Shown here: positions 1-64,000 of the stretch, piece by piece | Layout of the letters: each line of letters opens with the position of its first letter | How positions within the stretch are numbered: the first letter of the stretch is position 1 | DNA from: Arcobacter sp. | GTDB lineage: Bacteria; Campylobacterota; Campylobacteria; Campylobacterales; Arcobacteraceae | Direction of reading: 5' to 3' | DNA: 64,000 nt | Assembly (NCBI GenBank): GCA_002869565.1 | Contig: PKUJ01000006.1 | Span: 67,270-131,269 of the forward strand | The notes under the pieces: model-generated | The model's database searches: none | The model's input: the letters and a program-made list of their open reading frames with translations, nothing else | What the model was told of the DNA's origin: nothing | Position numbers and translations under genes: made by a program

Positions 1-617
1 CAAATTTATTCAATAATTTAGAAGAATCAATAAAAGAAATTTCACTCAATGAAATATTAATTAAAGAAATGAAAGAGATTATTGAAATTTTAATTGATAA
101 AATAAATTACATAGAGAAAGATATAGTACTTCCATATAATGTTCCTATTAAACTTCATTCGAGATATACAAGAGAACAAATATTATCTGCATTTGGATTA
201 AATACACTTACTAAGCAATATAGCAGTAGAGAAGGTGTATTAAATATAAAAGAAAAAAATACAGAACTGTTATTTGTTACATTAGAAAAAACAGAAGATA
301 AATATTCTCCTACAACTATGTATGATGATTATGCAATTAGTGAAAAGCTTTTTCATTGGCAATCCCAAAACTCAACGAAACCTGATTCTCCTAAAGGAAA
401 ATCATATATAAATCATGAAAAAGAAGGTAAAAATATAATCTTATTTGTAAGAGAATCTAATCATGACAAAAACAAGAATACAATGACATATATTTGTTTA
501 GGAAAAGTCTTTTATAAATCACATTATGGAAGTCAGCCAATGAGTATAACTTGGGAATTAGAAGAAGAAATACCACCTTTTTTATGGTCAAGTATTGCAA
601 AAATGGCAGTTGGGTAA
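1..617 (+). CDS. C-terminal part of a DUF3427 helicase/nuclease-type protein (5' end outside window)
   Basis: The reading frame is open to the left edge (codons from position 3), so the ATG at 69 is internal and only about 205 C-terminal residues are present. The visible part matches the DUF3427 domain: YTREQIL, REGV, the run LFVTLEKTE then YSPTTMY.DYAI, LFHWQSQNS, ILFVRES, and a closing SITWELEEEIP. In known proteins this domain closes large DEAD/DEAH helicases, often with a PLD-type nuclease domain at the N-terminus, that sit in restriction or phage-defence loci. The helicase part cannot be seen here. Domain call from memory of the family; role inferred. Confidence 0.8.
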   Translation, partial: NLFNNLEESIKEISLNEILIKEMKEIIEILIDKINYIEKDIVLPYNVPIKLHSRYTREQILSAFGLNTLTKQYSSREGVLNIKEKNTELLFVTLEKTEDKYSPTTMYDDYAISEKLFHWQSQNSTKPDSPKGKSYINHEKEGKNIILFVRESNHDKNKNTMTYICLGKVFYKSHYGSQPMSITWELEEEIPPFLWSSIAKMAVG

Positions 618-666
618 ATATAAAAAGTATTTGAAACAGTAAGAAATTAAATGTCTTTATTTTAAA

Positions 667-935
667 ATCCCAACATCTACAGAAGCCGAGCGTTTATTTT
701 TCTCTTTTTTAGACAGGATTGATAACTGTCTGAATGTTTAAAAGTTGCATGCTGGAGTGAAACGACTAAATTTCAGAATGGACAAAATGCAAGTTTTAAT
801 AAATGAGTTTTATCAATCAAAAAAGATAAAAATAATAAGCGAGGGTACCCGAAGGGCTTCGAAGCCGTTGGTGGCTTTTTGTTTTACTTTTTGCCACAAA
901 AAAGTGAAGAAGCGGAGACCTTTAGGTCTTCAAGA
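667..935 (+). repeat. Structured intergenic repeat, copy A
   Basis: This fills most of the 369-base gap between 617 and 986; the reading frame 745-978 inside it does not look like a protein. It aligns along its length with 39754-39967 (copy B) and, in reverse complement, with 39441-39615 (copy C). Shared blocks include GAAGCCGAGCGTTTATTT (681-698), GAGGGTACCC (841-850), GGCTTCGAAG near 855 and TTTTGTTTTACTTTTTGCC near 878-896. Hairpins AGACAG/CTGTCT (711-716/726-731) and GGAGACC-TTTA-GGTCTTC (914-931) have compensated base changes in the other copies. Function unknown. Confidence 0.75.
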
Positions 936-985
936 GAGAGAAAAAAAAACTATTTTGAAAATAAATAATTTGTTATAATACTCCC

Positions 986-1564
986 ATGCACAAAAAATTA
1001 CAAAAATACATAGAATCATACGATTTATTACAAAATACAAATATTTACGAACTAAAACCAAATGGCGGAATGATAGTTTTAATCAATCTTGATAAAAGAT
1101 GTGAAGTTCTTATTCAGGATGAACTTTTTATTTTGGATAGTTTTCAAGCTATGTTAATCAATGCTTATGAAGAATCTATAACTATACAATCAAATGAAAA
1201 GATTAATCTTGTAGCTGTTAGATTTAAAGGGGCGGGGGCTTCTTTTTTTTATGAGGAGTTTATGGATGAGCTTATGCATCATGCTAAAGAACCTGTTTAT
1301 TTGCAAAAAGATATTTTGAATACTTTTGATAATGTTGAAAAAGAGTTGGATGCTTATTTTCAAAATCGATTTAAGCCTAGTAAATCTCAGTTTGGTGTTA
1401 TGCGAATAATAGAATTGGTTGAAGAAAATTCTGGTGATTATGATATGGAAGAGGTGTTGAGAATAGCAAATGTACCTAGGAAAATCTTTGATAAGGTTTT
1501 TAGATGGCATGTTGGTTTGGCATTGAAAAATTATGCAAGTATTCGAAAAGAGATATTGCAATAG
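986..1564 (+). CDS. AraC-like regulator lacking the second HTH
   Basis: The 192-residue protein has an N-terminal cupin-like sensing region (about 1-115) and ends in one helix-turn-helix of AraC type, around EEVLRIANVPRKIFDKVF then HVGLALKNYASIRK. AraC-family DNA-binding domains carry two HTHs in about 100 residues; here the frame stops right after the first, so the protein is about 50-60 residues short. The next gene's 3' end begins one base later, leaving no room for the missing half. It may be a decayed regulator or a shortened one that works by dimerising. ATG start; the -10-like TTATAATA lies just upstream, near 973. Confidence 0.55.
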   Translation: MHKKLQKYIESYDLLQNTNIYELKPNGGMIVLINLDKRCEVLIQDELFILDSFQAMLINAYEESITIQSNEKINLVAVRFKGAGASFFYEEFMDELMHHAKEPVYLQKDILNTFDNVEKELDAYFQNRFKPSKSQFGVMRIIELVEENSGDYDMEEVLRIANVPRKIFDKVFRWHVGLALKNYASIRKEILQ

Positions 1565-2221
1565 TTATTTAAAAACTTTTTCATACTGCTCAACTCTAAA
1601 ATCAAAGCTTGTGTAGCTTGGATATTCTTTTTTCATCTTTTTATAATATTCATTTGCTCCTATACTTCTATTTGCTGCATTTGATGGGGAAGTTAGGCTT
1701 ATGGTTTTGATGGTTCTATTATTATAAGTAAATTGATGTTTTTTGGGTAGTTTATCTGAAACTATTTCTAGGTTTATATTTTGTTTTTTTAGAATTTGTC
1801 TAAAAAAATATTCTGGGGAGTTTTTGCATAATCCTCCTGTGAAAATTATAGTTTGGATATTTTTATACTCTTTTAGATAGTCCAAAATATCCCTTAAAAC
1901 TACATCTTTCATACCAATATCACTTGCATCTATTTTTTCTCTTTTGCAAGACTCTACAATATCGCAAATACCTATTTTATGTTTTAGTAAAAACTCTTTT
2001 CTTTTATTTATCTCTTCTTTTGTATTTTCAAAGGCTAAGTTTAGATTGAAGATTTTATTCCATGCTTGCCAAAGTAAGTTATCTTTTGAACCATAACAAA
2101 AGTTCACATCTTTTTCTTTGAATTCATTTGTACAAAATCTTGGAGGTGGTAGCGTTCCTACTATGATTTTTTCTGTGCTATGATTTAAAAATGGTTCATA
2201 TGGGTGAAAATGCTCAAACAA
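1565..2221 (-). CDS. Uracil-DNA glycosylase superfamily protein
   Basis: 218 residues. The motifs VGTLPPPRF, FCYGSKDNLLWQAW, GICDIVESC and the C-terminal SLTSPSNAANRSIG fit the UDG superfamily, in which the GT/SxPG loop, the F.Y.....FW-type segment and the SPSN loop form the base-binding pocket. It probably removes deaminated or mismatched bases from DNA; some close relatives are called DNA-deoxyinosine glycosylases. The start is TTG at 2221 with AAAGG about eight bases upstream; no closer ATG exists. It converges on the truncated AraC gene and diverges from metN. Confidence 0.65.
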   Translation of the reverse strand: MFEHFHPYEPFLNHSTEKIIVGTLPPPRFCTNEFKEKDVNFCYGSKDNLLWQAWNKIFNLNLAFENTKEEINKRKEFLLKHKIGICDIVESCKREKIDASDIGMKDVVLRDILDYLKEYKNIQTIIFTGGLCKNSPEYFFRQILKKQNINLEIVSDKLPKKHQFTYNNRTIKTISLTSPSNAANRSIGANEYYKKMKKEYPSYTSFDFRVEQYEKVFK

Positions 2222-2300
2222 AAAAAAACCTTTATATTTTTACTTAACATGTATTTTATCAAATTTTCTATAGTATTCGCACCTTAAATAAGGAATACAA

Positions 2301-3260
2301 ATGATAAGTATAAAAAACTTGAATAAATACTATGGTGATACACAAGTTTTAAATAATATTTCAATTGATATAAAAAAAGGCGAGATCTTTGCCATTGTGG
2401 GACATAGTGGTGCTGGAAAATCTACTTTAATGAGATGTATAAATGGACTTGAAGATTATAGTGATGGTTCATTACAAGTTAATAATAAAGAGATAAAAGA
2501 GTTAGCTAAAGAAGAATTAAGAGCATTTCGTAAAAATATTGGAATGATATTTCAACATTTTTCATTAATTCAGCGAAAAACTGTATTTGAAAATGTAGCT
2601 TTACCTTTGCAACTTTGGGGATATACTAAATCTGAAATTACGAAAAAAGTAAAAGACTTGCTTGATTTAGTTGGTTTAGACGAAAAACTGGATTCTTATC
2701 CAAGTGAGTTAAGTGGAGGGCAAAAACAGCGTGTTGCTATTGCTAGGGCTTTGACTTTAGACCCTGATATTTTATTATCTGATGAGGCTACTTCAGCTCT
2801 GGATCCTAATACTACTACCTCTATTTTAAATCTTCTAAAAGAGATTAATGAAAAACTTAATATTACTATTATTTTAGTAACTCATGAGATGGAAGTAGTA
2901 AAACAAATAGCACAAAAAGCTCTTTTGTTGGAACATGGGCATATTATAGGTTTTGATGATACCGAAGAATTATTTTTAAAGCCAGATGAACAGATGAAAC
3001 ATTTCTTAGGTGAGACAGAAGTTGTACCAAATGAGGGTGTAAATATAAAAATATATTTTCCAAAAGATAATGTCTTTCAAGCATTTATTACAAAAATGGC
3101 AAGAGAGCTTGATATGGATTTTGATATTGTTTGGGGAAAACTTGAAGAGATAAATACTCATATTGTTGGTAACATGGTTATAAATATAAAAGATGAGCAA
3201 AAAGATTTAGTAATCAAGTATTTAAAAGAACATGAAATAGTTTGGGAGGTATTATTATGA
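2301..3260 (+). CDS. metN: Methionine ABC transporter ATP-binding protein MetN
   Basis: 319 residues. It has Walker [10 protein letters not shown] (34-42), Q-loop near FQHFS, signature [15 protein letters not shown], Walker [15 protein letters not shown] and H-loop VTHEM. The C-terminal ~80 residues (from about 245) are a NIL domain, the methionine-sensing extension specific to MetN. It energises import of methionine through MetI with MetQ as the binding protein. The stop codon overlaps the metI start (ATGA at 3257-3260). No SAM riboswitch or T-box is apparent in the 79-base leader. Confidence 0.95.
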
Positions 3261-3895
3261 TTGATATCTTATTGCCTGCATTGGGCGAAACTATTTATAT
3301 GTCTTTTGTATCAACATTTTTTGCAGTTCTTATTGGATTTTTTTTAGCAATTATTTTGATATTAACTTCAAAAGGCGGATTAAAAGAGAATTTGAAGATT
3401 TATGCTATTTTAGATGTTATTATCAATACTTTGAGATCCTTTCCTTTTATTATACTAATGATTGTACTTTTTCCTGTTACAAAATTTTTGATAGGAAAAA
3501 GTATAGGGACTTCTGCTGCTATTATTCCTCTTACAATTGGGGCCGCTCCTTTTATAGCAAGACTTATTGAGAGTGCTTTAAAAGAAGTTGAAGTTGGTGT
3601 AATAGAAGCAGCAAAATCTTTTGGAGCAAGTGATTGGCAAATCATTTTCAAAGTTATGTTAGTTGAAGCTTTGCCAAGTATTGTTTCTGCAATTGTTTTA
3701 ACTCTTATCACTGTGATTGGTTTTTCTGCTATGGCAGGTGCTGTTGGAGGTGGAGGTTTAGGAGATGTAGCTATAAAATATGGATACTACAGATTTCAAA
3801 CTGATACAATGTTATATACAGTTGTTATACTTATCGCCCTTGTACAAGTTATTCAAAGTATTGGGGATTACATTTATAAAATTACAAAAAAATAA
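3257..3895 (+). CDS. metI: Methionine ABC transporter permease MetI
   Basis: 212 residues from the ATG at 3257, which overlaps the metN stop and has GGGAGGT just upstream; an earlier in-frame GTG-type start at 3242 is less likely. Five hydrophobic segments, and the cytoplasmic EAA loop near [20 protein letters not shown] that contacts MetN. The length equals that of known MetI proteins (about 217). The C-terminal [18 protein letters not shown] block is typical. Third gene metQ follows after nine bases. Confidence 0.95.
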
Positions 3896-3904
3896 AGGAA
3901 ATAT

Positions 3905-4729
3905 ATGTTTACAAAAATTTTAAAATTTACAATTGCTGCGGGATTAGCCTTAGGCCTTACTGCTTGTACAAAAGATGAAAAGAAAGAGAATACAAGTGCA
4001 AAAGTTGAAGCAAAGAAAACTGTTATCAAAGTTGGAGCGACACCAGTTCCTCATGCTGAGATTTTAGAAGTAATAAAACCTTTGCTTAAGAAAAAAGGTT
4101 ATGATTTACAGATAGTTGAGTTTACAGATTATGTTACTCCAAATATTGCTGTTGATGAAGATGAACTAGATGCCAACTTTTTTCAACATACTCCATATTT
4201 GACTGAATTTAATTCAAATAAAAATACTAATTTAGTAAAAACTGTTGGGGTTCACTTAGAACCAATGGGATTATATTAAAAAAAAATCAAATCACTAGAT
4301 GAGCTAGAAGATGGTGCTACAATAGCTGTACCCAATGACCCAACAAATGAGAGCAGAGCTTTAGACATTTTGGAAAAACAAGGTCTTATGAAATTTAAAG
4401 AATTAGCTCTTAAAACTGCACTGGATGTAATAGAAAATCCAAAAAATATCCAATTAAAAGAGCTTGATGCTCCTCAATTACCAAGAGTTTTAGATGAAGT
4501 TGATGCAGCTATTATCAATACAAACTATGCTTTATCAGCAGATTTAAACCCAACAGAAGATGCTATTGTTATTGAATCAAAAGATTCTCCATATGTTAAT
4601 ATTGTAGCCGTTAAAAAAGGTAATGAAAATAAAGATTATATTAAAGCATTGGATGCGGCTTTAAATTCTGATGAAGTTAAACAATTTATTATAGAAAAAT
4701 ACAAAGGTTCTATTGTACCTGCATTTTAG
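3905..4729 (+). pseudogene. metQ: metQ, methionine-binding lipoprotein, interrupted by an in-frame TAA
   Basis: The frame runs 275 codons, the normal MetQ length, but codon 125 (4277-4279) is TAA. The two halves lie in the same frame: the first ends EPMGLY, the second continues KKIKSLDELEDGA and then AVPNDPTNESRAL, exactly the order in intact MetQ. Family members usually have Ser at this place, so TCA to TAA is the simplest change. It is not an indel, although it touches a run of nine A. The N-terminus is a lipoprotein signal with lipobox LTAC. With metN and metI intact, either the importer has lost its own binding protein or the assembly has a base error. Confidence 0.85.
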
Positions 4730-4738
4730 TATCTAATT

Positions 4739-4766
4739 CTACTCAATCTATTATATGATTGAGTAG
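4739..4766. terminator. Hairpin between metQ and the convergent small ORF
   Basis: Stem CTACTCAATC (4739-4748) pairs with GATTGAGTAG (4757-4766), ten perfect base pairs with an eight-base loop. There is no clean U-run on either side, so termination efficiency is uncertain. It sits where transcripts of metNIQ and the minus-strand ORF at 4788 meet. Confidence 0.5.
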
Positions 4767-4787
4767 AGTAACGATAATTCTTAATCT

Positions 4788-4886
4788 CTATTTTTCTTCT
4801 TTAACAAAAAAAGTGATAAACCACGAAGCGGCTGTAAATATTGCTAATCCTAATACTATGAACATCATAATCTCTTTTAAATACAT
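4788..4886 (-). CDS. 32-residue single-pass membrane peptide
   Basis: ATG at 4886, stop TAG at 4788-4790. The product begins MYLKEIMMFIVLGLAIF and ends FFVKEEK: one hydrophobic helix (about residues 7-27) with a charged C-terminus. A strong ribosome-binding site, AAGGAG (4893-4898 on the complement), is six bases from the start. A palindrome at 4903-4918 lies just upstream, suggesting regulated expression. No homologue recognised; size and layout resemble helper peptides of membrane complexes, but that is only analogy. It occupies the otherwise gene-free stretch 4730-5080. Confidence 0.6.
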   Translation of the reverse strand: MYLKEIMMFIVLGLAIFTAASWFITFFVKEEK

Positions 4887-4902
4887 ATGAAACTCCTTAT
4901 AA

Positions 4903-4918
4903 ATGAATAGTCATTCAT
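4903..4918. promoter_or_regulatory. Palindrome upstream of the 32-residue peptide gene
   Basis: ATGAATAGTCATTCAT: perfect 6-bp arms ATGAAT/ATTCAT around AGTC, five bases upstream of the RBS of the minus-strand peptide gene. Size and position fit an operator for a TetR- or MarR-type repressor. No dedicated regulator gene is adjacent. Confidence 0.4.
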
Positions 4919-5080
4919 ATTTTATTTAAAACTTCTTTATAATTTTCTTATAGAGTCACTATTTTGTAACTATAATTAAAAATTTAATTTTTGAAAATCT
5001 TGATGTTGACAAAATAATAAACTAATATGCTTATATAAATTCTTATGATAAAATACTTCTTTTATTATAAAGAGGTGAAA

Positions 5081-5878
5081 TTGAGAGTTGGTGTTTTTGA
5101 TTCTGGACTTGGTGGATTAACTGTTGTTAAAGCTATATCTGAAACCTTTAAAGGTGCAGAGATATTTTATATTGCAGATACAATGTTTGCCCCATATGGA
5201 GAAAAAACCAAAGAACAAATTTTACAACACAGTTTGGATTTAACAAATTATTTGATTGAAGAGCATTCCATCGATGCTTTAATAGTTGCATGTAATACTG
5301 CAACCTCTGCTGCAATAAGTGAATTAAGAAGAATGTTCCCACATCTGATTGTGATTGGAACTGAACCTGGTATTAAACCAGCAATTGAATTAAGCAAGAG
5401 TGGAAATATTGGTGTTCTAGCTACACCTGCAACATTAAAAGGTTCTAAATATCAATCTTTAGTAGATAAGTTATTTTCAAAAAAAGAAGTCAAACTTTTT
5501 GAACAAGCTTGCCCTGGATTGGTTGAACAAATAGAAAATGGACATATAAAAGAAGAAAAAACTATTTTAATGCTTCAGCATTGGTTGAAAGATATGTTAA
5601 GTAACAATGTTGATACTATAGTTTTAGGTTGTACCCATTACCCACTTGTTAGTGAAACAATAAAAGATATTATGGGTAGTGAAATAAATTTGATTGAAAC
5701 AGGTTTTGCTATTGCAAAAAGATTAGAAAATTTGAGTAAAGAAAAAGGTCATATCAATATCGGCCCTTTAAAAATAAATGTATATTTTACAGGTGAAATA
5801 AATTTGAAAATGGTAGATAGTATTTTAGATAATTGGATAGATGGCGGAAAAATAAAAGTGAGGAATAGATATGAGTGA
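5081..5878 (+). CDS. murI: Glutamate racemase MurI
   Basis: Converts L- to D-glutamate for peptidoglycan. The start is taken as TTG at 5081, preceded by AGAGGTG (5071-5077), because MurI proteins begin directly with RVGVFDSGLGGLTV; the ATG at 5045 would add 12 foreign residues. The two catalytic cysteines are in VACNTATSAA and VLGCTHYPL; the DSGLGG loop and the FTG segment near the end are present. 265 residues, the family norm. The stop overlaps the dnaX start by eight bases. Confidence 0.92.
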   Translation: MRVGVFDSGLGGLTVVKAISETFKGAEIFYIADTMFAPYGEKTKEQILQHSLDLTNYLIEEHSIDALIVACNTATSAAISELRRMFPHLIVIGTEPGIKPAIELSKSGNIGVLATPATLKGSKYQSLVDKLFSKKEVKLFEQACPGLVEQIENGHIKEEKTILMLQHWLKDMLSNNVDTIVLGCTHYPLVSETIKDIMGSEINLIETGFAIAKRLENLSKEKGHINIGPLKINVYFTGEINLKMVDSILDNWIDGGKIKVRNRYE

Positions 5879-7862
5879 TAATCAAACAGCTGAAAAAAAA
5901 GTATTAGCTTTAAAGTATAGACCCAAGAGATTTGAGGATTTAGTAGGACAAAGTACTATTTCTCAGACTTTATCGCTTGCTTTAGATTCAAATAGATTAT
6001 CCCATGCATATCTTTTTTCAGGACTAAGAGGTTCAGGAAAAACTTCAACAGCAAGGATTATGGCAAAAGCACTTTTATGTACAGAAGGTCCAACCTCAAG
6101 ACCTTGTGATGTTTGTGAAAATTGTAAAAGTGCAAATACAAATAGACATCTTGATATTATAGAAATGGATGCCGCTTCAAATAGAGGTATAGATGATATT
6201 AAAGATTTGATTGAGCATACAAAATATAAACCTAGTTCGGCTAGATTTAAAGTATTTATAATCGATGAGGTTCATATGTTGACTACTCAAGCTTTTAATG
6301 CTTTACTAAAGACTTTAGAAGAACCTCCAGGTTTTGTGAAGTTTATTTTAGCCACTACAGATGCTCTTAAATTACCTGCTACGATTTTAAGTCGTACTCA
6401 ACATTTTAGATTTAATAAAATCGCAAGTCAAGATGTAATTCATCATTTGTCACACATTTTAAATGAAGAGAATATTAACTTTGAAACTCCTGCTTTAGAG
6501 ATATTAACTCGAAGTGGACAAGGAAGTTTAAGAGATACTTTAACTCTTCTAGACCAAGCAATTATTTTCTCAAAAGGGGAAGTTTCTACAACTGCTGTTG
6601 TAGATATGTTAGGGCTTATTGAGCCAAAACTTATGGACGAACTTTTTGAAGTAATTTTGAAAAAAGAAGATATTGTAAATTTAGTAAAAAAACTTGAAAA
6701 TTATGAAATTTCGCAAGTTTGTGATGAAATGACAATTTATCTAAAAGAAAAAATGTTGGAAAAAGATGCAAAATTTGATTTGCTTCTTTTTGATAGATTT
6801 TTCAGAATATTGAGTGATGCAAAATATTTATTAGCTTTAAATTCTGATGGAGGTTTTGTTCTTATTTTAACTTTGTCAAAAATGATTGAAGCAACAAATT
6901 TAAAAACAATTGAAGATATTATAAATCAAGTAGAACAAGCAGAAGTAAAACCAGTAATCAAAGAAGCTATTTCTCCTGCAAAGGTAGTAGAACATGCTAA
7001 AAATGATGTTAATCATGCTTATGATGATGAAATTGTACCTTTAAATAAAGAGTCTCATCAAAACAAAAAACAAGTTAATGAACCAGTAGTTGAAAACTTT
7101 CAAGATGATGTAGATTTTGAACAAGAAACTACAATTTCCATTGATAGTATAAATGCAATACCAACAGTTCAACCAATAGAAACAGTAGAAGAAAATGGTT
7201 TTTCAACTCCTTTTGATGAAGTACCTGAAAATGCAGAAACAAAAAGTGAAATTGTTACTCAAACAATAATTGAAACTCCAGTAGAAAAAGAAGAAATTCA
7301 AGAAGAAATAAAAGTAGAAGAAGAGCCAAAAATTGAAGTTCCAGAAGTACAAGACCCAAATAAAGAACTTTATAAAAAATTGACAGAAAAAGTTTATGAA
7401 AGAGATTATGAACTTGGAGAACTTTTTGAGAAGAATTTTATTTATAGTAGCTTTGAAGATAAAAAATTAGAAATAATATCACATGCTTTAGGTGATGATA
7501 GAAAATTTCTATTAAAACATTATGGGGTAATTAAAATATTTATATATGATGTTTATGGAAATGATGTTGATATTGAGTTTAAAAAAGTAGAAGAAAAAGA
7601 AGAAACTTCTGTAAAAAAGTATAACTTCCAAAGCCAAGTAGAAGAGAAACCCGCTGCTTTGGAAGAAAATAGTGATGAATCGGGTTCAATGATAGAAGAT
7701 ATAGAAATGGGTTCAGGTTGTGTAGCTGATATGCAAAAAACTGCAAACCCTACAGCTTCTCAACAAGAGCTTCAAATGAATGATATATTGAACTCTCCTA
7801 TGCTAAATCGTGCAAAAGAGCTTTTTGATATTAAAAAGATTACAGTAAAAACTAAGACTTAA
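5871..7862 (+). CDS. dnaX: DNA polymerase III subunit gamma/tau DnaX
   Basis: 663 residues. N-terminal clamp-loader ATPase: Walker A GLRGSGKTSTARI, zinc-binding cysteines in RPCDVCENC, Walker B IIDEVHML, sensor 1 LATTD and the SRTQHFRF arginine-finger region. Residues about 370-500 are an acidic, low-complexity linker rich in Glu, Val and Pro; a C-terminal folded part follows from about 495. It loads the sliding clamp at the fork. No obvious slippery A-run plus stem for a short gamma form was found, but this was not examined exhaustively. Coupled to murI by overlap. Confidence 0.95.
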   Translation: MSDNQTAEKKVLALKYRPKRFEDLVGQSTISQTLSLALDSNRLSHAYLFSGLRGSGKTSTARIMAKALLCTEGPTSRPCDVCENCKSANTNRHLDIIEMDAASNRGIDDIKDLIEHTKYKPSSARFKVFIIDEVHMLTTQAFNALLKTLEEPPGFVKFILATTDALKLPATILSRTQHFRFNKIASQDVIHHLSHILNEENINFETPALEILTRSGQGSLRDTLTLLDQAIIFSKGEVSTTAVVDMLGLIEPKLMDELFEVILKKEDIVNLVKKLENYEISQVCDEMTIYLKEKMLEKDAKFDLLLFDRFFRILSDAKYLLALNSDGGFVLILTLSKMIEATNLKTIEDIINQVEQAEVKPVIKEAISPAKVVEHAKNDVNHAYDDEIVPLNKESHQNKKQVNEPVVENFQDDVDFEQETTISIDSINAIPTVQPIETVEENGFSTPFDEVPENAETKSEIVTQTIIETPVEKEEIQEEIKVEEEPKIEVPEVQDPNKELYKKLTEKVYERDYELGELFEKNFIYSSFEDKKLEIISHALGDDRKFLLKHYGVIKIFIYDVYGNDVDIEFKKVEEKEETSVKKYNFQSQVEEKPAALEENSDESGSMIEDIEMGSGCVADMQKTANPTASQQELQMNDILNSPMLNRAKELFDIKKITVKTKT

Positions 7863-7926
7863 AAATTAAGTCTTACTAGAATATAATATTGCACAATTTC
7901 AAGTAAGCATACAAAAAAGGATATGA

Positions 7927-8763
7927 ATGAAATTAATTAAAATATTTACAGCAAGTACACTATTACTAAGTGCCTTAGTGGCTAGTGATAGTATAGATGA
8001 CAATGTAGTAAAATTTGAAAAAGAGAGATTCTCTCAAAATAAAAGAATTAAAGTAAAAAATGTAAAAGTTAATACAAAAAAAGTGATGCCTCAAAAAGGT
8101 TGGTATGGATATGTTATTGATATTGATGCTTCTATGGGAGGAAATGATGTTAAAGCAAAAGATGTAGTTTTCTCAAATGGAGAACTTATTGCTCCTGAAC
8201 TTTTTGATATAAAAACTGGCATGCCTTTAAAAGATTTAATGAATCCAACTCTAAGTGATAAATATTATAATAAAGCTAAACTAATTGCTGGAAATTATAA
8301 TGCAAAAGATAAAATTGTAGTTTTTTCTGATCCTTTATGCCCATTTTGTATGGATTATGTCCCAGATGTTATAAATCATGTAAAGAAAAACTCTAAGGAA
8401 ATAGCACTTTTTTATTATCACTTTCCTTTATTAAGAATACATCCTGCTTCAGGAACGCTTGTAAGACTAATGAATCTTGCAAAAGTAAAAGGACTTAAAG
8501 ATGTTGAATTAAAAGTTTATGCAGCTGATTGGGATCAATATTTTACAGCAAAAGAAAAAGATGCTCAAAAAATAATCGATGGGTTTAATAAAGAGTTTAA
8601 AACATCTTTTACTTTAAGAGATGTTAATAATAAGGAAAACAATGAAGAAGTTTTTGAAGATGTAAATTTAGGCGAAGAAGCTATGGTACAAGGTACACCA
8701 ACAATTTTTATTAATGGTGAACAAGATAAATCAAAATTAAAATATGAAATTTTAGGAAATTAG
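7927..8763 (+). CDS. Periplasmic DsbA/DsbG-like thiol protein
   Basis: 278 residues with a signal peptide (1-20, ending LVAS). Residues 128-278 form a thioredoxin-fold domain with the active site SDPLCPFCMDY (CPFC, Cys138 and Cys141) and the cis-proline loop QGTPTIFING. The ~110-residue N-terminal region before it resembles the dimerisation part of DsbC/DsbG-type isomerases. It likely oxidises or isomerises disulfides in exported proteins. hemC follows three bases after the stop, so the two are probably cotranscribed, although they share no pathway. Confidence 0.75.
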   Translation: MKLIKIFTASTLLLSALVASDSIDDNVVKFEKERFSQNKRIKVKNVKVNTKKVMPQKGWYGYVIDIDASMGGNDVKAKDVVFSNGELIAPELFDIKTGMPLKDLMNPTLSDKYYNKAKLIAGNYNAKDKIVVFSDPLCPFCMDYVPDVINHVKKNSKEIALFYYHFPLLRIHPASGTLVRLMNLAKVKGLKDVELKVYAADWDQYFTAKEKDAQKIIDGFNKEFKTSFTLRDVNNKENNEEVFEDVNLGEEAMVQGTPTIFINGEQDKSKLKYEILGN

Positions 8764-8766
8764 AAG

Positions 8767-9705
8767 ATGGATAAATTAGTAATTGCAACAAGAAGAAGTC
8801 AACTAGCTTTATGGCAAAGTGAGTATATAAAAGCAGAGTTAAAAAAGTTTTACCCAAATATGGAAGTTGAGCTTCAAGAGTTTGTAACAAAAGGTGATAA
8901 GATTTTAGATGTACCATTAGCAAAAATTGGAGGAAAAGGTCTTTTTACAAAAGAACTTGAAGTTGCAATGCTAAATGGAGAAGCTCACTTGGCTGTGCAT
9001 TCTCTTAAAGATGTACCAACACAATTTGAAGAGGGTTTACAACTTGCAGCTGTTACAAAAAGATTTGATCCAAGAGATGCTTTTTTAAGTAATAAATATA
9101 TTTCTTTAGATGATTTACCAAAAGGTGCAGTAGTTGGAACTACAAGTTTAAGAAGAAGAATGGCTTTAAAACTTTTAAGACCTGATATTGAATTAAAAGA
9201 TTTAAGAGGAAATATTAATACTAGAATAGCAAAGTTAAATGCTGGTGAATATGATGCAATTATATTAGCAGCTACTGGTATTCAAAAACTTGGAATTGAA
9301 AATGAAGTAAAACATTTTTCTCATATTTCAACCGATTCTATGATTCCTTCAATGGGACAAGCAACTTTAGGAATTGAAACTACTACTGACCCTAAAATTG
9401 TTGAAATTGTTTCTGTTTTAAATGATAAAGATGCACATATTGAATCAACAATTGAAAGAAGCTTCGTTGATAAATTACAAGGTGGTTGTCAAGTTCCAAT
9501 AGGAGTAAAAGCAACTATTATAGATGAAAATTCTATTAGAGTTCAAGCTATTGTTGGAATGCCTGATGGAAGTGAATATATTGAAGAAGATATTACTGCA
9601 AGTATTGAAAAATATGAAATAATAGGGCAAAATTTAGCTCAAACTTTTATTGATCAAGGTGCTAAAGAACTTCTTGAACGTGCTGAAAAAGTAGCTTTTA
9701 AATAG
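8767..9705 (+). CDS. hemC: Hydroxymethylbilane synthase (porphobilinogen deaminase) HemC
   Basis: Polymerises four porphobilinogen units into hydroxymethylbilane in haem synthesis. 312 residues, full length. It shows the N-terminal ATRRSQLALWQS, the VHSLKDVPT block with its catalytic aspartate, GTTSLRRRMAL, DLRGNINTR, and the GGCQVPIG motif whose Cys carries the dipyrromethane cofactor. Last gene before a terminator. Confidence 0.96.
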   Translation: MDKLVIATRRSQLALWQSEYIKAELKKFYPNMEVELQEFVTKGDKILDVPLAKIGGKGLFTKELEVAMLNGEAHLAVHSLKDVPTQFEEGLQLAAVTKRFDPRDAFLSNKYISLDDLPKGAVVGTTSLRRRMALKLLRPDIELKDLRGNINTRIAKLNAGEYDAIILAATGIQKLGIENEVKHFSHISTDSMIPSMGQATLGIETTTDPKIVEIVSVLNDKDAHIESTIERSFVDKLQGGCQVPIGVKATIIDENSIRVQAIVGMPDGSEYIEEDITASIEKYEIIGQNLAQTFIDQGAKELLERAEKVAFK

Positions 9706-9710
9706 TAATA

Positions 9711-9733
9711 TAAGAAGGGCTTTCCCCTTCTTA
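9711..9733 (+). terminator. Terminator after hemC
   Basis: Stem TAAGAAGGG (9711-9719) pairs with CCCTTCTTA (9725-9733), five-base loop, six bases after the hemC stop; the following U-run is weak (CAAATTT). Confidence 0.65.
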
Positions 9734-9781
9734 CAAATTTCGCATACAACTTTTAAAGTCCTAGCTAAAACATAGAAAAAA

Positions 9782-10954
9782 ATGATAAAGAGTAATAGAA
9801 TGTTTAAATATGTATTAATTCTATGTGTAATTTCAAGTCAGTTATTTGGTACGGATTTTAGATTAAGCGATAATGCTGGGTATTATATATTTACTTTTCT
9901 AGTTATTATAGTTCTTTTTTGTGTGTTTTTAGTCTGGTATATTTATAAGAAAACAAAAATAAAAGGGCTTATTATTTTGTTTTCTTTGTGCTTACTTATT
10001 TATTCTTTTTTTCTAATTCAGGACTCTACCCGAGATAAAAATTTTGAAAAAAAGAGCATTGATTTTTATCATAATGCCTTGTGTGTAAAAAATATTGATT
10101 TTGATGATATAGCCCAAGCAAATGTAAATAAAGTTATGACAAGAATCAAACAGAAAGGTTATTACAAAAAAGAAGCGAATCTTGTAATGCAATGCATGCA
10201 GAAGCAATTAGATGAAAAAAAATTGTTGCGTAAAAATAGAGTTACAAAATCAGAATGTCAAAAAAATCCTTATTCATTAGTTGAGATAAAAAATTTTATC
10301 ATAGAATATTACTATTATACGCCTGGTACTAAAGATGAGTCTTATGAGTTATATTTAGAAAATGCAAAGAAGTGTATTTCTACAAATAAATCTTTTTTTG
10401 CGAAACCTTCTATGCTTCTTTTCCAATATAATTATTTTGTTCTTGGTAATAAGAATAATGGCCTTAATATAGTCTATGAAATGTTAAAAGAGAATAGTGA
10501 TGATCAGCTAGGTTGGATATATTATTATTTAACTAATGATGGCTGTTATTTCTATCATAAGGATTATCAATCTGAAAAACCTTTTGAAAAAGTTTGTTCA
10601 ATTAAGCCATTATCTTTAGGTTATTCAAGCAATGCTGAACGTTGTTCTCTCAATGATTGTTCATTTCAAGACTATGCACTGGCCTTGTTTAAATCTAAAA
10701 ATGATAAAACAACTATGGCAAGTGTGAAGATAAAAAACCCTAAAGAAGAAGCTCTTTATACGATTGATTATTCTGTATTAGAAAAAAATAAAACAGTCGA
10801 CAAAAATGGATTTATATATTTTAAATATACACGAGGGAATGACTTTGGGGGATCGTATAAAGAACAGTCAGAAGAAATTCTTCAAAGAGAATATTTTTTT
10901 ATGCCCATTGAAATAAATTTAGATGAATTAAATACAAAAAAGAAAGATAGATAA
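9782..10954 (+). CDS. Exported/membrane protein of a private family (member 1)
   Basis: 390 residues, function unknown. A signal-type N-terminus (the ATG at 9800 gives a cleaner signal, MFKYVLILC...LFG) is followed by two hydrophobic helices (about 33-75) and a soluble region with many cysteines. The C-terminal ~100 residues look like a small beta domain: YTIDYS, then DKNG.IYFKYTRG. The same blocks occur in the 18219 gene (PYTILDQ, DENGYGTFTYIKGS), and the Cys-containing YYLTNDGC block recurs at 18219 (YYAFTKDNC) and 19169 (YYLLTKDEC). So this is an outlying paralogue of two genes in the operon 2 kb downstream. Confidence 0.6.
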   Translation: MIKSNRMFKYVLILCVISSQLFGTDFRLSDNAGYYIFTFLVIIVLFCVFLVWYIYKKTKIKGLIILFSLCLLIYSFFLIQDSTRDKNFEKKSIDFYHNALCVKNIDFDDIAQANVNKVMTRIKQKGYYKKEANLVMQCMQKQLDEKKLLRKNRVTKSECQKNPYSLVEIKNFIIEYYYYTPGTKDESYELYLENAKKCISTNKSFFAKPSMLLFQYNYFVLGNKNNGLNIVYEMLKENSDDQLGWIYYYLTNDGCYFYHKDYQSEKPFEKVCSIKPLSLGYSSNAERCSLNDCSFQDYALALFKSKNDKTTMASVKIKNPKEEALYTIDYSVLEKNKTVDKNGFIYFKYTRGNDFGGSYKEQSEEILQREYFFMPIEINLDELNTKKKDR

Positions 10955-11058
10955 TAATATTTTTTAGTATTTATAAAAATAAATTTAAATTGCTAGACTT
11001 TTGTTATTCTTTTTCTGTATTATATTTATTTAAAAAACTATTTTAAGGAGTATAAGAT

Positions 11059-11601
11059 ATGAGAATTAAAGCAGAAGAGTGTGTATTTGTTCAAGTTGAT
11101 GTTCAAGAGAGGTTATTTCCTCATATTGCTGATAATGAGGAATTAGAAAAAAACTTAATTACTTTAATCAGTGGATTAAAACTCCATGAAATACCAATTA
11201 TCGTAAATGAACAGTATAAAAAAGGTATAGGTGAGACAATTGCAAGTTTAAGAGAGTTGACAGATGATTATCCACACTTTGAGAAAACTACTTTTTCATG
11301 TTGCGGAAATGAAGATGGTTTAGCTGCAATTAAAGCTAGTGGTAAAAAGTTTGTTATTTTAGCAGGTATTGAAACTCATGTTTGTGTTCTTCAAACAGCT
11401 CTTGATTTATTAGAAGAGGGCTTACAACCTGTGCTTGTAACAGATTGTGTAAATTCTAGAAAAGCAAAAGACAAAGATATGGCTATCCAAAGACTTATTC
11501 AAGCTGGTGTTATACCAACGACTTACGAATCACTTCTTTTTGAATTAACAGTAAACGCTAAAAATCCTGTGTTTAAAGAGATATCAAAATTAGTAAAATA
11601 G
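11059..11601 (+). CDS. Isochorismatase-family hydrolase
   Basis: 180 residues. The cysteine-hydrolase triad is visible: Asp14 in VQVDVQERL, Lys76 in FEKTTFSCC and Cys109 in GIETHVCVLQT. The cis-peptide segment GIETHVC is the family hallmark. The closest general resemblance is to YcaC-type hydrolases of unknown substrate rather than to true isochorismatases. RBS AAGGAG about twelve bases before the ATG. Monocistronic, with its own terminator. Confidence 0.85.
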   Translation: MRIKAEECVFVQVDVQERLFPHIADNEELEKNLITLISGLKLHEIPIIVNEQYKKGIGETIASLRELTDDYPHFEKTTFSCCGNEDGLAAIKASGKKFVILAGIETHVCVLQTALDLLEEGLQPVLVTDCVNSRKAKDKDMAIQRLIQAGVIPTTYESLLFELTVNAKNPVFKEISKLVK

Positions 11602-11616
11602 GGAAACCTATTTTCT
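11595..11616 (+). terminator. Terminator after the isochorismatase-family gene
   Basis: AAAATAGG (11595-11602), loop GAAA, CCTATTTT (11607-11614): eight perfect pairs closed by a GNRA loop, with U's in the 3' arm. It starts inside the last codons. On the complement it also lies just beyond the 3' end of the gene at 11623. Confidence 0.75.
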
Positions 11617-11622
11617 AATTAA

Positions 11623-11979
11623 TTAGATAAATATTTTAAACATCCTAATCAAAATAAATGGCTCGTGCTCTAGGGCTTTAATATATCTTATGCAATAGAT
11701 ACTTAAAGGAATCAACACTATCACTGCAAGAATGATTTTTAAGAAGGTAATTTCCATAAGTGATAATATCTTTTGATATATTATAAACCCTGCTATTAAT
11801 GTACAAATATCAAAAAACAACATAAAAGGGATTGCCCACCCATAATTGGTTCTTTTAACCTCTCCCCAAAAAAATGCAAATATGGTTTCACTTAATAGCA
11901 TTGAAGTGTAAAGCAGTATTAAAAGTGCAAAAATGGAGAATATTTTATTAATGATTATCAAGTTTTTCCTTCTTAACAA
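11623..11979 (-). CDS. Four-helix membrane protein, unknown
   Basis: 118 residues with four hydrophobic segments (about 10-32, 46-66, 70-92 and 88-105 by eye) and little else. No family recognised. It is convergent with the hydrolase gene and divergent from the Sel1 operon. Reading frame and AAGGAAAA upstream of the ATG support it as a gene. Confidence 0.5.
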   Translation of the reverse strand: MLRRKNLIIINKIFSIFALLILLYTSMLLSETIFAFFWGEVKRTNYGWAIPFMLFFDICTLIAGFIIYQKILSLMEITFLKIILAVIVLIPLSIYCIRYIKALEHEPFILIRMFKIFI

Positions 11980-12113
11980 TAGTAAAGTTTTTATATCTTT
12001 AATTTAAAAAGTATATTACCAATTTAGATGTTAGTCTTTAATTATAAACTAAATAATTATTAATAAACTAATAACTATTTTTTTGATAATATATAATATT
12101 ATAAAGGAGAAAG

Positions 12114-14192
12114 ATGAAAATCATTTTTACATTATTTTTACTTTTTATAAGTTTAAATGCACTTGAAATAGAATTAGTTTCTAAGATTAAAGAAAAAGAT
12201 TTCAATTATCTTTTCAGAAAAGAAGTCATTTCCTATTTAAACAAACCTTTAAAAAATATTCCAGAAAATATCTCTTCAGAGGATTTACTAACTATTGCTG
12301 ATTTTTATTTAGAAAATAGAGATATATATGCAAACTCAGTACCAAAAGCTTTATATTTTTATACCTTAGCAGTAAAAAAGAAAAATCAATTGGCTCGTGT
12401 AAAAATAATAGATTTATATCTTAAAACCCATGAAAATAATAGAGCTTATTTATATGCTTCTAAAATACTATCAAGATTGAAAGCTGTATATGTAAATGAG
12501 CTTTATAAGGTTTTTGATGAAAATCATCAAGAAGATTACTTAAAAGAATTAGAGAATTATATAGAAAAGAAAAATTTACCCAAGTCTTCACTTTATTATG
12601 TAAGAAAGATAAAGGAGGATTTTTATGAAGATACTAGTAAGAAAGTATCAAAAAGTTTAATTAATGAAATTTATAATCAATCTTGTGAAGTTTTAATAGC
12701 AGTAGGAAATCTATATCATACTAAATTATATTCTGATAAGAGAGCTATAGAGTTTTATGAAACGTGTTTATTGAAAGAACCTAATCGTGCAGATGCATAT
12801 AAAGAACTTACACTTTTATATAACAGAAATGCTTTAGAGTTTGATAAGGGAAAATCAAAACAAGTATATGAAAAAAGTTTTCAGATGGGAGACTTCAACG
12901 GTGGAATAGCTCTTATCAATCATTATAAAAATGTTACAAAAGATTTAGAAGCTTATAAATTATATAAAGAAGAACTATCAAAATCTATTTTAGGTCAAAA
13001 AGTACTTGTAAAATATTATCAAATGACAAAAAATAGGGATTTAGCCAATAGATTTCTTACAAAACTAGCTCTATCTGGTGATGAAGAATCTATGTTAGAA
13101 CTAGTATTCAATGGAGGTTATACCTATACTTATTATAGTAGGGAGCAAAAAGAATTATCTTTACAATGGTTTAATAAAATCATGAATATGGATGATGATA
13201 AAAAGTTAAAGAGTGATTTGATTGAAAGGTTATTTTATGGAAATGAAAATGGTTCTTTTATTGAATATAAACAAAAAATCTATAAAAGTAAACTTGTTCG
13301 AAACAATGTAAAATATTTACGTGAACTTTTCAATAAATCTAAAAATAAATATCCAAAAAAAGCACTTAACTTTTTGAATCAAGCTGTTGATTTAGGAGAT
13401 AAAAAAAGTATAAGAATTTTAAGTGATTATTATAAAAATGGGAAAATAGTAAAAAAAGATGAAAAAAAAGCAATAAAGGTATTAAAGCCTTTAGTTCAAT
13501 TAAAAGATAGTGATACTATCTCTTATTTAGCAAATATTTATTATACACCAGCAGAAAATGTTTTTACCTCTGTGTCAAAGGATGAAGAAAAAGCACTTGA
13601 ATATATGATGATTCCTGAGATTCAAGATACTACAACTGCAATAAGTGATTTAGCTTATTATTATTTGTCATATAAAGATTATAAAAATGCAATAAAATAT
13701 TTAAAAAAACTCTCAATTAGAGGTTATACCCATGAGAGTATGATCTTAGCAAATATTTATGAGAAGGGTTTATCTGGCAATATAAACTATAAAAAGGCTT
13801 TAGGGTATTATTTTAAAGCAGCAGAGTTTAAAGATGCAAATGCTTTATATAAAATTGGAATGTACTATGTTGAAGGAAAATCTGTAAAAGTAGATTACAA
13901 AAAGGCCTTAGATTTCTTTTTTAAAGCTTCAGCTTATAATAAAAGTGCAGTATTTATGATAGCACTAATGCATGAACATGGTAAAGGTATAGAAAAAAAC
14001 CTTGATGAAGCAATTTATTATTATCTAAAAGTTGCTAATGAACATCCTGTAGCAGCATTTAATTTGGCAAATATTTATCATTATAATCAAAATAAAAGAG
14101 ATTTTATAAATGCAAAATTTTGGTATGAGAAATCATCACTACCAAAAGCAAAAATAGAATTAGAAAGACTAACCAAGGAAATGGCAATATGA
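12114..14192 (+). CDS. Secreted Sel1/TPR-repeat protein 1
   Basis: 692 residues with a signal peptide (1-16, FISLNALE). The rest is alpha-helical repeats. Clear Sel1-like units near the C-terminus have the pattern ALYKIGMYYVEGKSVKVDYKK and then ALDFF.KAS, about 36 residues each; the N-terminal part has more degenerate TPR-like units. Sel1 proteins are protein-binding scaffolds; here the location should be periplasmic. First gene of a seven-gene operon (12114-23041); its stop overlaps the next start (ATGA at 14189-14192). AAGGAG lies just before the ATG. Confidence 0.75.
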   Translation: MKIIFTLFLLFISLNALEIELVSKIKEKDFNYLFRKEVISYLNKPLKNIPENISSEDLLTIADFYLENRDIYANSVPKALYFYTLAVKKKNQLARVKIIDLYLKTHENNRAYLYASKILSRLKAVYVNELYKVFDENHQEDYLKELENYIEKKNLPKSSLYYVRKIKEDFYEDTSKKVSKSLINEIYNQSCEVLIAVGNLYHTKLYSDKRAIEFYETCLLKEPNRADAYKELTLLYNRNALEFDKGKSKQVYEKSFQMGDFNGGIALINHYKNVTKDLEAYKLYKEELSKSILGQKVLVKYYQMTKNRDLANRFLTKLALSGDEESMLELVFNGGYTYTYYSREQKELSLQWFNKIMNMDDDKKLKSDLIERLFYGNENGSFIEYKQKIYKSKLVRNNVKYLRELFNKSKNKYPKKALNFLNQAVDLGDKKSIRILSDYYKNGKIVKKDEKKAIKVLKPLVQLKDSDTISYLANIYYTPAENVFTSVSKDEEKALEYMMIPEIQDTTTAISDLAYYYLSYKDYKNAIKYLKKLSIRGYTHESMILANIYEKGLSGNINYKKALGYYFKAAEFKDANALYKIGMYYVEGKSVKVDYKKALDFFFKASAYNKSAVFMIALMHEHGKGIEKNLDEAIYYYLKVANEHPVAAFNLANIYHYNQNKRDFINAKFWYEKSSLPKAKIELERLTKEMAI

Positions 14193-16174
14193 AAGTATTA
14201 AATAAAATATTTTTAAGTATTTTTTTACTTATTTCTATCTTAGATGCAAGTAATTTATCTGAAAAAGATTATATAAAAAAAGCAAACAGTGGTAATATTG
14301 AAGCGATGATTGAGTTATATGATAATTATCCATATTTTTTACGTACTAAAACTGGTAGAGATTTATATGAAAAGTGGTACAAAAGTATTTTAAAGTCTAA
14401 AGATACAAAAAAATTATCAAAGTTTATAGAGATTTATAATACATATCCAGATTATTTTATCAATCAGATGGATAAAATAAAAAAACTTTATGAGTTAAAA
14501 AGTAAAGTAGGAACATTAGATGACACCATAGACTTGATTTTAGAATATTATAGAATAAATAAATACAAATACAAAAAAATTTATAAAACAATTGAAAAAA
14601 AAGCTACTATCGATCAACTATTAAAATTAGAAAAATCATATTATTTGGGTGATTATGCAAAAAAAGAGTTAGAAAGAAGAGGATATAAAACTACGGTTGA
14701 TTTATATAATCAATTACGAAATTTGTCTAATAAAAAAGAATTAGAAACTTTAAAAGAAAAAATTCTTTCAAGCAAGAATGTAGATGATTTAAATAGTTTA
14801 GCTAGATATTTTAATTCAGAAGATCAAAAGATTAAAGCAATTGAAACATATAAAAAAGTTCTAAGTTTAGATGCTAAAAATTATGTTGCTTTATCAAATT
14901 TATCAAAAATATGTTTTTATAGAAGTGGGCTTAGTATAGAAGATGAAGAAGATGCTGTTAAGTATTCTAAATTAGCTATAGAATATCATCAAAGTATTCC
15001 AAGCATGTTGAGATTGCTAGAGATGTATAAAGAGGATATTAAGTATTTAGATTTATTTCCATATGCTGTAAATCAACTTATGAAATCAACTGAAGGAAAA
15101 GAGAAGTTACGACAGTTTTATTACAAAAGAGAAATGAATGAATATGGAAATAAATTATCAGAACAACTTGCAAAAGAGGGCGATATCTATGCCATGACAG
15201 ACCTTATAATCAATTATAAAATATATCCATTTAGGAATTCTAGTGATTTTAGTCATGAGATTGAGGGGAAAAAGATATATTGGATAAATCATATTATTGA
15301 ATCAAAAAATAAAAATTTTATAAGTAAAATGTATGAGAGTCGCCTAAAACATGATATGCAATTTGTCAGTAATACCAAGCCATATGAAAAATTTGTTTTG
15401 GAAAATGAAGATATTATTGGTATGAGAAATTTAAGAAAAATATTTGAAAAGCAGTTGATTCAAATGGATGATATACAAAGTATTTTTAAAATTGCAGACT
15501 CTTACTTATATGGAAAAACAGTAGAAGGTAGTAAAAAAGCTTTAGAGATTTATAATAGATTAGCTAAAAAAGGTGAAATTGCAGCTCTTTTAAAACTTGG
15601 GGATATTTATGGTTATGGTAAGGGTAATATAAAAGTAGATAAGAATAAAGCAATACTATATAATGAAAAGGCTGCCAAATTAGGTAGTAAAGAAGCTGTT
15701 AGTAATCTTACATATTACTATTGTTGTAATAAAAAGAAAGATCCTAAAATGGAAAAAAAGAGAATTAAGATACTTAAAAAAGGCGTAGAACTAGGTATCG
15801 AGAGAGCTATACTCTTATTAGCATATGAATATCATTATGGCGATATTATAAAAAAAGATTATAAAAAAGCAATTTATCATTATAATTTGATAAAAGATGA
15901 TAATAGTTATGCAATGAATAATTTGGGAAGTCTATATGAAAATGGGTTTGGGGTTAAGAAAGATTTGAATAAGGCTTTTAACTTTTTTACAAAATCATCT
16001 GAAAAAAGAAATGATTATGGTTTTTATAATTTAGGAAGATTTTATGAGCAGGGTATTTCTCCTGTAAAAAAAGATATTGAAAAAGCAATTTTTTATTATA
16101 AAAAAGCTGAAAATAATAGTGGTGCAAAAAAGCGATTAGCCATACTGTTAAATAATAAGAAAGGAAAACAATGA
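14189..16174 (+). CDS. Secreted Sel1/TPR-repeat protein 2
   Basis: 661 residues, paralogous to the genes before and after it. Signal peptide (1-20, LISILDAS). Sel1 units are clearest from about residue 435 on: ALLKLGDIYGYGKGNIKVDK, AMNNLGSLYENGFGVKKDLN and YGFYNLGRFYEQG. Both ends overlap the neighbours by ATGA, so the three Sel1 proteins are translationally coupled and probably made in similar amounts. Ligand unknown. Confidence 0.75.
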   Translation: MKVLNKIFLSIFLLISILDASNLSEKDYIKKANSGNIEAMIELYDNYPYFLRTKTGRDLYEKWYKSILKSKDTKKLSKFIEIYNTYPDYFINQMDKIKKLYELKSKVGTLDDTIDLILEYYRINKYKYKKIYKTIEKKATIDQLLKLEKSYYLGDYAKKELERRGYKTTVDLYNQLRNLSNKKELETLKEKILSSKNVDDLNSLARYFNSEDQKIKAIETYKKVLSLDAKNYVALSNLSKICFYRSGLSIEDEEDAVKYSKLAIEYHQSIPSMLRLLEMYKEDIKYLDLFPYAVNQLMKSTEGKEKLRQFYYKREMNEYGNKLSEQLAKEGDIYAMTDLIINYKIYPFRNSSDFSHEIEGKKIYWINHIIESKNKNFISKMYESRLKHDMQFVSNTKPYEKFVLENEDIIGMRNLRKIFEKQLIQMDDIQSIFKIADSYLYGKTVEGSKKALEIYNRLAKKGEIAALLKLGDIYGYGKGNIKVDKNKAILYNEKAAKLGSKEAVSNLTYYYCCNKKKDPKMEKKRIKILKKGVELGIERAILLLAYEYHYGDIIKKDYKKAIYHYNLIKDDNSYAMNNLGSLYENGFGVKKDLNKAFNFFTKSSEKRNDYGFYNLGRFYEQGISPVKKDIEKAIFYYKKAENNSGAKKRLAILLNNKKGKQ

Positions 16175-18222
16175 GAAGTTTATTACTACTTCTATTATCA
16201 TGTTTTATTATGTCGTTACACGCAAATATTGATTTAGGTATAAAAAAAGAAGATAAAGCTCTATTAATAAAAAAAGCTGAAAATAAAGATATCAATGCAA
16301 TACTTGATTTACATACTTATTATGATTTTCCAAATACCATTGAGGGTTTAAAATATTATAAAAAATGGTATGGAATGTTAGATTATTCTACAAACTCAGA
16401 GGGGCTTTATGAATTTACAAAAATTTTTCAAGAAAATTATAATAAGTTTATAAATGGAATTTTAAAAGTAAATTATTTAAATGAACTTTTACTAGAGAAA
16501 GGAGTTACTAAAGGCTTAGATGAATGGATAATATTTGCTTATAGAGATTCTTATTCTACTGCAGATGGGATTTATAACCGATACAAAAATAAGTTGAGCA
16601 AAGAACAGCTTGATATTTTAAGTGAATTTTTTTATAAAAGAATAGAATCTCGTCGATTAGAAGATCTAAAAGACGAATACAAAAAAAGGAATTTAGTACC
16701 TTCTGCCTTTATTTATTTAGAAGAGTATAGAAAACTTTATGATAACAAAGCCCAAAAAGATGCTTTTATTTCGAAAATATTGAAGTTTAAAGATGCCAAA
16801 TTACTAACGGTTTTTTCAAGAGAAATTTATAATAAGAACAAAGAATACGAAGTGGGATTAAAGCTTATGGAAAAAGCTTATAATATGGACGATTCTAGTG
16901 CAAGTACAATATTTAGGTTAGCTAATATGTATTTTAATATCAATCAAAAGGATAAAGCTATTGCCTTATATGAAAAGAATGTTAAACTAAATGCTAATCT
17001 TGATTCCGCTACAAAATTGTTATACATCTATGGTTCTGATAGTAAAAAATATCAAGAGTATGAAAAAATTAAAAAATTTCTAAAACAGAGTAGTGAAGGA
17101 ATATATATATTTGCTGATTATCTTTATGAAGAAAAACTTTTTTTAAGGGCAAATGATATTTTAGAACCTTTAGCTAAAGCTGGTGATTATAATGCCATAT
17201 TAAAATTAGTTGTTAAAAATGATACAAAAGAACTTTATTCAAAACCCCAACAAGTATATATTTCAGAGTTTTGGAGAAAAAAAATAGCAAATTTACAAAA
17301 TGAACAGATTATTAAACAATTTTATAGTGATCTTGGCAATAGCAAATATAATTATAAGAAAATAAAGGCTTGGGAAGAAAAAGAGCTAGAGAAATTTAAA
17401 TTAGACAGCTTATACCACACCGTAGCATCATATTCTAGGAGAGAGAGAAATAAAAAATATGAAGATAAAATTATAAGTAGTTCAGATGTAAGAAGTATTT
17501 TAGCATTAGCTTCAAAATTAATAAAGACGAAAGATGAAAAAAATATAAAAAAAGGACTTGAGCTATATTCTAATTTAGCTAATAAGGGTGATTTTGAGGC
17601 GACAAAAAGATTAGCTGAATATTATGGCACTACTTTTCAGAAAGAAACTATTGATATTTCTAAGCAACTTTATTATTACCAATTAGCTGAGAAAGCAGGG
17701 GATATTGATTCTTTGAGGATTTTAGCTAAGTTATATTTATGTATAGAATGTGATATGCCAAACTCTTATTATGCAAAAGAAGTTGCCCCATATAAAGAGT
17801 ATGTTGATTATAAAAAAGCTCTTTATTATAATCAAAAGGCTTTAGAAAAAGGTGTATATGGTTCAAATTTCAATTTAGCTTATATCTATGATAAGGGCAA
17901 AGGGGTAAAAAAAGATTATAAAAAGGCATTAGAGTATTATGCAAAAACAGAGCCAAAATCTTATGTTTATTATAGAATAGGGTATTTTAATGAACTGGGT
18001 TTGGGTACAAAAAAAGATATTAAAAAGGCATATGAAATGTATACGAAAGCTATGAAAGGTAAGCCTATTCTTGATGTAGCATATAGATTGGCAAAAATGT
18101 ATGAAAATGGAAATGAAGCTGTAAAACAAGATTTAAGTAAGGCTTTATATTTTTTTGAAAAACTAAGAATGGATGAGGATATTAAAAGAGTCAAAGAAAG
18201 ACTAAATAAAGAGAAAAAATGA
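16171..18222 (+). CDS. Secreted Sel1/TPR-repeat protein 3
   Basis: 683 residues, third tandem paralogue. Signal peptide (1-18, CFIMSLHA). A starting block about residues 35-60 (AILDLHTYYDFPNT...YYKKWYG) matches one in protein 2 (AMIELYDNYPYF...YEKWYK), showing the paralogy reaches beyond the Sel1 units. C-terminal Sel1 units: NFNLAYIYDKGKGVKKDYKK, YYRIGYFNELGLGTKKDIKK and AYRLAKMYENGNEAVKQDLS. Overlaps the next gene by ATGA. Confidence 0.75.
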   Translation: MRSLLLLLLSCFIMSLHANIDLGIKKEDKALLIKKAENKDINAILDLHTYYDFPNTIEGLKYYKKWYGMLDYSTNSEGLYEFTKIFQENYNKFINGILKVNYLNELLLEKGVTKGLDEWIIFAYRDSYSTADGIYNRYKNKLSKEQLDILSEFFYKRIESRRLEDLKDEYKKRNLVPSAFIYLEEYRKLYDNKAQKDAFISKILKFKDAKLLTVFSREIYNKNKEYEVGLKLMEKAYNMDDSSASTIFRLANMYFNINQKDKAIALYEKNVKLNANLDSATKLLYIYGSDSKKYQEYEKIKKFLKQSSEGIYIFADYLYEEKLFLRANDILEPLAKAGDYNAILKLVVKNDTKELYSKPQQVYISEFWRKKIANLQNEQIIKQFYSDLGNSKYNYKKIKAWEEKELEKFKLDSLYHTVASYSRRERNKKYEDKIISSSDVRSILALASKLIKTKDEKNIKKGLELYSNLANKGDFEATKRLAEYYGTTFQKETIDISKQLYYYQLAEKAGDIDSLRILAKLYLCIECDMPNSYYAKEVAPYKEYVDYKKALYYNQKALEKGVYGSNFNLAYIYDKGKGVKKDYKKALEYYAKTEPKSYVYYRIGYFNELGLGTKKDIKKAYEMYTKAMKGKPILDVAYRLAKMYENGNEAVKQDLSKALYFFEKLRMDEDIKRVKERLNKEKK

Positions 18223-19166
18223 AAAAATACTTTTTAATAATTTTTCTTTTTGCTACTCTTAATTTACATGCAATTGGGGATGCACCGTCTGATCTTGGGA
18301 AATATATATGGATTTTAAAACCATTAATTGATGTAGGGAGTGTTATAGTAAAAGTTTCACCAAAAGAAGCATCAAAAAGACTTAACGACTATGAACAAGT
18401 TTTCTGTGTAGGTAGAGATAATAAAGGGTGGCGTGTAAACTACATCTTAGACGATGATAGTTTACATGATGAAGAAATAATAGATTTTATGTATGATTAT
18501 TATACAGATAAGCAAAATAAAGTTTTAGGAAGAAAACATAAAAAAATTTTACAATGCCTTATCAAAAATGATGACATCAATAAAACAGAAAGACTTAAGT
18601 TTGCTTATGCATTTTTCATTGAAGAGAATTATGCTAAGGTGATTGAAAGATTACGTTCTTATTGTTTCTCTGGTGATGAGTATTCATTATGGATATATTA
18701 TGCATTTACAAAAGACAATTGTCAGTTGTATAACTTTCATCAAAAAGATAAAAAAAATTATATCCCAATATGCCCAAATAAGATTGATTCTATATCAATA
18801 AATGATGCAAAAGAGATTTTTTACGAAAATTCTTATGCTTTTGAGTATAAAAGAAAGTATAAGCTTGAAGATTACACCATCGCTTTATTTGAAGATGAAA
18901 CACAACAAGAGACACAAGTAAAAATACAAGTAAATTATAAAAATAAACAAGTACCTTATACTATTCTTGACCAACACAAAAATACTTATCAAGAAAAGCG
19001 TATGTCAGATGAAAATGGATATGGAACATTTACATATATAAAGGGAAGTGAAAGATATTTTTTCACTTCTCCACAGAGACATAGCCTTATAACAGTTTTA
19101 GAGATAGTTTTAGATAAAGAAAAACTCTCTTCTTCAAATTTAGGTGAAAAATATAAAAACAAATAA
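18219..19166 (+). CDS. Secreted protein of a private family (member 2)
   Basis: 315 residues, unknown function. Signal peptide (1-18, LNLHA) followed by IGDAPSDLG, a block shared with the next gene (IGDGPAFRL). A central helical region holds the Cys-bearing IYYAFTKDNCQLYNF block. The C-terminal ~90 residues resemble the small beta domain of the 9782 protein (PYTILDQ, MSDENGYGTFTYIKGS). It lacks the extra transmembrane helices of its paralogues, so it is probably wholly periplasmic. Coupled to the Sel1 genes by ATGA. Confidence 0.6.
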   Translation: MKKYFLIIFLFATLNLHAIGDAPSDLGKYIWILKPLIDVGSVIVKVSPKEASKRLNDYEQVFCVGRDNKGWRVNYILDDDSLHDEEIIDFMYDYYTDKQNKVLGRKHKKILQCLIKNDDINKTERLKFAYAFFIEENYAKVIERLRSYCFSGDEYSLWIYYAFTKDNCQLYNFHQKDKKNYIPICPNKIDSISINDAKEIFYENSYAFEYKRKYKLEDYTIALFEDETQQETQVKIQVNYKNKQVPYTILDQHKNTYQEKRMSDENGYGTFTYIKGSERYFFTSPQRHSLITVLEIVLDKEKLSSSNLGEKYKNK

Positions 19167-19168
19167 AT

Positions 19169-19894
19169 TTGAGATTAAATCACTTGACTAAAATAATTTT
19201 AATTCTATGTTTAGCCACATCCTTATTTGCTATTGGTGATGGGCCAGCATTTAGACTAGAAGATATCTTACTTCTTTTAGGTGGTTTATTAAGCATAGTA
19301 GTATTAGCAGGTGTATTTTTATTTTTTTTATATAAGAAAAAATTGTTTAAAAAGGCATTTATAAGTATTTGTATAATTATTGCCTGTATGTTCATATATA
19401 AATATATTGCTACTGATTACAAACTTATGAGATTTTATTATATTTCATATTGTAAAAGTAATATGAACATAAAAGTTACTCGGAATTTTGGTAAATTTAT
19501 AAAAGCTTATTTAGAACCTGATATTTTAATAAAATTCACAAATATTCATAAAGAAACTCTTCCTTGTATTTTAGAAGATAAAGATTACTCTGAATATTAT
19601 GAGATGAAAGCAAAAATTGATTTATTGATTTATGTTAACTTTGAAGAAGCTGTTGATGACTTATATGAATACTTATTTTCAGATTATGCAAAACACTACT
19701 ATGTTCTTGAAAAAAACAATAGAGTTGTTTATTATCTTTTAACCAAAGATGAGTGTATGCTAAATAATCTTGATAAATATAAAACTACATGTACTAAAGC
19801 ACCTTTAAATAAAGAGTTTGCACAAATGAATTTAAATAGAATTAAAGAGTGTATATATACAGAAACAAATTGTTCTATTCCAATAAAGAAATAG
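19169..19894 (+). CDS. Membrane-anchored protein of a private family (member 3)
   Basis: 241 residues from TTG at 19169, two bases after the previous stop. Signal-like N-terminus (to SLFAIGDGP) then two helices (about 32-53 and 57-75) and a soluble part with the YYLLTKDEC block near the end. Compared with the 9782 and 18219 proteins it ends early: the C-terminal beta domain is missing. It may be a naturally short form or a truncated paralogue. Function unknown. Confidence 0.55.
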   Translation: MRLNHLTKIILILCLATSLFAIGDGPAFRLEDILLLLGGLLSIVVLAGVFLFFLYKKKLFKKAFISICIIIACMFIYKYIATDYKLMRFYYISYCKSNMNIKVTRNFGKFIKAYLEPDILIKFTNIHKETLPCILEDKDYSEYYEMKAKIDLLIYVNFEEAVDDLYEYLFSDYAKHYYVLEKNNRVVYYLLTKDECMLNNLDKYKTTCTKAPLNKEFAQMNLNRIKECIYTETNCSIPIKK

Positions 19895-19913
19895 AAAAAA
19901 GAAGGAAACTGTT

Positions 19914-21416
19914 TTGTTTGATGTTTTTGAAAAGTTAGTTGTATTTTGGGGTCTTGCAATTGTTATTTATATTTTGTATTTTATGTTAATAAATGAGCTT
20001 ATACCTAGGCTAAAAGGAGAGATGTCCCTTAGTCAAAAAACAGATAAGTTTTTAGAAGACTCTATATTAAAAGATAACTCCGAATTATTAGATGAGAGAG
20101 AGGCTACATTAAAAGAGAAACTTTATTTTCAAAATATAAAAGGTGGTTTTTTTGTAAGTTTTTTTATTTTAGCTTTTTTTATTTTTATATTTCTTTTAGA
20201 TATATATACTGTAAAGTATTCTTTGATTTTTCTTTTTCTATCAATAATATCTTTATATTTAAAACTATTTACAGATTTAAAAAAAGTTGGGCAGATAAGT
20301 AAAAAAGTCAAAACGATTAGGGGAACAGTTAGAAAAATACATATGAAAAGAAGTAGATATGATACAGATAGACTTCTTAGTATTGGAGATGAAGATTATT
20401 ATGTTTCTTCTGAATTTGAAATGCCAGAATATGCTTCATATGTGGAAATTGAGGTATATGACGATATTGAGTTAGTAAGAATAAATGAGCAAAAATTATT
20501 AGAAAATATAAATTTAGAAGAATTAAAAAATTCAAAGTTTTATCATAAAGCTATTGCAGTTACTTTTTTTATAACAACTATATTGTCTTTTTTAATATTA
20601 TATGATGATATTTATACTAATTTATCCATGAATATTTTATCTTTGGATAAAAAAGAAGTAGAGTATGTCAATGCAAATTCAATTAGAAAAAATCCACCTA
20701 AAATTGGACAGCGAATTGATATTTCTGGGTATAGAGTATGTAAAACTGAAAATTGCAAACTATTTTTACTTTTAGATAGACCAGTTAAATATGAAATAGA
20801 TAAAAATCTAGAAGTAAAAATTGAAATTCAAAAAGATGAAATAAATAGAATTAAAGAAGAAATATTTCATGAAAATACAAAGAAAATACATGATGCTTTT
20901 AATAAAAAGCTTCTTTCCGGAAAAATGCCAGATGTATATAAATATAATAAAGATTTAAGAGATGCAGCAAGAAATGTCCCATATAAGGGAACAGACATCT
21001 TAGATGTGGAAAAACATTGACTAGAAAATATAATTAACAATCGTTTTTTGTCAGAGGATAATCAAGTTATCATAAAATATTTAACATATACAAATTCATT
21101 TGAAAGTAAAGCTCACTTTAATGCTAAAACTTATCAAGATTTAGTTGAAGAGATAGATCATTCTACTAGAGTTTATGGACTAAAACTAATAGTTTATAAT
21201 TATTCCAAGAAAATTACTATCAATGGGAAAGAAGTGACTTTAATAACAGTAATAGATGATTTATCAGACGAAGAAATTTTAGACCATCAATTAATCAGTT
21301 TATATTTATTTATCTTAATATTTCTAACCCTTGTTCATGTGTTTTTAGGTTTTAGAAAAAAAACTACTGCAAGGGAAAAAGAGTTGGCAAATAGGATTAT
21401 TGAATATGATAAATAG
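19914..21416 (+). pseudogene. IgaA/UmoB-like membrane protein, interrupted by an in-frame TGA
   Basis: The frame from TTG 19914 stops at TGA 21018-21020 after 368 residues, and the same frame continues to 21416. Rejoined it is 500 residues with the layout of the intact paralogue next door: N-terminal helix, helix pair (about 80-118), cytosolic RGTVRKI domain, helix (about 212-230), periplasmic region opening with SGYRVCKTENC (Cys276, Cys281), and a last helix encoded after the stop (LFILIFLTLVHVFLGF). TGG (Trp) to TGA is the simplest change. If made as two pieces, the first lacks the final anchor. The IgaA resemblance is judged by eye. Confidence 0.6.
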
Positions 21417-21430
21417 TCTAAAGGATTAAA

Positions 21431-23041
21431 TTGGAAACTTTATATACATTTTTATTTTTTTTTATCGGTGTTGTTGGTTTATATGTAGGTTGGCAGACAG
21501 ATATCCTTCCAAAATTAAAAGGGGAATTAACATTAGATGAGTTAATTGATGAATTTGAAAAATATTCTATCTTAGAGAATGATTGTAGAATAATTTCTAC
21601 GCGTGATGCTACATTAAAAGAGGTATTATATTTTCAAAAAGTTCGTGCTTATTATTTTCCTATTTTTCTGTTTTTTGCATGTATTGTTACTGCCATTTTA
21701 TTAGATTTTGGGCATATATTAGTATCTTGTATTATTGTAATTGTTTTATTGATTTTATCATATATATTGCTCTTTAAGAATTTGAAAAGAGCAAAAGATA
21801 CAGGCGATAAAAAAGTCTTGCATATTAAAGGAACAGTAAGAAAAAATAATATAAGAGAAGAAAATCTAATGACTGTTGGCAAAAGAACTTATGGAATACC
21901 TGAAGGCTTTAAAAATCCAGAATACGGATCGATAGTAGAGTTTGAAGCTTATGAAGGGATATATATTTGTTCATTAAATAACAGATACTTACTAGAAAAT
22001 GAAAGTTTAGAAAAATTAAAAAATTGGAAAGGATATCATAGAACTATAGCTTATTCTTTGTTGGTGTTTTTATTTTTTTTTGGAATTAGTTATACAGAAA
22101 TAAAAAATGATTTTTTAGTAAATTCTTTATTTTTAAAAGAGAAAAATATAGAGTATTTAAATGCTAAGTCAATTTTTAATAATCCTCCTAAAAGTGCTCA
22201 AAGATTACATTTATCTGGATATAGATTGTGTGATGATGATATTTTGAACCCTTCACAGTGTAAGAACTTTTTTATTTTAGATAGAGATTTGATATTTGAG
22301 GGTAAATTAGAAATCAAAAATATTTTTAATATCAATCTAAATGATTTTATAAGTAGATATAGACCAAGTTCTGAGTTTTTAAAGAGTATAAATTCAATTA
22401 ATTCATATTATTCTATTCAATACACTAAAATCATAAATTTACAAAAGATAAAAGAGATGATATTAGAATTAAAACAAATAAACTCTAAAGAGATAAATAA
22501 GAAACTTGTAGAGTTATTATTTTTAATAAATGAAATTTATCAAAATAATTTAATCTCTGATAAAAAAGAAGATGTCATAATTATCAAAAAAAAGAATATA
22601 TTCTATAGTAAATTTAGAGAAGAGTTTTATAATTTTAAAATTTTTTTATTTAACTTTGAAAAGCAAAGACTAAAAAACTTTGTTTCGAAATATATTGATT
22701 CAATGAATAACAAAGTTTATATAAACTATATAGAAAATTTTTATTATAAAGATAGGGAAAGATATGATCCAAATATCTCAAAATATGAAAATTTACTAAA
22801 TAACTTTAATGAGTCAAAAAGAATGAATAATATCAAAGTAATAGTTTCTTCTGTCGAAGAAAAAATAGTCAAAAATAAAAAAGATATTGTAATAAATGTA
22901 TTTTCTGATGTAGATGATATAGATGAATCAGTACTTCTTGAATTTAAAATATATACTTTTTTATTAATATTTATTATATGTGCAATAATATATCACCTAT
23001 TCTTTGGTTTTATAGTTAATTTATTTAAAAGAAATAGGTGA
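21431..23041 (+). CDS. IgaA/UmoB-like five-helix inner-membrane protein
   Basis: 536 residues from TTG 21431 with AAAGGA upstream. Helices at about 3-22, 74-91, 96-115, 204-221 and 510-532, leaving a cytosolic domain (116-203) and a ~285-residue periplasmic domain. By eye it follows the order of IgaA, the enterobacterial brake on the Rcs stress pathway: a KGTVRK block after helix 3, a PEYGSIVEFEAY-type block, then after helix 4 NSLFLKEKNIEYLNAKSI, and RLHLSGYRLC with a second Cys (267 and 277). IgaA is about 700 residues, so this is a shorter relative at best. Its partner here could be the co-expressed Sel1 or private-family proteins; that is inference. Confidence 0.55.
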   Translation: METLYTFLFFFIGVVGLYVGWQTDILPKLKGELTLDELIDEFEKYSILENDCRIISTRDATLKEVLYFQKVRAYYFPIFLFFACIVTAILLDFGHILVSCIIVIVLLILSYILLFKNLKRAKDTGDKKVLHIKGTVRKNNIREENLMTVGKRTYGIPEGFKNPEYGSIVEFEAYEGIYICSLNNRYLLENESLEKLKNWKGYHRTIAYSLLVFLFFFGISYTEIKNDFLVNSLFLKEKNIEYLNAKSIFNNPPKSAQRLHLSGYRLCDDDILNPSQCKNFFILDRDLIFEGKLEIKNIFNINLNDFISRYRPSSEFLKSINSINSYYSIQYTKIINLQKIKEMILELKQINSKEINKKLVELLFLINEIYQNNLISDKKEDVIIIKKKNIFYSKFREEFYNFKIFLFNFEKQRLKNFVSKYIDSMNNKVYINYIENFYYKDRERYDPNISKYENLLNNFNESKRMNNIKVIVSSVEEKIVKNKKDIVINVFSDVDDIDESVLLEFKIYTFLLIFIICAIIYHLFFGFIVNLFKRNR

Positions 23042-23054
23042 TGTTTTTACTTGA

Positions 23055-23795
23055 TTATGGAGCTTCCCAAGGAATAACTTTTTCTTTTATATTAAAAAAA
23101 TCTTTGTCAATTTTGTCTCTAGATACTTCTAGAGATAAGTTGTTTATGTTGAGATTTTTACATTGATTTTTTGTTAATATTGCTGCTGCTATAGCATTTT
23201 TTGTATAAGGTCTCATTATATCCAGGTTATATTTTATTTTTTGAGAATTCCCATAAAACTTTAATAAAGGATCATAAAAGGCAACTTTTCTTGGAATTGT
23301 ATGATGTTGTGTAAAGAGTGGATCATCAACAACACTATTTGCCACTTCCCATAGTTTTTTTGAAACCAATGCACACCCTTCAAATGTATAGTCTAATCCT
23401 AAATGCCCCATAGGCCCATCAATATGATAGATAGCATATCTATAATCAATTTTTGTTATATCATATCCAGCCACTTCAAAAGTCTCTATTTTAGGATTGG
23501 TTTTAATATCAATTTGCATCTCCATATCTAACCAATACTTGTCAAGGTCTCTTTCTTTTGAAGTGGGGGAAATAGTTTTTCTAAAAAATTTATTACCATC
23601 CCTCCATTCAAGAAAACCAGAAAAATCTTGATAAAAGTTGATTTTATAGATTTTATTATTAATAGAGAATACTTCTATGTTTTTTCCATATTGTGTTGTA
23701 TACAAATCATCTTTATTTTTAAAATTTATAGTTAAATTCTCTGCAAATAAAATATTTGAGAAGATTAAAACTAGAACTAATAATATTTTCTTCAT
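23055..23795 (-). CDS. Secreted protein, unknown
   Basis: 246 residues with a signal peptide (1-18, NILFAE). No family recognised. The mature part has GPMGHLGLDYTFEGCALVSK and two cysteines. It lies last in a minus-strand trio (25479, 23808, 23055; gaps of 9 and 12 bases) that runs head-on into the Sel1/IgaA-like operon, only 13 bases from its end. Confidence 0.6.
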   Translation of the reverse strand: MKKILLVLVLIFSNILFAENLTINFKNKDDLYTTQYGKNIEVFSINNKIYKINFYQDFSGFLEWRDGNKFFRKTISPTSKERDLDKYWLDMEMQIDIKTNPKIETFEVAGYDITKIDYRYAIYHIDGPMGHLGLDYTFEGCALVSKKLWEVANSVVDDPLFTQHHTIPRKVAFYDPLLKFYGNSQKIKYNLDIMRPYTKNAIAAAILTKNQCKNLNINNLSLEVSRDKIDKDFFNIKEKVIPWEAP

Positions 23796-23807
23796 TGTTT
23801 TCCCTTT

Positions 23808-25469
23808 TTATGGTTTTATTTTCATATCAAATGGTATAGTGATTCTTATCTTTTTATCAACCGCTTTAACAATATACAATTTATCTATTATTCCTGTAAA
23901 CTGAGCTTTTGGGTAGTACTCTTGGTACTCCCCTTCTTTTTTTAAAGATTTAGATTTATAATACCAATCAAAATCTGCTAACTGTAAGTATTTCCCATTT
24001 TTATTTTTAGGCCACATCATTCTTGAAACAAATGGTAATAAGGGATTTGTACTCTTTAATTTTTTATCAAAACCAAACTCTTCTAAGTTAATCACCGCAG
24101 CAGAATTATTATTTTCAAAAACTATTTTTTTATTTGGCTTATTTGGAGTAAACTCCAAAAATTCGACTTCTAGTGGATATAAAAAAGAGTAAGTTCCTTT
24201 GATTCTATTTGGTACAATTTTTCTATCTTTTGTATAACTAACAAAACCTTTTTGCTTTTTTCTGCCATGAGAACTTGTTGTTTGCTCAGTAGAAAGAACT
24301 TTATCATCGTGCAAAAGTTGAAAATTATCAATTTGTAAATCCATACTATTAAAAACATAAATTTCACTATTTGCGATTTGAGGAAATTGTATTCCAAAAT
24401 TAGTTTTATATAGATCTTTCTCATAATGATCTAAATAAGCGTAAAGTTTTGTATCTTTTTTCACATCCTCTTCACTTATAGATTCAAACTTAGGCATTGT
24501 ATAGTCTGCTTTTTCTTCAATATTGTACTTTGACCAATCCATCTTATCACTGTGAAAATTTAGTTTTACCTCTTTTTTAACTTTTTTCCAATCACCATCT
24601 GCTTGAATTACAAATCTAAACTCTTCAATATCACCTTGATAGGCATCTGAATAAATCGTAGCTGTGTCATACACTTTATTTAACTCTTCTTGATACATTG
24701 TTTTAGCTTCTTCATCGCTTATATTGCGAGCATTGATTTTCTCTTTTATCGTTTTTTTAAACTCTTCAAGACCCTCTTTTTTATATGAAGAAGTCATCAT
24801 CATAGTGTTCAAATATTTTTTCTCTTTTGATTGAGCAAATGCTTTAAATTCATAATGATTACTTTTATATAAATAATCAAAATACAATCGTTTATCTGGT
24901 GCAATTCTAATAGATACTTTATTCTCAACCATAGATAAAAGCTTAACTTTAAAGCCATCTATAACTTTCTCTTTTCCTAGTTCATCTTTTTTAAATGTGA
25001 AGATAGCTCTTTTTTTTGGGTACCAATAAACAACATTTGTAGATATATATTTAAGCTTTGAAGAATCAAAGTCTTTATCAAATTTTTTCTTATAAATAGA
25101 ATCATAATCCTCTACTACTTTTGTAATGACTGATTTACCATCTAAAAAAGTGATTTTAATATTTTCTTTATCAATATTTCCAGCATAATTGGCGTAAGAA
25201 AAGATTTGCTTATTATCTTTTTTAATAAAATATGTATTTTTTGCTTTTTCTATTCTTTGTAAGTAAACTTCTTCTGGCGAAGGATTGAAATATGCCTCGT
25301 CAACTTCAACAGTCTGCTCTGGTTCATTCCACTCTTTAAGTGCATATTCAAAAGCATCAATCATTTTAAAAGCATTTAACTCTTTATCTATATCAAATGC
25401 ATTTAAAACATTTAAATTAGCGAGTAGTATAAAAGCTAGAGTGAATAAGTTATATTTGTTGTTTTTCAT
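23808..25469 (-). CDS. Large secreted protein, unknown
   Basis: 553 residues. N-terminal signal (about 1-24, ending VLNAFD). The mature protein is lysine- and aromatic-rich with no cysteine-rich or repeat region and no motif I recognise; much of it looks beta-rich (short alternating hydrophobic stretches). Middle gene of the minus-strand trio, so it is probably made together with the 765-residue repeat protein upstream. Confidence 0.6.
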   Translation of the reverse strand: MKNNKYNLFTLAFILLANLNVLNAFDIDKELNAFKMIDAFEYALKEWNEPEQTVEVDEAYFNPSPEEVYLQRIEKAKNTYFIKKDNKQIFSYANYAGNIDKENIKITFLDGKSVITKVVEDYDSIYKKKFDKDFDSSKLKYISTNVVYWYPKKRAIFTFKKDELGKEKVIDGFKVKLLSMVENKVSIRIAPDKRLYFDYLYKSNHYEFKAFAQSKEKKYLNTMMMTSSYKKEGLEEFKKTIKEKINARNISDEEAKTMYQEELNKVYDTATIYSDAYQGDIEEFRFVIQADGDWKKVKKEVKLNFHSDKMDWSKYNIEEKADYTMPKFESISEEDVKKDTKLYAYLDHYEKDLYKTNFGIQFPQIANSEIYVFNSMDLQIDNFQLLHDDKVLSTEQTTSSHGRKKQKGFVSYTKDRKIVPNRIKGTYSFLYPLEVEFLEFTPNKPNKKIVFENNNSAAVINLEEFGFDKKLKSTNPLLPFVSRMMWPKNKNGKYLQLADFDWYYKSKSLKKEGEYQEYYPKAQFTGIIDKLYIVKAVDKKIRITIPFDMKIKP

Positions 25470-25478
25470 AAATTTTCC

Positions 25479-27776
25479 TTAGTAGTTGATAAATTTATAT
25501 TTATCTACTGTTTTGTCTTTTTTTAAAGCTAGATTTTGAACTTCAATATCTGGATAAGCGATACTAAGTAGAGATTTAGGATTTTGGTTTATTGCTTCAT
25601 GTTGGAGTTCTTTTGATGGAGAGTTTATTAATGATATAACAAGTGGATTCTTTTTAATAGCTTCTAGTTTAACCACTTCACTTGGATTCTTTAGATATAT
25701 AAGAGAGTTTGCATCTTGTTTTACAACCTCTACCTGAAGTTCTTCACTTGGATTCTTTATAACTATTATTAATGCAGGTTCTAACCTTATAGCCTCTAAA
25801 CATAATTCTCTAGGTTGATCTTTTAAAAACCTAATTCCCCAAGGTGCTTTTTTTATAGCTTCAAGTTGCTCTTTTATATCTTTGCTTTGAAGCATTTTTA
25901 AAGAAGTGCCTTTCTGTTTTAGTGCTATATCTGCTGTTTTTGAATCTATTTTTGAAGTATCTTTAAGATTTGCCCAAAGACTTTTATTGTTCTGTATAGC
26001 CTCAAATAAAGTGATAGTTGAGGCTAAAGGATAAATCTTGTTGATTAAATTACCATCTAATGAAAGTGCTTTATGAATTGTTTTTTTTGTAGGTTTTTTT
26101 ATTAATTTTACTGCATCTGGATTTTGTGTGACGGCTATGAGTTGTAACTCTTCACTTTGATAGTTAATATCTTTGATTAATAAACCGTTATTTTTTAAAG
26201 CTGACTTTTTAAACTTTTTTGAGTATTTATTTATTCTGATATAGTCGAAAACTTTTGGATTCTTTAAGGAAAACTTTATAATTTCATCTTCTGATAATTT
26301 TTTTATATCATATATATTAAAAGTATCTTTTTTTGCAATTTTTAAAAGCTCTTTAGAAGGATTTTTAATAAAGTTTATTGCTCTGTTGTTAGATTCTACA
26401 GCTATTTTTTTTAGTTCATCAGATGGATTCTCTACAAATGCTATTGCCCAATAGCTTTTTGTAACTGCCTCTTCTAGATTCTCTTTTGTTGGGTTTGTTA
26501 AGAAATCACCTTTAATATTTTCCTGTTTAAGTGCAAAAGTTATAAGTTCTAAACTGGGATTTTCCATATTAAAAATAGCTTTAGGGTATTGCTTAATAGC
26601 AATTTTTCTTATCTCATCAGTTTGTATAGCTTTATTGTAGTTTTCTGCCTCATATAAAGCGCCATTATATTTTAATAATATTTTAGAAACTTCTATGGGC
26701 ATATAGTTTGTAACATACTCTTGTTCTTTAGGATATATTGAGATATATCTTTCAAGTAATGCAAGATTTGGTTTTTTTATATGCGAAACACTGTGTGTTC
26801 TAGTTTCGCGTAACGATATCTCTTCTACTTTTAATGAAGGATTCTCTATATACTCAATTGCATATCCATCACTTTGTACTGCCAAAATTTGTAACTCTTC
26901 TTTTTGTTCTTTGATATATTGTATATTTTTTGCATTTGCTTTAACTGCCTCTTTTTGAAGTTCAAAACTTGGATTTTTTATTTGTTTAAATACATTTGGA
27001 CTACGTTTTATTGCAGTAAGTTTTATTTTTTCAGATACTGGTGTTTTAATATAGTTTAATGCATAGGAATTAGAGTTGATGGCTATTAGTTGCTCTTCCT
27101 CTGTTGGATTTTTAATATACTTTATGCAAAAAGGGTATTTTTTTAGAAGTTCAAGTTTTTTATCATGCGCTAAATCTTTGTCAAGAAATTTTGTTGTTTT
27201 AAAAAAATAATCTTGCGATTTTTTATCAAGGGTGATAAGGTTAAATACTTTTAAATTCTGCTTTATTGCAAAAAGCTTCATCTCATTATTCAAAGTTAGT
27301 CTCGTGACAATCCTGTAGTTTTTCTCTATTGCTTTTTTTATAACTTCTTTGGAGGGATTTTTTATATTAAATATATTATTTACATTTTTTTCAATTGCTA
27401 ATAGTTGTGCTTCTTTTGTTGGGTTACTATAGTATTTAAAAGGCTTCTTTAAATACTTAACTGCTAAAAGTTCAATCTTAGGAGATGGTTCTTTAAAATT
27501 TTTCAACTCAATATGATCTGCATATTTGAAAATATTTTCTGCAACATTAAAATCAATATTTTTTATTTCATTCGCTGCAGCACTTGGGTTTAATTCAGCA
27601 ACTAATTGTTGTGTTTTTATAGATGGATTATCTAAATAACGAATCTTATAAGGGTCAAGTTTTAGGCATTTTAAAATATCAGCCTCTTTGAATTGATTGA
27701 TTTTATAACAATCAAGTTTTGGTTCTTGAGAGAATAAAAAATCTGTTAACAGTAAAATTAATAATATCTTCTTCAT
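25479..27776 (-). CDS. Secreted solenoid of about 30 short helical repeats (DUF4116-like)
   Basis: 765 residues, signal peptide (1-16, TDFLFSQ). Almost the entire mature protein consists of units of about 22-24 residues with the pattern NPSxELQxxAIxxNxxxIxxI, for example NPSEELQVEVVKQDANSLIY and SPSKELQHEAINQNPKSLLS. The pattern resembles the short repeats grouped as DUF4116. Such solenoids are likely binding surfaces; the ligand is unknown. First gene of the minus-strand trio. Confidence 0.65.
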   Translation of the reverse strand: MKKILLILLLTDFLFSQEPKLDCYKINQFKEADILKCLKLDPYKIRYLDNPSIKTQQLVAELNPSAAANEIKNIDFNVAENIFKYADHIELKNFKEPSPKIELLAVKYLKKPFKYYSNPTKEAQLLAIEKNVNNIFNIKNPSKEVIKKAIEKNYRIVTRLTLNNEMKLFAIKQNLKVFNLITLDKKSQDYFFKTTKFLDKDLAHDKKLELLKKYPFCIKYIKNPTEEEQLIAINSNSYALNYIKTPVSEKIKLTAIKRSPNVFKQIKNPSFELQKEAVKANAKNIQYIKEQKEELQILAVQSDGYAIEYIENPSLKVEEISLRETRTHSVSHIKKPNLALLERYISIYPKEQEYVTNYMPIEVSKILLKYNGALYEAENYNKAIQTDEIRKIAIKQYPKAIFNMENPSLELITFALKQENIKGDFLTNPTKENLEEAVTKSYWAIAFVENPSDELKKIAVESNNRAINFIKNPSKELLKIAKKDTFNIYDIKKLSEDEIIKFSLKNPKVFDYIRINKYSKKFKKSALKNNGLLIKDINYQSEELQLIAVTQNPDAVKLIKKPTKKTIHKALSLDGNLINKIYPLASTITLFEAIQNNKSLWANLKDTSKIDSKTADIALKQKGTSLKMLQSKDIKEQLEAIKKAPWGIRFLKDQPRELCLEAIRLEPALIIVIKNPSEELQVEVVKQDANSLIYLKNPSEVVKLEAIKKNPLVISLINSPSKELQHEAINQNPKSLLSIAYPDIEVQNLALKKDKTVDKYKFINY

Positions 27777-27844
27777 ATAATTTTCCTTTAATAAAAAATC
27801 TATTTTACAATTATTTATATTTGTTGTGAATTAAATTTTGACTA

Positions 27845-27882
27845 AAAAAAAAGGTCAAGATATTGTATATTGACCTTTTTTC
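27845..27882 (-). terminator. Terminator after prpF
   Basis: AAAAAGGTCAA (27848-27858) pairs with TTGACCTTTTT (27870-27880), eleven pairs, loop of eleven. On the minus strand the 3' arm ends in a T-run, 33 bases after the prpF stop. The T-run on the plus strand would also serve transcripts coming from the left. Confidence 0.8.
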
Positions 27883-27914
27883 AAATTGTTTAAGATATGT
27901 AGATAAATTATTAA

Positions 27915-29090
27915 TTAATCCATAGTTCCAGCAGGTACATAAACATTACCTTCCATGATAATTCTTGCACTTCTACTCATACTTGCTTTATCTACTATCA
28001 ATTTACCATTGTTGTTTGATATTGCGGCACCTACTTTTAAAGTACCTGATGGGTGTCCGAAGTTTACAGCATCTTTTTCCCCACCACCAGCAGCCAAGTT
28101 AACTAAAGTACCCTGAACACAAGCAGCAACTCCAATAGCAACTGAAGCTGTTCCCATCATTGCATGGTGTAGTTGTTGCATAGATAAAGCTCTTACATGT
28201 AAATCAAGTTCATCAGCTTTTATTGTTTTACCAGTTGAAGTTGTAAAATCAGATGGCGGTGCAACAAAGGCAACTTTTGGTACATGTTGTTGTGTCTCTG
28301 CATCTTTTGGGTCTTTCATCAGTCCCATTTTCATAGCACCTGCTATTCTTATTGTTTCAAATCTTTTTAATGCTTCAACATCTGAGTTAATATCCCCTTG
28401 AAGTTCCGTTCCTGTGTATCCAATCTCATCAGCATTTAAGAAAATTGTAGGAATACCAGCTGTTATCATAGTTGCTTTAAAAGTGCCAATTCCTGGAACT
28501 TCTAAATCATCTACTAAGTTACCAGTTGGAAATAACTCTTCACTAGGATCAACAGGTTCAACAAACTCTAACTTTATTTCTTCAGCTGGAAAAGTAACCC
28601 CATCGATTTCATAATCACCTATTTCTTTAACCATTCCATCTGCCATTGTTACATAACAAAGTATAGTTTTTTTGATATTTGCTTGCCAAATTCTTACACA
28701 ACAAACACCATTTTGGGGAACATTGTCAACTAAACCTTCTTTTATGGCAAAAGGACCAACAGCAGAAGATAAGTTTCCACAGTTTCCAGACCAATCCATA
28801 AAATCTTTGTCAATTGCAACTTGACCAAAGTAATAATCAACATCATGTCCGAGAACTTCACTTTTCCCTATTAGTACAGTTTTAGATGTACTAGATGTCG
28901 CTCCACCCATACCATCTATTTGTTTTTTATAGGCATCAGGTGAACCAACGATTCTTTGAAGAAGTTTGTTTTTTGCTTCTTGATTTTCTTGCGCTTTTTT
29001 TGGTAAATCAGCTATATTAAAAAATGTGCCCTTTGAAGTACCACCTCTCATATATGTTGCTTTTACTTTAAATTGTGGTTGGTAAGCCAT
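27915..29090 (-). CDS. prpF: 2-methylaconitate isomerase PrpF
   Basis: 391 residues. N-terminal KATYMRGGTSKGTFF, IVGSPD, QIDGMGGATSSTSK, GNCGNLSSAVGPFA and a C-terminal HPSGTLKVGA are all PrpF hallmarks (the fold is that of diaminopimelate epimerase). PrpF isomerises the 2-methylaconitate formed by AcnD so that it can be hydrated to 2-methylisocitrate. Last gene of the prp cluster, 107 bases after acnD with a perfect palindrome in the gap. Confidence 0.95.
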   Translation of the reverse strand: MAYQPQFKVKATYMRGGTSKGTFFNIADLPKKAQENQEAKNKLLQRIVGSPDAYKKQIDGMGGATSSTSKTVLIGKSEVLGHDVDYYFGQVAIDKDFMDWSGNCGNLSSAVGPFAIKEGLVDNVPQNGVCCVRIWQANIKKTILCYVTMADGMVKEIGDYEIDGVTFPAEEIKLEFVEPVDPSEELFPTGNLVDDLEVPGIGTFKATMITAGIPTIFLNADEIGYTGTELQGDINSDVEALKRFETIRIAGAMKMGLMKDPKDAETQQHVPKVAFVAPPSDFTTSTGKTIKADELDLHVRALSMQQLHHAMMGTASVAIGVAACVQGTLVNLAAGGGEKDAVNFGHPSGTLKVGAAISNNNGKLIVDKASMSRSARIIMEGNVYVPAGTMD

Positions 29091-29147
29091 TTAATTTCCT
29101 TTATTGAGTTTAAAATATTTATTAAAAAATCTTTTGATTAATTAATA

Positions 29148-29179
29148 AATATTTTAAGGGCAATTGCCCTTAAAATATT
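29148..29179. terminator. 32-bp perfect palindrome between acnD and prpF
   Basis: Half-site AATATTTTAAGGGCAA (29148-29163) followed directly by its reverse complement. On RNA this is a very stable hairpin with a short U-tract beyond on the minus strand. It may reduce prpF expression relative to acnD or protect the upstream mRNA. Confidence 0.6.
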
Positions 29180-29196
29180 AAGATATTAGCTAAGGT

Positions 29197-31794
29197 TTAT
29201 TTACCTTCAGCAATAACATCTTTAGCGAATTTTTGTAAAATACCACCATTTGTGTAAACATCAACTTCAGCAGAAGTATCTAATCTACATAAAACATCGA
29301 ATTTAACAACTTCACCATTTTCTCTAGTCATAACTACAGTTAAGTCACATCTAGGAGTAATTTCACCTTCGATATCAAAAGTTTCACTTCCATCGATTGC
29401 ATACGTATGTCTAGTTTCACCATCTTTGAATTGTAATGGTAATACACCCATTCCAACTAAGTTAGTTCTGTGAATTCTTTCAATTGATTCAGCAATTAAT
29501 ACTTCAACACCTGCAAGTCTAACACCTTTTGCAGCCCAGTCTCTTGATGACCCTTGACCATAGTTAGTACCAGCTATGATAATAAGTGGTTGTTTTCTTT
29601 GAGTATAAGTCTCAATAGCTTCCCACATTCTAGACTCTGTACCTTCTGGCATAATTTTAGTTAATGAACCTTGTTTAGTTTCACCATTCTCATCTTTAAC
29701 CATTTCATTGTATAGTTTTGGATTTGCTAATGTTGCTCTTGATGCTGTATGATGATCCCCTCTATGTGTTGCATAAGAGTTTAAATCTTCAACAGGTAAT
29801 CCCATTTTTAAACAATACTCACCCGATGCACTTGTTGGTAAAATCGCATTTGAAGGCGATAAGTGGTCAGTTGTAATATTATCAGGGAATACACCTAATG
29901 GTCTCATACCTTTAAGTGCTGGCATTTGCATGTATTCATCTTCCCAATATGGAGGTTTATTAATATATGTAGAGTTTGTATTCCATTTATAGAACGGATC
30001 AATTTTAATACTATCTAATAATTCTCTTTTGAACATTGGTTCATAAATGTTGTTATACATTTCAGGTCTAACACAAGATTTTTCAACAGCATTAATTTCT
30101 TCATCTGATGGCCATAAATCTTTTAATCTAATGTCATTTCCATCTTTGTCTTTTCCTAATACATCATTTTCAATATCAAATCTAATTGTACCAGCTAAAG
30201 CATATGCAATAACAAGTGCAGGAGATGCTAAGAATGCTTCTTTTACGTATGGGTGAATTCTTCCATCAAAGTTTCTGTTTCCTGATAATACAGCTGTAGT
30301 ATAAATATCTCTATCTACAACTTCTTGTTGTATTTTTGGGTCAAGAGCACCTGACATACCATTACAAGTAGTACATGCAAATCCAACAACACCAAATCCT
30401 AATTTTTCCATTTCAGGTAATAATCCAGCTTCTTTTAAATAAACTTCAATAACTTTAGATCCTGGTGCTAATGAAGATTTAACCCATGGTTTTCTTTTTA
30501 ATCCAAGTTCATTTGCTTTTTTAGCTAATAACCCAGCAGCAATAACATTTCTTGGGTTTGAAGTGTTAGTACAAGAAGTAATTGCAGCAATTAAGATACC
30601 ACCATCAGGAATAAAGTCACCATCTTGAGCCCACTCTTTTACAATACCTTCAGCTCTTAAAGTTGAAGTTGGTACTAATTTATGTGGTTTAGAAGGACCT
30701 GCTAAAGATCTTGTAACTTTTGATAGATCAAATTCAATAGTTCTTGCATATGTAGCTTCTTCAAATTGGTCAGCCCATAATCCATTTGCTTTTGCATAAG
30801 CTTCCACAAGTTTAACTTGTTCAGCATCTCTACCTGTTACTGTTAAGTAATCAATAGTTTGAGAATCAATAGCAAACATACCAGCACTTGCACCATATTC
30901 AGGAGTCATATTTGCAATAGTTGCTCTATCACCTAAGTTTAAGTATTTAATACCTGAACCATAGAATTCTAAGTATGCAGAGATAACATTGTTTTCTCTT
31001 AAGAATGAAGTCATAGAAAGTGCAATATCCGTAGCCGTTATACCCTCAGATCTAACACCTGTGATATTTACACCAATGATTTCAGGAACTCTCATATAAG
31101 AGGGATTTCCTAACATTACATTTTCAGCTTCTAATCCACCAACACCAACAGCGATAACACCAAGTGCATCAACGTGAGGAGTATGTGAATCTGTACCAAC
31201 TAATGTATCAGGAGATGCAATACCATCATCTAAATGAACTACTGGAGACATTTTTTCAAGGTTGATTTGATGCATAATACCATTTCCTGGAGGAATAACA
31301 TCAACATTATCAAATGCTTCTTTAGTCCAGTTAATAAAATGGAATCTATCCGCATTTCTTCTATCTTCAATATCTCTATTTTTTTGGAATGCATCTGGGT
31401 CAAATCCACCACACTCAACAGCTAATGAGTGGTCAACGATTAATTGAGTAGGAACTACTGGATTAACTTTATCAGGGTTTCCACCTTTTGAAGCAACTGC
31501 TTCTCTTAAACCTGCAAGGTCAACAAATGCAGTTAGTCCAAGAATATCATGACAAATAACTCTTGATGGGAACCAAGGGAAATCTTTGTCTGTTCTTTTT
31601 TCAATTAATTGTACTAATGAATCTTCTAAATCTTCAGAAGGACATTTTCTAATTAAGTTTTCTGCTAATACTCTTGAAGTATAGTTTAGTTTTTCAAATG
31701 AACCTGGAGTTATATCTTCAACTGCAGCTTTTACATCGTAAAATTTAACACCATCTATACCATCAAGGTCTTTAAGATATTTTTCGTTTGTCAT
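29197..31794 (-). CDS. acnD: Fe/S-dependent 2-methylisocitrate dehydratase AcnD
   Basis: 865 residues, aconitase superfamily. The start block KFYDVKAAVEDI, PGSFEKLNYTSRVLAENLIR is specific to the AcnD/AcnA branch. Iron-sulfur cysteines are in AAITSCTNTSNP and GFACTTCNGMSG, and the C-terminal swivel domain has GTNYGQGSSRDWAAKG. With PrpF next to it the AcnD assignment (2-methylcitrate to 2-methylaconitate) is firmer than citrate aconitase. Confidence 0.93.
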   Translation of the reverse strand: MTNEKYLKDLDGIDGVKFYDVKAAVEDITPGSFEKLNYTSRVLAENLIRKCPSEDLEDSLVQLIEKRTDKDFPWFPSRVICHDILGLTAFVDLAGLREAVASKGGNPDKVNPVVPTQLIVDHSLAVECGGFDPDAFQKNRDIEDRRNADRFHFINWTKEAFDNVDVIPPGNGIMHQINLEKMSPVVHLDDGIASPDTLVGTDSHTPHVDALGVIAVGVGGLEAENVMLGNPSYMRVPEIIGVNITGVRSEGITATDIALSMTSFLRENNVISAYLEFYGSGIKYLNLGDRATIANMTPEYGASAGMFAIDSQTIDYLTVTGRDAEQVKLVEAYAKANGLWADQFEEATYARTIEFDLSKVTRSLAGPSKPHKLVPTSTLRAEGIVKEWAQDGDFIPDGGILIAAITSCTNTSNPRNVIAAGLLAKKANELGLKRKPWVKSSLAPGSKVIEVYLKEAGLLPEMEKLGFGVVGFACTTCNGMSGALDPKIQQEVVDRDIYTTAVLSGNRNFDGRIHPYVKEAFLASPALVIAYALAGTIRFDIENDVLGKDKDGNDIRLKDLWPSDEEINAVEKSCVRPEMYNNIYEPMFKRELLDSIKIDPFYKWNTNSTYINKPPYWEDEYMQMPALKGMRPLGVFPDNITTDHLSPSNAILPTSASGEYCLKMGLPVEDLNSYATHRGDHHTASRATLANPKLYNEMVKDENGETKQGSLTKIMPEGTESRMWEAIETYTQRKQPLIIIAGTNYGQGSSRDWAAKGVRLAGVEVLIAESIERIHRTNLVGMGVLPLQFKDGETRHTYAIDGSETFDIEGEITPRCDLTVVMTRENGEVVKFDVLCRLDTSAEVDVYTNGGILQKFAKDVIAEGK

Positions 31795-31847
31795 ATTATT
31801 TATACCTATTTTAATTTTTTGTTAGTTTATAGTAGTCAATAAAAAAT

Positions 31848-31875
31848 AAAAGCCATCAAAAACTTGATGGCTTTT
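31848..31875 (-). terminator. Hairpin between prpC and acnD
   Basis: AAAAGCCATCAA (31848-31859), loop of four, TTGATGGCTTTT (31864-31875): twelve perfect pairs, followed on the minus strand by ATTTTTTATTG. It has the look of a full intrinsic terminator inside the prp cluster, 21 bases after the prpC stop. Confidence 0.75.
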
Positions 31876-31896
31876 AAGTCTTGAATAATCTTAAGA

Positions 31897-33045
31897 TTAT
31901 CCTCTTTCTGATATAGGAACGAACTTTAAGTCTTCAGGTCCAGTATATGTAGCTGAAGGTCTAATAATTTTCCCATCTTCTCTTTGCTCAATCGCGTGTG
32001 CACCCCATCCAGTAACTCTTGCAATAATGAAAATTGGAGTAAACATATCTGTTGGAATTCCCATTTGGTTATAAGAAACAGCAGAGAACCAGTCAAGGTT
32101 AGGGAACATTTTTTTGTTATCCCACATGATTGTTTCAATTCTTTCAGCAACATCATACATTAATGTATTGTTATTTTCTTTAGATAAATCTTCAGCAACT
32201 TTTTTAATTACTACGTTTCTTGGATCACATGAAGTATAAACCGGGTGCCCAAATCCAATAATAATCTCTTTTTTAGCCATTCTTTCTAAGATATCTTTTT
32301 CTGCTTCATCAGCTGAAGAGTATCTTTCTTGAATATAGAATGCAACTTCATTAGCTCCACCATGTTTAGGACCTCTTAATGCTCCAATTGCACCAGTGAT
32401 ACAAGAGAACATATCTGAATTAGTTCCAGAGATAACTCTTGAAGTAAATGTAGATGCATTAAACTCATGCTCTGCATAAAGAATTAAAGATGTATGCATT
32501 GCTTTAACCCAAGATTCTCTTGGTTTTTCACCATGTAAAAGGTGTAAGAAGTGACCACCTACTGTTTCATCATCAGTTACAACATCAATTCTTTTTCCAT
32601 TGTATGCAAAGTGGTACCAGTAACATAACATAGAACCAAATGATGCCATTAATTTATCAATAATAGCTTGAGCTTCATCTTTTGGGTGAGATTCATCTTC
32701 TGACATAATTGCTCCAAGAACAGAACAACCTGTTCTCATAACGTCCATTGGATGAGCAGTTTTTGGTAATTGCTCAAGTGCAATTTTAACGCCTTGTGGA
32801 ATATCTCTTAATCCTTGAAGTTTTGTTTTATATGCATCTAATTCTGCTTGAGTTGGTAATTTACCATAAACGATTAAATATGCGATTTCTTCAAATTCAG
32901 ATTTGTCAGCAAATTCTAAAATGTCATAACCTCTATAGTGTAAATCATTTCCTGACTTACCAACTGTACAGATAGCTGTATTTCCTGCAGATTGTCCTGA
33001 TAATGCAACTGATTTTTTTGGTTTAAATCCTGTAGTAGTACTCAT
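31897..33045 (-). CDS. prpC: 2-methylcitrate synthase PrpC
   Basis: 382 residues, citrate-synthase family, of the short type typical of PrpC. Condenses propionyl-CoA with oxaloacetate. Active-site features: [11 protein letters not shown] (written [10 protein letters not shown] here), GPKHGGANE and [14 protein letters not shown]. The N-terminal [17 protein letters not shown] block and C-terminal RPSATYTGP fit 2-methylcitrate synthases. Cluster context supports this over citrate synthase. Confidence 0.94.
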
Positions 33046-33109
33046 TATAATTCCCCTTTTCCCTAGTTAAATTTAATTTAGTTTTTTATTTTGCTAAATC
33101 GAACTAAAA

Positions 33110-33994
33110 TTACTTCGATTTTCCAGCTGCAAATAATGAATCCATTTTTTGCTCATAATCGTGGTACCCTAACATATCGTAAAGTTCCATTCTTGTTTGC
33201 ATTAATTCTAATGTACCTTCTTGCGTACCTTTTTCTCTTAAGTCTTGGTATACAGTTAAAGCAGCTTTGTTCATTGCTCTAAATGCTGATAATGGATAAA
33301 GTACCATTTCAATACCAACTGAACCTAATTCTTCTGTCGTAAACATAGGTGTTGCACCAAACTCAGTAATATTTGCTAATACTGGCACTGACATTTGATC
33401 ACAAAACTCTTTGTATTCTTTTAATGTATGAACAGCTTCTGCGAAAATTGCATCTGCTCCTGCTTCAACATATGCTAATGCTCTTGCAACTGCAGCTTCT
33501 TGACCTTCAGATGCATGTGCATCAGTTCTAGCAATAATATAAAAATCAGGGTCTAATTGCATTTTAGCATCAACTGCAGCTCTAATTCTGTCACACATTT
33601 CTTCTGTAGATACTAACTCTTTATTTGGTCTATGTCCACATCTTTTAGCAGCAACTTGATCTTCAATATGTAATCCAGCAGCTCCAGATCTAATAAATTC
33701 TTTAACAGTTCTTGCAACATTAAATGCATGTCCCCAACCAGTGTCAGCATCAACAATTAATGGAGTATCACAAATTGAAGTAACTCTTCTAATATCAATA
33801 CAAACATCTTCAATCATAGTCATACCTAAATCTGGTAAACCATATGATGCATTTGCAATTCCTCCACCTGAAAGGTAGATTGCTTTATACCCAACTTTTG
33901 TAGCTTGTAGTGCTTGGTAAGCATTAATAGTCCCTACGATTTGTAATGGAGTCTCTTCAGCTAAAGCTTGTCTAAATTTTTTTCCTGCGCTCAT
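33110..33994 (-). CDS. prpB: 2-methylisocitrate lyase PrpB
   Basis: 294 residues, PEP mutase/isocitrate lyase superfamily. Splits 2-methylisocitrate into pyruvate and succinate. It has [13 protein letters not shown], the metal-binding [31 protein letters not shown] with the catalytic Cys (KRCGH) and IIARTDAHA. First gene of the minus-strand cluster prpB-prpC-acnD-prpF. Confidence 0.95.
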
Positions 33995-34105
33995 ATATAT
34001 CCTTCAATTATTTTTTATTGATATAAGTATACAAGAGTTTAATATTTATGTGATGTATAGTTTTTGTTTTAGAAATTACAACTTTTTCTATTAAAAAAGT
34101 ATTAT

Positions 34106-34142
34106 GTACAATATTTGTTCTTATGTATTAAAAAGGTACAAT
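34106..34142. promoter_or_regulatory. Candidate operator repeats in the prpB/regulator intergenic region
   Basis: GTACAAT occurs at 34106-34112 and again at 34136-34142, 30 bases (about three helical turns) apart. The first copy forms an imperfect inverted repeat GTACAA-TAT-TTGTTC (34106-34120). A related GTATACAA lies near 34029 on the prpB side. This is the 178-base gap between divergent prpB and the gene at 34173, the natural place for an autoregulated operator. Inferred only. Confidence 0.35.
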
Positions 34143-34172
34143 TATTTAGAAAGTTTTAATTAAGGTTAGAAA

Positions 34173-35150
34173 ATGGTTTACAAAAATGGCATAGAAAAAT
34201 TTATAGAGATATTTAAAAGATCAAACTTAAGTATCTCAAAATTTGCATCTTTGATACAAAAAGATAGAAGAACAGTTACTTCTTGGATTGATAATATTTC
34301 AGATATTGAGCCAAATGGAGATGTAAAAGAAAAAATTTGTAATATATTTAGATATCCAGATTTTATCTGGGATGAAGGCTGTAGTGGAGATGAATTTATT
34401 AAATCAATCACTCAAATTCCCCAAAAAGAAGTAAGAATTATTGACGAAGATTATCAAGGGCGTCTTAAATATATTATGGATTTAGAGCAAAATAGAAGAT
34501 TTGTTATTCAAGCACAATTTCCAGGCCCAATGTATAGAGATACAGCGGTAAAAAGAGTTTATCGGACAAAAACTTCAACTGAAATTGAAGAGTTAAAACA
34601 ACAAAGAATAGAACAAATGCTTAGGTACGATTATGATACAACAGAGTGGTACTCTATTAAATCAGTACTGACATTTTGTTTTGCAGCAATTGGTAATTTT
34701 TATACGAAAGAGGAAAAGGTTAAAATATTAGAGCTTATTTTTGAATTGTTTAATAATAACTATAATAAAAAGCTATTTTTATTTGATTCTTTTTCTAGAA
34801 AAATATATGGAATGGAAACAACATATATATCAATAAATGTAAAACAGAAAATATTGTTTTTTAAATCACCTATTGAATCTGTATTTATTGAGATTAGAAA
34901 CAAAAATCTAGTGGAAAGAATGCATAAGTATTATTCTTCACCTATAGAAGCACCATCTCACGTAAACTTTTTAGAATCAGTTAAGATTATTAAAATATTA
35001 CAAGATGCAGTTATGTATAATAACAGTATTCTTCAAGCATATGAAACTATAAACAGAACAACAGATTATGGAGAACTCTTCTATCATAATTTAAGTATTG
35101 ATTTGCAAAAGCAAGTAAGTCAACCAAAACCTGGTCAAAAGAGGAACTAA
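34173..35150 (+). CDS. Putative regulator of the prp cluster with N-terminal HTH
   Basis: 325 residues. Residues about 14-50 (LSISKFASLIQKDRRTVTSW) look like a helix-turn-helix of XRE type; the remaining 270 residues, with YRDTAVKRVYRTK and a mixed alpha/beta make-up, belong to no family I recognise. It faces prpB and is followed three bases later by a TetR gene. It is neither the sigma-54 activator PrpR nor a GntR repressor, the usual regulators of propionate genes. The assignment to prp control is from position only. Confidence 0.5.
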   Translation: MVYKNGIEKFIEIFKRSNLSISKFASLIQKDRRTVTSWIDNISDIEPNGDVKEKICNIFRYPDFIWDEGCSGDEFIKSITQIPQKEVRIIDEDYQGRLKYIMDLEQNRRFVIQAQFPGPMYRDTAVKRVYRTKTSTEIEELKQQRIEQMLRYDYDTTEWYSIKSVLTFCFAAIGNFYTKEEKVKILELIFELFNNNYNKKLFLFDSFSRKIYGMETTYISINVKQKILFFKSPIESVFIEIRNKNLVERMHKYYSSPIEAPSHVNFLESVKIIKILQDAVMYNNSILQAYETINRTTDYGELFYHNLSIDLQKQVSQPKPGQKRN

Positions 35151-35153
35151 TAG

Positions 35154-35726
35154 ATGACTACAAAAGAAAAATTATTGTTAGTAACTTTTGAAGAGATATA
35201 TGAAAATGGATATTATTCTACATCAGTTGATAAGATTTTAAAAAAAGCAAAGATGAATAAAGGTTCCATGTATCATTATTTTAAATCAAAAAAAGAACTG
35301 GTATTAGCGGTAATTGATGTGCATGTATTTGGATACATTGATAAAAAATATAGTGCAATATTAGAGGTAAATGATAATTATATAGAGACTATGTTTAAAG
35401 TTCTTAAAAATAGAGATAGTTTTAACTTTACTTTAGGGTGCAGGTTGAATTCCCTTGTGCAAGAACTTTCACATCATGATAAAGATTTTAAAATAGCTTT
35501 GGAAAAAGTATATGTGAATTTTGAAGATGTCATTGAAAAAGTTTTATTAAAAGCGGAAGCAAATAATGAAATAAATCATCCTAATATAAAACAACTTGCA
35601 ATATATGTAGTAGCATCTATAGAGGGTTGTTTGTCAACTGCAAAAAAATCACAAGATGGAGAAGTATTTTCTAATTGTATAGGACAATTAGAATACTATT
35701 TTGATCAAGTAATAATAAAAAAGTAG
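35154..35726 (+). CDS. TetR-family repressor
   Basis: 190 residues. N-terminal TetR HTH: LVTFEEIYENGYYSTSVDKI, then KKAKMNKGSMYHYFKSKKEL. The C-terminal ligand domain has TLGCRLNSLVQELSHHD, the GC.L..L..E block seen in the AcuR/YcdC-type branch. Overlap-distance to the 34173 gene (three bases) suggests cotranscription. Three near-identical palindromes lie just downstream, in front of a small peptide gene, and are its probable targets. Confidence 0.85.
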   Translation: MTTKEKLLLVTFEEIYENGYYSTSVDKILKKAKMNKGSMYHYFKSKKELVLAVIDVHVFGYIDKKYSAILEVNDNYIETMFKVLKNRDSFNFTLGCRLNSLVQELSHHDKDFKIALEKVYVNFEDVIEKVLLKAEANNEINHPNIKQLAIYVVASIEGCLSTAKKSQDGEVFSNCIGQLEYYFDQVIIKK

Positions 35727-35743
35727 AATTTTTTTCAAAATGC

Positions 35744-35829
35744 TTGACTAATTAGTCAAAAATTGTTATAATTCCTTTGACTAATCAGTCAAGAATCTTC
35801 TTTCGTCTCAAAATAGACTGATTAGTCAA
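35744..35829 (+). promoter_or_regulatory. Promoter with three TetR-type operators
   Basis: A textbook promoter, TTGACT (35744-35749), 17-base spacer, TATAAT (35767-35772). Operators: TTGACTAATTAGTCAA (35744-35759, perfect palindrome covering the -35), TTGACTAATCAGTCAA (35777-35792, at the likely start point) and TAGACTGATTAGTCAA (35814-35829). Centres are 33 and 37 bases apart. The only gene downstream is the 28-residue peptide at 35850. Confidence 0.8.
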
Positions 35830-35849
35830 ATTTATTAAAAGGATAAATT

Positions 35850-35936
35850 ATGAAAAAAGCATTAGGAATCATTGTATATAGTTGTACGATTGTAACTTTA
35901 ATTGTAATGATGTTCGCTGAACAAACTACAGTATAG
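35850..35936 (+). CDS. 28-residue membrane peptide under TetR-type control
   Basis: ATG 35850, TAG 35934-35936, with AAAAGGA (35837-35843) at seven bases. The sequence starts MKKALGIIVYSCTIV and continues with a hydrophobic helix to MMFAEQTTV. The next gene is on the other strand, so this peptide is the only product of a promoter carrying three operators. No homologue recognised. Single-helix peptides can modulate transporters, but no partner is evident; alternatively the transcript itself may matter. Confidence 0.65.
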   Translation: MKKALGIIVYSCTIVTLIVMMFAEQTTV

Positions 35937-36018
35937 TTTTTTGTATTTATATAAAATTTATAAATATTAGAAGTTGTTTTATCTAGGTATATAGATATTT
36001 CGGTCTTTTCTTTTATAT

Positions 36019-36663
36019 TTAGTTTATTTCTTTTCTCATCTTTTTACCTTTCTCACTTAAAAAAGGGTAAATCATAAACTCAAAGAAAATATCTTTTGCT
36101 TCTTTTATTGATTCTTTTGAAACTTCACCTGATGAGGATGCAAATACTTGCCAATAAGAAGTAATAAACCAGTGCAGTTTTGCTCTCTTTTTTAGATTTT
36201 GTTCAGGTGGGAACTTAAGAATATTTTCTTTTATTAAAAACTGTAAAAGTCCTTCTATTTGTTGGATTCTTTTATATTGGTTTGTTCCAAAAGCTTTTTT
36301 AAAACTTGGATATAGTGCCATTAAAACCATGGCATCTCTTAGTAAAAAACGGTACTCATAAAACATTTCACCATAATATTCAAAATTTTGGTGCATAGTT
36401 TGAATGGGATTTTTGCTAAGTATTAAGCTCTCAAATGTATTTAATGATTCAAATTTTTTTGAAAGATTTTTATATAAAAACAAAATAATTTCTTCTTTGT
36501 TTTTAAAGTGATAATACAAATTACCAGGGGAAATTCCTGCTTCTTTTGCTATATGATTGGTTGTTACACTTAATGTTTCTTGTTTATTGAAAAGTTTTTT
36601 TGCACTATCAATAATTTTTGTTTTTGTATCTATTTTTAATTTTTTCATAAAGAATTTTAACAT
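36019..36663 (-). CDS. TetR-family repressor, divergent from the DinB-like gene
   Basis: 214 residues. The HTH is plain: IIDSAKKLFNKQETLSVTT, HIAKEAGISPGNLYYHFKNK. A later ATG at 36648 (MKKLKIDTK) gives a more usual N-terminus and may be the true start; neither has a strong RBS. It is separated from the gene at 36730 by 66 bases that contain a 28-bp perfect palindrome, so it likely controls that gene and itself. Confidence 0.85.
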   Translation of the reverse strand: MLKFFMKKLKIDTKTKIIDSAKKLFNKQETLSVTTNHIAKEAGISPGNLYYHFKNKEEIILFLYKNLSKKFESLNTFESLILSKNPIQTMHQNFEYYGEMFYEYRFLLRDAMVLMALYPSFKKAFGTNQYKRIQQIEGLLQFLIKENILKFPPEQNLKKRAKLHWFITSYWQVFASSSGEVSKESIKEAKDIFFEFMIYPFLSEKGKKMRKEIN

Positions 36664-36680
36664 AATAGAGCTTTTAATCT

Positions 36681-36708
36681 AAATTTTAGAGTAATTACTC
36701 TAAAATTT
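36681..36708. promoter_or_regulatory. 28-bp perfect palindrome, probable TetR operator
   Basis: Half-site AAATTTTAGAGTAA (36681-36694) followed directly by its reverse complement. It fills almost half of the 66 bases between the divergent TetR and DinB-like genes, a standard place for a shared operator. The central AGAGTAATTACTCT is the likely recognition core. Confidence 0.75.
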
Positions 36709-36729
36709 GAAATATAAAAAGGAGTTAAT

Positions 36730-37293
36730 ATGAGTTTAGGAGTTGCAGGAGCAGGTTTACCTCAAATAGAACAGCTATTTATAAAAAGAGTTTTGGTTCC
36801 TTCTGTTAGGATTCTGTGTACTTGGAATATCGCACTATTTATGATTAAAAGGGAAGTTAAGATAATAGAAGAGTTAATTAAAGGCTTCGATGAAGAGACT
36901 TTACAAAAAAGAGTTGAGATAGATAGAGCCTTTGCTATTGAAGATCATAGTCGGGATTATTCTATAAATATGACTTTGGAACACTTAAGAATTGCAGGTA
37001 CTGCAGTTATGGCTGTAATTGAAACCCTTTCAAATGAAAAAGAGTTTCCTAAAGAGATTAGAATAGAAGCTGTAAAACCAAAGGAGAATGGAAAAGATGA
37101 GCATAAAAAGTTTTTTGATTTTATGAAAACATATAAAGAGTATATAAAAAATCACAAAAAAAACTATTCAAAGATGACAAAAAAACACCCATGGTTTGTA
37201 AGTTTTAATAACTTTGATTGGGCATGTTTTATGTATATGCATACTTTTATCCATAGACGACAAATCCAAGCAATAATAAAGGGGCTAAAATGA
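36730..37293 (+). CDS. DinB-like (DUF1569-type) metal-binding four-helix protein
   Basis: 187 residues. The pattern HPWFVSFNNFDWACFMYMHT then HRRQIQAI near the C-terminus, together with an earlier His in LEHLRIAG, fits the DinB superfamily, whose three histidines bind a divalent metal in a four-helix bundle. Several members are thiol transferases or hydrolases; the substrate here is unknown. AAAGGAG lies before the ATG. Overlaps the next small gene by ATGA. Confidence 0.65.
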   Translation: MSLGVAGAGLPQIEQLFIKRVLVPSVRILCTWNIALFMIKREVKIIEELIKGFDEETLQKRVEIDRAFAIEDHSRDYSINMTLEHLRIAGTAVMAVIETLSNEKEFPKEIRIEAVKPKENGKDEHKKFFDFMKTYKEYIKNHKKNYSKMTKKHPWFVSFNNFDWACFMYMHTFIHRRQIQAIIKGLK

Positions 37294-37493
37294 GTAATCA
37301 CACAGGAACACTATTAAGAATAATTGGTGTATTTATGGGTTTGATTAGTTTTTGGTTTGTAATAAGTTTTGTTTTTACACTTTTAATTGTTTTGACAACA
37401 AATATTCAATTTAATATTACAACTGCTTTATCTGTTTTTGGAATTTTGCTTCTTGTTAGGATTTTTTATCCGAGGTTCATTTTCAAAGATTAG
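37290..37493 (+). CDS. Small two-helix membrane protein
   Basis: 67 residues, two hydrophobic helices (about 10-34 and 42-60). Its ATG overlaps the stop of the DinB-like gene (ATGA), so both are controlled by the same palindrome. No family recognised. Confidence 0.6.
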   Translation: MSNHTGTLLRIIGVFMGLISFWFVISFVFTLLIVLTTNIQFNITTALSVFGILLLVRIFYPRFIFKD

Positions 37494-37565
37494 TTTAAAT
37501 CTTATTATTTTATTCTTGATTTTAAAACTTTTTTTGTAGAATTAAGAAAAAACATTGGATTAATT

Positions 37566-38483
37566 ATGATAAAAAAGATTTCTATTTTATTTCCTTTATG
37601 GGCAATACTATTTTCAATACTTACATATTTGCAACCAAGTTTAGTAGTTGGATTTAAAGGGTGGATTATTCCACTTTTGATACTTATTATGTTTTGTATG
37701 GGAATAACACTTAAAGTTGATGATTTTAAGAGGGTATTAAAACGTCCAAAAATCATAGCATTGACTGTAATATTACAGTTTTTATTTATGCCTTTATTTG
37801 CATATTTAGTATCTAAGATATTTAATTTATCTGATGAATTACTTGTAGGAATGGTACTCGTAGGTGCAGTTTCGGGTGGAACAGCTTCTAATGTAATAGC
37901 ATTTTTAGCAAAAGCTGATGTGGCACTTTCTATTACTATGACTATAGTTTCAACTTTGTTATCAATAATCATTACTCCATATTTGACACTTTTTTATGTG
38001 GGACAAACAGTACCTGTACCAGCTCTTAGTATGTTGCTTAGTATTTTAAAAATAGTGTTTGTACCAGTTGTTGTAGGACTTATTTTAAATCATTTTTTTA
38101 ATAAATATATTGAAAAAAGACATGATATTTTTGCTCTTTTATCTATTCTTTCAATTGTATTTATTATAGGTATTATTATAGGATTAAATGAAAGTAAAAT
38201 CTCTACTATTGCAATATCTCTAATGTTGGCAATAGCTTGTCACAATCTTTTAGGACTAATTGCTGGCTACTATTTTGCAAAAATGTTTGGATATGATAAA
38301 ACAGTATGTAAAACGGTTGCCATAGAAGTTGGTATGCAAAACTCTGGATTGGCAGTTGTTTTAGCTATGAAATATTTTTCTGCTTTAAGTGCACTTCCTG
38401 GGGCTATTTTTAGTATTTGGCATAATATTTCAGGTTCTATTCTTGCTGGTATTTGGGCAAAACAAGAAGAATCAAATAAATAA
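37566..38483 (+). CDS. Bile acid:sodium symporter (BASS) family transporter
   Basis: 305 residues, nine or ten membrane helices. Family blocks: LIMFCMGITLKVDDFKRVL, GAVSGGTASNVIAFLAKADVALS and EVGMQNSGLAVVLAMKYFS; the last two are the crossover helices that hold sodium. Substrates of bacterial members include organic anions and vitamins; nothing in the neighbourhood names one. Confidence 0.85.
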   Translation: MIKKISILFPLWAILFSILTYLQPSLVVGFKGWIIPLLILIMFCMGITLKVDDFKRVLKRPKIIALTVILQFLFMPLFAYLVSKIFNLSDELLVGMVLVGAVSGGTASNVIAFLAKADVALSITMTIVSTLLSIIITPYLTLFYVGQTVPVPALSMLLSILKIVFVPVVVGLILNHFFNKYIEKRHDIFALLSILSIVFIIGIIIGLNESKISTIAISLMLAIACHNLLGLIAGYYFAKMFGYDKTVCKTVAIEVGMQNSGLAVVLAMKYFSALSALPGAIFSIWHNISGSILAGIWAKQEESNK

Positions 38484-38557
38484 TTTAGCAATCTAGGAGT
38501 AGTTTTAATTTTCAAATAACATTACAATTTCCCTACAAAGAGTTTGAAAGAGAGTAG

Positions 38558-39403
38558 ATGAGTAAGACCACAAAAGATGATTATGTTCAAAGTGTATGTA
38601 GAGTGATTTTGTATATTGAGCAAAACTATAACAGTGAATTAACTCTAGAAGAGTTATCTAAAGTTGCCAGCTTTTCTAAGTATCATTTTCATCGCATATT
38701 TAAATCAATTGTTGGTGAGAGTATGGGGGATTATATTAGAAGAGTAAGACTTCAAAGTACAACTTTACAGTTTATGACAAATCAAAAAATCACTCAAATA
38801 GCCATGAATAGTGGATATGAAACCAACGCCTCTTTTTCAAAAGCTTTTAAAAAGCATTTTGGAATAACTCCCAAAGAGTTTGCAAAAAATGCAAAATTAA
38901 AAAGAGGAAATAAAATGTTAGAGCCAAAAATAGTAGAGCTTGATGATATAGAAATTTTGTATGTAAGAAGAACAGGTGCGTATCAAAAAGCAGCCCAAGA
39001 AGCTTGGGAAGTACTTATGCCTTTTGCTTATGGACATAGAATAAAAAACAAGAAAAACCTAATGGGTGATGACTCTATGATGTTTGGAATAGGGCATGAT
39101 AATCCACATGTAACAGAAGTAGATAAACTAAGATACGATGCTTGTATTTCATGGGATGATAAAAGTGTTAAACCAGAGGGTGAAATACAAAGTAAAATAA
39201 TCGATGGTGGAAAATATGCAATGTTTTTACATAAGGGAAGTTATGAAACTTTGATTAATACTTATGATGGGATAAGTGATTGGATTGTAGAAAGTGGGGT
39301 TGAATTAAGGGATTTGCCTATTCTTGAAAAGTATTTGAATAAAAATCCAAGAAGCACTAAGCCTGAGAATTTAAGAACTGAGATCTATATTGCTTTGGTT
39401 TAG
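38558..39403 (+). CDS. AraC-family regulator with GyrI-like effector domain
   Basis: 281 residues. N-terminal double HTH of AraC type (about 8-110): LTLEELSKVASFSKYHFHRI and ITQIAMNSGYETNASFSKAF. From about 125 a GyrI-like ligand-binding domain: PKIVELDDIEILYVRRTGAY, and GGKYAMFLHKGSYE. Proteins of this build (Rob-like, but with the order HTH first) usually sense small hydrophobic or cationic compounds. It may control the BASS transporter 74 bases upstream on the same strand. Confidence 0.85.
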   Translation: MSKTTKDDYVQSVCRVILYIEQNYNSELTLEELSKVASFSKYHFHRIFKSIVGESMGDYIRRVRLQSTTLQFMTNQKITQIAMNSGYETNASFSKAFKKHFGITPKEFAKNAKLKRGNKMLEPKIVELDDIEILYVRRTGAYQKAAQEAWEVLMPFAYGHRIKNKKNLMGDDSMMFGIGHDNPHVTEVDKLRYDACISWDDKSVKPEGEIQSKIIDGGKYAMFLHKGSYETLINTYDGISDWIVESGVELRDLPILEKYLNKNPRSTKPENLRTEIYIALV

Positions 39404-39440
39404 TAAATTTGGATTTTATCTAAAAAGTTTAACTTTTTAA

Positions 39441-39615
39441 AACTCTCTTGAAGAGGTAAACCTCTTCGCTTTCTTTACTTTTGGTTGCAAAAGTAAAACA
39501 AAAGCAACCAGACGGTTGTTGAAGCTAAAGTTCCCTACCGTTTTTAATTCATTTTCTGTCCTCCAGAACTCCCTAAAACGTGACATTTAGTCACGTTTAT
39601 TAACGGTCAAACAGG
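39441..39615 (-). repeat. Structured intergenic repeat, copy C (inverted)
   Basis: Part of the 567-base gene-free stretch 39404-39970. Read on the complement it matches copy A: CTCTCTTGAAG (39444-39453 region), the hairpin GAAGAGG-TAAA-CCTCTTC (39450-39467), ACTTTTGGTTGCAAAAGTAAAAC, GAAGCTAAAGTTCCCT and CATTTTCTGTCC. A nine-pair hairpin AAACGTGAC/GTCACGTTT (39576-39598) lies where copy A has ATTTAGTC. The rest, to 39753, is AT-rich with weak inverted segments and no gene. Confidence 0.65.
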
Positions 39616-39753
39616 CTTCGGACGATTCCGAAAATAAATTAAAAACTTCCGGCTTCAACAAAGTCTGGACGATGAGAAAATTCAAACTATCATTTGTAAA
39701 TTGAGTATTACACCAACTAAAACAAAATGGTACAAAAAAATGTAAAGGTCATT

Positions 39754-39967
39754 ATCCCACTTTCCCACATTTGAGAAGCTGAGTGTTTATTTATCTCTTT
39801 TGAAAACAAGTGACTAAACTGTTTGAAGCGTTAAGAAATGTGCTGGGAGCACATTTTAGCAAGTTTTTAGGCACTCAAAAGGGATGAATAATAAATGAGG
39901 GAACCTTCGGCTTCGAGACCCCGTGGGTAGTTTTTGTTTACTTTTTGCTATCAAAAAGTGAAGAAGA
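39754..39967 (+). repeat. Structured intergenic repeat, copy B
   Basis: Aligns with copy A (667-935) in the same orientation: AGAAGCTGAGTGTTTATTTA (39774-39793), hairpin AAACA/TGTTT (39804-39808/39820-39824), GGGAGCAC, GCAAGTTTTTA, GAGGGAACCTTCGGCTTCGA and TTTTGTTTACTTTTTGC then AAAAAGTGAAGAAG. A local hairpin AAATGTGCT/AGCACATTT spans 39836-39856. It runs to within four bases of the HNH gene stop and lacks the terminal hairpin seen in copies A and C. Confidence 0.75.
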
Positions 39968-39970
39968 GAA

Positions 39971-40945
39971 TTAAATCAAATCCAACTCTTCACTAATATC
40001 TTTAATAAGTTTAGAAAGTGGACGCTTATTGATATCTTGATCTTCCATATATCCACTAGTTATATGTCTTAAAACATCTTCACGATTTTTAAAAAGAGTT
40101 CCCTCATATTTTTGATAAAGTTCATCAATATAACTTTCATTGTAAACTTGCGCTTTTTGAATAAGCTCTAAAACAATATCTTTGTGTTCTTGGTATAAAG
40201 TTTCTAATCTAAATGTATCTATTGTATTTTGTGTTGCACTATCATTAGCATTTAAAGGTTTTAAAGCCAACGAAATTCTCTCTTTAGATAGTAAGTCAAA
40301 CTTTTTATTTTCAGAATTTACATTATTAAAGAATTTCGTAAATCTTGCTTTTTCATTAAAGCTGTCTTCATAAGGGTGGAGATGTTTATTCTCTTTGAAG
40401 TCTACAGTAGTTTTAAACTTACTGTTACATATATTACATGATGGTATTAAATTATAAAAAGACAATGCAAGATAAGGATATTTCCCTTTATCATAATAGT
40501 GGTCTAAAACAGCTAATGTCCTAAGTTCAGCATTTTTTTTGTCATCATAAATTCTAAATATATATTCTCTATTACAGTAGGGACAACAAGTTAATCCTAT
40601 TTCTTTTGCAAATTCTGGTTTATCTATTTTATTATCATAATCAAATATTTTTCTTAGTTTTTTAATAAATTCATTTTCATTTTGTTGTACAGTTGTTAAG
40701 CTACCATCCTTTGTTTTTCTATTCAATATAAAATTTATTGAAAGACTATTTATCTTATTTATGTGTTCTCTCAATACATTAGGTTTTTCACATATAATAG
40801 TTTTTAAATTCTTTTCAATATATGTAACACACTCTTTATATTTTGCATTTGAATTATAAAGTGTTGAAGTCTTTAAATCGTTAAACGATAAATCTAATTT
40901 TTTAAAATAATCATCCAATGACTTTTGATATTGTATTTTAATCAT
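39971..40945 (-). CDS. HNH nuclease of a Septu-like (PtuB) defence pair
   Basis: 324 residues. C-terminal two-thirds hold an HNH nuclease with zinc knuckles: CPYC (121-124), LDHYYDKGKYPYLALSFYN (Asp148, His149), CNIC (170-173) and HPYED (190-194). This spacing is that of PtuB and of the HNH proteins linked to ATPases in retron and Septu systems. The start lies one base after the ATPase stop, so the two are one operon. The complex is expected to cut nucleic acid on phage infection; known from the family, not from this sequence. Confidence 0.8.
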   Translation of the reverse strand: MIKIQYQKSLDDYFKKLDLSFNDLKTSTLYNSNAKYKECVTYIEKNLKTIICEKPNVLREHINKINSLSINFILNRKTKDGSLTTVQQNENEFIKKLRKIFDYDNKIDKPEFAKEIGLTCCPYCNREYIFRIYDDKKNAELRTLAVLDHYYDKGKYPYLALSFYNLIPSCNICNSKFKTTVDFKENKHLHPYEDSFNEKARFTKFFNNVNSENKKFDLLSKERISLALKPLNANDSATQNTIDTFRLETLYQEHKDIVLELIQKAQVYNESYIDELYQKYEGTLFKNREDVLRHITSGYMEDQDINKRPLSKLIKDISEELDLI

Positions 40946-40946
40946 A

Positions 40947-42842
40947 TTATTTACTATTTTTCCAAATTAAAGTCATTCTCTCTTCTAATCTTTTGATTTC
41001 TTGTTTAATTTGTTCTACTTCAGATAATCTTTTACTATCAAGCATTTTCTGAAGTTCTCTTTTAATTATGGGTTCACCAATAATTGAAATTATATTCTCA
41101 CAATATTTAATTTCATATTCAGTTAATTTTATTTGATTTAAATATTTAATTGCAGTGTCAATTTTATCCTTTGCAAACTCACCCATAAGTCCATCTTTCA
41201 TAAAAAATCCATGAGAAAGTAAAGTATGAATATTTGCTCCAAAAGTTTGTTCTATACTTGGATTATCTTGTTTACCATCTTTTAAAAACATTACATTTTC
41301 TTTTGGCAAATCTGAAAGTACAAAAGGAGAATGAGTTACAAAAAACAGATTTATTTTTTTACCTTTTTTATTTAAAGGATTGATAGATTTAATTACATTT
41401 GATAGATACTCTTTTTGCCATTTTGGATGAACTCCTAATTCTATTTCATCTAAAAAAATGTTGATTGCCTCATATTTATCATCAATGTGTATATTATTGA
41501 ATTGATACATAATATTAGAGATAATTGTAAATAAAGCTTTTTCTCCACTGCTTAAGCTATTTAATGATTTTTCATCTTCATAAAAATCAATATCCAACCA
41601 AGGAGGGATACTATTTAAAATATTTTTAACTTCTTGTCTATGTAAACCTAACTCTTGAGAATTGAATAAGAGTTTAAAAACATTACTCTCAAATGTTTTT
41701 TCTTCTTGAAATACAAAACATTTTTTTATTTTTAGGACTTCATATTCTAATACATTAGGTTTAATCAATTTCTTGAATTCTTTTAATTGAATTAAATTAT
41801 TTTGAGATATTAGTGTATCTTTTTTAATCATATTTTCGAAGTTGATTTTTATTCTATCATATATCACTTCGTCAAATAATTCTTTCTTTGAAAGTAACAT
41901 TTTACAAGATATGTAAAGTTGATTAATATACTCAAATTCATTATTATCTTCTAAATTTTTTAATTCCTTCATTATATTATTATTACTATTGTAATTAAGT
42001 TTAAAGTTGTGTTTAGAAACAATTGTTAAAATTTGATTAGCAATTTTATGTATTACTTTAAATTCTATAAAATTTCCATTTGTAGAATAACCAATTGAAT
42101 GCAAAATATTTTGAATTTTTAAAATATTAGGTTTAAAAAAACTTGTAATTGATGACAAGTCACTAATTGACTCATAAAATTTTAAAATATTTTGTATATT
42201 TAAATAGTTAATTGTATCAATATTAACTTCTGCTGATAATGTATTAGAGTTTTGTTTGTTTGGTTGTAGTAGCAAAGGAGTGCTATATCTGTCATTCTTA
42301 TGATAAACATGGCTAATCCATTTATCCTTATAATCATCAAACCAAGTATCAAATATATAATTAAAATATACAGAAAAAAAGTTTATCTCTGTATCTTTTA
42401 ACTCATGACACAAAATATTACATTTTATATCAGTATTGAAAAGTATTTTTTTATATATGCCACTATTGTCTTTTAATACTATAAAAAAAGATTTATTTTG
42501 ATATTTATATTCAAGATTTAGAATTGCATAAAAATAATGTTCTGTATCTAGGTCATCTTTTTTGATATTTGAAAATCTATTATAGTAAATTAACATAAAA
42601 AGTATTTGTAAAATACTACTCTTCCCACTACCATTCTCCCCAACAATTGCAGTAACATTTATATTCTTGGGAAAAATACTCACATAATCTTCATTTTTAT
42701 CAATAATTAATTCACAATTATCTTTTAATCTTCCATTTTCATCATACTCATCTTTAAAAGTACAATCAAAATTAGGAGAAAAATTAAACCCCTGACTCTT
42801 TATATTCTTATAATCCTCAACCCACAAATAAACCAATTCCAT
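40947..42842 (-). CDS. SMC-like ATPase of a Septu-like (PtuA) defence pair
   Basis: 631 residues. Walker A GENGSGKSS (68-76), signature LSSGEKALF, Walker B NIFLDEIELGVHPKWQ and H-loop FFVTHSPFVLSDLP: an ABC/SMC-like ATPase without a TOPRIM nuclease, separated by a ~370-residue helical insertion. The beginning ELVYLWVEDYKNI is common in ATPases paired with HNH proteins. It likely senses infection and controls the nuclease next to it. No reverse transcriptase is nearby, so it is not a retron form. Confidence 0.8.
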   Translation of the reverse strand: MELVYLWVEDYKNIKSQGFNFSPNFDCTFKDEYDENGRLKDNCELIIDKNEDYVSIFPKNINVTAIVGENGSGKSSILQILFMLIYYNRFSNIKKDDLDTEHYFYAILNLEYKYQNKSFFIVLKDNSGIYKKILFNTDIKCNILCHELKDTEINFFSVYFNYIFDTWFDDYKDKWISHVYHKNDRYSTPLLLQPNKQNSNTLSAEVNIDTINYLNIQNILKFYESISDLSSITSFFKPNILKIQNILHSIGYSTNGNFIEFKVIHKIANQILTIVSKHNFKLNYNSNNNIMKELKNLEDNNEFEYINQLYISCKMLLSKKELFDEVIYDRIKINFENMIKKDTLISQNNLIQLKEFKKLIKPNVLEYEVLKIKKCFVFQEEKTFESNVFKLLFNSQELGLHRQEVKNILNSIPPWLDIDFYEDEKSLNSLSSGEKALFTIISNIMYQFNNIHIDDKYEAINIFLDEIELGVHPKWQKEYLSNVIKSINPLNKKGKKINLFFVTHSPFVLSDLPKENVMFLKDGKQDNPSIEQTFGANIHTLLSHGFFMKDGLMGEFAKDKIDTAIKYLNQIKLTEYEIKYCENIISIIGEPIIKRELQKMLDSKRLSEVEQIKQEIKRLEERMTLIWKNSK

Positions 42843-42892
42843 AATAACTCTTTAAATATAATATTTATAAATATATTACAAGAATATTATTA

Positions 42893-42934
42893 AAAGTCTA
42901 CATAGTTGACTTTATAATACATTTAGAATATAAC
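42893..42934 (+). promoter_or_regulatory. Promoter and inverted repeat upstream of mntA-hepT-recQ
   Basis: TTGACT (42906-42911), 17 bases, TATAAC (42929-42934). Over the -35 lies the near-palindrome AAAGTC-TACATAGTT-GACTTT (42893-42913). The gap also separates the divergent ATPase gene, so a repressor bound here could act on both sides. A second -10-like TATAAT is at 43036-43041. Confidence 0.45.
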
Positions 42935-43074
42935 CTTTCATAGATACATATGATAATATCCTTCTATGCATAAAATAAGCACAAAATTCTAAAAGTGTAG
43001 ATATGATTTTGAGTTATTAACTAAATATGCTAAAATATAATTATTCAAATAGATTTTCTAAAAAAAGAGAAAAA

Positions 43075-43362
43075 ATGCAAACAAGAGATAATATAATCAA
43101 TTTTTTAAAAAACAATAAACAAATAATCCAAGAAAGATATGCGGTAGATAAAATAGCGCTTTTTGGAAGTTTTGCACGGGATGAAGCTACTAAAGATAGT
43201 GATATAGATATTATTGTAGATATGAAACCATCATTTGATAATTTTTTTGATTTAAAATATTTCTTAGAAGACGCATTTAAAACTAAAGTTGATTTAGGAA
43301 AAGAAAAAAACCTAAGATTGTTAGTTAAAAAACAGATAAAAGATGAGTTAATATATGTCTAG
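43075..43362 (+). CDS. mntA: MntA-type nucleotidyltransferase antitoxin
   Basis: 95 residues from ATG 43075, preceded by AAAGAG; a longer frame from 43027 would place its first codons over a -10 box and adds residues foreign to the family. The minimal nucleotidyltransferase motif GSFAR (31-35) with D43 and D45 in SDIDI and D73 is complete. MntA neutralises HepT by adding AMP residues to its HEPN tyrosine. Overlaps hepT by eight bases. Confidence 0.88.
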   Translation: MQTRDNIINFLKNNKQIIQERYAVDKIALFGSFARDEATKDSDIDIIVDMKPSFDNFFDLKYFLEDAFKTKVDLGKEKNLRLLVKKQIKDELIYV

Positions 43363-43780
43363 CAGAGACCTTTCCCTTTACATCGTAGATATATTTATTG
43401 CAATAAATAAAATCCAAAGATATACCAAAGAGTTTGCTAATGCGGAAGATTTTAAATGGAGTGAACTCCAATGGGATGCGACTCTTAGAGAACTTGAAAT
43501 AGTTGGAGAAGCTACAAATACTCTTATTAAATTAGGTCTTTTAGAAAATGAAAAATATAGAAAAATTGTTGATTTCCGAAATCTAATAGTACATGGATAT
43601 TTTGGTATAGATGAAAATGAAGTTTGGAATGTTGTACAAGATAAATTATCACCTTTTTTATATGAATTGAAAGAAGTAATTATGGAACAAAATATAGATA
43701 TAAAAGATGATATCTCTTATGCAAAGCTTGAAAATTTCAAAAATATAGAGTTAGTAGAGTTTTTAAACAGTGTTGAATAA
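43355..43780 (+). CDS. hepT: HepT-type HEPN toxin (RNase)
   Basis: 141 residues. The HEPN catalytic motif is RNLIVHGY: Arg75, His80, Tyr82 (R-x4-H-x-Y), where the Tyr is the AMPylation target. HepT dimers are ribonucleases. Typical size is about 110-140. The gene overlaps mntA at its start and recQ at its end, so all three are translated together. Confidence 0.88.
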   Translation: MSSRDLSLYIVDIFIAINKIQRYTKEFANAEDFKWSELQWDATLRELEIVGEATNTLIKLGLLENEKYRKIVDFRNLIVHGYFGIDENEVWNVVQDKLSPFLYELKEVIMEQNIDIKDDISYAKLENFKNIELVEFLNSVE

Positions 43781-45878
43781 TAAACACAAAATACTAAAAG
43801 ACATTTTCGGACATGAACACTTTAGAAGCTTCCAAGAAGAAGTTGTAGATAGTATCATCAATAAACAAGATGTACTAACCATCCTTCCAACAGGTGGTGG
43901 TAAATCACTTTGTTATCAACTCCCAACACTCCTTATGGATGGTGTTACAGTTGTAATCTCTCCACTTATTGCACTTATGCAAGACCAAGTAAAAGCTTTA
44001 AATGATTTGGATATTGCTGCTGAAATGATTAGTTCTTTGCAAAGCAATGATGAGAATAATTTTACTATGCAAAAACTTTTAAATGGTGATTTAAAATTTA
44101 TTTATGTAGCTCCTGAAAGATTTACTTCTAACGAATTTGTAGGAGTTTTGCAAAGAGTAAATATAAACTATTTTGTGATAGATGAAGCTCACTGTGTATC
44201 TGCTTGGGGTCACGAATTTAGAGCTGAGTATAGAAATCTTGATAGATTAAAACAATTTTTTCCTAATACTGCTGTTTGTGCTTTTACTGCAACTGCAACT
44301 AAAAAAGTAGAAGCTGATATTTCTGCTTCTTTAAATTTAAACAATCCAAAACATTTTAGAGCAAAAACCCAAAGAGATAATCTTGATATAAAAGTTGAAC
44401 CTAGAATCTCAAATGGAAAAAGACAGATATTGAATTTTTTGAAAACTCATAGGGGTCTTTGCGGAATCATTTATACCTTTACAAGAAAAGAAGCGGAATC
44501 AATAGCTAAGTTTTTATCTGAAGAAAATTATAGTGCAAAGGCATATCACGCTGGATTGAGTAGTGAAATCAAAAATGAAGTATTTGATGATTTTGTGTAT
44601 GAAAAAATTGATATTGTTGTAGCTACTATTGCCTTTGGTATGGGAATAGATAAATCAAATATACGTTTTGTAATACATACTTCTTTACCTAAAACTTTAG
44701 AAAATTATTACCAAGAGATAGGTCGAGCAGGGCGTGATGGAGATATGTCTTATGTATATTTACTCTATTCAAAAGCTGATGAGGTTAAAAGAAAAATACA
44801 AATAGAAGAAGCAATAGACAATGCATACAAACAAACTGGACTTGATAAGTTGGAGTTTATGTATAGATATTGTGTTTCAAATAATTGTAGGCATAAAATC
44901 ATTGCTTCATATTTTGAAGATGATATTGACGAATGTAAAACGATTTGTGATAATTGTACTAAAGGTGAAGTTGAACAGGTTGATGTAAGTGTAGACGCCC
45001 AAAAACTTTTGTCTGCTATCTATAGAACAGAACAAAGATTTGGAATAAATCATATTGTTGATGTTTTAAGAGGTTCAAAAAATCAGAAGATTTTAGATTT
45101 TGCACATGACAAATTGAGTGTTTATAATATTGGAGTAGAAAAATCAAAAAACGAGTGGATCGCTATTTGTGATAAATTAATAGATAGTGAAGCCCTAAGT
45201 CTTGGCGAATTTAGAGCTTTGAAAATCACAACTTTAGGTATGAATATTTTAAAAGGAAATGAAAAGGTTTTAATTGATAGTGATAAACTAGGACTTTTAG
45301 CAAAACAAGAACAAGAAGAAGTAGAATTAACATTTGATGAAAAACTTTTTGAAGAGTTTAAAGTTTTAAGAAGAAAAATAGCACTTGAGCATGAAGTTCC
45401 AGCTTATGTAATATTTGGAGATAAAACTTTAAAAGAATTATCTACAAAGCTTCCTACTACAAAAGCAGATTTCTTGGAAATTAATGGGGTAGGAAAAGTA
45501 AGATTCGAAAAATATGGAAATGAATTTTTAGAACTTTGTAAATCTATGAAAGAAGAACATAAAGAACAACTCGAAGCTAGAGTACCTTTGAAAAAATTGA
45601 CAAAAACATATGAACAAACTTTAGAACTAATAGAAGAAGAAAAATCCATAGAAGAGATATCTCAGATTAGAGATTTAGGAATCACTTCGATTCTTTCTCA
45701 TCTTTCACTTTTATATGAACATAATAAAATATCAAAATCAAAAAAAGAACAACTTTTAGAACCACTTAAAATTCCTTTTGAGATAAAACAATGGATTGAA
45801 AATGGTCTAGAATATGAGAGTATGAAAGAATTAAGACAATATTTGTATTTATATGAATATTTGTCAAAAGAAAAGTAA
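43770..45878 (+). CDS. recQ: RecQ-family DNA helicase
   Basis: 702 residues; start GTG 43770 or TTG 43773, inside the hepT 3' end. Walker A LPTGGGKSLCYQLP (from 39), DEAH box VIDEAHCVSAWGHEFR, motif VI QEIGRAGRDG, zinc-binding cysteines in FMYRYCVSNNCRH and CKTICDNC, then a winged-helix region, an HRDC domain (about 525-595) and a C-terminal HTH (ILSHLSLLYEHNK). It unwinds 3'-5' and acts in recombination repair. Its coupling to a toxin-antitoxin pair is unusual. Confidence 0.93.
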   Translation: MLNNKHKILKDIFGHEHFRSFQEEVVDSIINKQDVLTILPTGGGKSLCYQLPTLLMDGVTVVISPLIALMQDQVKALNDLDIAAEMISSLQSNDENNFTMQKLLNGDLKFIYVAPERFTSNEFVGVLQRVNINYFVIDEAHCVSAWGHEFRAEYRNLDRLKQFFPNTAVCAFTATATKKVEADISASLNLNNPKHFRAKTQRDNLDIKVEPRISNGKRQILNFLKTHRGLCGIIYTFTRKEAESIAKFLSEENYSAKAYHAGLSSEIKNEVFDDFVYEKIDIVVATIAFGMGIDKSNIRFVIHTSLPKTLENYYQEIGRAGRDGDMSYVYLLYSKADEVKRKIQIEEAIDNAYKQTGLDKLEFMYRYCVSNNCRHKIIASYFEDDIDECKTICDNCTKGEVEQVDVSVDAQKLLSAIYRTEQRFGINHIVDVLRGSKNQKILDFAHDKLSVYNIGVEKSKNEWIAICDKLIDSEALSLGEFRALKITTLGMNILKGNEKVLIDSDKLGLLAKQEQEEVELTFDEKLFEEFKVLRRKIALEHEVPAYVIFGDKTLKELSTKLPTTKADFLEINGVGKVRFEKYGNEFLELCKSMKEEHKEQLEARVPLKKLTKTYEQTLELIEEEKSIEEISQIRDLGITSILSHLSLLYEHNKISKSKKEQLLEPLKIPFEIKQWIENGLEYESMKELRQYLYLYEYLSKEK

Positions 45879-45968
45879 AACTTATATAGTATTTAGATTA
45901 TTTTGTATTTATAACACTTTATTTTAGGGAGAAGGAATATTATAAGTTTTTTAATAGTAAAATAAATC

Positions 45969-48900
45969 ATGAAAAAAATATTGATCGTTCTTCTATTGTT
46001 TATTTATCCTGCTATTACTTTATTTGCATCAAGTTTAAATTTTACAGAAGAAGAAAAACAATTTATAAAAAACTCTTCAAAAATTAAAATTGGTTCTATG
46101 GATAGTTATATTCCATTTAGTTTTAATAGAAATGGTAAAAAAATCGGATTTACACAAGACCTTATAAATATAATATCTCAAAAAAGTGGTTTAAAGTTTG
46201 AAATAGTTGGTGGTTCTTGGACTAGCCTTTATGATATGTTTTTAAATTCTAAAATTGATATGATTTCAGAGTTTTCATATAAAAAAAATAGACTCCCTTT
46301 TACAATATTCTCATCCCAGTATTATGAAATTCCAATTGGAATTTTTACTAGAAATGATTTCGAAAGTTATAATGGTATTGAAACTTTAAAGAATAAAAGA
46401 GTTGGAACTGTTAAAAATTCATATACTGTTGATATTTTAAGAAAAGAGAATATAGAAGCAGTCGAATTTGATAGTTCAAATGAGAGGTTTATTGCATTAC
46501 ATGAAAAAAAGATTGATGCAGTAATTGCGAATACAATGAATATGTATAAACTTGAAAGTCTCATGTTTTCAAATATTAAACTTGCAGGTATTTTTCTTCA
46601 TCCAGATATTAAGAAAGAAGATCTTAGATTTGGGATACGAAAAGAAAAGCCTCTTTTGGCTTCGATTATAAATAAAACTTTGGATTCTATACCTTTTTCT
46701 GTTTTAAGTGAGTTAAAGCAAAATTGGATTTTAAATTTAAAAATATCAAAGTCTAATGATTTTTTAAATGAAGAAGAAAAAAATTGGATTGAAAATAACA
46801 AAATTACTATAGGAATTGAGCCTGCAAAACCCTATATTTTCTTTGATAATATTAAAAATAAAAATGATGGCTTGTACAATGACATTTTACAAAAAGTAAT
46901 AAAAAATACTGGATTAGAAGTAGAATATATTTACTCTCCTTGGTCTAGGCTTTTAGAAAAATTTAAAAAACAAAAAATTGATTTACTTCCTGCAACTTTT
47001 TTTGCTAAAGATAGAGAAAAATTTGGTTTTTTTAGCAATGAATATTATAAAGTAAGAGAATATATATATGTATCAGCTGAAAATAATACTATAAAGAATT
47101 TCAAAGATTTAGAAAATAAAAAGATTGCTATAACTAAAGGTTACTCTACAATAAAAAAAATAAAAGAGATGTTTCCCAAAATTAAAATTATTGAGACTAA
47201 TGGCTTAGATGAATCAACAAGTAGAGTTATAAATGGAGAAGTTGATGCTTTGGTAGATTACCATTTAGTTGTCGAAAATTATATAAGAGATAATTCTATT
47301 GTTGGATTAAAAGATATTGCTCAAGAAGATTTGAAAAGTGTATCTGTTCATTTCTTTTCAAATATAAAGAAACCTATATTAAAATCTATTTTACAAAAAG
47401 GTTTGGATGATATATCAAGAGAAGAGATGAATATAATACTACAGAAATGGGTTAATACTCCATATGTAAGTGATGAAAAACAAATTACTTTTACTTTAGA
47501 TGAAGAAAATTTTATAAAAAAACATAAAAAAATTAGATTTGGAATTAGAACACAAAGAGCACCATTTGAATTTTTTGAAAATAATGAAGCTTTAGGTATA
47601 GCAGTTGATTATGTTAAGAAAAGTGCAGAAAATGTGGGGCTTGAAGTTGAATTTGTATATGAAAATATATCGGTGAGCGATTCTTACAATATGCTTGAAA
47701 CAAGAGAAAAATTTGACACTATTCCATTTACTGTTAAAAATAAAGAAAATATAAAAAGATTTTCTTTTGGCAAAGCTTTTCTTTCATATCCAATGATGAT
47801 TATAAAACATAAAGATTCTCCATATATTGGGTCAATGAAAGATTTAGTTAATAAAACTATAGTTTTAGAAAAAGATTATGCAACAAATATTTGGATAAAA
47901 AGAGACTACACTAACATAAAGATTATTAATGTAGTTGATACAAAAAAGGCTTTAGAATATGTTAATGAAGGTAAAGTTGATGCCTATGTTGGAAACCTTG
48001 CTATAGCAAATTATTCAAGTGTATTTGGTGGATTGGAAAATTTAAAAGTTGCAGCACCATCTGGTTATGGTAATGTTAATTATAATTTTGTTGCACCAAA
48101 AGAGTGGCCAGAACTTACGAGTATTCTTTCTAAAGGCTTTGATCAAATAAGTTCTGTAGAACATAGTGCTATACAACAAAAATGGTTTTCTCTTCAAACT
48201 ATAGATAAAATGAATTATTCTCTGATTTGGAAAATTGTACTAATTGCCTTTATGATAATCATATGGGTTTTATGGTGGAATAGAAAAATTACAATTGAAA
48301 AAAACAAAACAAAACATGCATTAAAAGAGCTCCAATCTGCACAAAAAAAACTTGAACAAAAAAATCTTGAAGTTTTAGAATCTAAGAACTTTTTACAATC
48401 AGTTTTAGATGAGAGTCCTAATCCTATTATGATAAGAAATTATGAAGGGACTTTTCTTTTAGCGAATAAGGCTGTTGCGAAATTATATCATTCTACATTA
48501 GAAGAGATGATTGGTAAAAATGATAATTATCTTATGAATAAAGAAATTAAAGAAATAGCACAGTTCTTTGGGAAAGATATAAAAAAGATTATAGATAAAG
48601 GTAAAACTGAAGTTCTTTATGAAGAATTTAAAGATACGACAAAAAGAGAAGTAAAACATTATATTTGTACAAAGAAACCTTTTAAAAATAAAAAATCAGA
48701 AGATTTAATTTTAATTATTGCTAATGATATTTCTAATATAAAAAGATTAGAAGAGGAACAGAACAAACAAGAACAACTACTGTTAAATCAATCAAAAATT
48801 GCAGCTATGGGAGAGATGCTTGGTAATATATCTCATCAATGGAGGCAACCTCTGAGCGTTATAACTACACATGTTTCTGCAATTAATGTATGGCTTGATT

Positions 48901-49508
48901 TTGACAAAGATATTAGTAATCAGGACTTAAGAGATTGCGCAGACAGTGTTTTAAAACAAGCAAATTATCTTTCTCGAACTATAGATGATTTTAGAAACTT
49001 TTTTATGTCAAATTCAACTGAAAAAAAAGTTTATATGTTAAAAGATATTTTTTATAAGTTAGAAAATTTGATAAAAATTCCTTTTGAGAATAATTTTATT
49101 GAAACTGTTAATGATATTGATGAATCTATTGAAGTAGAATTAAATGAAAATATTCTTATTCAAGCATTTATTAATATATACAATAATTCAAAAGATGCAT
49201 TTTTAGAACATAATATAAGTACAGATGATAGGTATTTTTTTCTAAGTATGAAAGAAAGAGAAAATCAAGTAATAATGACTTTTAAAGATAGTGCAGGAGG
49301 AATAAAAGAAGGAAGTATGGATAAAATATTTGAACCTTATTTTACTACGAAGCATCAATCAATAGGAACAGGTATTGGGCTTTATATGACAAATCAAATT
49401 ATTACAAAACACTTAAAAGGTACAATTGAAGCTAGTAATGAAACTTATGTATATAATGGTAAGACTTATACTGGTGCAAAATTTGTAATAAAATTGCCAT
49501 TGAAATAA
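45969..49508 (+). CDS. Sensor histidine kinase with three periplasmic binding domains
   Basis: 1179 residues: signal peptide (1-20), three tandem SBP_bac_3 domains (about 25-255, 265-500 and 505-740), each opening with an FTEEEKQFIK-like helix and ending QKW or KQNW, one helix (about 751-771), a PAS domain (about 805-900: ESPNPIMIRNYEGTFLLANK), then kinase with phospho-acceptor His956 in ISHQWRQPL, N-box and G-boxes (DSAGGIKEG, GTGIGLYM). BvgS-like in plan but with three sensor modules, and no receiver or HPt domain. No response regulator nearby. Ligand probably an amino acid or similar, unknown. Confidence 0.88.
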   Translation: MKKILIVLLLFIYPAITLFASSLNFTEEEKQFIKNSSKIKIGSMDSYIPFSFNRNGKKIGFTQDLINIISQKSGLKFEIVGGSWTSLYDMFLNSKIDMISEFSYKKNRLPFTIFSSQYYEIPIGIFTRNDFESYNGIETLKNKRVGTVKNSYTVDILRKENIEAVEFDSSNERFIALHEKKIDAVIANTMNMYKLESLMFSNIKLAGIFLHPDIKKEDLRFGIRKEKPLLASIINKTLDSIPFSVLSELKQNWILNLKISKSNDFLNEEEKNWIENNKITIGIEPAKPYIFFDNIKNKNDGLYNDILQKVIKNTGLEVEYIYSPWSRLLEKFKKQKIDLLPATFFAKDREKFGFFSNEYYKVREYIYVSAENNTIKNFKDLENKKIAITKGYSTIKKIKEMFPKIKIIETNGLDESTSRVINGEVDALVDYHLVVENYIRDNSIVGLKDIAQEDLKSVSVHFFSNIKKPILKSILQKGLDDISREEMNIILQKWVNTPYVSDEKQITFTLDEENFIKKHKKIRFGIRTQRAPFEFFENNEALGIAVDYVKKSAENVGLEVEFVYENISVSDSYNMLETREKFDTIPFTVKNKENIKRFSFGKAFLSYPMMIIKHKDSPYIGSMKDLVNKTIVLEKDYATNIWIKRDYTNIKIINVVDTKKALEYVNEGKVDAYVGNLAIANYSSVFGGLENLKVAAPSGYGNVNYNFVAPKEWPELTSILSKGFDQISSVEHSAIQQKWFSLQTIDKMNYSLIWKIVLIAFMIIIWVLWWNRKITIEKNKTKHALKELQSAQKKLEQKNLEVLESKNFLQSVLDESPNPIMIRNYEGTFLLANKAVAKLYHSTLEEMIGKNDNYLMNKEIKEIAQFFGKDIKKIIDKGKTEVLYEEFKDTTKREVKHYICTKKPFKNKKSEDLILIIANDISNIKRLEEEQNKQEQLLLNQSKIAAMGEMLGNISHQWRQPLSVITTHVSAINVWLDFDKDISNQDLRDCADSVLKQANYLSRTIDDFRNFFMSNSTEKKVYMLKDIFYKLENLIKIPFENNFIETVNDIDESIEVELNENILIQAFINIYNNSKDAFLEHNISTDDRYFFLSMKERENQVIMTFKDSAGGIKEGSMDKIFEPYFTTKHQSIGTGIGLYMTNQIITKHLKGTIEASNETYVYNGKTYTGAKFVIKLPLK

Positions 49509-49605
49509 AATTATTTGAAATTTATTCTTAGCCATATCTCACTTTTATTTGAATATAATAAAATCTCAAAATAAAAAACAATGAATATTTAACTAAGGAA
49601 AGCAA

Positions 49606-50469
49606 TTGAAACAATATTTAGATTTATTAGAATACATTTTAACAAAAGGTGTTAAAAAAGAAGATAGAACAGGAACTGGAACAACTTCAGTTTTTGGATA
49701 TCAAATGAGATTTGATTTAAGTGAAGGCTTTCCTTTAGTTACTACTAAAAAAACTCATTTAAAAGCAATTATCAGTGAACTTTTATGGTTTATTGAAGGT
49801 TCAACTGATGAAAGAAGACTTGCCGAAATTCATTTTGGAGAAAGTAGGGAAAATATAATTGGCAAAAAAACAGTATGGACTGCAAATGCAGATGCACAAG
49901 GAAAAGATTTAGGATATGTGAATACTGATACTATAAAAGAATTGGGACATGTTTATGGAGCGCAATGGCGTTCATGGATGGGAACAGATGGAAATTCAAT
50001 TGATCAATTAAGTGATTTAATTAATCAAATTAAAACTAATCCTGATTCAAGAAGAATGATTTTATCAGCTTGGAATGTTGGAGAAATTGAAAAAATGGCC
50101 TTGCCACCATGTCATACATTTTTCCAGTTCTATGTGGCAAATGGAAAATTATCTTGTCAATTATACCAAAGAAGTGCAGATGTATTTTTAGGAGTTCCTT
50201 TTAATATTGCTTCTTATGCACTTTTAACTATGATGATTGCACAAGTTTGTGAGTTAGAAGTAGGGGATTTTGTACATACTTTTGGTGATGCACATATTTA
50301 TTCAAATCATTATGATCAAGTAAATTTACAGCTAAGTCGTACTCCACATGAAAAACCAAGTATGAAAATAAATCCAGATATCAAAGATATTAATGATTTT
50401 AAAGTGGAAGATTTTGAATTGATTGATTATGTATGCGATGAGCCTATTAAAGCTCAAATGGCAGTATAA
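49606..50469 (+). CDS. thyA: Thymidylate synthase ThyA
   Basis: 287 residues from TTG 49606 with AAGGAAA (49595-49601) upstream. Makes dTMP from dUMP with methylene-tetrahydrofolate. Catalytic Cys169 in [24 protein letters not shown] at the N-terminus, [10 protein letters not shown] and [20 protein letters not shown]. Followed at 15 bases by folA, the enzyme that regenerates its cofactor. Confidence 0.96.
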
Positions 50470-50484
50470 CACAAAGGCAAAATA

Positions 50485-50988
50485 ATGAAAATTTCGATGA
50501 TTGTAGCATATGGAAAAAACTGGGAGATTGGATTAAACAATCAAATGTTATGGCATATCTCTGAGGATTTTAAAAATTTTAAAACTATTACTTCTGGACA
50601 TCATATTATAATGGGAAGAAAAACTTTTGAATCAATTGGAAAACCTCTTCCAAATAGGACTTCTTTAGTTTTAACAAGAGGAGAATTTGAACATGAAGGT
50701 GTTCACTCTTTTGGTGATGTTCAAGAGGCTTTTAATTTTGCAAGAAAAAATGCGGAAGAAGAACTTTTTATAATTGGTGGAGCAAATATTTATGAAACAC
50801 TATTTCCTTACGTTGATAAAATGTATTTGAGCGAAGTTGATTATGAAGGTGAAGCTGACGCATATTTAAAAGAGATTGATTTTTCTTCTTGGGATTTAGC
50901 TGAACAAAAAGATTACGATGCAGTTATTACTAATAATGAAGTTGTAAGTCCAGCGTGGAAATTTAAAGTTTGGGTTAAAAAAGATTAA
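50485..50988 (+). CDS. folA: Dihydrofolate reductase FolA
   Basis: 167 residues. IVAYGKNWEIGLNNQMLWHI, DFKNFKTIT, IIMGRKTFESIGKPLPNR and IIGGANIYE are the substrate- and NADPH-binding segments. Reduces dihydrofolate produced by ThyA; the pair is a single operon. ATG start. Confidence 0.94.
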   Translation: MKISMIVAYGKNWEIGLNNQMLWHISEDFKNFKTITSGHHIIMGRKTFESIGKPLPNRTSLVLTRGEFEHEGVHSFGDVQEAFNFARKNAEEELFIIGGANIYETLFPYVDKMYLSEVDYEGEADAYLKEIDFSSWDLAEQKDYDAVITNNEVVSPAWKFKVWVKKD

Positions 50989-51013
50989 AGAAGAAGAATA
51001 AATCTTCCTCTTT
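50987..51013. terminator. Bidirectional terminator between folA and the ABC ATPase gene
   Basis: AAAGAAGAAGA (50987-50997) pairs with TCTTCCTCTTT (51003-51013) with one A-C mismatch. It overlaps both stop codons of the convergent genes. Confidence 0.55.
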
Positions 51014-52412
51014 ATTTATAGTCATTTAAATAAATCACTTGATTTGATATTTTTTTTGCTAAATTAATATCATGAGTAATTATAAGTAATGATAAGTTGT
51101 TCTTTTTAACTAAATTTATTAATAAAAGGATAACTTCTTTTTGTGAAATTGGATCAAGTCTAGATGTCGCTTCGTCGGCAAATAAAAAGACTGGATTTAA
51201 CAATAAAGCTCTTATTATTGCTATTCTTTGTAACTCACCACCAGATACTTCATCTGGTAACCTAGATAATAAAAGTTTATCTAGTTTAAATTCAATTAAC
51301 ATATTATCCAATTTGCTTTCTGAAATATTATGTAATAACATTAAGTCTTTTAATCCATCAAATAAAAGCTGGTTTGGCAAAAATGCACTTGGTGGATCTT
51401 GATAAATTTTTTGATATTGGATTTTATTAGCATGGGTATCTTTTTTAATCTTACCTTTGTCAAGTTTTATCAAATCTAGCATGATATTTCCTAAAGTACT
51501 TTTTCCACTACCACTTTTACCTACAATAGATACTATCTCTCCTTTATTTAAATCAAAAGAAAGATTTTTGAAAATAAGATTTTTATTAAAACTTTTACTA
51601 ACATTTTCTACTTTTATTAGTCGTGTATTATTTATTTTTACTTTTTGAATGTCCCAAGATAATGGTTCTGAACTTAATAGTTCTTTTGTGTATTCATGTT
51701 TTGGATTATCTAATACTTCTTTACTATTTCCATATTCGACTAAATTACCATCAACAACTATTCCTAGTGTTCCATCTATTTTTTTTGCAATATCTATATC
51801 ATGAGTAATTATAAAAACCAATCTTCTTTTTGATACTTCTTCTTGAAGTTTTTCAACAACAGAATCACAAAGTTCTTTATCTAAACCCTTAGTAGGTTCA
51901 TCAACTAAAATTACTTGTGCATTTGCAGCGTGTGTAATAGCTAAAGTTGCTCTTTGGCACATGCCCCCTGATAGTTCAAATGAGTAAGAGTCTGTATTCT
52001 TTTCTAATTCTACTTCTTTTAAGTCTTTAATAGATTCTATATATGAAGTCTTATTATCTTTTTTATGTATATATTTATGTACTTCTTTCACTTGTTCAAG
52101 AATTTTCATTGTAGGGTCTAGTGCTCTCCATGGTTCTTGAGGTAATAGCGCAATTTGTTTTCCCCAAAGTTTTTCTCTTTTTTTATAGTCTAATTTTAAT
52201 AAATCAATATCATCTAAAAGAATTTCACCTTTTGTTTTTAGTGAATTAGCTAGTGTTCCAATTACTGCATCCATTATTAAGGACTTTCCAGAACCTGATT
52301 CTCCTAATAAAACTAATGGCTTGTTTACAGAAATTTCTAAATTTATATTTTTTACTATTTTTTCATTTTTAGCATAAATATCTAAATTCTTTATTTTTAT
52401 TTGTTTATACAC
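51012..52412 (-). CDS. Fused two-domain ABC ATPase of a nickel/peptide importer
   Basis: 466 residues containing two complete ATPase domains that are separate genes (NikD/NikE or DppD/DppF) in most systems. First: GESGSGKS and FELSGGMCQRATLA, DEPTKGLD (note SGGMCQR). Second (from about 255): GKSGSGKST, VSGGELQRIAIIRAL and FADEATSRLDP. The start overlaps the stop of the permease gene by one base. Last gene of the operon transcribed from 55647. Confidence 0.88.
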   Translation of the reverse strand: MYKQIKIKNLDIYAKNEKIVKNINLEISVNKPLVLLGESGSGKSLIMDAVIGTLANSLKTKGEILLDDIDLLKLDYKKREKLWGKQIALLPQEPWRALDPTMKILEQVKEVHKYIHKKDNKTSYIESIKDLKEVELEKNTDSYSFELSGGMCQRATLAITHAANAQVILVDEPTKGLDKELCDSVVEKLQEEVSKRRLVFIITHDIDIAKKIDGTLGIVVDGNLVEYGNSKEVLDNPKHEYTKELLSSEPLSWDIQKVKINNTRLIKVENVSKSFNKNLIFKNLSFDLNKGEIVSIVGKSGSGKSTLGNIMLDLIKLDKGKIKKDTHANKIQYQKIYQDPPSAFLPNQLLFDGLKDLMLLHNISESKLDNMLIEFKLDKLLLSRLPDEVSGGELQRIAIIRALLLNPVFLFADEATSRLDPISQKEVILLLINLVKKNNLSLLIITHDINLAKKISNQVIYLNDYK

Positions 52413-53209
52413 TAGATACTCCTTTTAGATATTAATTGAAGTGCTAATACAAATAAAAAGATAACAAATGAAGGTAATATTACAAGCATAGGTACTTCAT
52501 CATAATATGGCATTAATTCTACAATCATAGAACCTAATTCTGATGTTGGAGGTTTAAGTCCTACTCCAATTGCACTTAACGTAGAAATAGCAATTATTGC
52601 AGTACTCATTGCAAATGTAGAAATTGTTAAAATCATTGGCATTAGTTTAGGTAAAATAAGTTTCTTTAAAATATATAAGAATCCAAAGCCCAATGATTTA
52701 CTTGCTTCAATATAGGGTTCAACTAAAATACTCTTTGTTTTTGTTCTACTAACTCTAAAAAATTCAATCCATAATGATAAAGATAATCCAAGATATAAAA
52801 ATAGAAAATCTCCAGGTGCAATTGAAATAAAAAGTAATACTAAAAGTAATCCAGGTAAAGCTAATATCATATCTCCTAAAAGCACAAAGAATTTATCAAT
52901 GATTCCCCCTTTATAAGCAGATAAAATCCCTAAAAAAACTCCTGGAATTAAAGCTGATATAGTTGTGAATAGTGCTAATAAAAATGATAATTGGGTTGCA
53001 TAAGCAATTCTTGTTAAAATATCTCTACCGTATTGATCTGTTCCAAGTAAATGTTCCCAAGACATTGGCGCAAGTGATAACATTAAGTTTTGTTTATCAG
53101 GGTCATAATTTGTAAGTACTGGTATAAAAAGAGATATTGAAATCAAAGTAATTAAAACAGTCCATCCCCATAGTGAGGAATTTTTATAAAAAGCTTTATC
53201 TTTTGGCAT
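52412..53209 (-). CDS. ABC permease, NikC/DppC type
   Basis: 265 residues, six helices. LLGTDQYGRDILTRIAYA near residue 55 is the DppC/NikC start block and the EAA loop is EPYIEASKSLGFGF. Overlaps the upstream permease by 14 bases. Forms the channel with the NikB-type protein. Confidence 0.88.
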   Translation of the reverse strand: MPKDKAFYKNSSLWGWTVLITLISISLFIPVLTNYDPDKQNLMLSLAPMSWEHLLGTDQYGRDILTRIAYATQLSFLLALFTTISALIPGVFLGILSAYKGGIIDKFFVLLGDMILALPGLLLVLLFISIAPGDFLFLYLGLSLSLWIEFFRVSRTKTKSILVEPYIEASKSLGFGFLYILKKLILPKLMPMILTISTFAMSTAIIAISTLSAIGVGLKPPTSELGSMIVELMPYYDEVPMLVILPSFVIFLFVLALQLISKRSI

Positions 53210-54143
53210 TTTTTTCTCCTATTCTTGGATCTAAATATGCGTTTAAAACATCTGCAAGTATATTTATTAAAACAAATAAAATTCCCATTGTTAAAATACT
53301 TCCTTGAATCATAGGAATATCTCTTGCAATAACTGCATGTAATAAAGCATGTCCAATCCCTGGAAAAGCAAATACTGTTTCTACAACAACTACCCCTTCA
53401 ATTAAATAAATAGATTGTAATCCTAAAAATGAAATAATAGGAATAGCGGCATTTTTTATTCCATGTCTTTTTATTAGGGTTTTATTATCTAATCCTTTAT
53501 ATCTTCCATAAGAGTAATAAGATGATGAAACAACACTTATCATAGAATCTCTTGTAAGTCTAGATGAAACAGCAGCCATTCCTAATGATAAAGTAAGAGC
53601 AGGCAGAATCATATATGTCCAGTCTTCAAATCCAGCAGTTGGAAGAATATTTAAATAAACAGAAAAGATTATTATTAAAATAAGACCTAAAATAAAAGGG
53701 GGTAATGCCCTAATAGATACTGAAACAAATTGAGATAAGTTATCCGCTATACCATTTTGCTTTGAGCCTGTATATATTCCTATTGGAATTGCAATAATTA
53801 TAGAAAAGAAAAAAGCGTAAAATGCTAAGTATAATGAATACCCTAATTGAACTTTTAGTTCATCTATTACTTTTTCTCCACTTACTAGTGAATAACCTAA
53901 ATCCAAGTTTACTAATCTAATTAGAGAATCATAATATTGTTGAAAAAGTGGCCTATCTAAGCCTATCTCATTTCTTACATTTTTAGCAATTTCTATTGTA
54001 ATACCATCTGGACCATATCTACCTGCTGCTATTCTCATAGCAGTATCTCCAGGTAGAAATTGCATCATAATGAATCCCACTGTAGAAATCAATATAGCAA
54101 CTAGGATTATTTGAAAAGATCTTTTTAATATGATTTCTTTCAA
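53196..54143 (-). CDS. ABC permease, NikB/DppB type
   Basis: 315 residues. RSFQIILVAILISTVGFIMM and FLPGDTAMR at the N-terminus, then six helices with the EAA-type loop YGRYKGLDNKTLIKRHGIKN and EGVVVVETVFAFPGIG. All are typical of DppB/NikB. Ten bases separate it from the binding-protein gene. Confidence 0.88.
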   Translation of the reverse strand: MKEIILKRSFQIILVAILISTVGFIMMQFLPGDTAMRIAAGRYGPDGITIEIAKNVRNEIGLDRPLFQQYYDSLIRLVNLDLGYSLVSGEKVIDELKVQLGYSLYLAFYAFFFSIIIAIPIGIYTGSKQNGIADNLSQFVSVSIRALPPFILGLILIIIFSVYLNILPTAGFEDWTYMILPALTLSLGMAAVSSRLTRDSMISVVSSSYYSYGRYKGLDNKTLIKRHGIKNAAIPIISFLGLQSIYLIEGVVVVETVFAFPGIGHALLHAVIARDIPMIQGSILTMGILFVLINILADVLNAYLDPRIGEKNAKR

Positions 54144-54153
54144 AGATAAGCCT

Positions 54154-55647
54154 TTATTTAAAACTTACATCTGAAAGATTATATGAAATTTCAAATGGGT
54201 CAACTTTTAGACCTTTTAAATGTTTTGAATAAACAACGGCTAAATCAGACCATGTAAGAGGAATAGTAGGTAAGTCTTCTTGTAAAATTTTTGTAATTTT
54301 ATAATATAATTGTGGATTGTCTTCTTTTTTTAATAATTCTAAAGTTTCAATCATCTCTTTACTTTCCCAATTCATAGCTCCCCAACTTCCACCTTTTTTG
54401 CCATAGTCTTGAAGTAATGCGGCTATCGCATTCGGTACAAGGGTAAAGTTTTTAGAAATTAAAGCTAATTGTAAAGAATTATCTTTGTGTCTTCTGACTA
54501 CTTCAGAAGAGTTAGTTATAGAAACTTTTAAATCAATTCCAATTTCTTTTAATTGACTTTGAACAGCAGTTGCAATCATAGGTAGTTCTGGCCAGTTTGA
54601 ATATGTGATTAAATCAATAGCAAATTTTTTATTATCTTTATATACAAATCCATCTTTTGCTTTAATCCAACCTGCTTCTTTTAATAATGCTTTTGCCTTT
54701 GTGATATCTTGTTTTAAAGGTTCAATATCTTTATTGTGCCAAAGAGGCATAGATGGTGGAAGCATTTGCGTTGCAGCTAAAGATTCATTATGTAAAATAA
54801 CTTTTGAAATACCTTTTCTATCTAAAGCATAAGAGATTGCATGTCTAACTCTTTTATCACTTAAAAATTCTGAACCTGAATTAACTTTTAATTTTCTAGT
54901 TCTAAAAATTGTTACAGTTTCAGTATTTAAATGTGAATCTCTTTTTAATGATTTTAAAGAAATAGGTAATAATGAAAATGCAATATCTGATTGGTGTGTT
55001 TTCATCATTAAAGCTCTAGTTTCATTTTTACTTACTGATGTATAAGAAATATTTTCAACTTTTGCTTTTCCATTCCACCAATTGTCAAATCTTTTTACTT
55101 TTATTGCAATGGGTATAGTAATATTTGCTATTTCAAAAGCTCCTGTACCTATTACTTTTTTCACTTTTCCTTTTTCGTCAAATGAACTTTTAGCTAGGAT
55201 AACAGTACTATAATGTACAAAATATGAAGGTAATGCAATAAATGGAGTTTTTAATTTTACAATTAGTGTATTTGTATTTTCTGCATATATCTTTTCTAAT
55301 GGTAAATATCTAAGAATACTTTTTTTTAATAATTCTTCTCTATTTAAGTTAAAAGAAACTATATTTGCATTAAATTTTGATCCATCATGGAAAATAACAT
55401 CATCTCTTAATTTAAAACTCCAAGTTAAACCATCTTTTGATACATCCCATGATTTTGCGAGATTTGCTTTTATCTCACCATTATTATCTATAGTCATCAA
55501 ATTTTCTGCAATTTGTAACCTTGAATATATATATCCTGCTTTTGTTGGTTCTAGACCTTTTATTTCAAGTGGCCCTACAACTTTTAATACTTTTGCATTT
55601 AAACAAAAAGTAAAAAATAGACAAAAAAATATTATTGTTTTTTTCAT
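54154..55647 (-). CDS. Periplasmic binding protein, NikA/SBP_bac_5 type
   Basis: 497 residues from ATG 55647 (MKKTIIFFC, AAAAAGGAAAA upstream); the in-frame ATG at 55692 would put the operator inside the coding region and is rejected. Signal peptide to about 18 (FCLNA). Blocks: LAKSWDVSKDGLTWSFKLRD, VIFHDGSKF and VRHAISYALDRKG. The family binds peptides, nickel chelates or opines. Nickel is favoured because close Campylobacterota relatives (NikZYXWV) do so and the set is small; substrate is inferred. Confidence 0.75.
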   Translation of the reverse strand: MKKTIIFFCLFFTFCLNAKVLKVVGPLEIKGLEPTKAGYIYSRLQIAENLMTIDNNGEIKANLAKSWDVSKDGLTWSFKLRDDVIFHDGSKFNANIVSFNLNREELLKKSILRYLPLEKIYAENTNTLIVKLKTPFIALPSYFVHYSTVILAKSSFDEKGKVKKVIGTGAFEIANITIPIAIKVKRFDNWWNGKAKVENISYTSVSKNETRALMMKTHQSDIAFSLLPISLKSLKRDSHLNTETVTIFRTRKLKVNSGSEFLSDKRVRHAISYALDRKGISKVILHNESLAATQMLPPSMPLWHNKDIEPLKQDITKAKALLKEAGWIKAKDGFVYKDNKKFAIDLITYSNWPELPMIATAVQSQLKEIGIDLKVSITNSSEVVRRHKDNSLQLALISKNFTLVPNAIAALLQDYGKKGGSWGAMNWESKEMIETLELLKKEDNPQLYYKITKILQEDLPTIPLTWSDLAVVYSKHLKGLKVDPFEISYNLSDVSFK

Positions 55648-55669
55648 GTTTTTCCTTTTTTGGAATTGT

Positions 55670-55703
55670 ATGCAACTAAGTCTTAAATGCAACTTAGTTG
55701 CAT
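55670..55703. promoter_or_regulatory. Palindromic operator between the importer and the methyltransferase
   Basis: ATGCAACT at 55670-55677, again at 55687-55694, and inverted AGTTGCAT at 55696-55703. The last two form a 17-bp palindrome with a single central T. Two direct half-sites are spaced 17 bases apart. It lies in the 127-base divergent gap. Probably bound by a metal- or substrate-responsive repressor; not a typical Fur or NikR sequence as I know them. Confidence 0.7.
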
Positions 55704-55774
55704 ATTCTAGTGAATAATTCAGATTATAAATATATCCTATATGCTATTATTTAGAATAAATAAAAAGGTTAAAA

Positions 55775-56563
55775 ATGAAATATGAAGATATAGATTTTAA
55801 TGAATTGTATGTAAATCAAAAACAGAATTCTACTTTTAAAACAAAATCTCAAGAAGCCTGGGATAAAAAAGCAATTTCTATGAACAAACGAGTTCATAAC
55901 TCAATATATAATGAAGAGTTTTTATCATTAGTTGATGTGTCTCATTGTAAAAGTTTACTTGATGTAGGCTGTGGTGTTGGGAATTTATCATTAAGATTAG
56001 CTCAAAAATTAGAAAATGTTAACTCTTTAGATTATTCAAAAACTATGCTTGATATCTTAAGACAAAATGCAAAAAATGAAAATCTAGTTAATATAAATAC
56101 AATAAATAAATCTTGGTATGACAATTGGGTTGAAGTTCCTAAATGTGATATTGTAATAGCTTCACGTTCAATGGAAGTTCCTAATATGCAAGAGGCTTTA
56201 AAAAAATTAGATAATCAAGCTTTAAAAAGAATATATATCTCTTATAAAGTTGGAGGTTCTTTTTTAGCTGATGAAATTCTTGAAGCAATGGAAAGAAAAA
56301 TTGAAAAAAAACCTGATTATATTTATCTTGTAAATATTTTATATTCAATGGGAATAAATGCTAGTGTAAATTTTATAAGAAGTGAAGGTCGTAGTACTGT
56401 TTATACTTCTGTTGAAGAGTTTATAAAATCTGTTTCTTGGAGTATTGGTGATATCTCAAAAGCCGAAGAACAGAAATTGACTAAATATTATAATGAAAAT
56501 GTTAAAGATAAAAAAGATTTTATTGATTATGTAAAGTGGGCAGTTATCTCTTGGAATAAATAA
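55775..56563 (+). CDS. Class I SAM-dependent methyltransferase
   Basis: 262 residues. SAM site: LLDVGCGVGNLSLRLA (motif I, about 64-79), LDYSKTMLDIL (motif II), CDIVIASRSME. Substrate unknown. It is divergent from the nickel/peptide importer with the palindrome between them, so the two may be co-regulated; methyltransferases of this kind occur beside metal-chelate importers, which suggests action on a ligand or its carrier. That link is inference. Confidence 0.75.
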   Translation: MKYEDIDFNELYVNQKQNSTFKTKSQEAWDKKAISMNKRVHNSIYNEEFLSLVDVSHCKSLLDVGCGVGNLSLRLAQKLENVNSLDYSKTMLDILRQNAKNENLVNINTINKSWYDNWVEVPKCDIVIASRSMEVPNMQEALKKLDNQALKRIYISYKVGGSFLADEILEAMERKIEKKPDYIYLVNILYSMGINASVNFIRSEGRSTVYTSVEEFIKSVSWSIGDISKAEEQKLTKYYNENVKDKKDFIDYVKWAVISWNK

Positions 56564-56593
56564 AATAAGAAGGAAATATTCCTTCTTATTTTT
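56563..56593. terminator. Bidirectional terminator
   Basis: AAATAAGAAGGAA (56563-56575), loop ATA, TTCCTTCTTATTT (56579-56591): thirteen perfect pairs followed by T's on both strands. It separates the convergent methyltransferase and glycosyltransferase genes. Confidence 0.85.
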
Positions 56594-57704
56594 ATAATAA
56601 ATTTAGTGTTTCAGCTAGTTCTGAAGCAATTCTTTTATAGTTTCTAACTGCAAGTAATCTTTCTTGACCTTTTAATCCCACTTGAGCAATATCTTCTTTT
56701 GAAAGACTCGTAATATATTCAATTTTATCTTTTATTGAATTTTTATCAAACTTACAAAACCATGCATCATGATCATCTGTAAATATTGTATTATTATTTG
56801 CATTATTTGTCATAATACAAGGAACAGCAGAAGAGTAGTAGTCCATAATTTTAACAGGAGTTGATGTATTAAATAATGGAATCTCAGGTAAAATTGAAAC
56901 ACCAATATCTGATTTAGAAATTAAATCTAATAATTCTTCTTTATTTTTTGCATTATGTATTTCTACATTATTTCCAAGTGAAGTGAATGAGTTAACAACA
57001 TCTTGCGCGTATTCTGGATCTTTTGTTGAAATTGTTAATTTCCAATCTTTATTTTTTACGTCATTAAAGGCTTCAAGTACTGTTTCAAATTCTCTTAATT
57101 TATCAAGAGTTCCTGCATAGAAGAATCTTTTTTCATCTCCTTCGTGTTGTATATTGTCATGTAAAGTTTCTGGGTCGATTGCAGGAGGACATATAAAAGT
57201 TTTCGTGCTTACACCTTCAAAATACTCTTCATGCATTTGTTGTGATGTAGGCATGAAAATATCACATTGATTAATCATTTTTGTTTCTGAATAAGTAGTT
57301 AATGTGTTATTTAAATGTTTTAGAAAACTTGCTTTATTGTTAGCCTTATCAACTTGCATCTGTGCTCTTCTTTTTGGAAATGATAATCTATATCCAACTT
57401 TATACTTATATGTTCCACTCATAGATAAAACATGTTTTAAAATTTCGCCACTATTTCTCACAAATACATATGAATAAGAAGAAATATCAATTCCATTGTT
57501 ATTTAACTCTTTAATTGTTTTCTCTTTATCTGCTGCAGGAAGTATAAATCTATGTTCATCTTTTTTTTCAAATTCTGCTTTAAATTCACTAAAATAAACA
57601 ATATCTACTTGGAAATACTCTTTTAAATATTTTTCAAAAAGTGGTCCTATAAAACTATGATCTGTATATTCGTCTTGGTCAGTGATGTATAAAAATTTTT
57701 TCAT
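56592..57704 (-). CDS. Glycosyltransferase (GT4/GT1-like)
   Basis: 370 residues from ATG 57704, preceded by GAGGAATGAAGAG; an ATG at 57719 is possible. The C-terminal half has the GT-B nucleotide-sugar domain: RFFYAGTLDKLREFETVLEA, ISKSDIGVSILPE and STPVKIMDYYSSAVPCIMT. An N-terminal acceptor domain (about 1-175). It likely adds a sugar to a surface glycan or lipid; donor unknown. No other glycan genes are nearby. Confidence 0.75.
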   Translation of the reverse strand: MKKFLYITDQDEYTDHSFIGPLFEKYLKEYFQVDIVYFSEFKAEFEKKDEHRFILPAADKEKTIKELNNNGIDISSYSYVFVRNSGEILKHVLSMSGTYKYKVGYRLSFPKRRAQMQVDKANNKASFLKHLNNTLTTYSETKMINQCDIFMPTSQQMHEEYFEGVSTKTFICPPAIDPETLHDNIQHEGDEKRFFYAGTLDKLREFETVLEAFNDVKNKDWKLTISTKDPEYAQDVVNSFTSLGNNVEIHNAKNKEELLDLISKSDIGVSILPEIPLFNTSTPVKIMDYYSSAVPCIMTNNANNNTIFTDDHDAWFCKFDKNSIKDKIEYITSLSKEDIAQVGLKGQERLLAVRNYKRIASELAETLNLL

Positions 57705-57781
57705 CTCTTCATTCCTCATTTTATAATATAATCAAATTATATATTCTTATAGTCGCAAAAGCAAAGCATTTGATAAAATTT

Positions 57782-58657
57782 TTATTCTTTTTTCAATTTT
57801 ATTTCAGCAAGTAACACTGCTAGGAGAATTATTATAGCTCCAATGATTTGTATATTGCTTAAAAATTCGTTTCCTATAAAGTAACCAAAAATCCCTGCAC
57901 TTACAGGTTCCATTGCAAATATAATTGCAGTTTTTGTTGGAGTGGTAAACTGTTGCATATAAGTTTGAATTAAAAATGCATAAACTGTTGCGAAAATTGA
58001 GGTTACAATTACAGCTTTTAGAAAGGTGTAATCAAAATTAAGATTAAAAGTTGTATTTTCTGAGTTTAAAGAGAATAATAAAGAGAGTACAGTTACTGTT
58101 AAAAATTGAAAAAGTACTAACATAAAAACATTTACTTTTTTTGAATAAATATCGGTAAATACAATTTGCAATGCAAAAAAAACTGCACATAACAAGCCTA
58201 ATATTTCACCTGTTCCAATCGTCAATTTTCCACTCATCGTAAGAAGATAAAGACCAGTTGATGCTAAAATAGAACCTATAAAGACCATTTTTCTCACATG
58301 TTGTTTAAAAATTACAAAAGCTAAGAAAGGAACAATTATTACATTTAGTCCAGTCAAAAAAGCTATGATAGAACTTTTTGTGTAGGCTAATCCAAAGGTT
58401 TGTGTAGCAAAACCTGAAAAAAGAAAAATTCCTAAAATGATTCCATAAATAATTGATTCTTTATTTATTTCATTATAATTTTTGTATGCAATAATTGCCA
58501 TTAAAATTGTTGCAATACCAAATCTCCAGAATAAAAAGGCATAAACTGGTACAGTTTTTATAGCATCTTGCACCATAAGAAAAGTTACACCCCAAGCAAT
58601 TGCAACTGTTAAAAGTAGAAAGTCAGCTCGAAATTCAAGTAATTTTTTTTTAGTCAA
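57782..58657 (-). CDS. EamA/DMT-family transporter
   Basis: 291 residues, ten helices in two EamA halves: LLLTVAIAWGVTFLMVQDAI at the start and MEPVSAGIFGYFIGNEFLS in the second half (the conserved EPV region). Probable exporter of metabolites; substrate unknown. Promoter region on the complement is AT-rich, no operator noted. Confidence 0.85.
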   Translation of the reverse strand: MTKKKLLEFRADFLLLTVAIAWGVTFLMVQDAIKTVPVYAFLFWRFGIATILMAIIAYKNYNEINKESIIYGIILGIFLFSGFATQTFGLAYTKSSIIAFLTGLNVIIVPFLAFVIFKQHVRKMVFIGSILASTGLYLLTMSGKLTIGTGEILGLLCAVFFALQIVFTDIYSKKVNVFMLVLFQFLTVTVLSLLFSLNSENTTFNLNFDYTFLKAVIVTSIFATVYAFLIQTYMQQFTTPTKTAIIFAMEPVSAGIFGYFIGNEFLSNIQIIGAIIILLAVLLAEIKLKKE

Positions 58658-58805
58658 TTAATCTCCTGTATTTAAAGAATTAGGATTATATCTTCTTTAA
58701 GATAAAAATTAAAATTTCACAATTATTGTATATTTGTTACTCATTAATTTAAATTTAAATCGTATTATTATACTATAATAGCTTCAACCTAATAAAAGAG
58801 AGATA

Positions 58806-59546
58806 ATGAGTAGTAATATTATTAATATGGATAAAATCAATAAGTTTTACGATGATTTTCACGTTTTAAAAAACATCAATTTTTATGTTAAAAAGGGTGA
58901 AATAGTTGTTGTTTGTGGACCTTCAGGCTCTGGAAAATCAACACTTATCCGATGTATTAATGGTCTGGAAGATATTGATGATGGGCAAATTATTGTTGAT
59001 AATATTGATATTCATGCAAGCAAAAAAAACCTACAAGAAATAAGAGGCGAAGTAGGAATGGTATTTCAACATTTTAATCTTTTCCCTCATTTAACAATAT
59101 TAGAAAATATTACATTAGCTCCAGGGTTAGTTAAAAATGTAAAAAAAGAAGACGCTAAAAAAATTGCAATGGCATTACTTGAAAAAGTAAAACTTGCAGA
59201 TAAAGCTAATTCTTATCCAGGTGATTTATCTGGAGGACAAAAACAAAGAGTAGCAATTGCACGAAGTCTTGCAATGAAACCTAAAATCATACTTTTTGAT
59301 GAACCCACTTCTGCGTTAGACCCAGAAACAATTGGTGATGTTTTATCTGTTATGAAAGATTTAGCACAAGAAAATTTTACAATTGTTTGTGTAACACATG
59401 AAATGGGCTTTGCGAAAGAGGTTGGAGATAGAATTGTATTTATGGACGAAGGGGTTATTGTTGAGGAAAATTCACCAAAAGAATTTTTTGAAAATCCTAG
59501 AAGCGATAGAGCAAAGAAATTTTTAAATGAGATATTAACACACTAA
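58806..59546 (+). CDS. Polar amino-acid ABC transporter ATPase (GlnQ type)
   Basis: 246 residues. [57 protein letters not shown] and VTHEMGFAKEV: the PAAT subfamily is clear from CINGLE and MGFA. First gene of ATPase, binding protein, permease; the stop lies 15 bases before the next start. Energises import of a polar amino acid. Confidence 0.93.
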   Translation: MSSNIINMDKINKFYDDFHVLKNINFYVKKGEIVVVCGPSGSGKSTLIRCINGLEDIDDGQIIVDNIDIHASKKNLQEIRGEVGMVFQHFNLFPHLTILENITLAPGLVKNVKKEDAKKIAMALLEKVKLADKANSYPGDLSGGQKQRVAIARSLAMKPKIILFDEPTSALDPETIGDVLSVMKDLAQENFTIVCVTHEMGFAKEVGDRIVFMDEGVIVEENSPKEFFENPRSDRAKKFLNEILTH

Positions 59547-59561
59547 AAACAAGGAGTCGAA

Positions 59562-60377
59562 GTGAAGAAATTAGTTTTAGCGGTATTTGCATTTGCAGCA
59601 TTAAATATGTTTGCAGCAGATTTAGATCTATGGAAGAATTCTACATTGAATAAGATTGTACAAAAAGGTGAACTAAGAGTTTGTTTGGAACCTGGGTATA
59701 TGCCTTTTGAAATGAAAGATAAAAAAGGTCGAATCATTGGATATGATCCAGATATGGTAAAAAAAATGGCAAAAGAAATGGGCGTTAAGTTAAAACTTCT
59801 TCCAACTGCATGGGATGGGATTATTGGAGAATTAGTAACTGGTAAATGTGATATTATTATGTCAGGTATGACACTTACTCAACAAAGAAACTTAAAAGTA
59901 AATTTTGCAAATCCATATATTGTTGTTGGGCAAACTGTTCTTATGAATAAATCTTTAGAAGGAAAAATTAAGTCTGCAAAAGAATTAGATTCATCAGAAT
60001 ATACAATTGTAACAAAACTTGGTACTTCGGCAGAGGTTGCAATTAAAAAATTCTACAAAAAAGCAAAAATTATTACTTTTGAAACGGAAGCAGATGCTGC
60101 AAGTGAAGTTTTAAATTCAAAAGCAGATGCTTTTGTTTATGACCAACCATATAATGTTTTATTTATGTCTGATAAAGGAAAAGGTAAATTAATACATTTA
60201 GATACACCACTTACATATGAGCCATTGGCATGGGCTATTAGAAAAGGTGATCCTGATTTTTTAAACTGGTTAAATAATTTCTTAAGACAAATGCAAGAAG
60301 ATAAAGTTCTTGGATTTTCAGAGGGTCTTTATCAAAAATGGTTAGTTGATACTGCTTGGCTAAAAAGAGTTCAGTAA
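59562..60377 (+). CDS. Amino-acid ABC transporter binding protein (SBP_bac_3)
   Basis: 271 residues from GTG 59562 with AAGGAG upstream. Signal peptide (1-18, NMFAAD). RVCLEPGYMPFEMKDKKGRI, GYDPDMVKKMAKEMGV and DIIMSGMTLTQQRNLKVNFA are the SBP_bac_3 ligand-site blocks; the Arg that holds the amino-acid carboxylate is in QQRNLKVNF. Ligand not predictable from sequence. Confidence 0.9.
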   Translation: MKKLVLAVFAFAALNMFAADLDLWKNSTLNKIVQKGELRVCLEPGYMPFEMKDKKGRIIGYDPDMVKKMAKEMGVKLKLLPTAWDGIIGELVTGKCDIIMSGMTLTQQRNLKVNFANPYIVVGQTVLMNKSLEGKIKSAKELDSSEYTIVTKLGTSAEVAIKKFYKKAKIITFETEADAASEVLNSKADAFVYDQPYNVLFMSDKGKGKLIHLDTPLTYEPLAWAIRKGDPDFLNWLNNFLRQMQEDKVLGFSEGLYQKWLVDTAWLKRVQ

Positions 60378-60380
60378 TAA

Positions 60381-61352
60381 ATGGCTAAGAAACATCAAAG
60401 TTTAGCACAAAATAAAAACCTAGGGCATTTTCTTGCTCTAGCGTTTTTTATATTTCTAGGGTATTCTTTATATATTGCAGCTTCAAATATGAACTATGTT
60501 TGGAAGTGGAATTCAATTCCTGATTACTTTATGTATACGGAAACTACTACACTTGAAGCACCTACTGATGGTAAATTGATTCACGAAAATGGTGTGTATT
60601 ATATTCAAAAGGTTGATGAGAAAGTAATATTAAAAAGCTTAGATAGTGATTATAAATTTGAGTACGCATTGGGTGAAGATGTATACGAAGGTGATTATAT
60701 TGCATCTAAAAAAGAAACAAAAACAGGTCCTGTATTAAATGGACTTTGGATAACTTTAAAAATATCATTTTTTGCAGCTATACTTACTTTTTTTGTAGGT
60801 ATTGTAGTTGCTTTAATGAAATTATCTTCTTATCAGTTTTTTAAGGATATTGCTACAGTATATATTACAGTTATTAGGGGAACTCCATTACTTGTTCAGA
60901 TTTTCCTTTTTTATTTTATTGTTGCAAATATTTTTGAATTAGAAAGATTCGTTGCGGGGGTATTAGCTTTAGGAATATTCTTTGGTGCTTATATGGCAGA
61001 GATTTTAAGAGGTGCAATTCAATCAATTGATAAAGGTCAGCTTGAAGCTGCAAGTTCTTTGGGTATTTCAAACTTCCAAGCAATGAGATATATTATTTTA
61101 CCACAAGCTTTTAAACGAGCTTTACCTACCTTAGTTGGAGAGATGATTGCCCTTGTGAAAGATTCATCTTTGGTATCTGTAATCTCTATTACTGATTTAA
61201 CAAAAGTTGGTAAAGAGATTGTTGCAAATACTTTTTCTCCTTTTGAGACTTGGATTGTAATTGCTTTAGTTTATTTAACAATTACATCAACTCTTAGTTA
61301 TATTGGTCATAGAATAGAAAAAAATATGGCTGCAAGCGGCGGAATGAATTAA
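60381..61352 (+). CDS. Amino-acid ABC transporter permease with N-terminal extension
   Basis: 323 residues; usual permeases of this type have about 220. The extra part is a first helix (about 15-35) and a ~65-residue beta-type periplasmic segment (HENGVYYIQKVDEKV, EDVYEGDYI) before the core begins at NGLWITLKISF. The core has VIRGTPLLVQIFLFYF and EAASSLGISNFQAMRYIILP (EAA loop). Probably a normal PAAT permease with an added sensing or docking segment. Confidence 0.9.
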   Translation: MAKKHQSLAQNKNLGHFLALAFFIFLGYSLYIAASNMNYVWKWNSIPDYFMYTETTTLEAPTDGKLIHENGVYYIQKVDEKVILKSLDSDYKFEYALGEDVYEGDYIASKKETKTGPVLNGLWITLKISFFAAILTFFVGIVVALMKLSSYQFFKDIATVYITVIRGTPLLVQIFLFYFIVANIFELERFVAGVLALGIFFGAYMAEILRGAIQSIDKGQLEAASSLGISNFQAMRYIILPQAFKRALPTLVGEMIALVKDSSLVSVISITDLTKVGKEIVANTFSPFETWIVIALVYLTITSTLSYIGHRIEKNMAASGGMN

Positions 61353-61973
61353 TTGGAAATAGTTCAAAATTTTTTACAACAAGCAATTACTTTTTTTGCT
61401 ATTATGGATCCAATAGGGATTAGTGCACTTGCTCTATCCCTTCTTAGTGCAAATATTACAAAAACTGAAATACATGCAGTAGCAAGAAAATCAACTATTA
61501 CTATTCTTGTAGCCTTTTTTGTTGTTTTAATTACGGGTGATTTGATATTAAAAATATTTGGTATTGGTGCAGACTCATTAAAAGTTATGGGTGGAATAAT
61601 CTTACTTTTAATGGCAATCTCTATGGTAAATGGAAGTAGTAAAGAAAAGACTAAGAATGAATTAAAGAATAATGAAGAATTGGCAGTTATTCCAATAGGT
61701 ATTCCAATTGCTTTTGGTGCAGGACTATTTACTACTATCGTAATTTTTAAACATCAAGCGGAAACATTTATTGACTTAGTTTCTATCTCTTTTGCTTTTT
61801 GTATAAATGCATTCATTTTTTATATAATACTTAGAAATTCCATTTATATTAAAAAAGCTTTAGGTCTTACTGGACAAAACATTGTTACAAAACTTATGGG
61901 TTTAATTGTTGGTGCTATTGCAGTACAATTTGTAATTTCAGGAATTGTGCATTTATCTAAAAGTTATATGTAA
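61353..61973 (+). CDS. MarC-family membrane protein
   Basis: 206 residues from TTG 61353, directly abutting the permease stop. Six helices. FFAIMDPIGISALALSL, KVMGGIILLLMAISM and the PIGIPIAFGAGLFTTIV block are MarC (UPF0056). The role of the family is not settled. The gene is in the same operon as the amino-acid importer. Confidence 0.85.
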   Translation: MEIVQNFLQQAITFFAIMDPIGISALALSLLSANITKTEIHAVARKSTITILVAFFVVLITGDLILKIFGIGADSLKVMGGIILLLMAISMVNGSSKEKTKNELKNNEELAVIPIGIPIAFGAGLFTTIVIFKHQAETFIDLVSISFAFCINAFIFYIILRNSIYIKKALGLTGQNIVTKLMGLIVGAIAVQFVISGIVHLSKSYM

Positions 61974-62587
61974 TGGAGTTAGATGTATTTTTAAAAGGTT
62001 TTTTTGTAACTTTTTCATTAATTGTAGCTATTGGAGCCCAGAATGCATATATCTTAAAACTTGGCCTTTTAAGACAACATGTTTTAAAAGCTGTTTTATT
62101 TTGTACTATATCTGATTTTTTATTAATTAGTGCAGGAGTTTTAGGACTTGGATATTTTATTCAAGGTAAACAATTATTTATAAATTCAATTGCAATTTTT
62201 GGAATAATTTTTTTATGTTTTTATGCTTTTATCTCTTTTAAATCAGCTTTTAAAAATGAATCTTTAAAAATTGATGACAAGGTAAAAGTTAATCCTTTAA
62301 AACAAGTTTTAACTATGCTTTTTATTTTCACTTATTTAAATCCTCATACATATTTAGATACGGTACTTCTTATTGGTGGAATTGGAGCAAATATTGAATC
62401 AAGCTTAAAAGTTATTTTTTTACTTGGAGCTGTTAGTGCCTCAGCAACTTGGTTTACACTTCTTGGCTTTGGAGCTAGGTTTTTAATCCCTTTATTTAAA
62501 AAACCGATTACTTGGAAAATATTAGATATCTCTATTGGTATTTTAATGTTATTTATTTCATATTCTTTGATAAGCTTAATAAAATAA
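61973..62587 (+). CDS. LysE/ArgO-family amino-acid exporter
   Basis: 204 residues, five or six helices. IVAIGAQNAYILKLGLLRQH is the LysE signature start, and TYLNPHTYLDTVLLIGGIG holds the conserved NPH block. LysE/ArgO export basic amino acids. The start overlaps the MarC stop by one base, so importer and exporter lie in one operon. Confidence 0.88.
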   Translation: MELDVFLKGFFVTFSLIVAIGAQNAYILKLGLLRQHVLKAVLFCTISDFLLISAGVLGLGYFIQGKQLFINSIAIFGIIFLCFYAFISFKSAFKNESLKIDDKVKVNPLKQVLTMLFIFTYLNPHTYLDTVLLIGGIGANIESSLKVIFLLGAVSASATWFTLLGFGARFLIPLFKKPITWKILDISIGILMLFISYSLISLIK

Positions 62588-62727
62588 TTAATAAAATAAT
62601 TATTTAAATTAAGCTAAAATTATAAAACCTCTTTAAATTGTAAAAGAAAAAAAAATATTATATAGTTATAATCCAAAATATTTTTTGAAATGAATTTAAA
62701 AAAGTAAATAGTTAATATTGGATATAT

Positions 62728-63456
62728 ATGGCAAGTAAGACAAAAGAACTCTATTTTGATAATAAAAAATTATGGATAGATACTCTTATATTAATACTAT
62801 GGATTTTTCTTACAACTATTTTTTTTATTAAACATGATTTATCTGAAACTCTATACTCTTTTGCAAAAAAACATGAATATTTACAATTAGATGAACTTGT
62901 TACTGTCTTAGCTATTTCGTCTATTTATATGCTATTTTTTATGTTAAAAAGATTTATTGAATTACAAAAAATTATAAAAACTTCAAATACTGATCCTCTT
63001 ATTGGAATTACAAATAGGCGTAAAGGTATGGAGTATATTGTAAATGAAATAGATAATTTAAAAACACTAAATTATAATTCATCTTTAATTATGTATGATA
63101 TTGACAATTTTAAAAATATAAATGATGTATATGGACATGATGTTGGTGATTACGTTTTAACAGAAATTACAAGTATCGTTGAAAAAGAGATAAGAAATGC
63201 TGATGTTCCAATCAGATGGGGAGGGGAAGAGTTTATTATAATTTGTCAAAATACTGATCTTGTAAATGCATCAATATTGGCTGAAAGATGTAGATCTTCT
63301 ATTGAAAGATTTGTTTTTAAAAATGATATTAAAATTACAGCAAGTTTTGGTGTAATTGAGTTGATTAAAAATGAAGAGTTTAAAAAACAAATTATTCGTG
63401 TTGATAATTTTTTATATAAAAGTAAAAAGAGCGGTAAGAACCAAATCTCTTTTTAA
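62728..63456 (+). CDS. Membrane diguanylate cyclase (GGDEF, RWGGEEF form)
   Basis: 242 residues. Two helices (about 14-34 and 54-73) with a short periplasmic loop, then GGDEF domain: NTDPLIGITNRRKG, LIMYDIDNFKNINDVYGHDV and RWGGEEFI, the active-site variant GGEEF that is catalytic in known enzymes. No RxxD inhibitory site is visible. Makes cyclic di-GMP; input unknown. Nothing else is coded in the 140 bases upstream. Confidence 0.9.
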   Translation: MASKTKELYFDNKKLWIDTLILILWIFLTTIFFIKHDLSETLYSFAKKHEYLQLDELVTVLAISSIYMLFFMLKRFIELQKIIKTSNTDPLIGITNRRKGMEYIVNEIDNLKTLNYNSSLIMYDIDNFKNINDVYGHDVGDYVLTEITSIVEKEIRNADVPIRWGGEEFIIICQNTDLVNASILAERCRSSIERFVFKNDIKITASFGVIELIKNEEFKKQIIRVDNFLYKSKKSGKNQISF

Positions 63457-63473
63457 TTTTAGTTACAGTTTCT

Positions 63474-64000
63474 TTATGAAAAGAATACTGACCTCATAGA
63501 AAAAGAACCTGATTGAAAACCTTGGGCATAATATTTAGCTTGCTCTTCTCTTTTAACACTACCTAAAACGTATAATAGTGGTAAAAAATGTTCGGGAGTT
63601 GGTACAGACATCATTGCATCTCTTCCAAATTTTTGATAGTTTGCAAGAGCTTTAAAATCACCAGAATCTATTTTTGAAACTACAGTTTCATCAAAATTTT
63701 TTGCCCACTCGTGTACGATTTCTCTTCTACCCATTTGACTATCTCTTCTTGCATTCGGAATATTATGAACAATATTTCCTGAACCTATTATCATGACACC
63801 TTCTTTTCTAAGTTCACCAATCTCTTGAGCTAATAAAAAATGATCAATAGGGCTTAATGAACGTGCTAAACTAAATTGAAATACTGGTACATCAGCATTT
63901 GGAAATAATTTTGATAAAACACTCCATGCCCCATGATCTAAACCTCTTTCTTCATCTGTAAGAATTTTATTATTAAACTTAACACTTAGATTTTGAGCAA
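63474..64000 (-). CDS. DODA-type aromatic ring-opening dioxygenase (YgiD-like), 3' part
   Basis: The frame runs to the right edge, so the N-terminus lies outside; the ATG at 63794 is internal. Visible: RGLDHGAWSVL, LFP.ADVPVFQFSL, GSGNIVHN and TPEHFLPLLYVLGS, with the metal and catalytic histidines of the extradiol class III family (YgiD, 4,5-DOPA dioxygenase). Substrate in this organism is unknown. Confidence 0.9.
   Translation of the reverse strand, partial: AQNLSVKFNNKILTDEERGLDHGAWSVLSKLFPNADVPVFQFSLARSLSPIDHFLLAQEIGELRKEGVMIIGSGNIVHNIPNARRDSQMGRREIVHEWAKNFDETVVSKIDSGDFKALANYQKFGRDAMMSVPTPEHFLPLLYVLGSVKREEQAKYYAQGFQSGSFSMRSVFFS

What the first reader, a model, noticed from the sequence alone, without database searches (positions are those of the whole stretch)
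12114..23041. Seven-gene envelope operon: three secreted Sel1 proteins, two private-family proteins, two IgaA-like membrane proteins
ATGA overlaps join 12114-18222 to 18219, and gaps are short thereafter. All products are predicted in the inner membrane or periplasm. The combination of Sel1 scaffolds with IgaA-like proteins is not one I know. It may be an envelope-stress sensing system in which Sel1 or private-family proteins bind the periplasmic domain of the IgaA-like protein, as RcsF does with IgaA in enteric bacteria.
Basis: inference. Interest (0 to 1): 0.75.

Follow-up and report, generated by a model that had tools for sequence, protein, structure and literature searches.

The report
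Distant IgaA relatives beside Sel1 genes
One bacterial strain carries a stretch of strain-specific genes with two distant relatives of IgaA, the membrane brake of the enterobacterial Rcs stress response, next to three secreted Sel1-repeat proteins; the IgaA resemblance is real, but a partnership between them is unproven.

Summary
The genes are real and tightly packed: three ATGA overlaps, then short gaps. One correction: 19914-21020 and 21048-21416 are two parts of one IgaA-like gene split by an in-frame TGA at 21018, so only 21431-23041 is intact. A profile of 29 IgaA relatives gives 45.9 and 42.9 bits; 3,000 shuffles reach at most 14.5. The cysteines of IgaA's essential disulfide (C404-C425) and residue R188 are kept. 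IgaA's first cytoplasmic domain and RcsF-contact residues are not, and RcsF and RcsD were not found in the genome, so this is hardly an Rcs brake. The island is absent from 14 of 14 informative same-genus stretches. The two other carriers among 104 same-family genomes have a lone gene, and the private family is convincing only here among 398 genomes. Most likely: a five-helix membrane relay whose periplasmic domain listens to a partner, perhaps the co-encoded Sel1 or private proteins, and whose second cytoplasmic domain acts on an unknown target. Identity is well supported; mechanism is inference.

The parts
9782..10954 (+). private-family paralogue (390 aa, hydrophobic N-terminal part, Cys-containing soluble part), outside the operon but in the same variable region
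   Evidence: blastp with 18219 E 6.6e-9, with 19169 E 3e-5 when 19169 is the query; lies between hemC and an isochorismatase-like gene, where the sibling stretches have only a short gap
12114..14192 (+). Sel1-repeat protein 1 (692 aa), exported by its N-terminal hydrophobic segment (inference)
   Evidence: PF08238 70.3 bits; paralogous to 14189 and 16171
14189..16174 (+). Sel1-repeat protein 2 (661 aa)
   Evidence: PF08238 115.3 bits; ATGA overlap; PDB Sel1 proteins match
16171..18222 (+). Sel1-repeat protein 3 (683 aa)
   Evidence: PF08238 69.5 bits; blastp with 14189 over 650 columns, E 4e-34 and 2e-31
18219..19166 (+). private-family protein (315 aa), N-terminal hydrophobic segment
   Evidence: only own-genome matches are convincing in 398 genomes
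19169..19894 (+). private-family protein, short form with hydrophobic N-terminal part (241 aa)
19914..21020 (+). IgaA-superfamily protein, N-terminal part of an interrupted gene: helices 1-4, second cytoplasmic domain, Cys pair C276/C281, R62
   Evidence: superfamily HMM 47.9 bits for this ORF alone, 45.9 for the gene read through; TGA at 21018-21020; residues
21048..21416 (+). C-terminal remainder of the same gene (end of periplasmic domain and helix 5)
   Evidence: same frame; aligns with residues 424-527 of the 21431 product; 10.3 bits, E 0.042, to the HMM; no visible ribosome-binding site
21431..23041 (+). intact IgaA-superfamily protein (536 aa), hydrophobic segments at 1-26, 71-121 (long enough for two helices), 206-224 and 497-534; R58, C267/C277
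   Evidence: superfamily HMM 42.9 bits; topology; residue mapping

Best explanation
The cluster is a strain-specific accessory island whose main operon encodes three secreted Sel1-repeat proteins, two proteins of a private family and two tandem members (one interrupted, one intact) of a superfamily that also contains IgaA. SHOWN by computation: co-linear, partly overlapping genes; remote homology to IgaA with its five-helix layout, R188 and the C404-C425 cysteines; lack of IgaA's first cytoplasmic domain; no RcsF or RcsD found in the genome; absence of the island from the same place in sibling genomes. INFERRED: the IgaA-like protein spans the inner membrane, forms the conserved periplasmic disulfide, senses the state or binding of a periplasmic partner, most likely one of the co-encoded Sel1 or private proteins, and passes it through the membrane to its second cytoplasmic domain (OB-like in a weak model), which restrains or recruits an unknown, non-Rcs cytoplasmic partner. 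It would work like IgaA in layout, with different input and output partners.
For: Superfamily HMM: 45.9 bits (19914 read through), 42.9 (21431), 20.2 (relative L004); the best of 1,000 block shuffles of each are 12.2, 7.5 and 14.5, none reaching the real score. Of the other 59 of 62 window ORFs the best scores 7.4 bits. With seven make-ups of the profile the two window proteins beat their best shuffle in 12 of 14 cases; three divergent gamma members alone give 34.0 (21431), 21.1 (19914) and 23.7 (L004). In a 14-row alignment the only invariant columns are the two cysteines; R188 is kept in 13 of 14. C404-C425 is essential and R188 important in Salmonella IgaA (PMC5744062, abstract and passages). 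The three proteins of the host's family group together, support 100/99. First cytoplasmic domain: 8% of E. coli positions 36-154 filled; second: 89 and 95% of 255-338. Best PDB match of the model: 4uzm, IgaA cytoplasmic domain, Z 7.6, rmsd 3.2, 90 residues; next 5.2. Gene overlaps suggest translational coupling.
Against: Linkage of Sel1, private and IgaA-like genes is seen in this one genome, so an operon-wide function rests on gene order alone. Pfam's IgaA model gives no match. Profile-profile comparison with Enterobacteriaceae IgaA alone was not significant: 10 of 200 and 24 of 200 column shuffles scored as high. The two failures of the 14 profile cases: Enterobacteriaceae-only profile with 21431 (-5.0 bits) and tandem-gene profile with 19914 (1.9 bits). 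RcsF-contact residues and the second Cys pair are not conserved. Models: mean pLDDT 38.2 and 48.2; Foldseek found nothing at E <= 0.001, and the tool warns that Z under 8 can be a common arrangement. No partner, signal or output was tested.
Confidence: 0.4

Rival explanations
1. Unrelated accessory genes collected in a variable slot: the IgaA-like pair are true remote IgaA relatives, but they work alone or are relics, and the Sel1 and private genes are neighbours without a shared mechanism.
For: The slot varies among siblings in content and length, 432-10,559 nt in the 14 informative stretches, some of which share content; the two other carriers in the family have a lone IgaA-like gene; one of the two copies is interrupted.
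Against: Three ATGA overlaps and short gaps through eight ORFs suggest one transcript and coupled translation for the first four genes; the products have N-terminal or several hydrophobic segments, as exported or membrane proteins do.
Confidence: 0.35
2. An immunity or inter-strain conflict array: tandem, fast-diverging secreted and membrane paralogues that protect against or take part in contact-dependent antagonism.
For: Paralogues in three families, strain-restricted, AT-rich (GC 0.246 against 0.276 for the window); tandem IgaA-like arrays also occur elsewhere.
Against: No match to 5,027 PADLOC models at E <= 0.01 for the 10 proteins given; no effector or secretion gene noticed by eye in the listed window ORFs; IgaA itself is a regulator.
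Confidence: 0.12
3. A complete envelope-stress system of Rcs type with RcsF, RcsC, RcsD and RcsB equivalents.
For: IgaA relatives are present; secreted candidates for an RcsF-like role sit in the same operon.
Against: RcsF and RcsD_ABL families not found in the 99.74% complete genome; RcsF-contact residues L472, I476, M481 and L483 are not kept, and the cytoplasmic domain that does most of the repressing of Rcs in E. coli is missing (PMC5978795 and PMC13317618, passages).
Confidence: 0.06
4. The IgaA similarity is a chance match of membrane proteins with like composition.
For: Local profile-profile test with Enterobacteriaceae IgaA alone is not significant; two of 14 profile cases fail.
Against: HMM scores far above 3,000 block-preserving shuffles and above the 59 other window ORFs; functional residues coincide.
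Confidence: 0.04

Closest known systems
IgaA (YrfF) of Enterobacteriaceae, Pfam PF07095
   Same: Five-helix layout, R188 and C404-C425 positions, second cytoplasmic domain, large periplasmic domain; significant by a broadened profile
   Different: First cytoplasmic domain, second Cys pair and RcsF-contact residues missing; not detected by Pfam; RcsF and RcsD_ABL not found in the genome; tandem; beside Sel1 genes
Tandem IgaA-like genes between ilvH-like and pyrG-like genes (by eye) in small gamma genomes (unnamed G532, G654, G587, G664; from memory perhaps bee-gut Orbaceae)
   Same: IgaA-superfamily genes duplicated side by side
   Different: The rows that I aligned keep the first cytoplasmic domain and both Cys pairs; no match to the window's Sel1 or private proteins within the fetched stretches
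Lone IgaA-like gene of G131 (L004) and G197, same family as the host genome
   Same: L004 groups with the window proteins, 100/99, and keeps the Cys pair
   Different: L004 keeps most of the first cytoplasmic domain (74% of positions) and lacks the second (11%), and R188 is not aligned; it stands among unrelated genes. In G197 the gene lies at two contig ends
Sel1-repeat regulators such as ExoR, which binds a sensor kinase in the periplasm (recalled)
   Same: Exported Sel1 repeats as possible periplasmic adaptors
   Different: The ExoR model gives only E 0.088 and 0.38 against a cut-off of 450 bits: repeat similarity, not membership

Membership tests
IgaA proper (PF07095) | Match over Pfam's curated cut-off of 25 bits | tested here: not met
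   No match at E <= 1 for the proteins or E <= 10 in the genome (E. coli control rang)
IgaA superfamily (broadened here) | Profile similarity above shuffled controls | tested here: met
   45.9 and 42.9 bits against shuffle maxima 12.2 and 7.5; 12 of 14 cases with other make-ups of the profile
IgaA superfamily (broadened here) | Five transmembrane helices with the large soluble domain between helices 4 and 5 | tested here: met
   Hydropathy of 21431: segments 1-26, 71-121 (room for two helices), 206-224, 497-534; layout of IgaA in PMC5978795
IgaA superfamily (broadened here) | Cysteines at IgaA C404 and C425 | tested here: met
   14 of 14 rows
IgaA superfamily (broadened here) | Arginine at IgaA R188 | tested here: met
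   R58 in 21431, R62 in 19914; 13 of 14 rows, L004 the exception
IgaA proper (PF07095) | First cytoplasmic domain (contacts RcsD) | tested here: not met
   8% of E. coli positions 36-154 filled in both window proteins
IgaA proper (PF07095) | Second cysteine pair C498/C504 | tested here: not met
   N/S in 21431, gap in 19914
IgaA proper (PF07095) | Fold of the periplasmic domain (9biy, 9biz, 9bj0) | tested here: inconclusive
   That part of the model has pLDDT mostly under 50; no such chain among the rows shown
IgaA proper (PF07095) | Cytoplasmic domain fold (4uzm) | tested here: inconclusive
   Top match Z 7.6, rmsd 3.2, 90 aligned, but the model is low-confidence and its alignment held IgaA rows
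Rcs phosphorelay | RcsF and RcsD in the genome | tested here: not met
   PF16358 and PF16359 no match at E <= 10; E. coli rang as control
Rcs phosphorelay | RcsC and RcsB in the genome | not tested
Sel1-repeat proteins (PF08238) | Sel1 repeats over Pfam's cut-off | tested here: met
   70.3, 115.3 and 69.5 bits, cut-off 30.7

The most novel reading that the evidence does not exclude
The IgaA module is older and wider than the Rcs system: a conserved transmembrane relay (R188 at the membrane, disulfide C404-C425 in the periplasm) that different lineages plug into different inputs and outputs. Here it is wired without Rcs to secreted Sel1 and private-family partners of the same operon, and in some gamma genomes it is multiplied in tandem. 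RcsF and RcsD binding would then be enterobacterial additions.
Probability: 0.3. Interest if true: 0.75.

Novelty: new variant of a known kind. Interest (0 to 1): 0.5.

Why it matters
The IgaA papers that I saw treat the protein within enterobacteria and the Rcs phosphorelay (PMC5744062, abstract and passages; PMC5978795 and PMC13317618, passages). Relatives that keep R188 and the essential cysteines, in a genome where RcsF and RcsD were not found, help to separate what is core to IgaA from what is Rcs-specific, and give small natural variants in which to ask what the module does by itself. My full-text searches found no paper that names IgaA together with Gilliamella, Alteromonadales or Sel1 or IgaA homologs outside Enterobacterales in the five terms; for Arcobacter two papers hold each term once (listing only).

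Tried and rejected
Direct IgaA tests that failed: Pfam and NCBIfam scans, PF07095 on the genome, hhalign with one or 15 Enterobacteriaceae IgaA sequences and with column shuffles, the three-row profile against five enterobacterial genomes (nothing at E <= 10) and against PDB sequences (only an ER membrane subunit, two sequences, at E 0.15). In one search the -glob setting gave 1 of 200 and 5 of 200 shuffles as high, but it had aligned the last helix of 21431 with the first of IgaA, so I do not count it. I think that these tests failed because both sides were shallow; divergent intermediates solved it.

Structure: model 1 (two rows) pLDDT 38.2, not used. Model 2 (32 IgaA rows added) pLDDT 48.2; only residues 51-60 and 131-180 are fair (block means 66-73). 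IgaA's periplasmic chains 9biy, 9biz and 9bj0 are not among the rows shown.

Rejected hits: L006-L009, L177-L179, L011 and the 10 other private-family genomes at E 0.001-0.01 look like chance: short stretches, some with stops. No relatives on plasmids for 21431 or 18219. Defence library: none for the 10 proteins given. Phage library, 8 proteins given: 9782 has a weak hit, E 0.0032. The first genome-contig scan found no relative. Promoter-like and terminator-like sites are at shuffle level.

Selections: 29 IgaA rows were chosen by hand from 77 loci, E. coli K-12 and the loci and fetched stretches's 44 genomes; A6 has 14 rows. Stretches were fetched for 17 of the 44 genomes, and ORFs were read for 10 of these 17. 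L126 was too short to judge the slot. A genome-wide search with the Sel1 proteins was not made; their absence from siblings is shown only for the stretch after hemC.

From memory, named by no call: Orbaceae, alteromonad-like, my belief that the host is Arcobacteraceae, and by-eye gene names such as hemC, prpF, ilvH and pyrG.
Full report
WHAT IS THERE. The window is bases 67270-131269 of contig C4 of a 3.49-Mb, 42-contig genome, 99.74% complete. Between 12114 and 23041 eight ORFs run on one strand. The first four are joined by ATGA overlaps at 14189, 16171 and 18219; later gaps are 2, 19, 27 and 14 nt. The first three products are Sel1-repeat proteins (PF08238 at 70.3, 115.3 and 69.5 bits, cut-off 30.7), paralogous beyond the repeats, each with an N-terminal hydrophobic segment. 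18219 and 19169 belong to one small family, with a third member at 9782.

ONE GENE OF THE PAIR IS INTERRUPTED. 19914-21020 and 21048-21416 are in the same frame. The only stops in 19914-21416 are TGA at 21018 and the final TAG; 0 of 2,000 base shuffles had so few. The first part matches 21431 over residues 2-296 and the second over 424-527. I see no ribosome-binding site before 21048. The finding's seven genes are thus six intact genes and one interrupted one. Another gene of the window, at 3905-4729, also has a single inner stop, TAA at 4277, which makes a sequence error, or a strain that is losing genes, worth checking. In E. coli, full repression needed co-expression of N- and C-terminal IgaA portions (PMC5978795, passages), so a split protein is not necessarily dead; for this one that is speculation.

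IS IT IGAA? By standard libraries, no: no PF07095 match. Profile-profile comparison with Enterobacteriaceae IgaA put the best local alignment in the expected register (window residues 127-269 on IgaA 254-405), but 24 of 200 and 10 of 200 column shuffles did as well. The answer came from intermediates. PF07095 searched in 345 genomes of the order of Kosakonia sacchari (L050, genome G373) gave matches in 44, 42 of them over the cut-off, including divergent genes (L167, L168, L170) and tandem genes in small genomes (L157-L160). An HMM of 29 such proteins scored 45.9 bits for 19914 (read through), 42.9 for 21431 and 20.2 for the lone relative L004. Of 1,000 shuffles of each, keeping hydrophobic and soluble blocks apart, the best were 12.2, 7.5 and 14.5, and none reached the real score; the best of the other 59 window ORFs scored 7.4. 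Over seven make-ups of the profile, the full one included, the two window proteins beat their best shuffle in 12 of 14 cases; the Enterobacteriaceae-only profile failed for 21431 (-5.0 bits) and the tandem-gene profile for 19914 (1.9). L004 did so in 6 of 7.

WHAT IS CONSERVED. In a 14-row alignment the two invariant columns are C267 and C277 of 21431, which are C404 and C425 of IgaA; R58 falls on R188, kept in 13 of 14. In Salmonella the C404-C425 disulfide is essential for repression, and R188 is called important for function (PMC5744062, abstract and passages). The second pair, C498/C504, is kept in all 11 gamma rows and in none of the three rows of the host's family. The residues named as most critical for RcsF binding (L472, I476, M481, L483; PMC13317618, passages) are kept as a set only in the three Enterobacteriaceae rows, though the alignment is least sure there. 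The first cytoplasmic domain, which does most of the repressing in E. coli (PMC5978795, passages), is absent from both window proteins (8% of positions) but mostly present in L004 (74%), which lacks the second (11%). The three proteins group together with support 100/99; the root is unknown.

STRUCTURE. AlphaFold2 with two rows failed (pLDDT 38.2). With 32 IgaA rows added it rose to 48.2, with block means of 66-72 for residues 131-180 and 73 for 51-60. [quoted passage not shown] the next rows, many of them OB-fold proteins by their titles, were at 5.2 or below. In that alignment 21431 fills only 15 of the 119 positions of the 4uzm region, so this is not mere copying of that region, but IgaA rows were in the input and Foldseek alone found nothing at E <= 0.001. 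I count it as suggestive.

DISTRIBUTION AND LINKAGE. In 104 genomes of the host's family only three have a match: the own genome, G131 and G197. With the broader profile, 6 of 397 genomes of the phylum match at E <= 0.01, of which I find only the same three convincing. hemC was found in 16 of 16 genus genomes; I fetched the stretch after it in the other 15. One (L126) ends too early. In the other 14, six flanking genes of the window (hemC, isochorismatase, prpF, aconitase, citrate-synthase-like, prpB; names by eye) are all present, and no island protein matches at E < 1e-8. The slot between the isochorismatase gene and prpF is 432-10,559 nt there, with other genes, against 16,313 nt in the window. 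The gap between hemC and isochorismatase is under 180 nt in all 15 and 1,353 nt here, where 9782 sits. The private-family profile matched 11 of 398 genomes at E <= 0.01; apart from the own genome all lie between 0.001 and 0.01. In three stretches of G131 and G197 and 17 gamma stretches round IgaA-like genes, no window Sel1 or private protein matches at E <= 0.01. Linkage is therefore a single observation. A genome-wide search with the Sel1 proteins was not made.

RCS. RcsF (PF16358) and RcsD_ABL (PF16359) gave no match in the genome; E. coli rang as control in both. RcsC and RcsB were not tested.

HOW IT MAY WORK. The safest inference is a membrane relay of IgaA layout with a periplasmic disulfide domain as receiver and the second cytoplasmic domain as output, tied to something other than Rcs. 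The tight operon makes the Sel1 or private proteins the obvious candidates for the periplasmic partner, but nothing here shows it, and an unrelated collection of accessory genes in a variable slot is nearly as likely. Identity as a remote IgaA relative: about 0.93. Strain-specific island: about 0.95. Relay with co-encoded periplasmic partners: about 0.4. These are my judgements, not computed.

VERDICT. Not filed as IgaA proper, since defining features of it were tested and not met; a remote member of a broader IgaA superfamily. New variant of a known kind.

Noticed in passing
L157-L160 (unnamed gamma genomes G532, G654, G587, G664): Two or three IgaA-superfamily genes (506-866 aa) in tandem between ilvH-like and pyrG-like genes (by eye; in L158 two other genes lie there too); in L159 a cyclic-nucleotide-regulator-like ORF (9261-9974, by eye) lies between two of them.
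   Followed up: partly
L167 8494-10545, L168 8214-10307, L170 8406-10307: Divergent IgaA-superfamily genes, one per fetched stretch, that keep R188 and both Cys pairs; they were the bridge to the window proteins. Whether these genomes have Rcs was not tested.
   Followed up: partly
window 25479-27776 (-): 765-aa repeat protein (DUF4116-like, below Pfam's cut-off) with a very strong match to phage families of unknown function (phrog_5925, E 9.4e-82).
   Followed up: no
window 23055-25469 (-): Two further proteins with an N-terminal hydrophobic segment and no Pfam family over its cut-off, also absent from the sibling stretches.
   Followed up: partly
window 3905-4729: A substrate-binding lipoprotein (MetQ-like by eye) after its ABC transporter genes is interrupted by one in-frame TAA at 4277: a second gene of this window with a single inner stop.
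   Followed up: partly
L116 7806-18365 (G335): The same chromosomal slot in a sibling holds, among others, a 1,706-aa secreted-looking protein, a 621-aa lipoprotein-like TPR protein and a 207-aa protease-like protein, all by eye.
   Followed up: no
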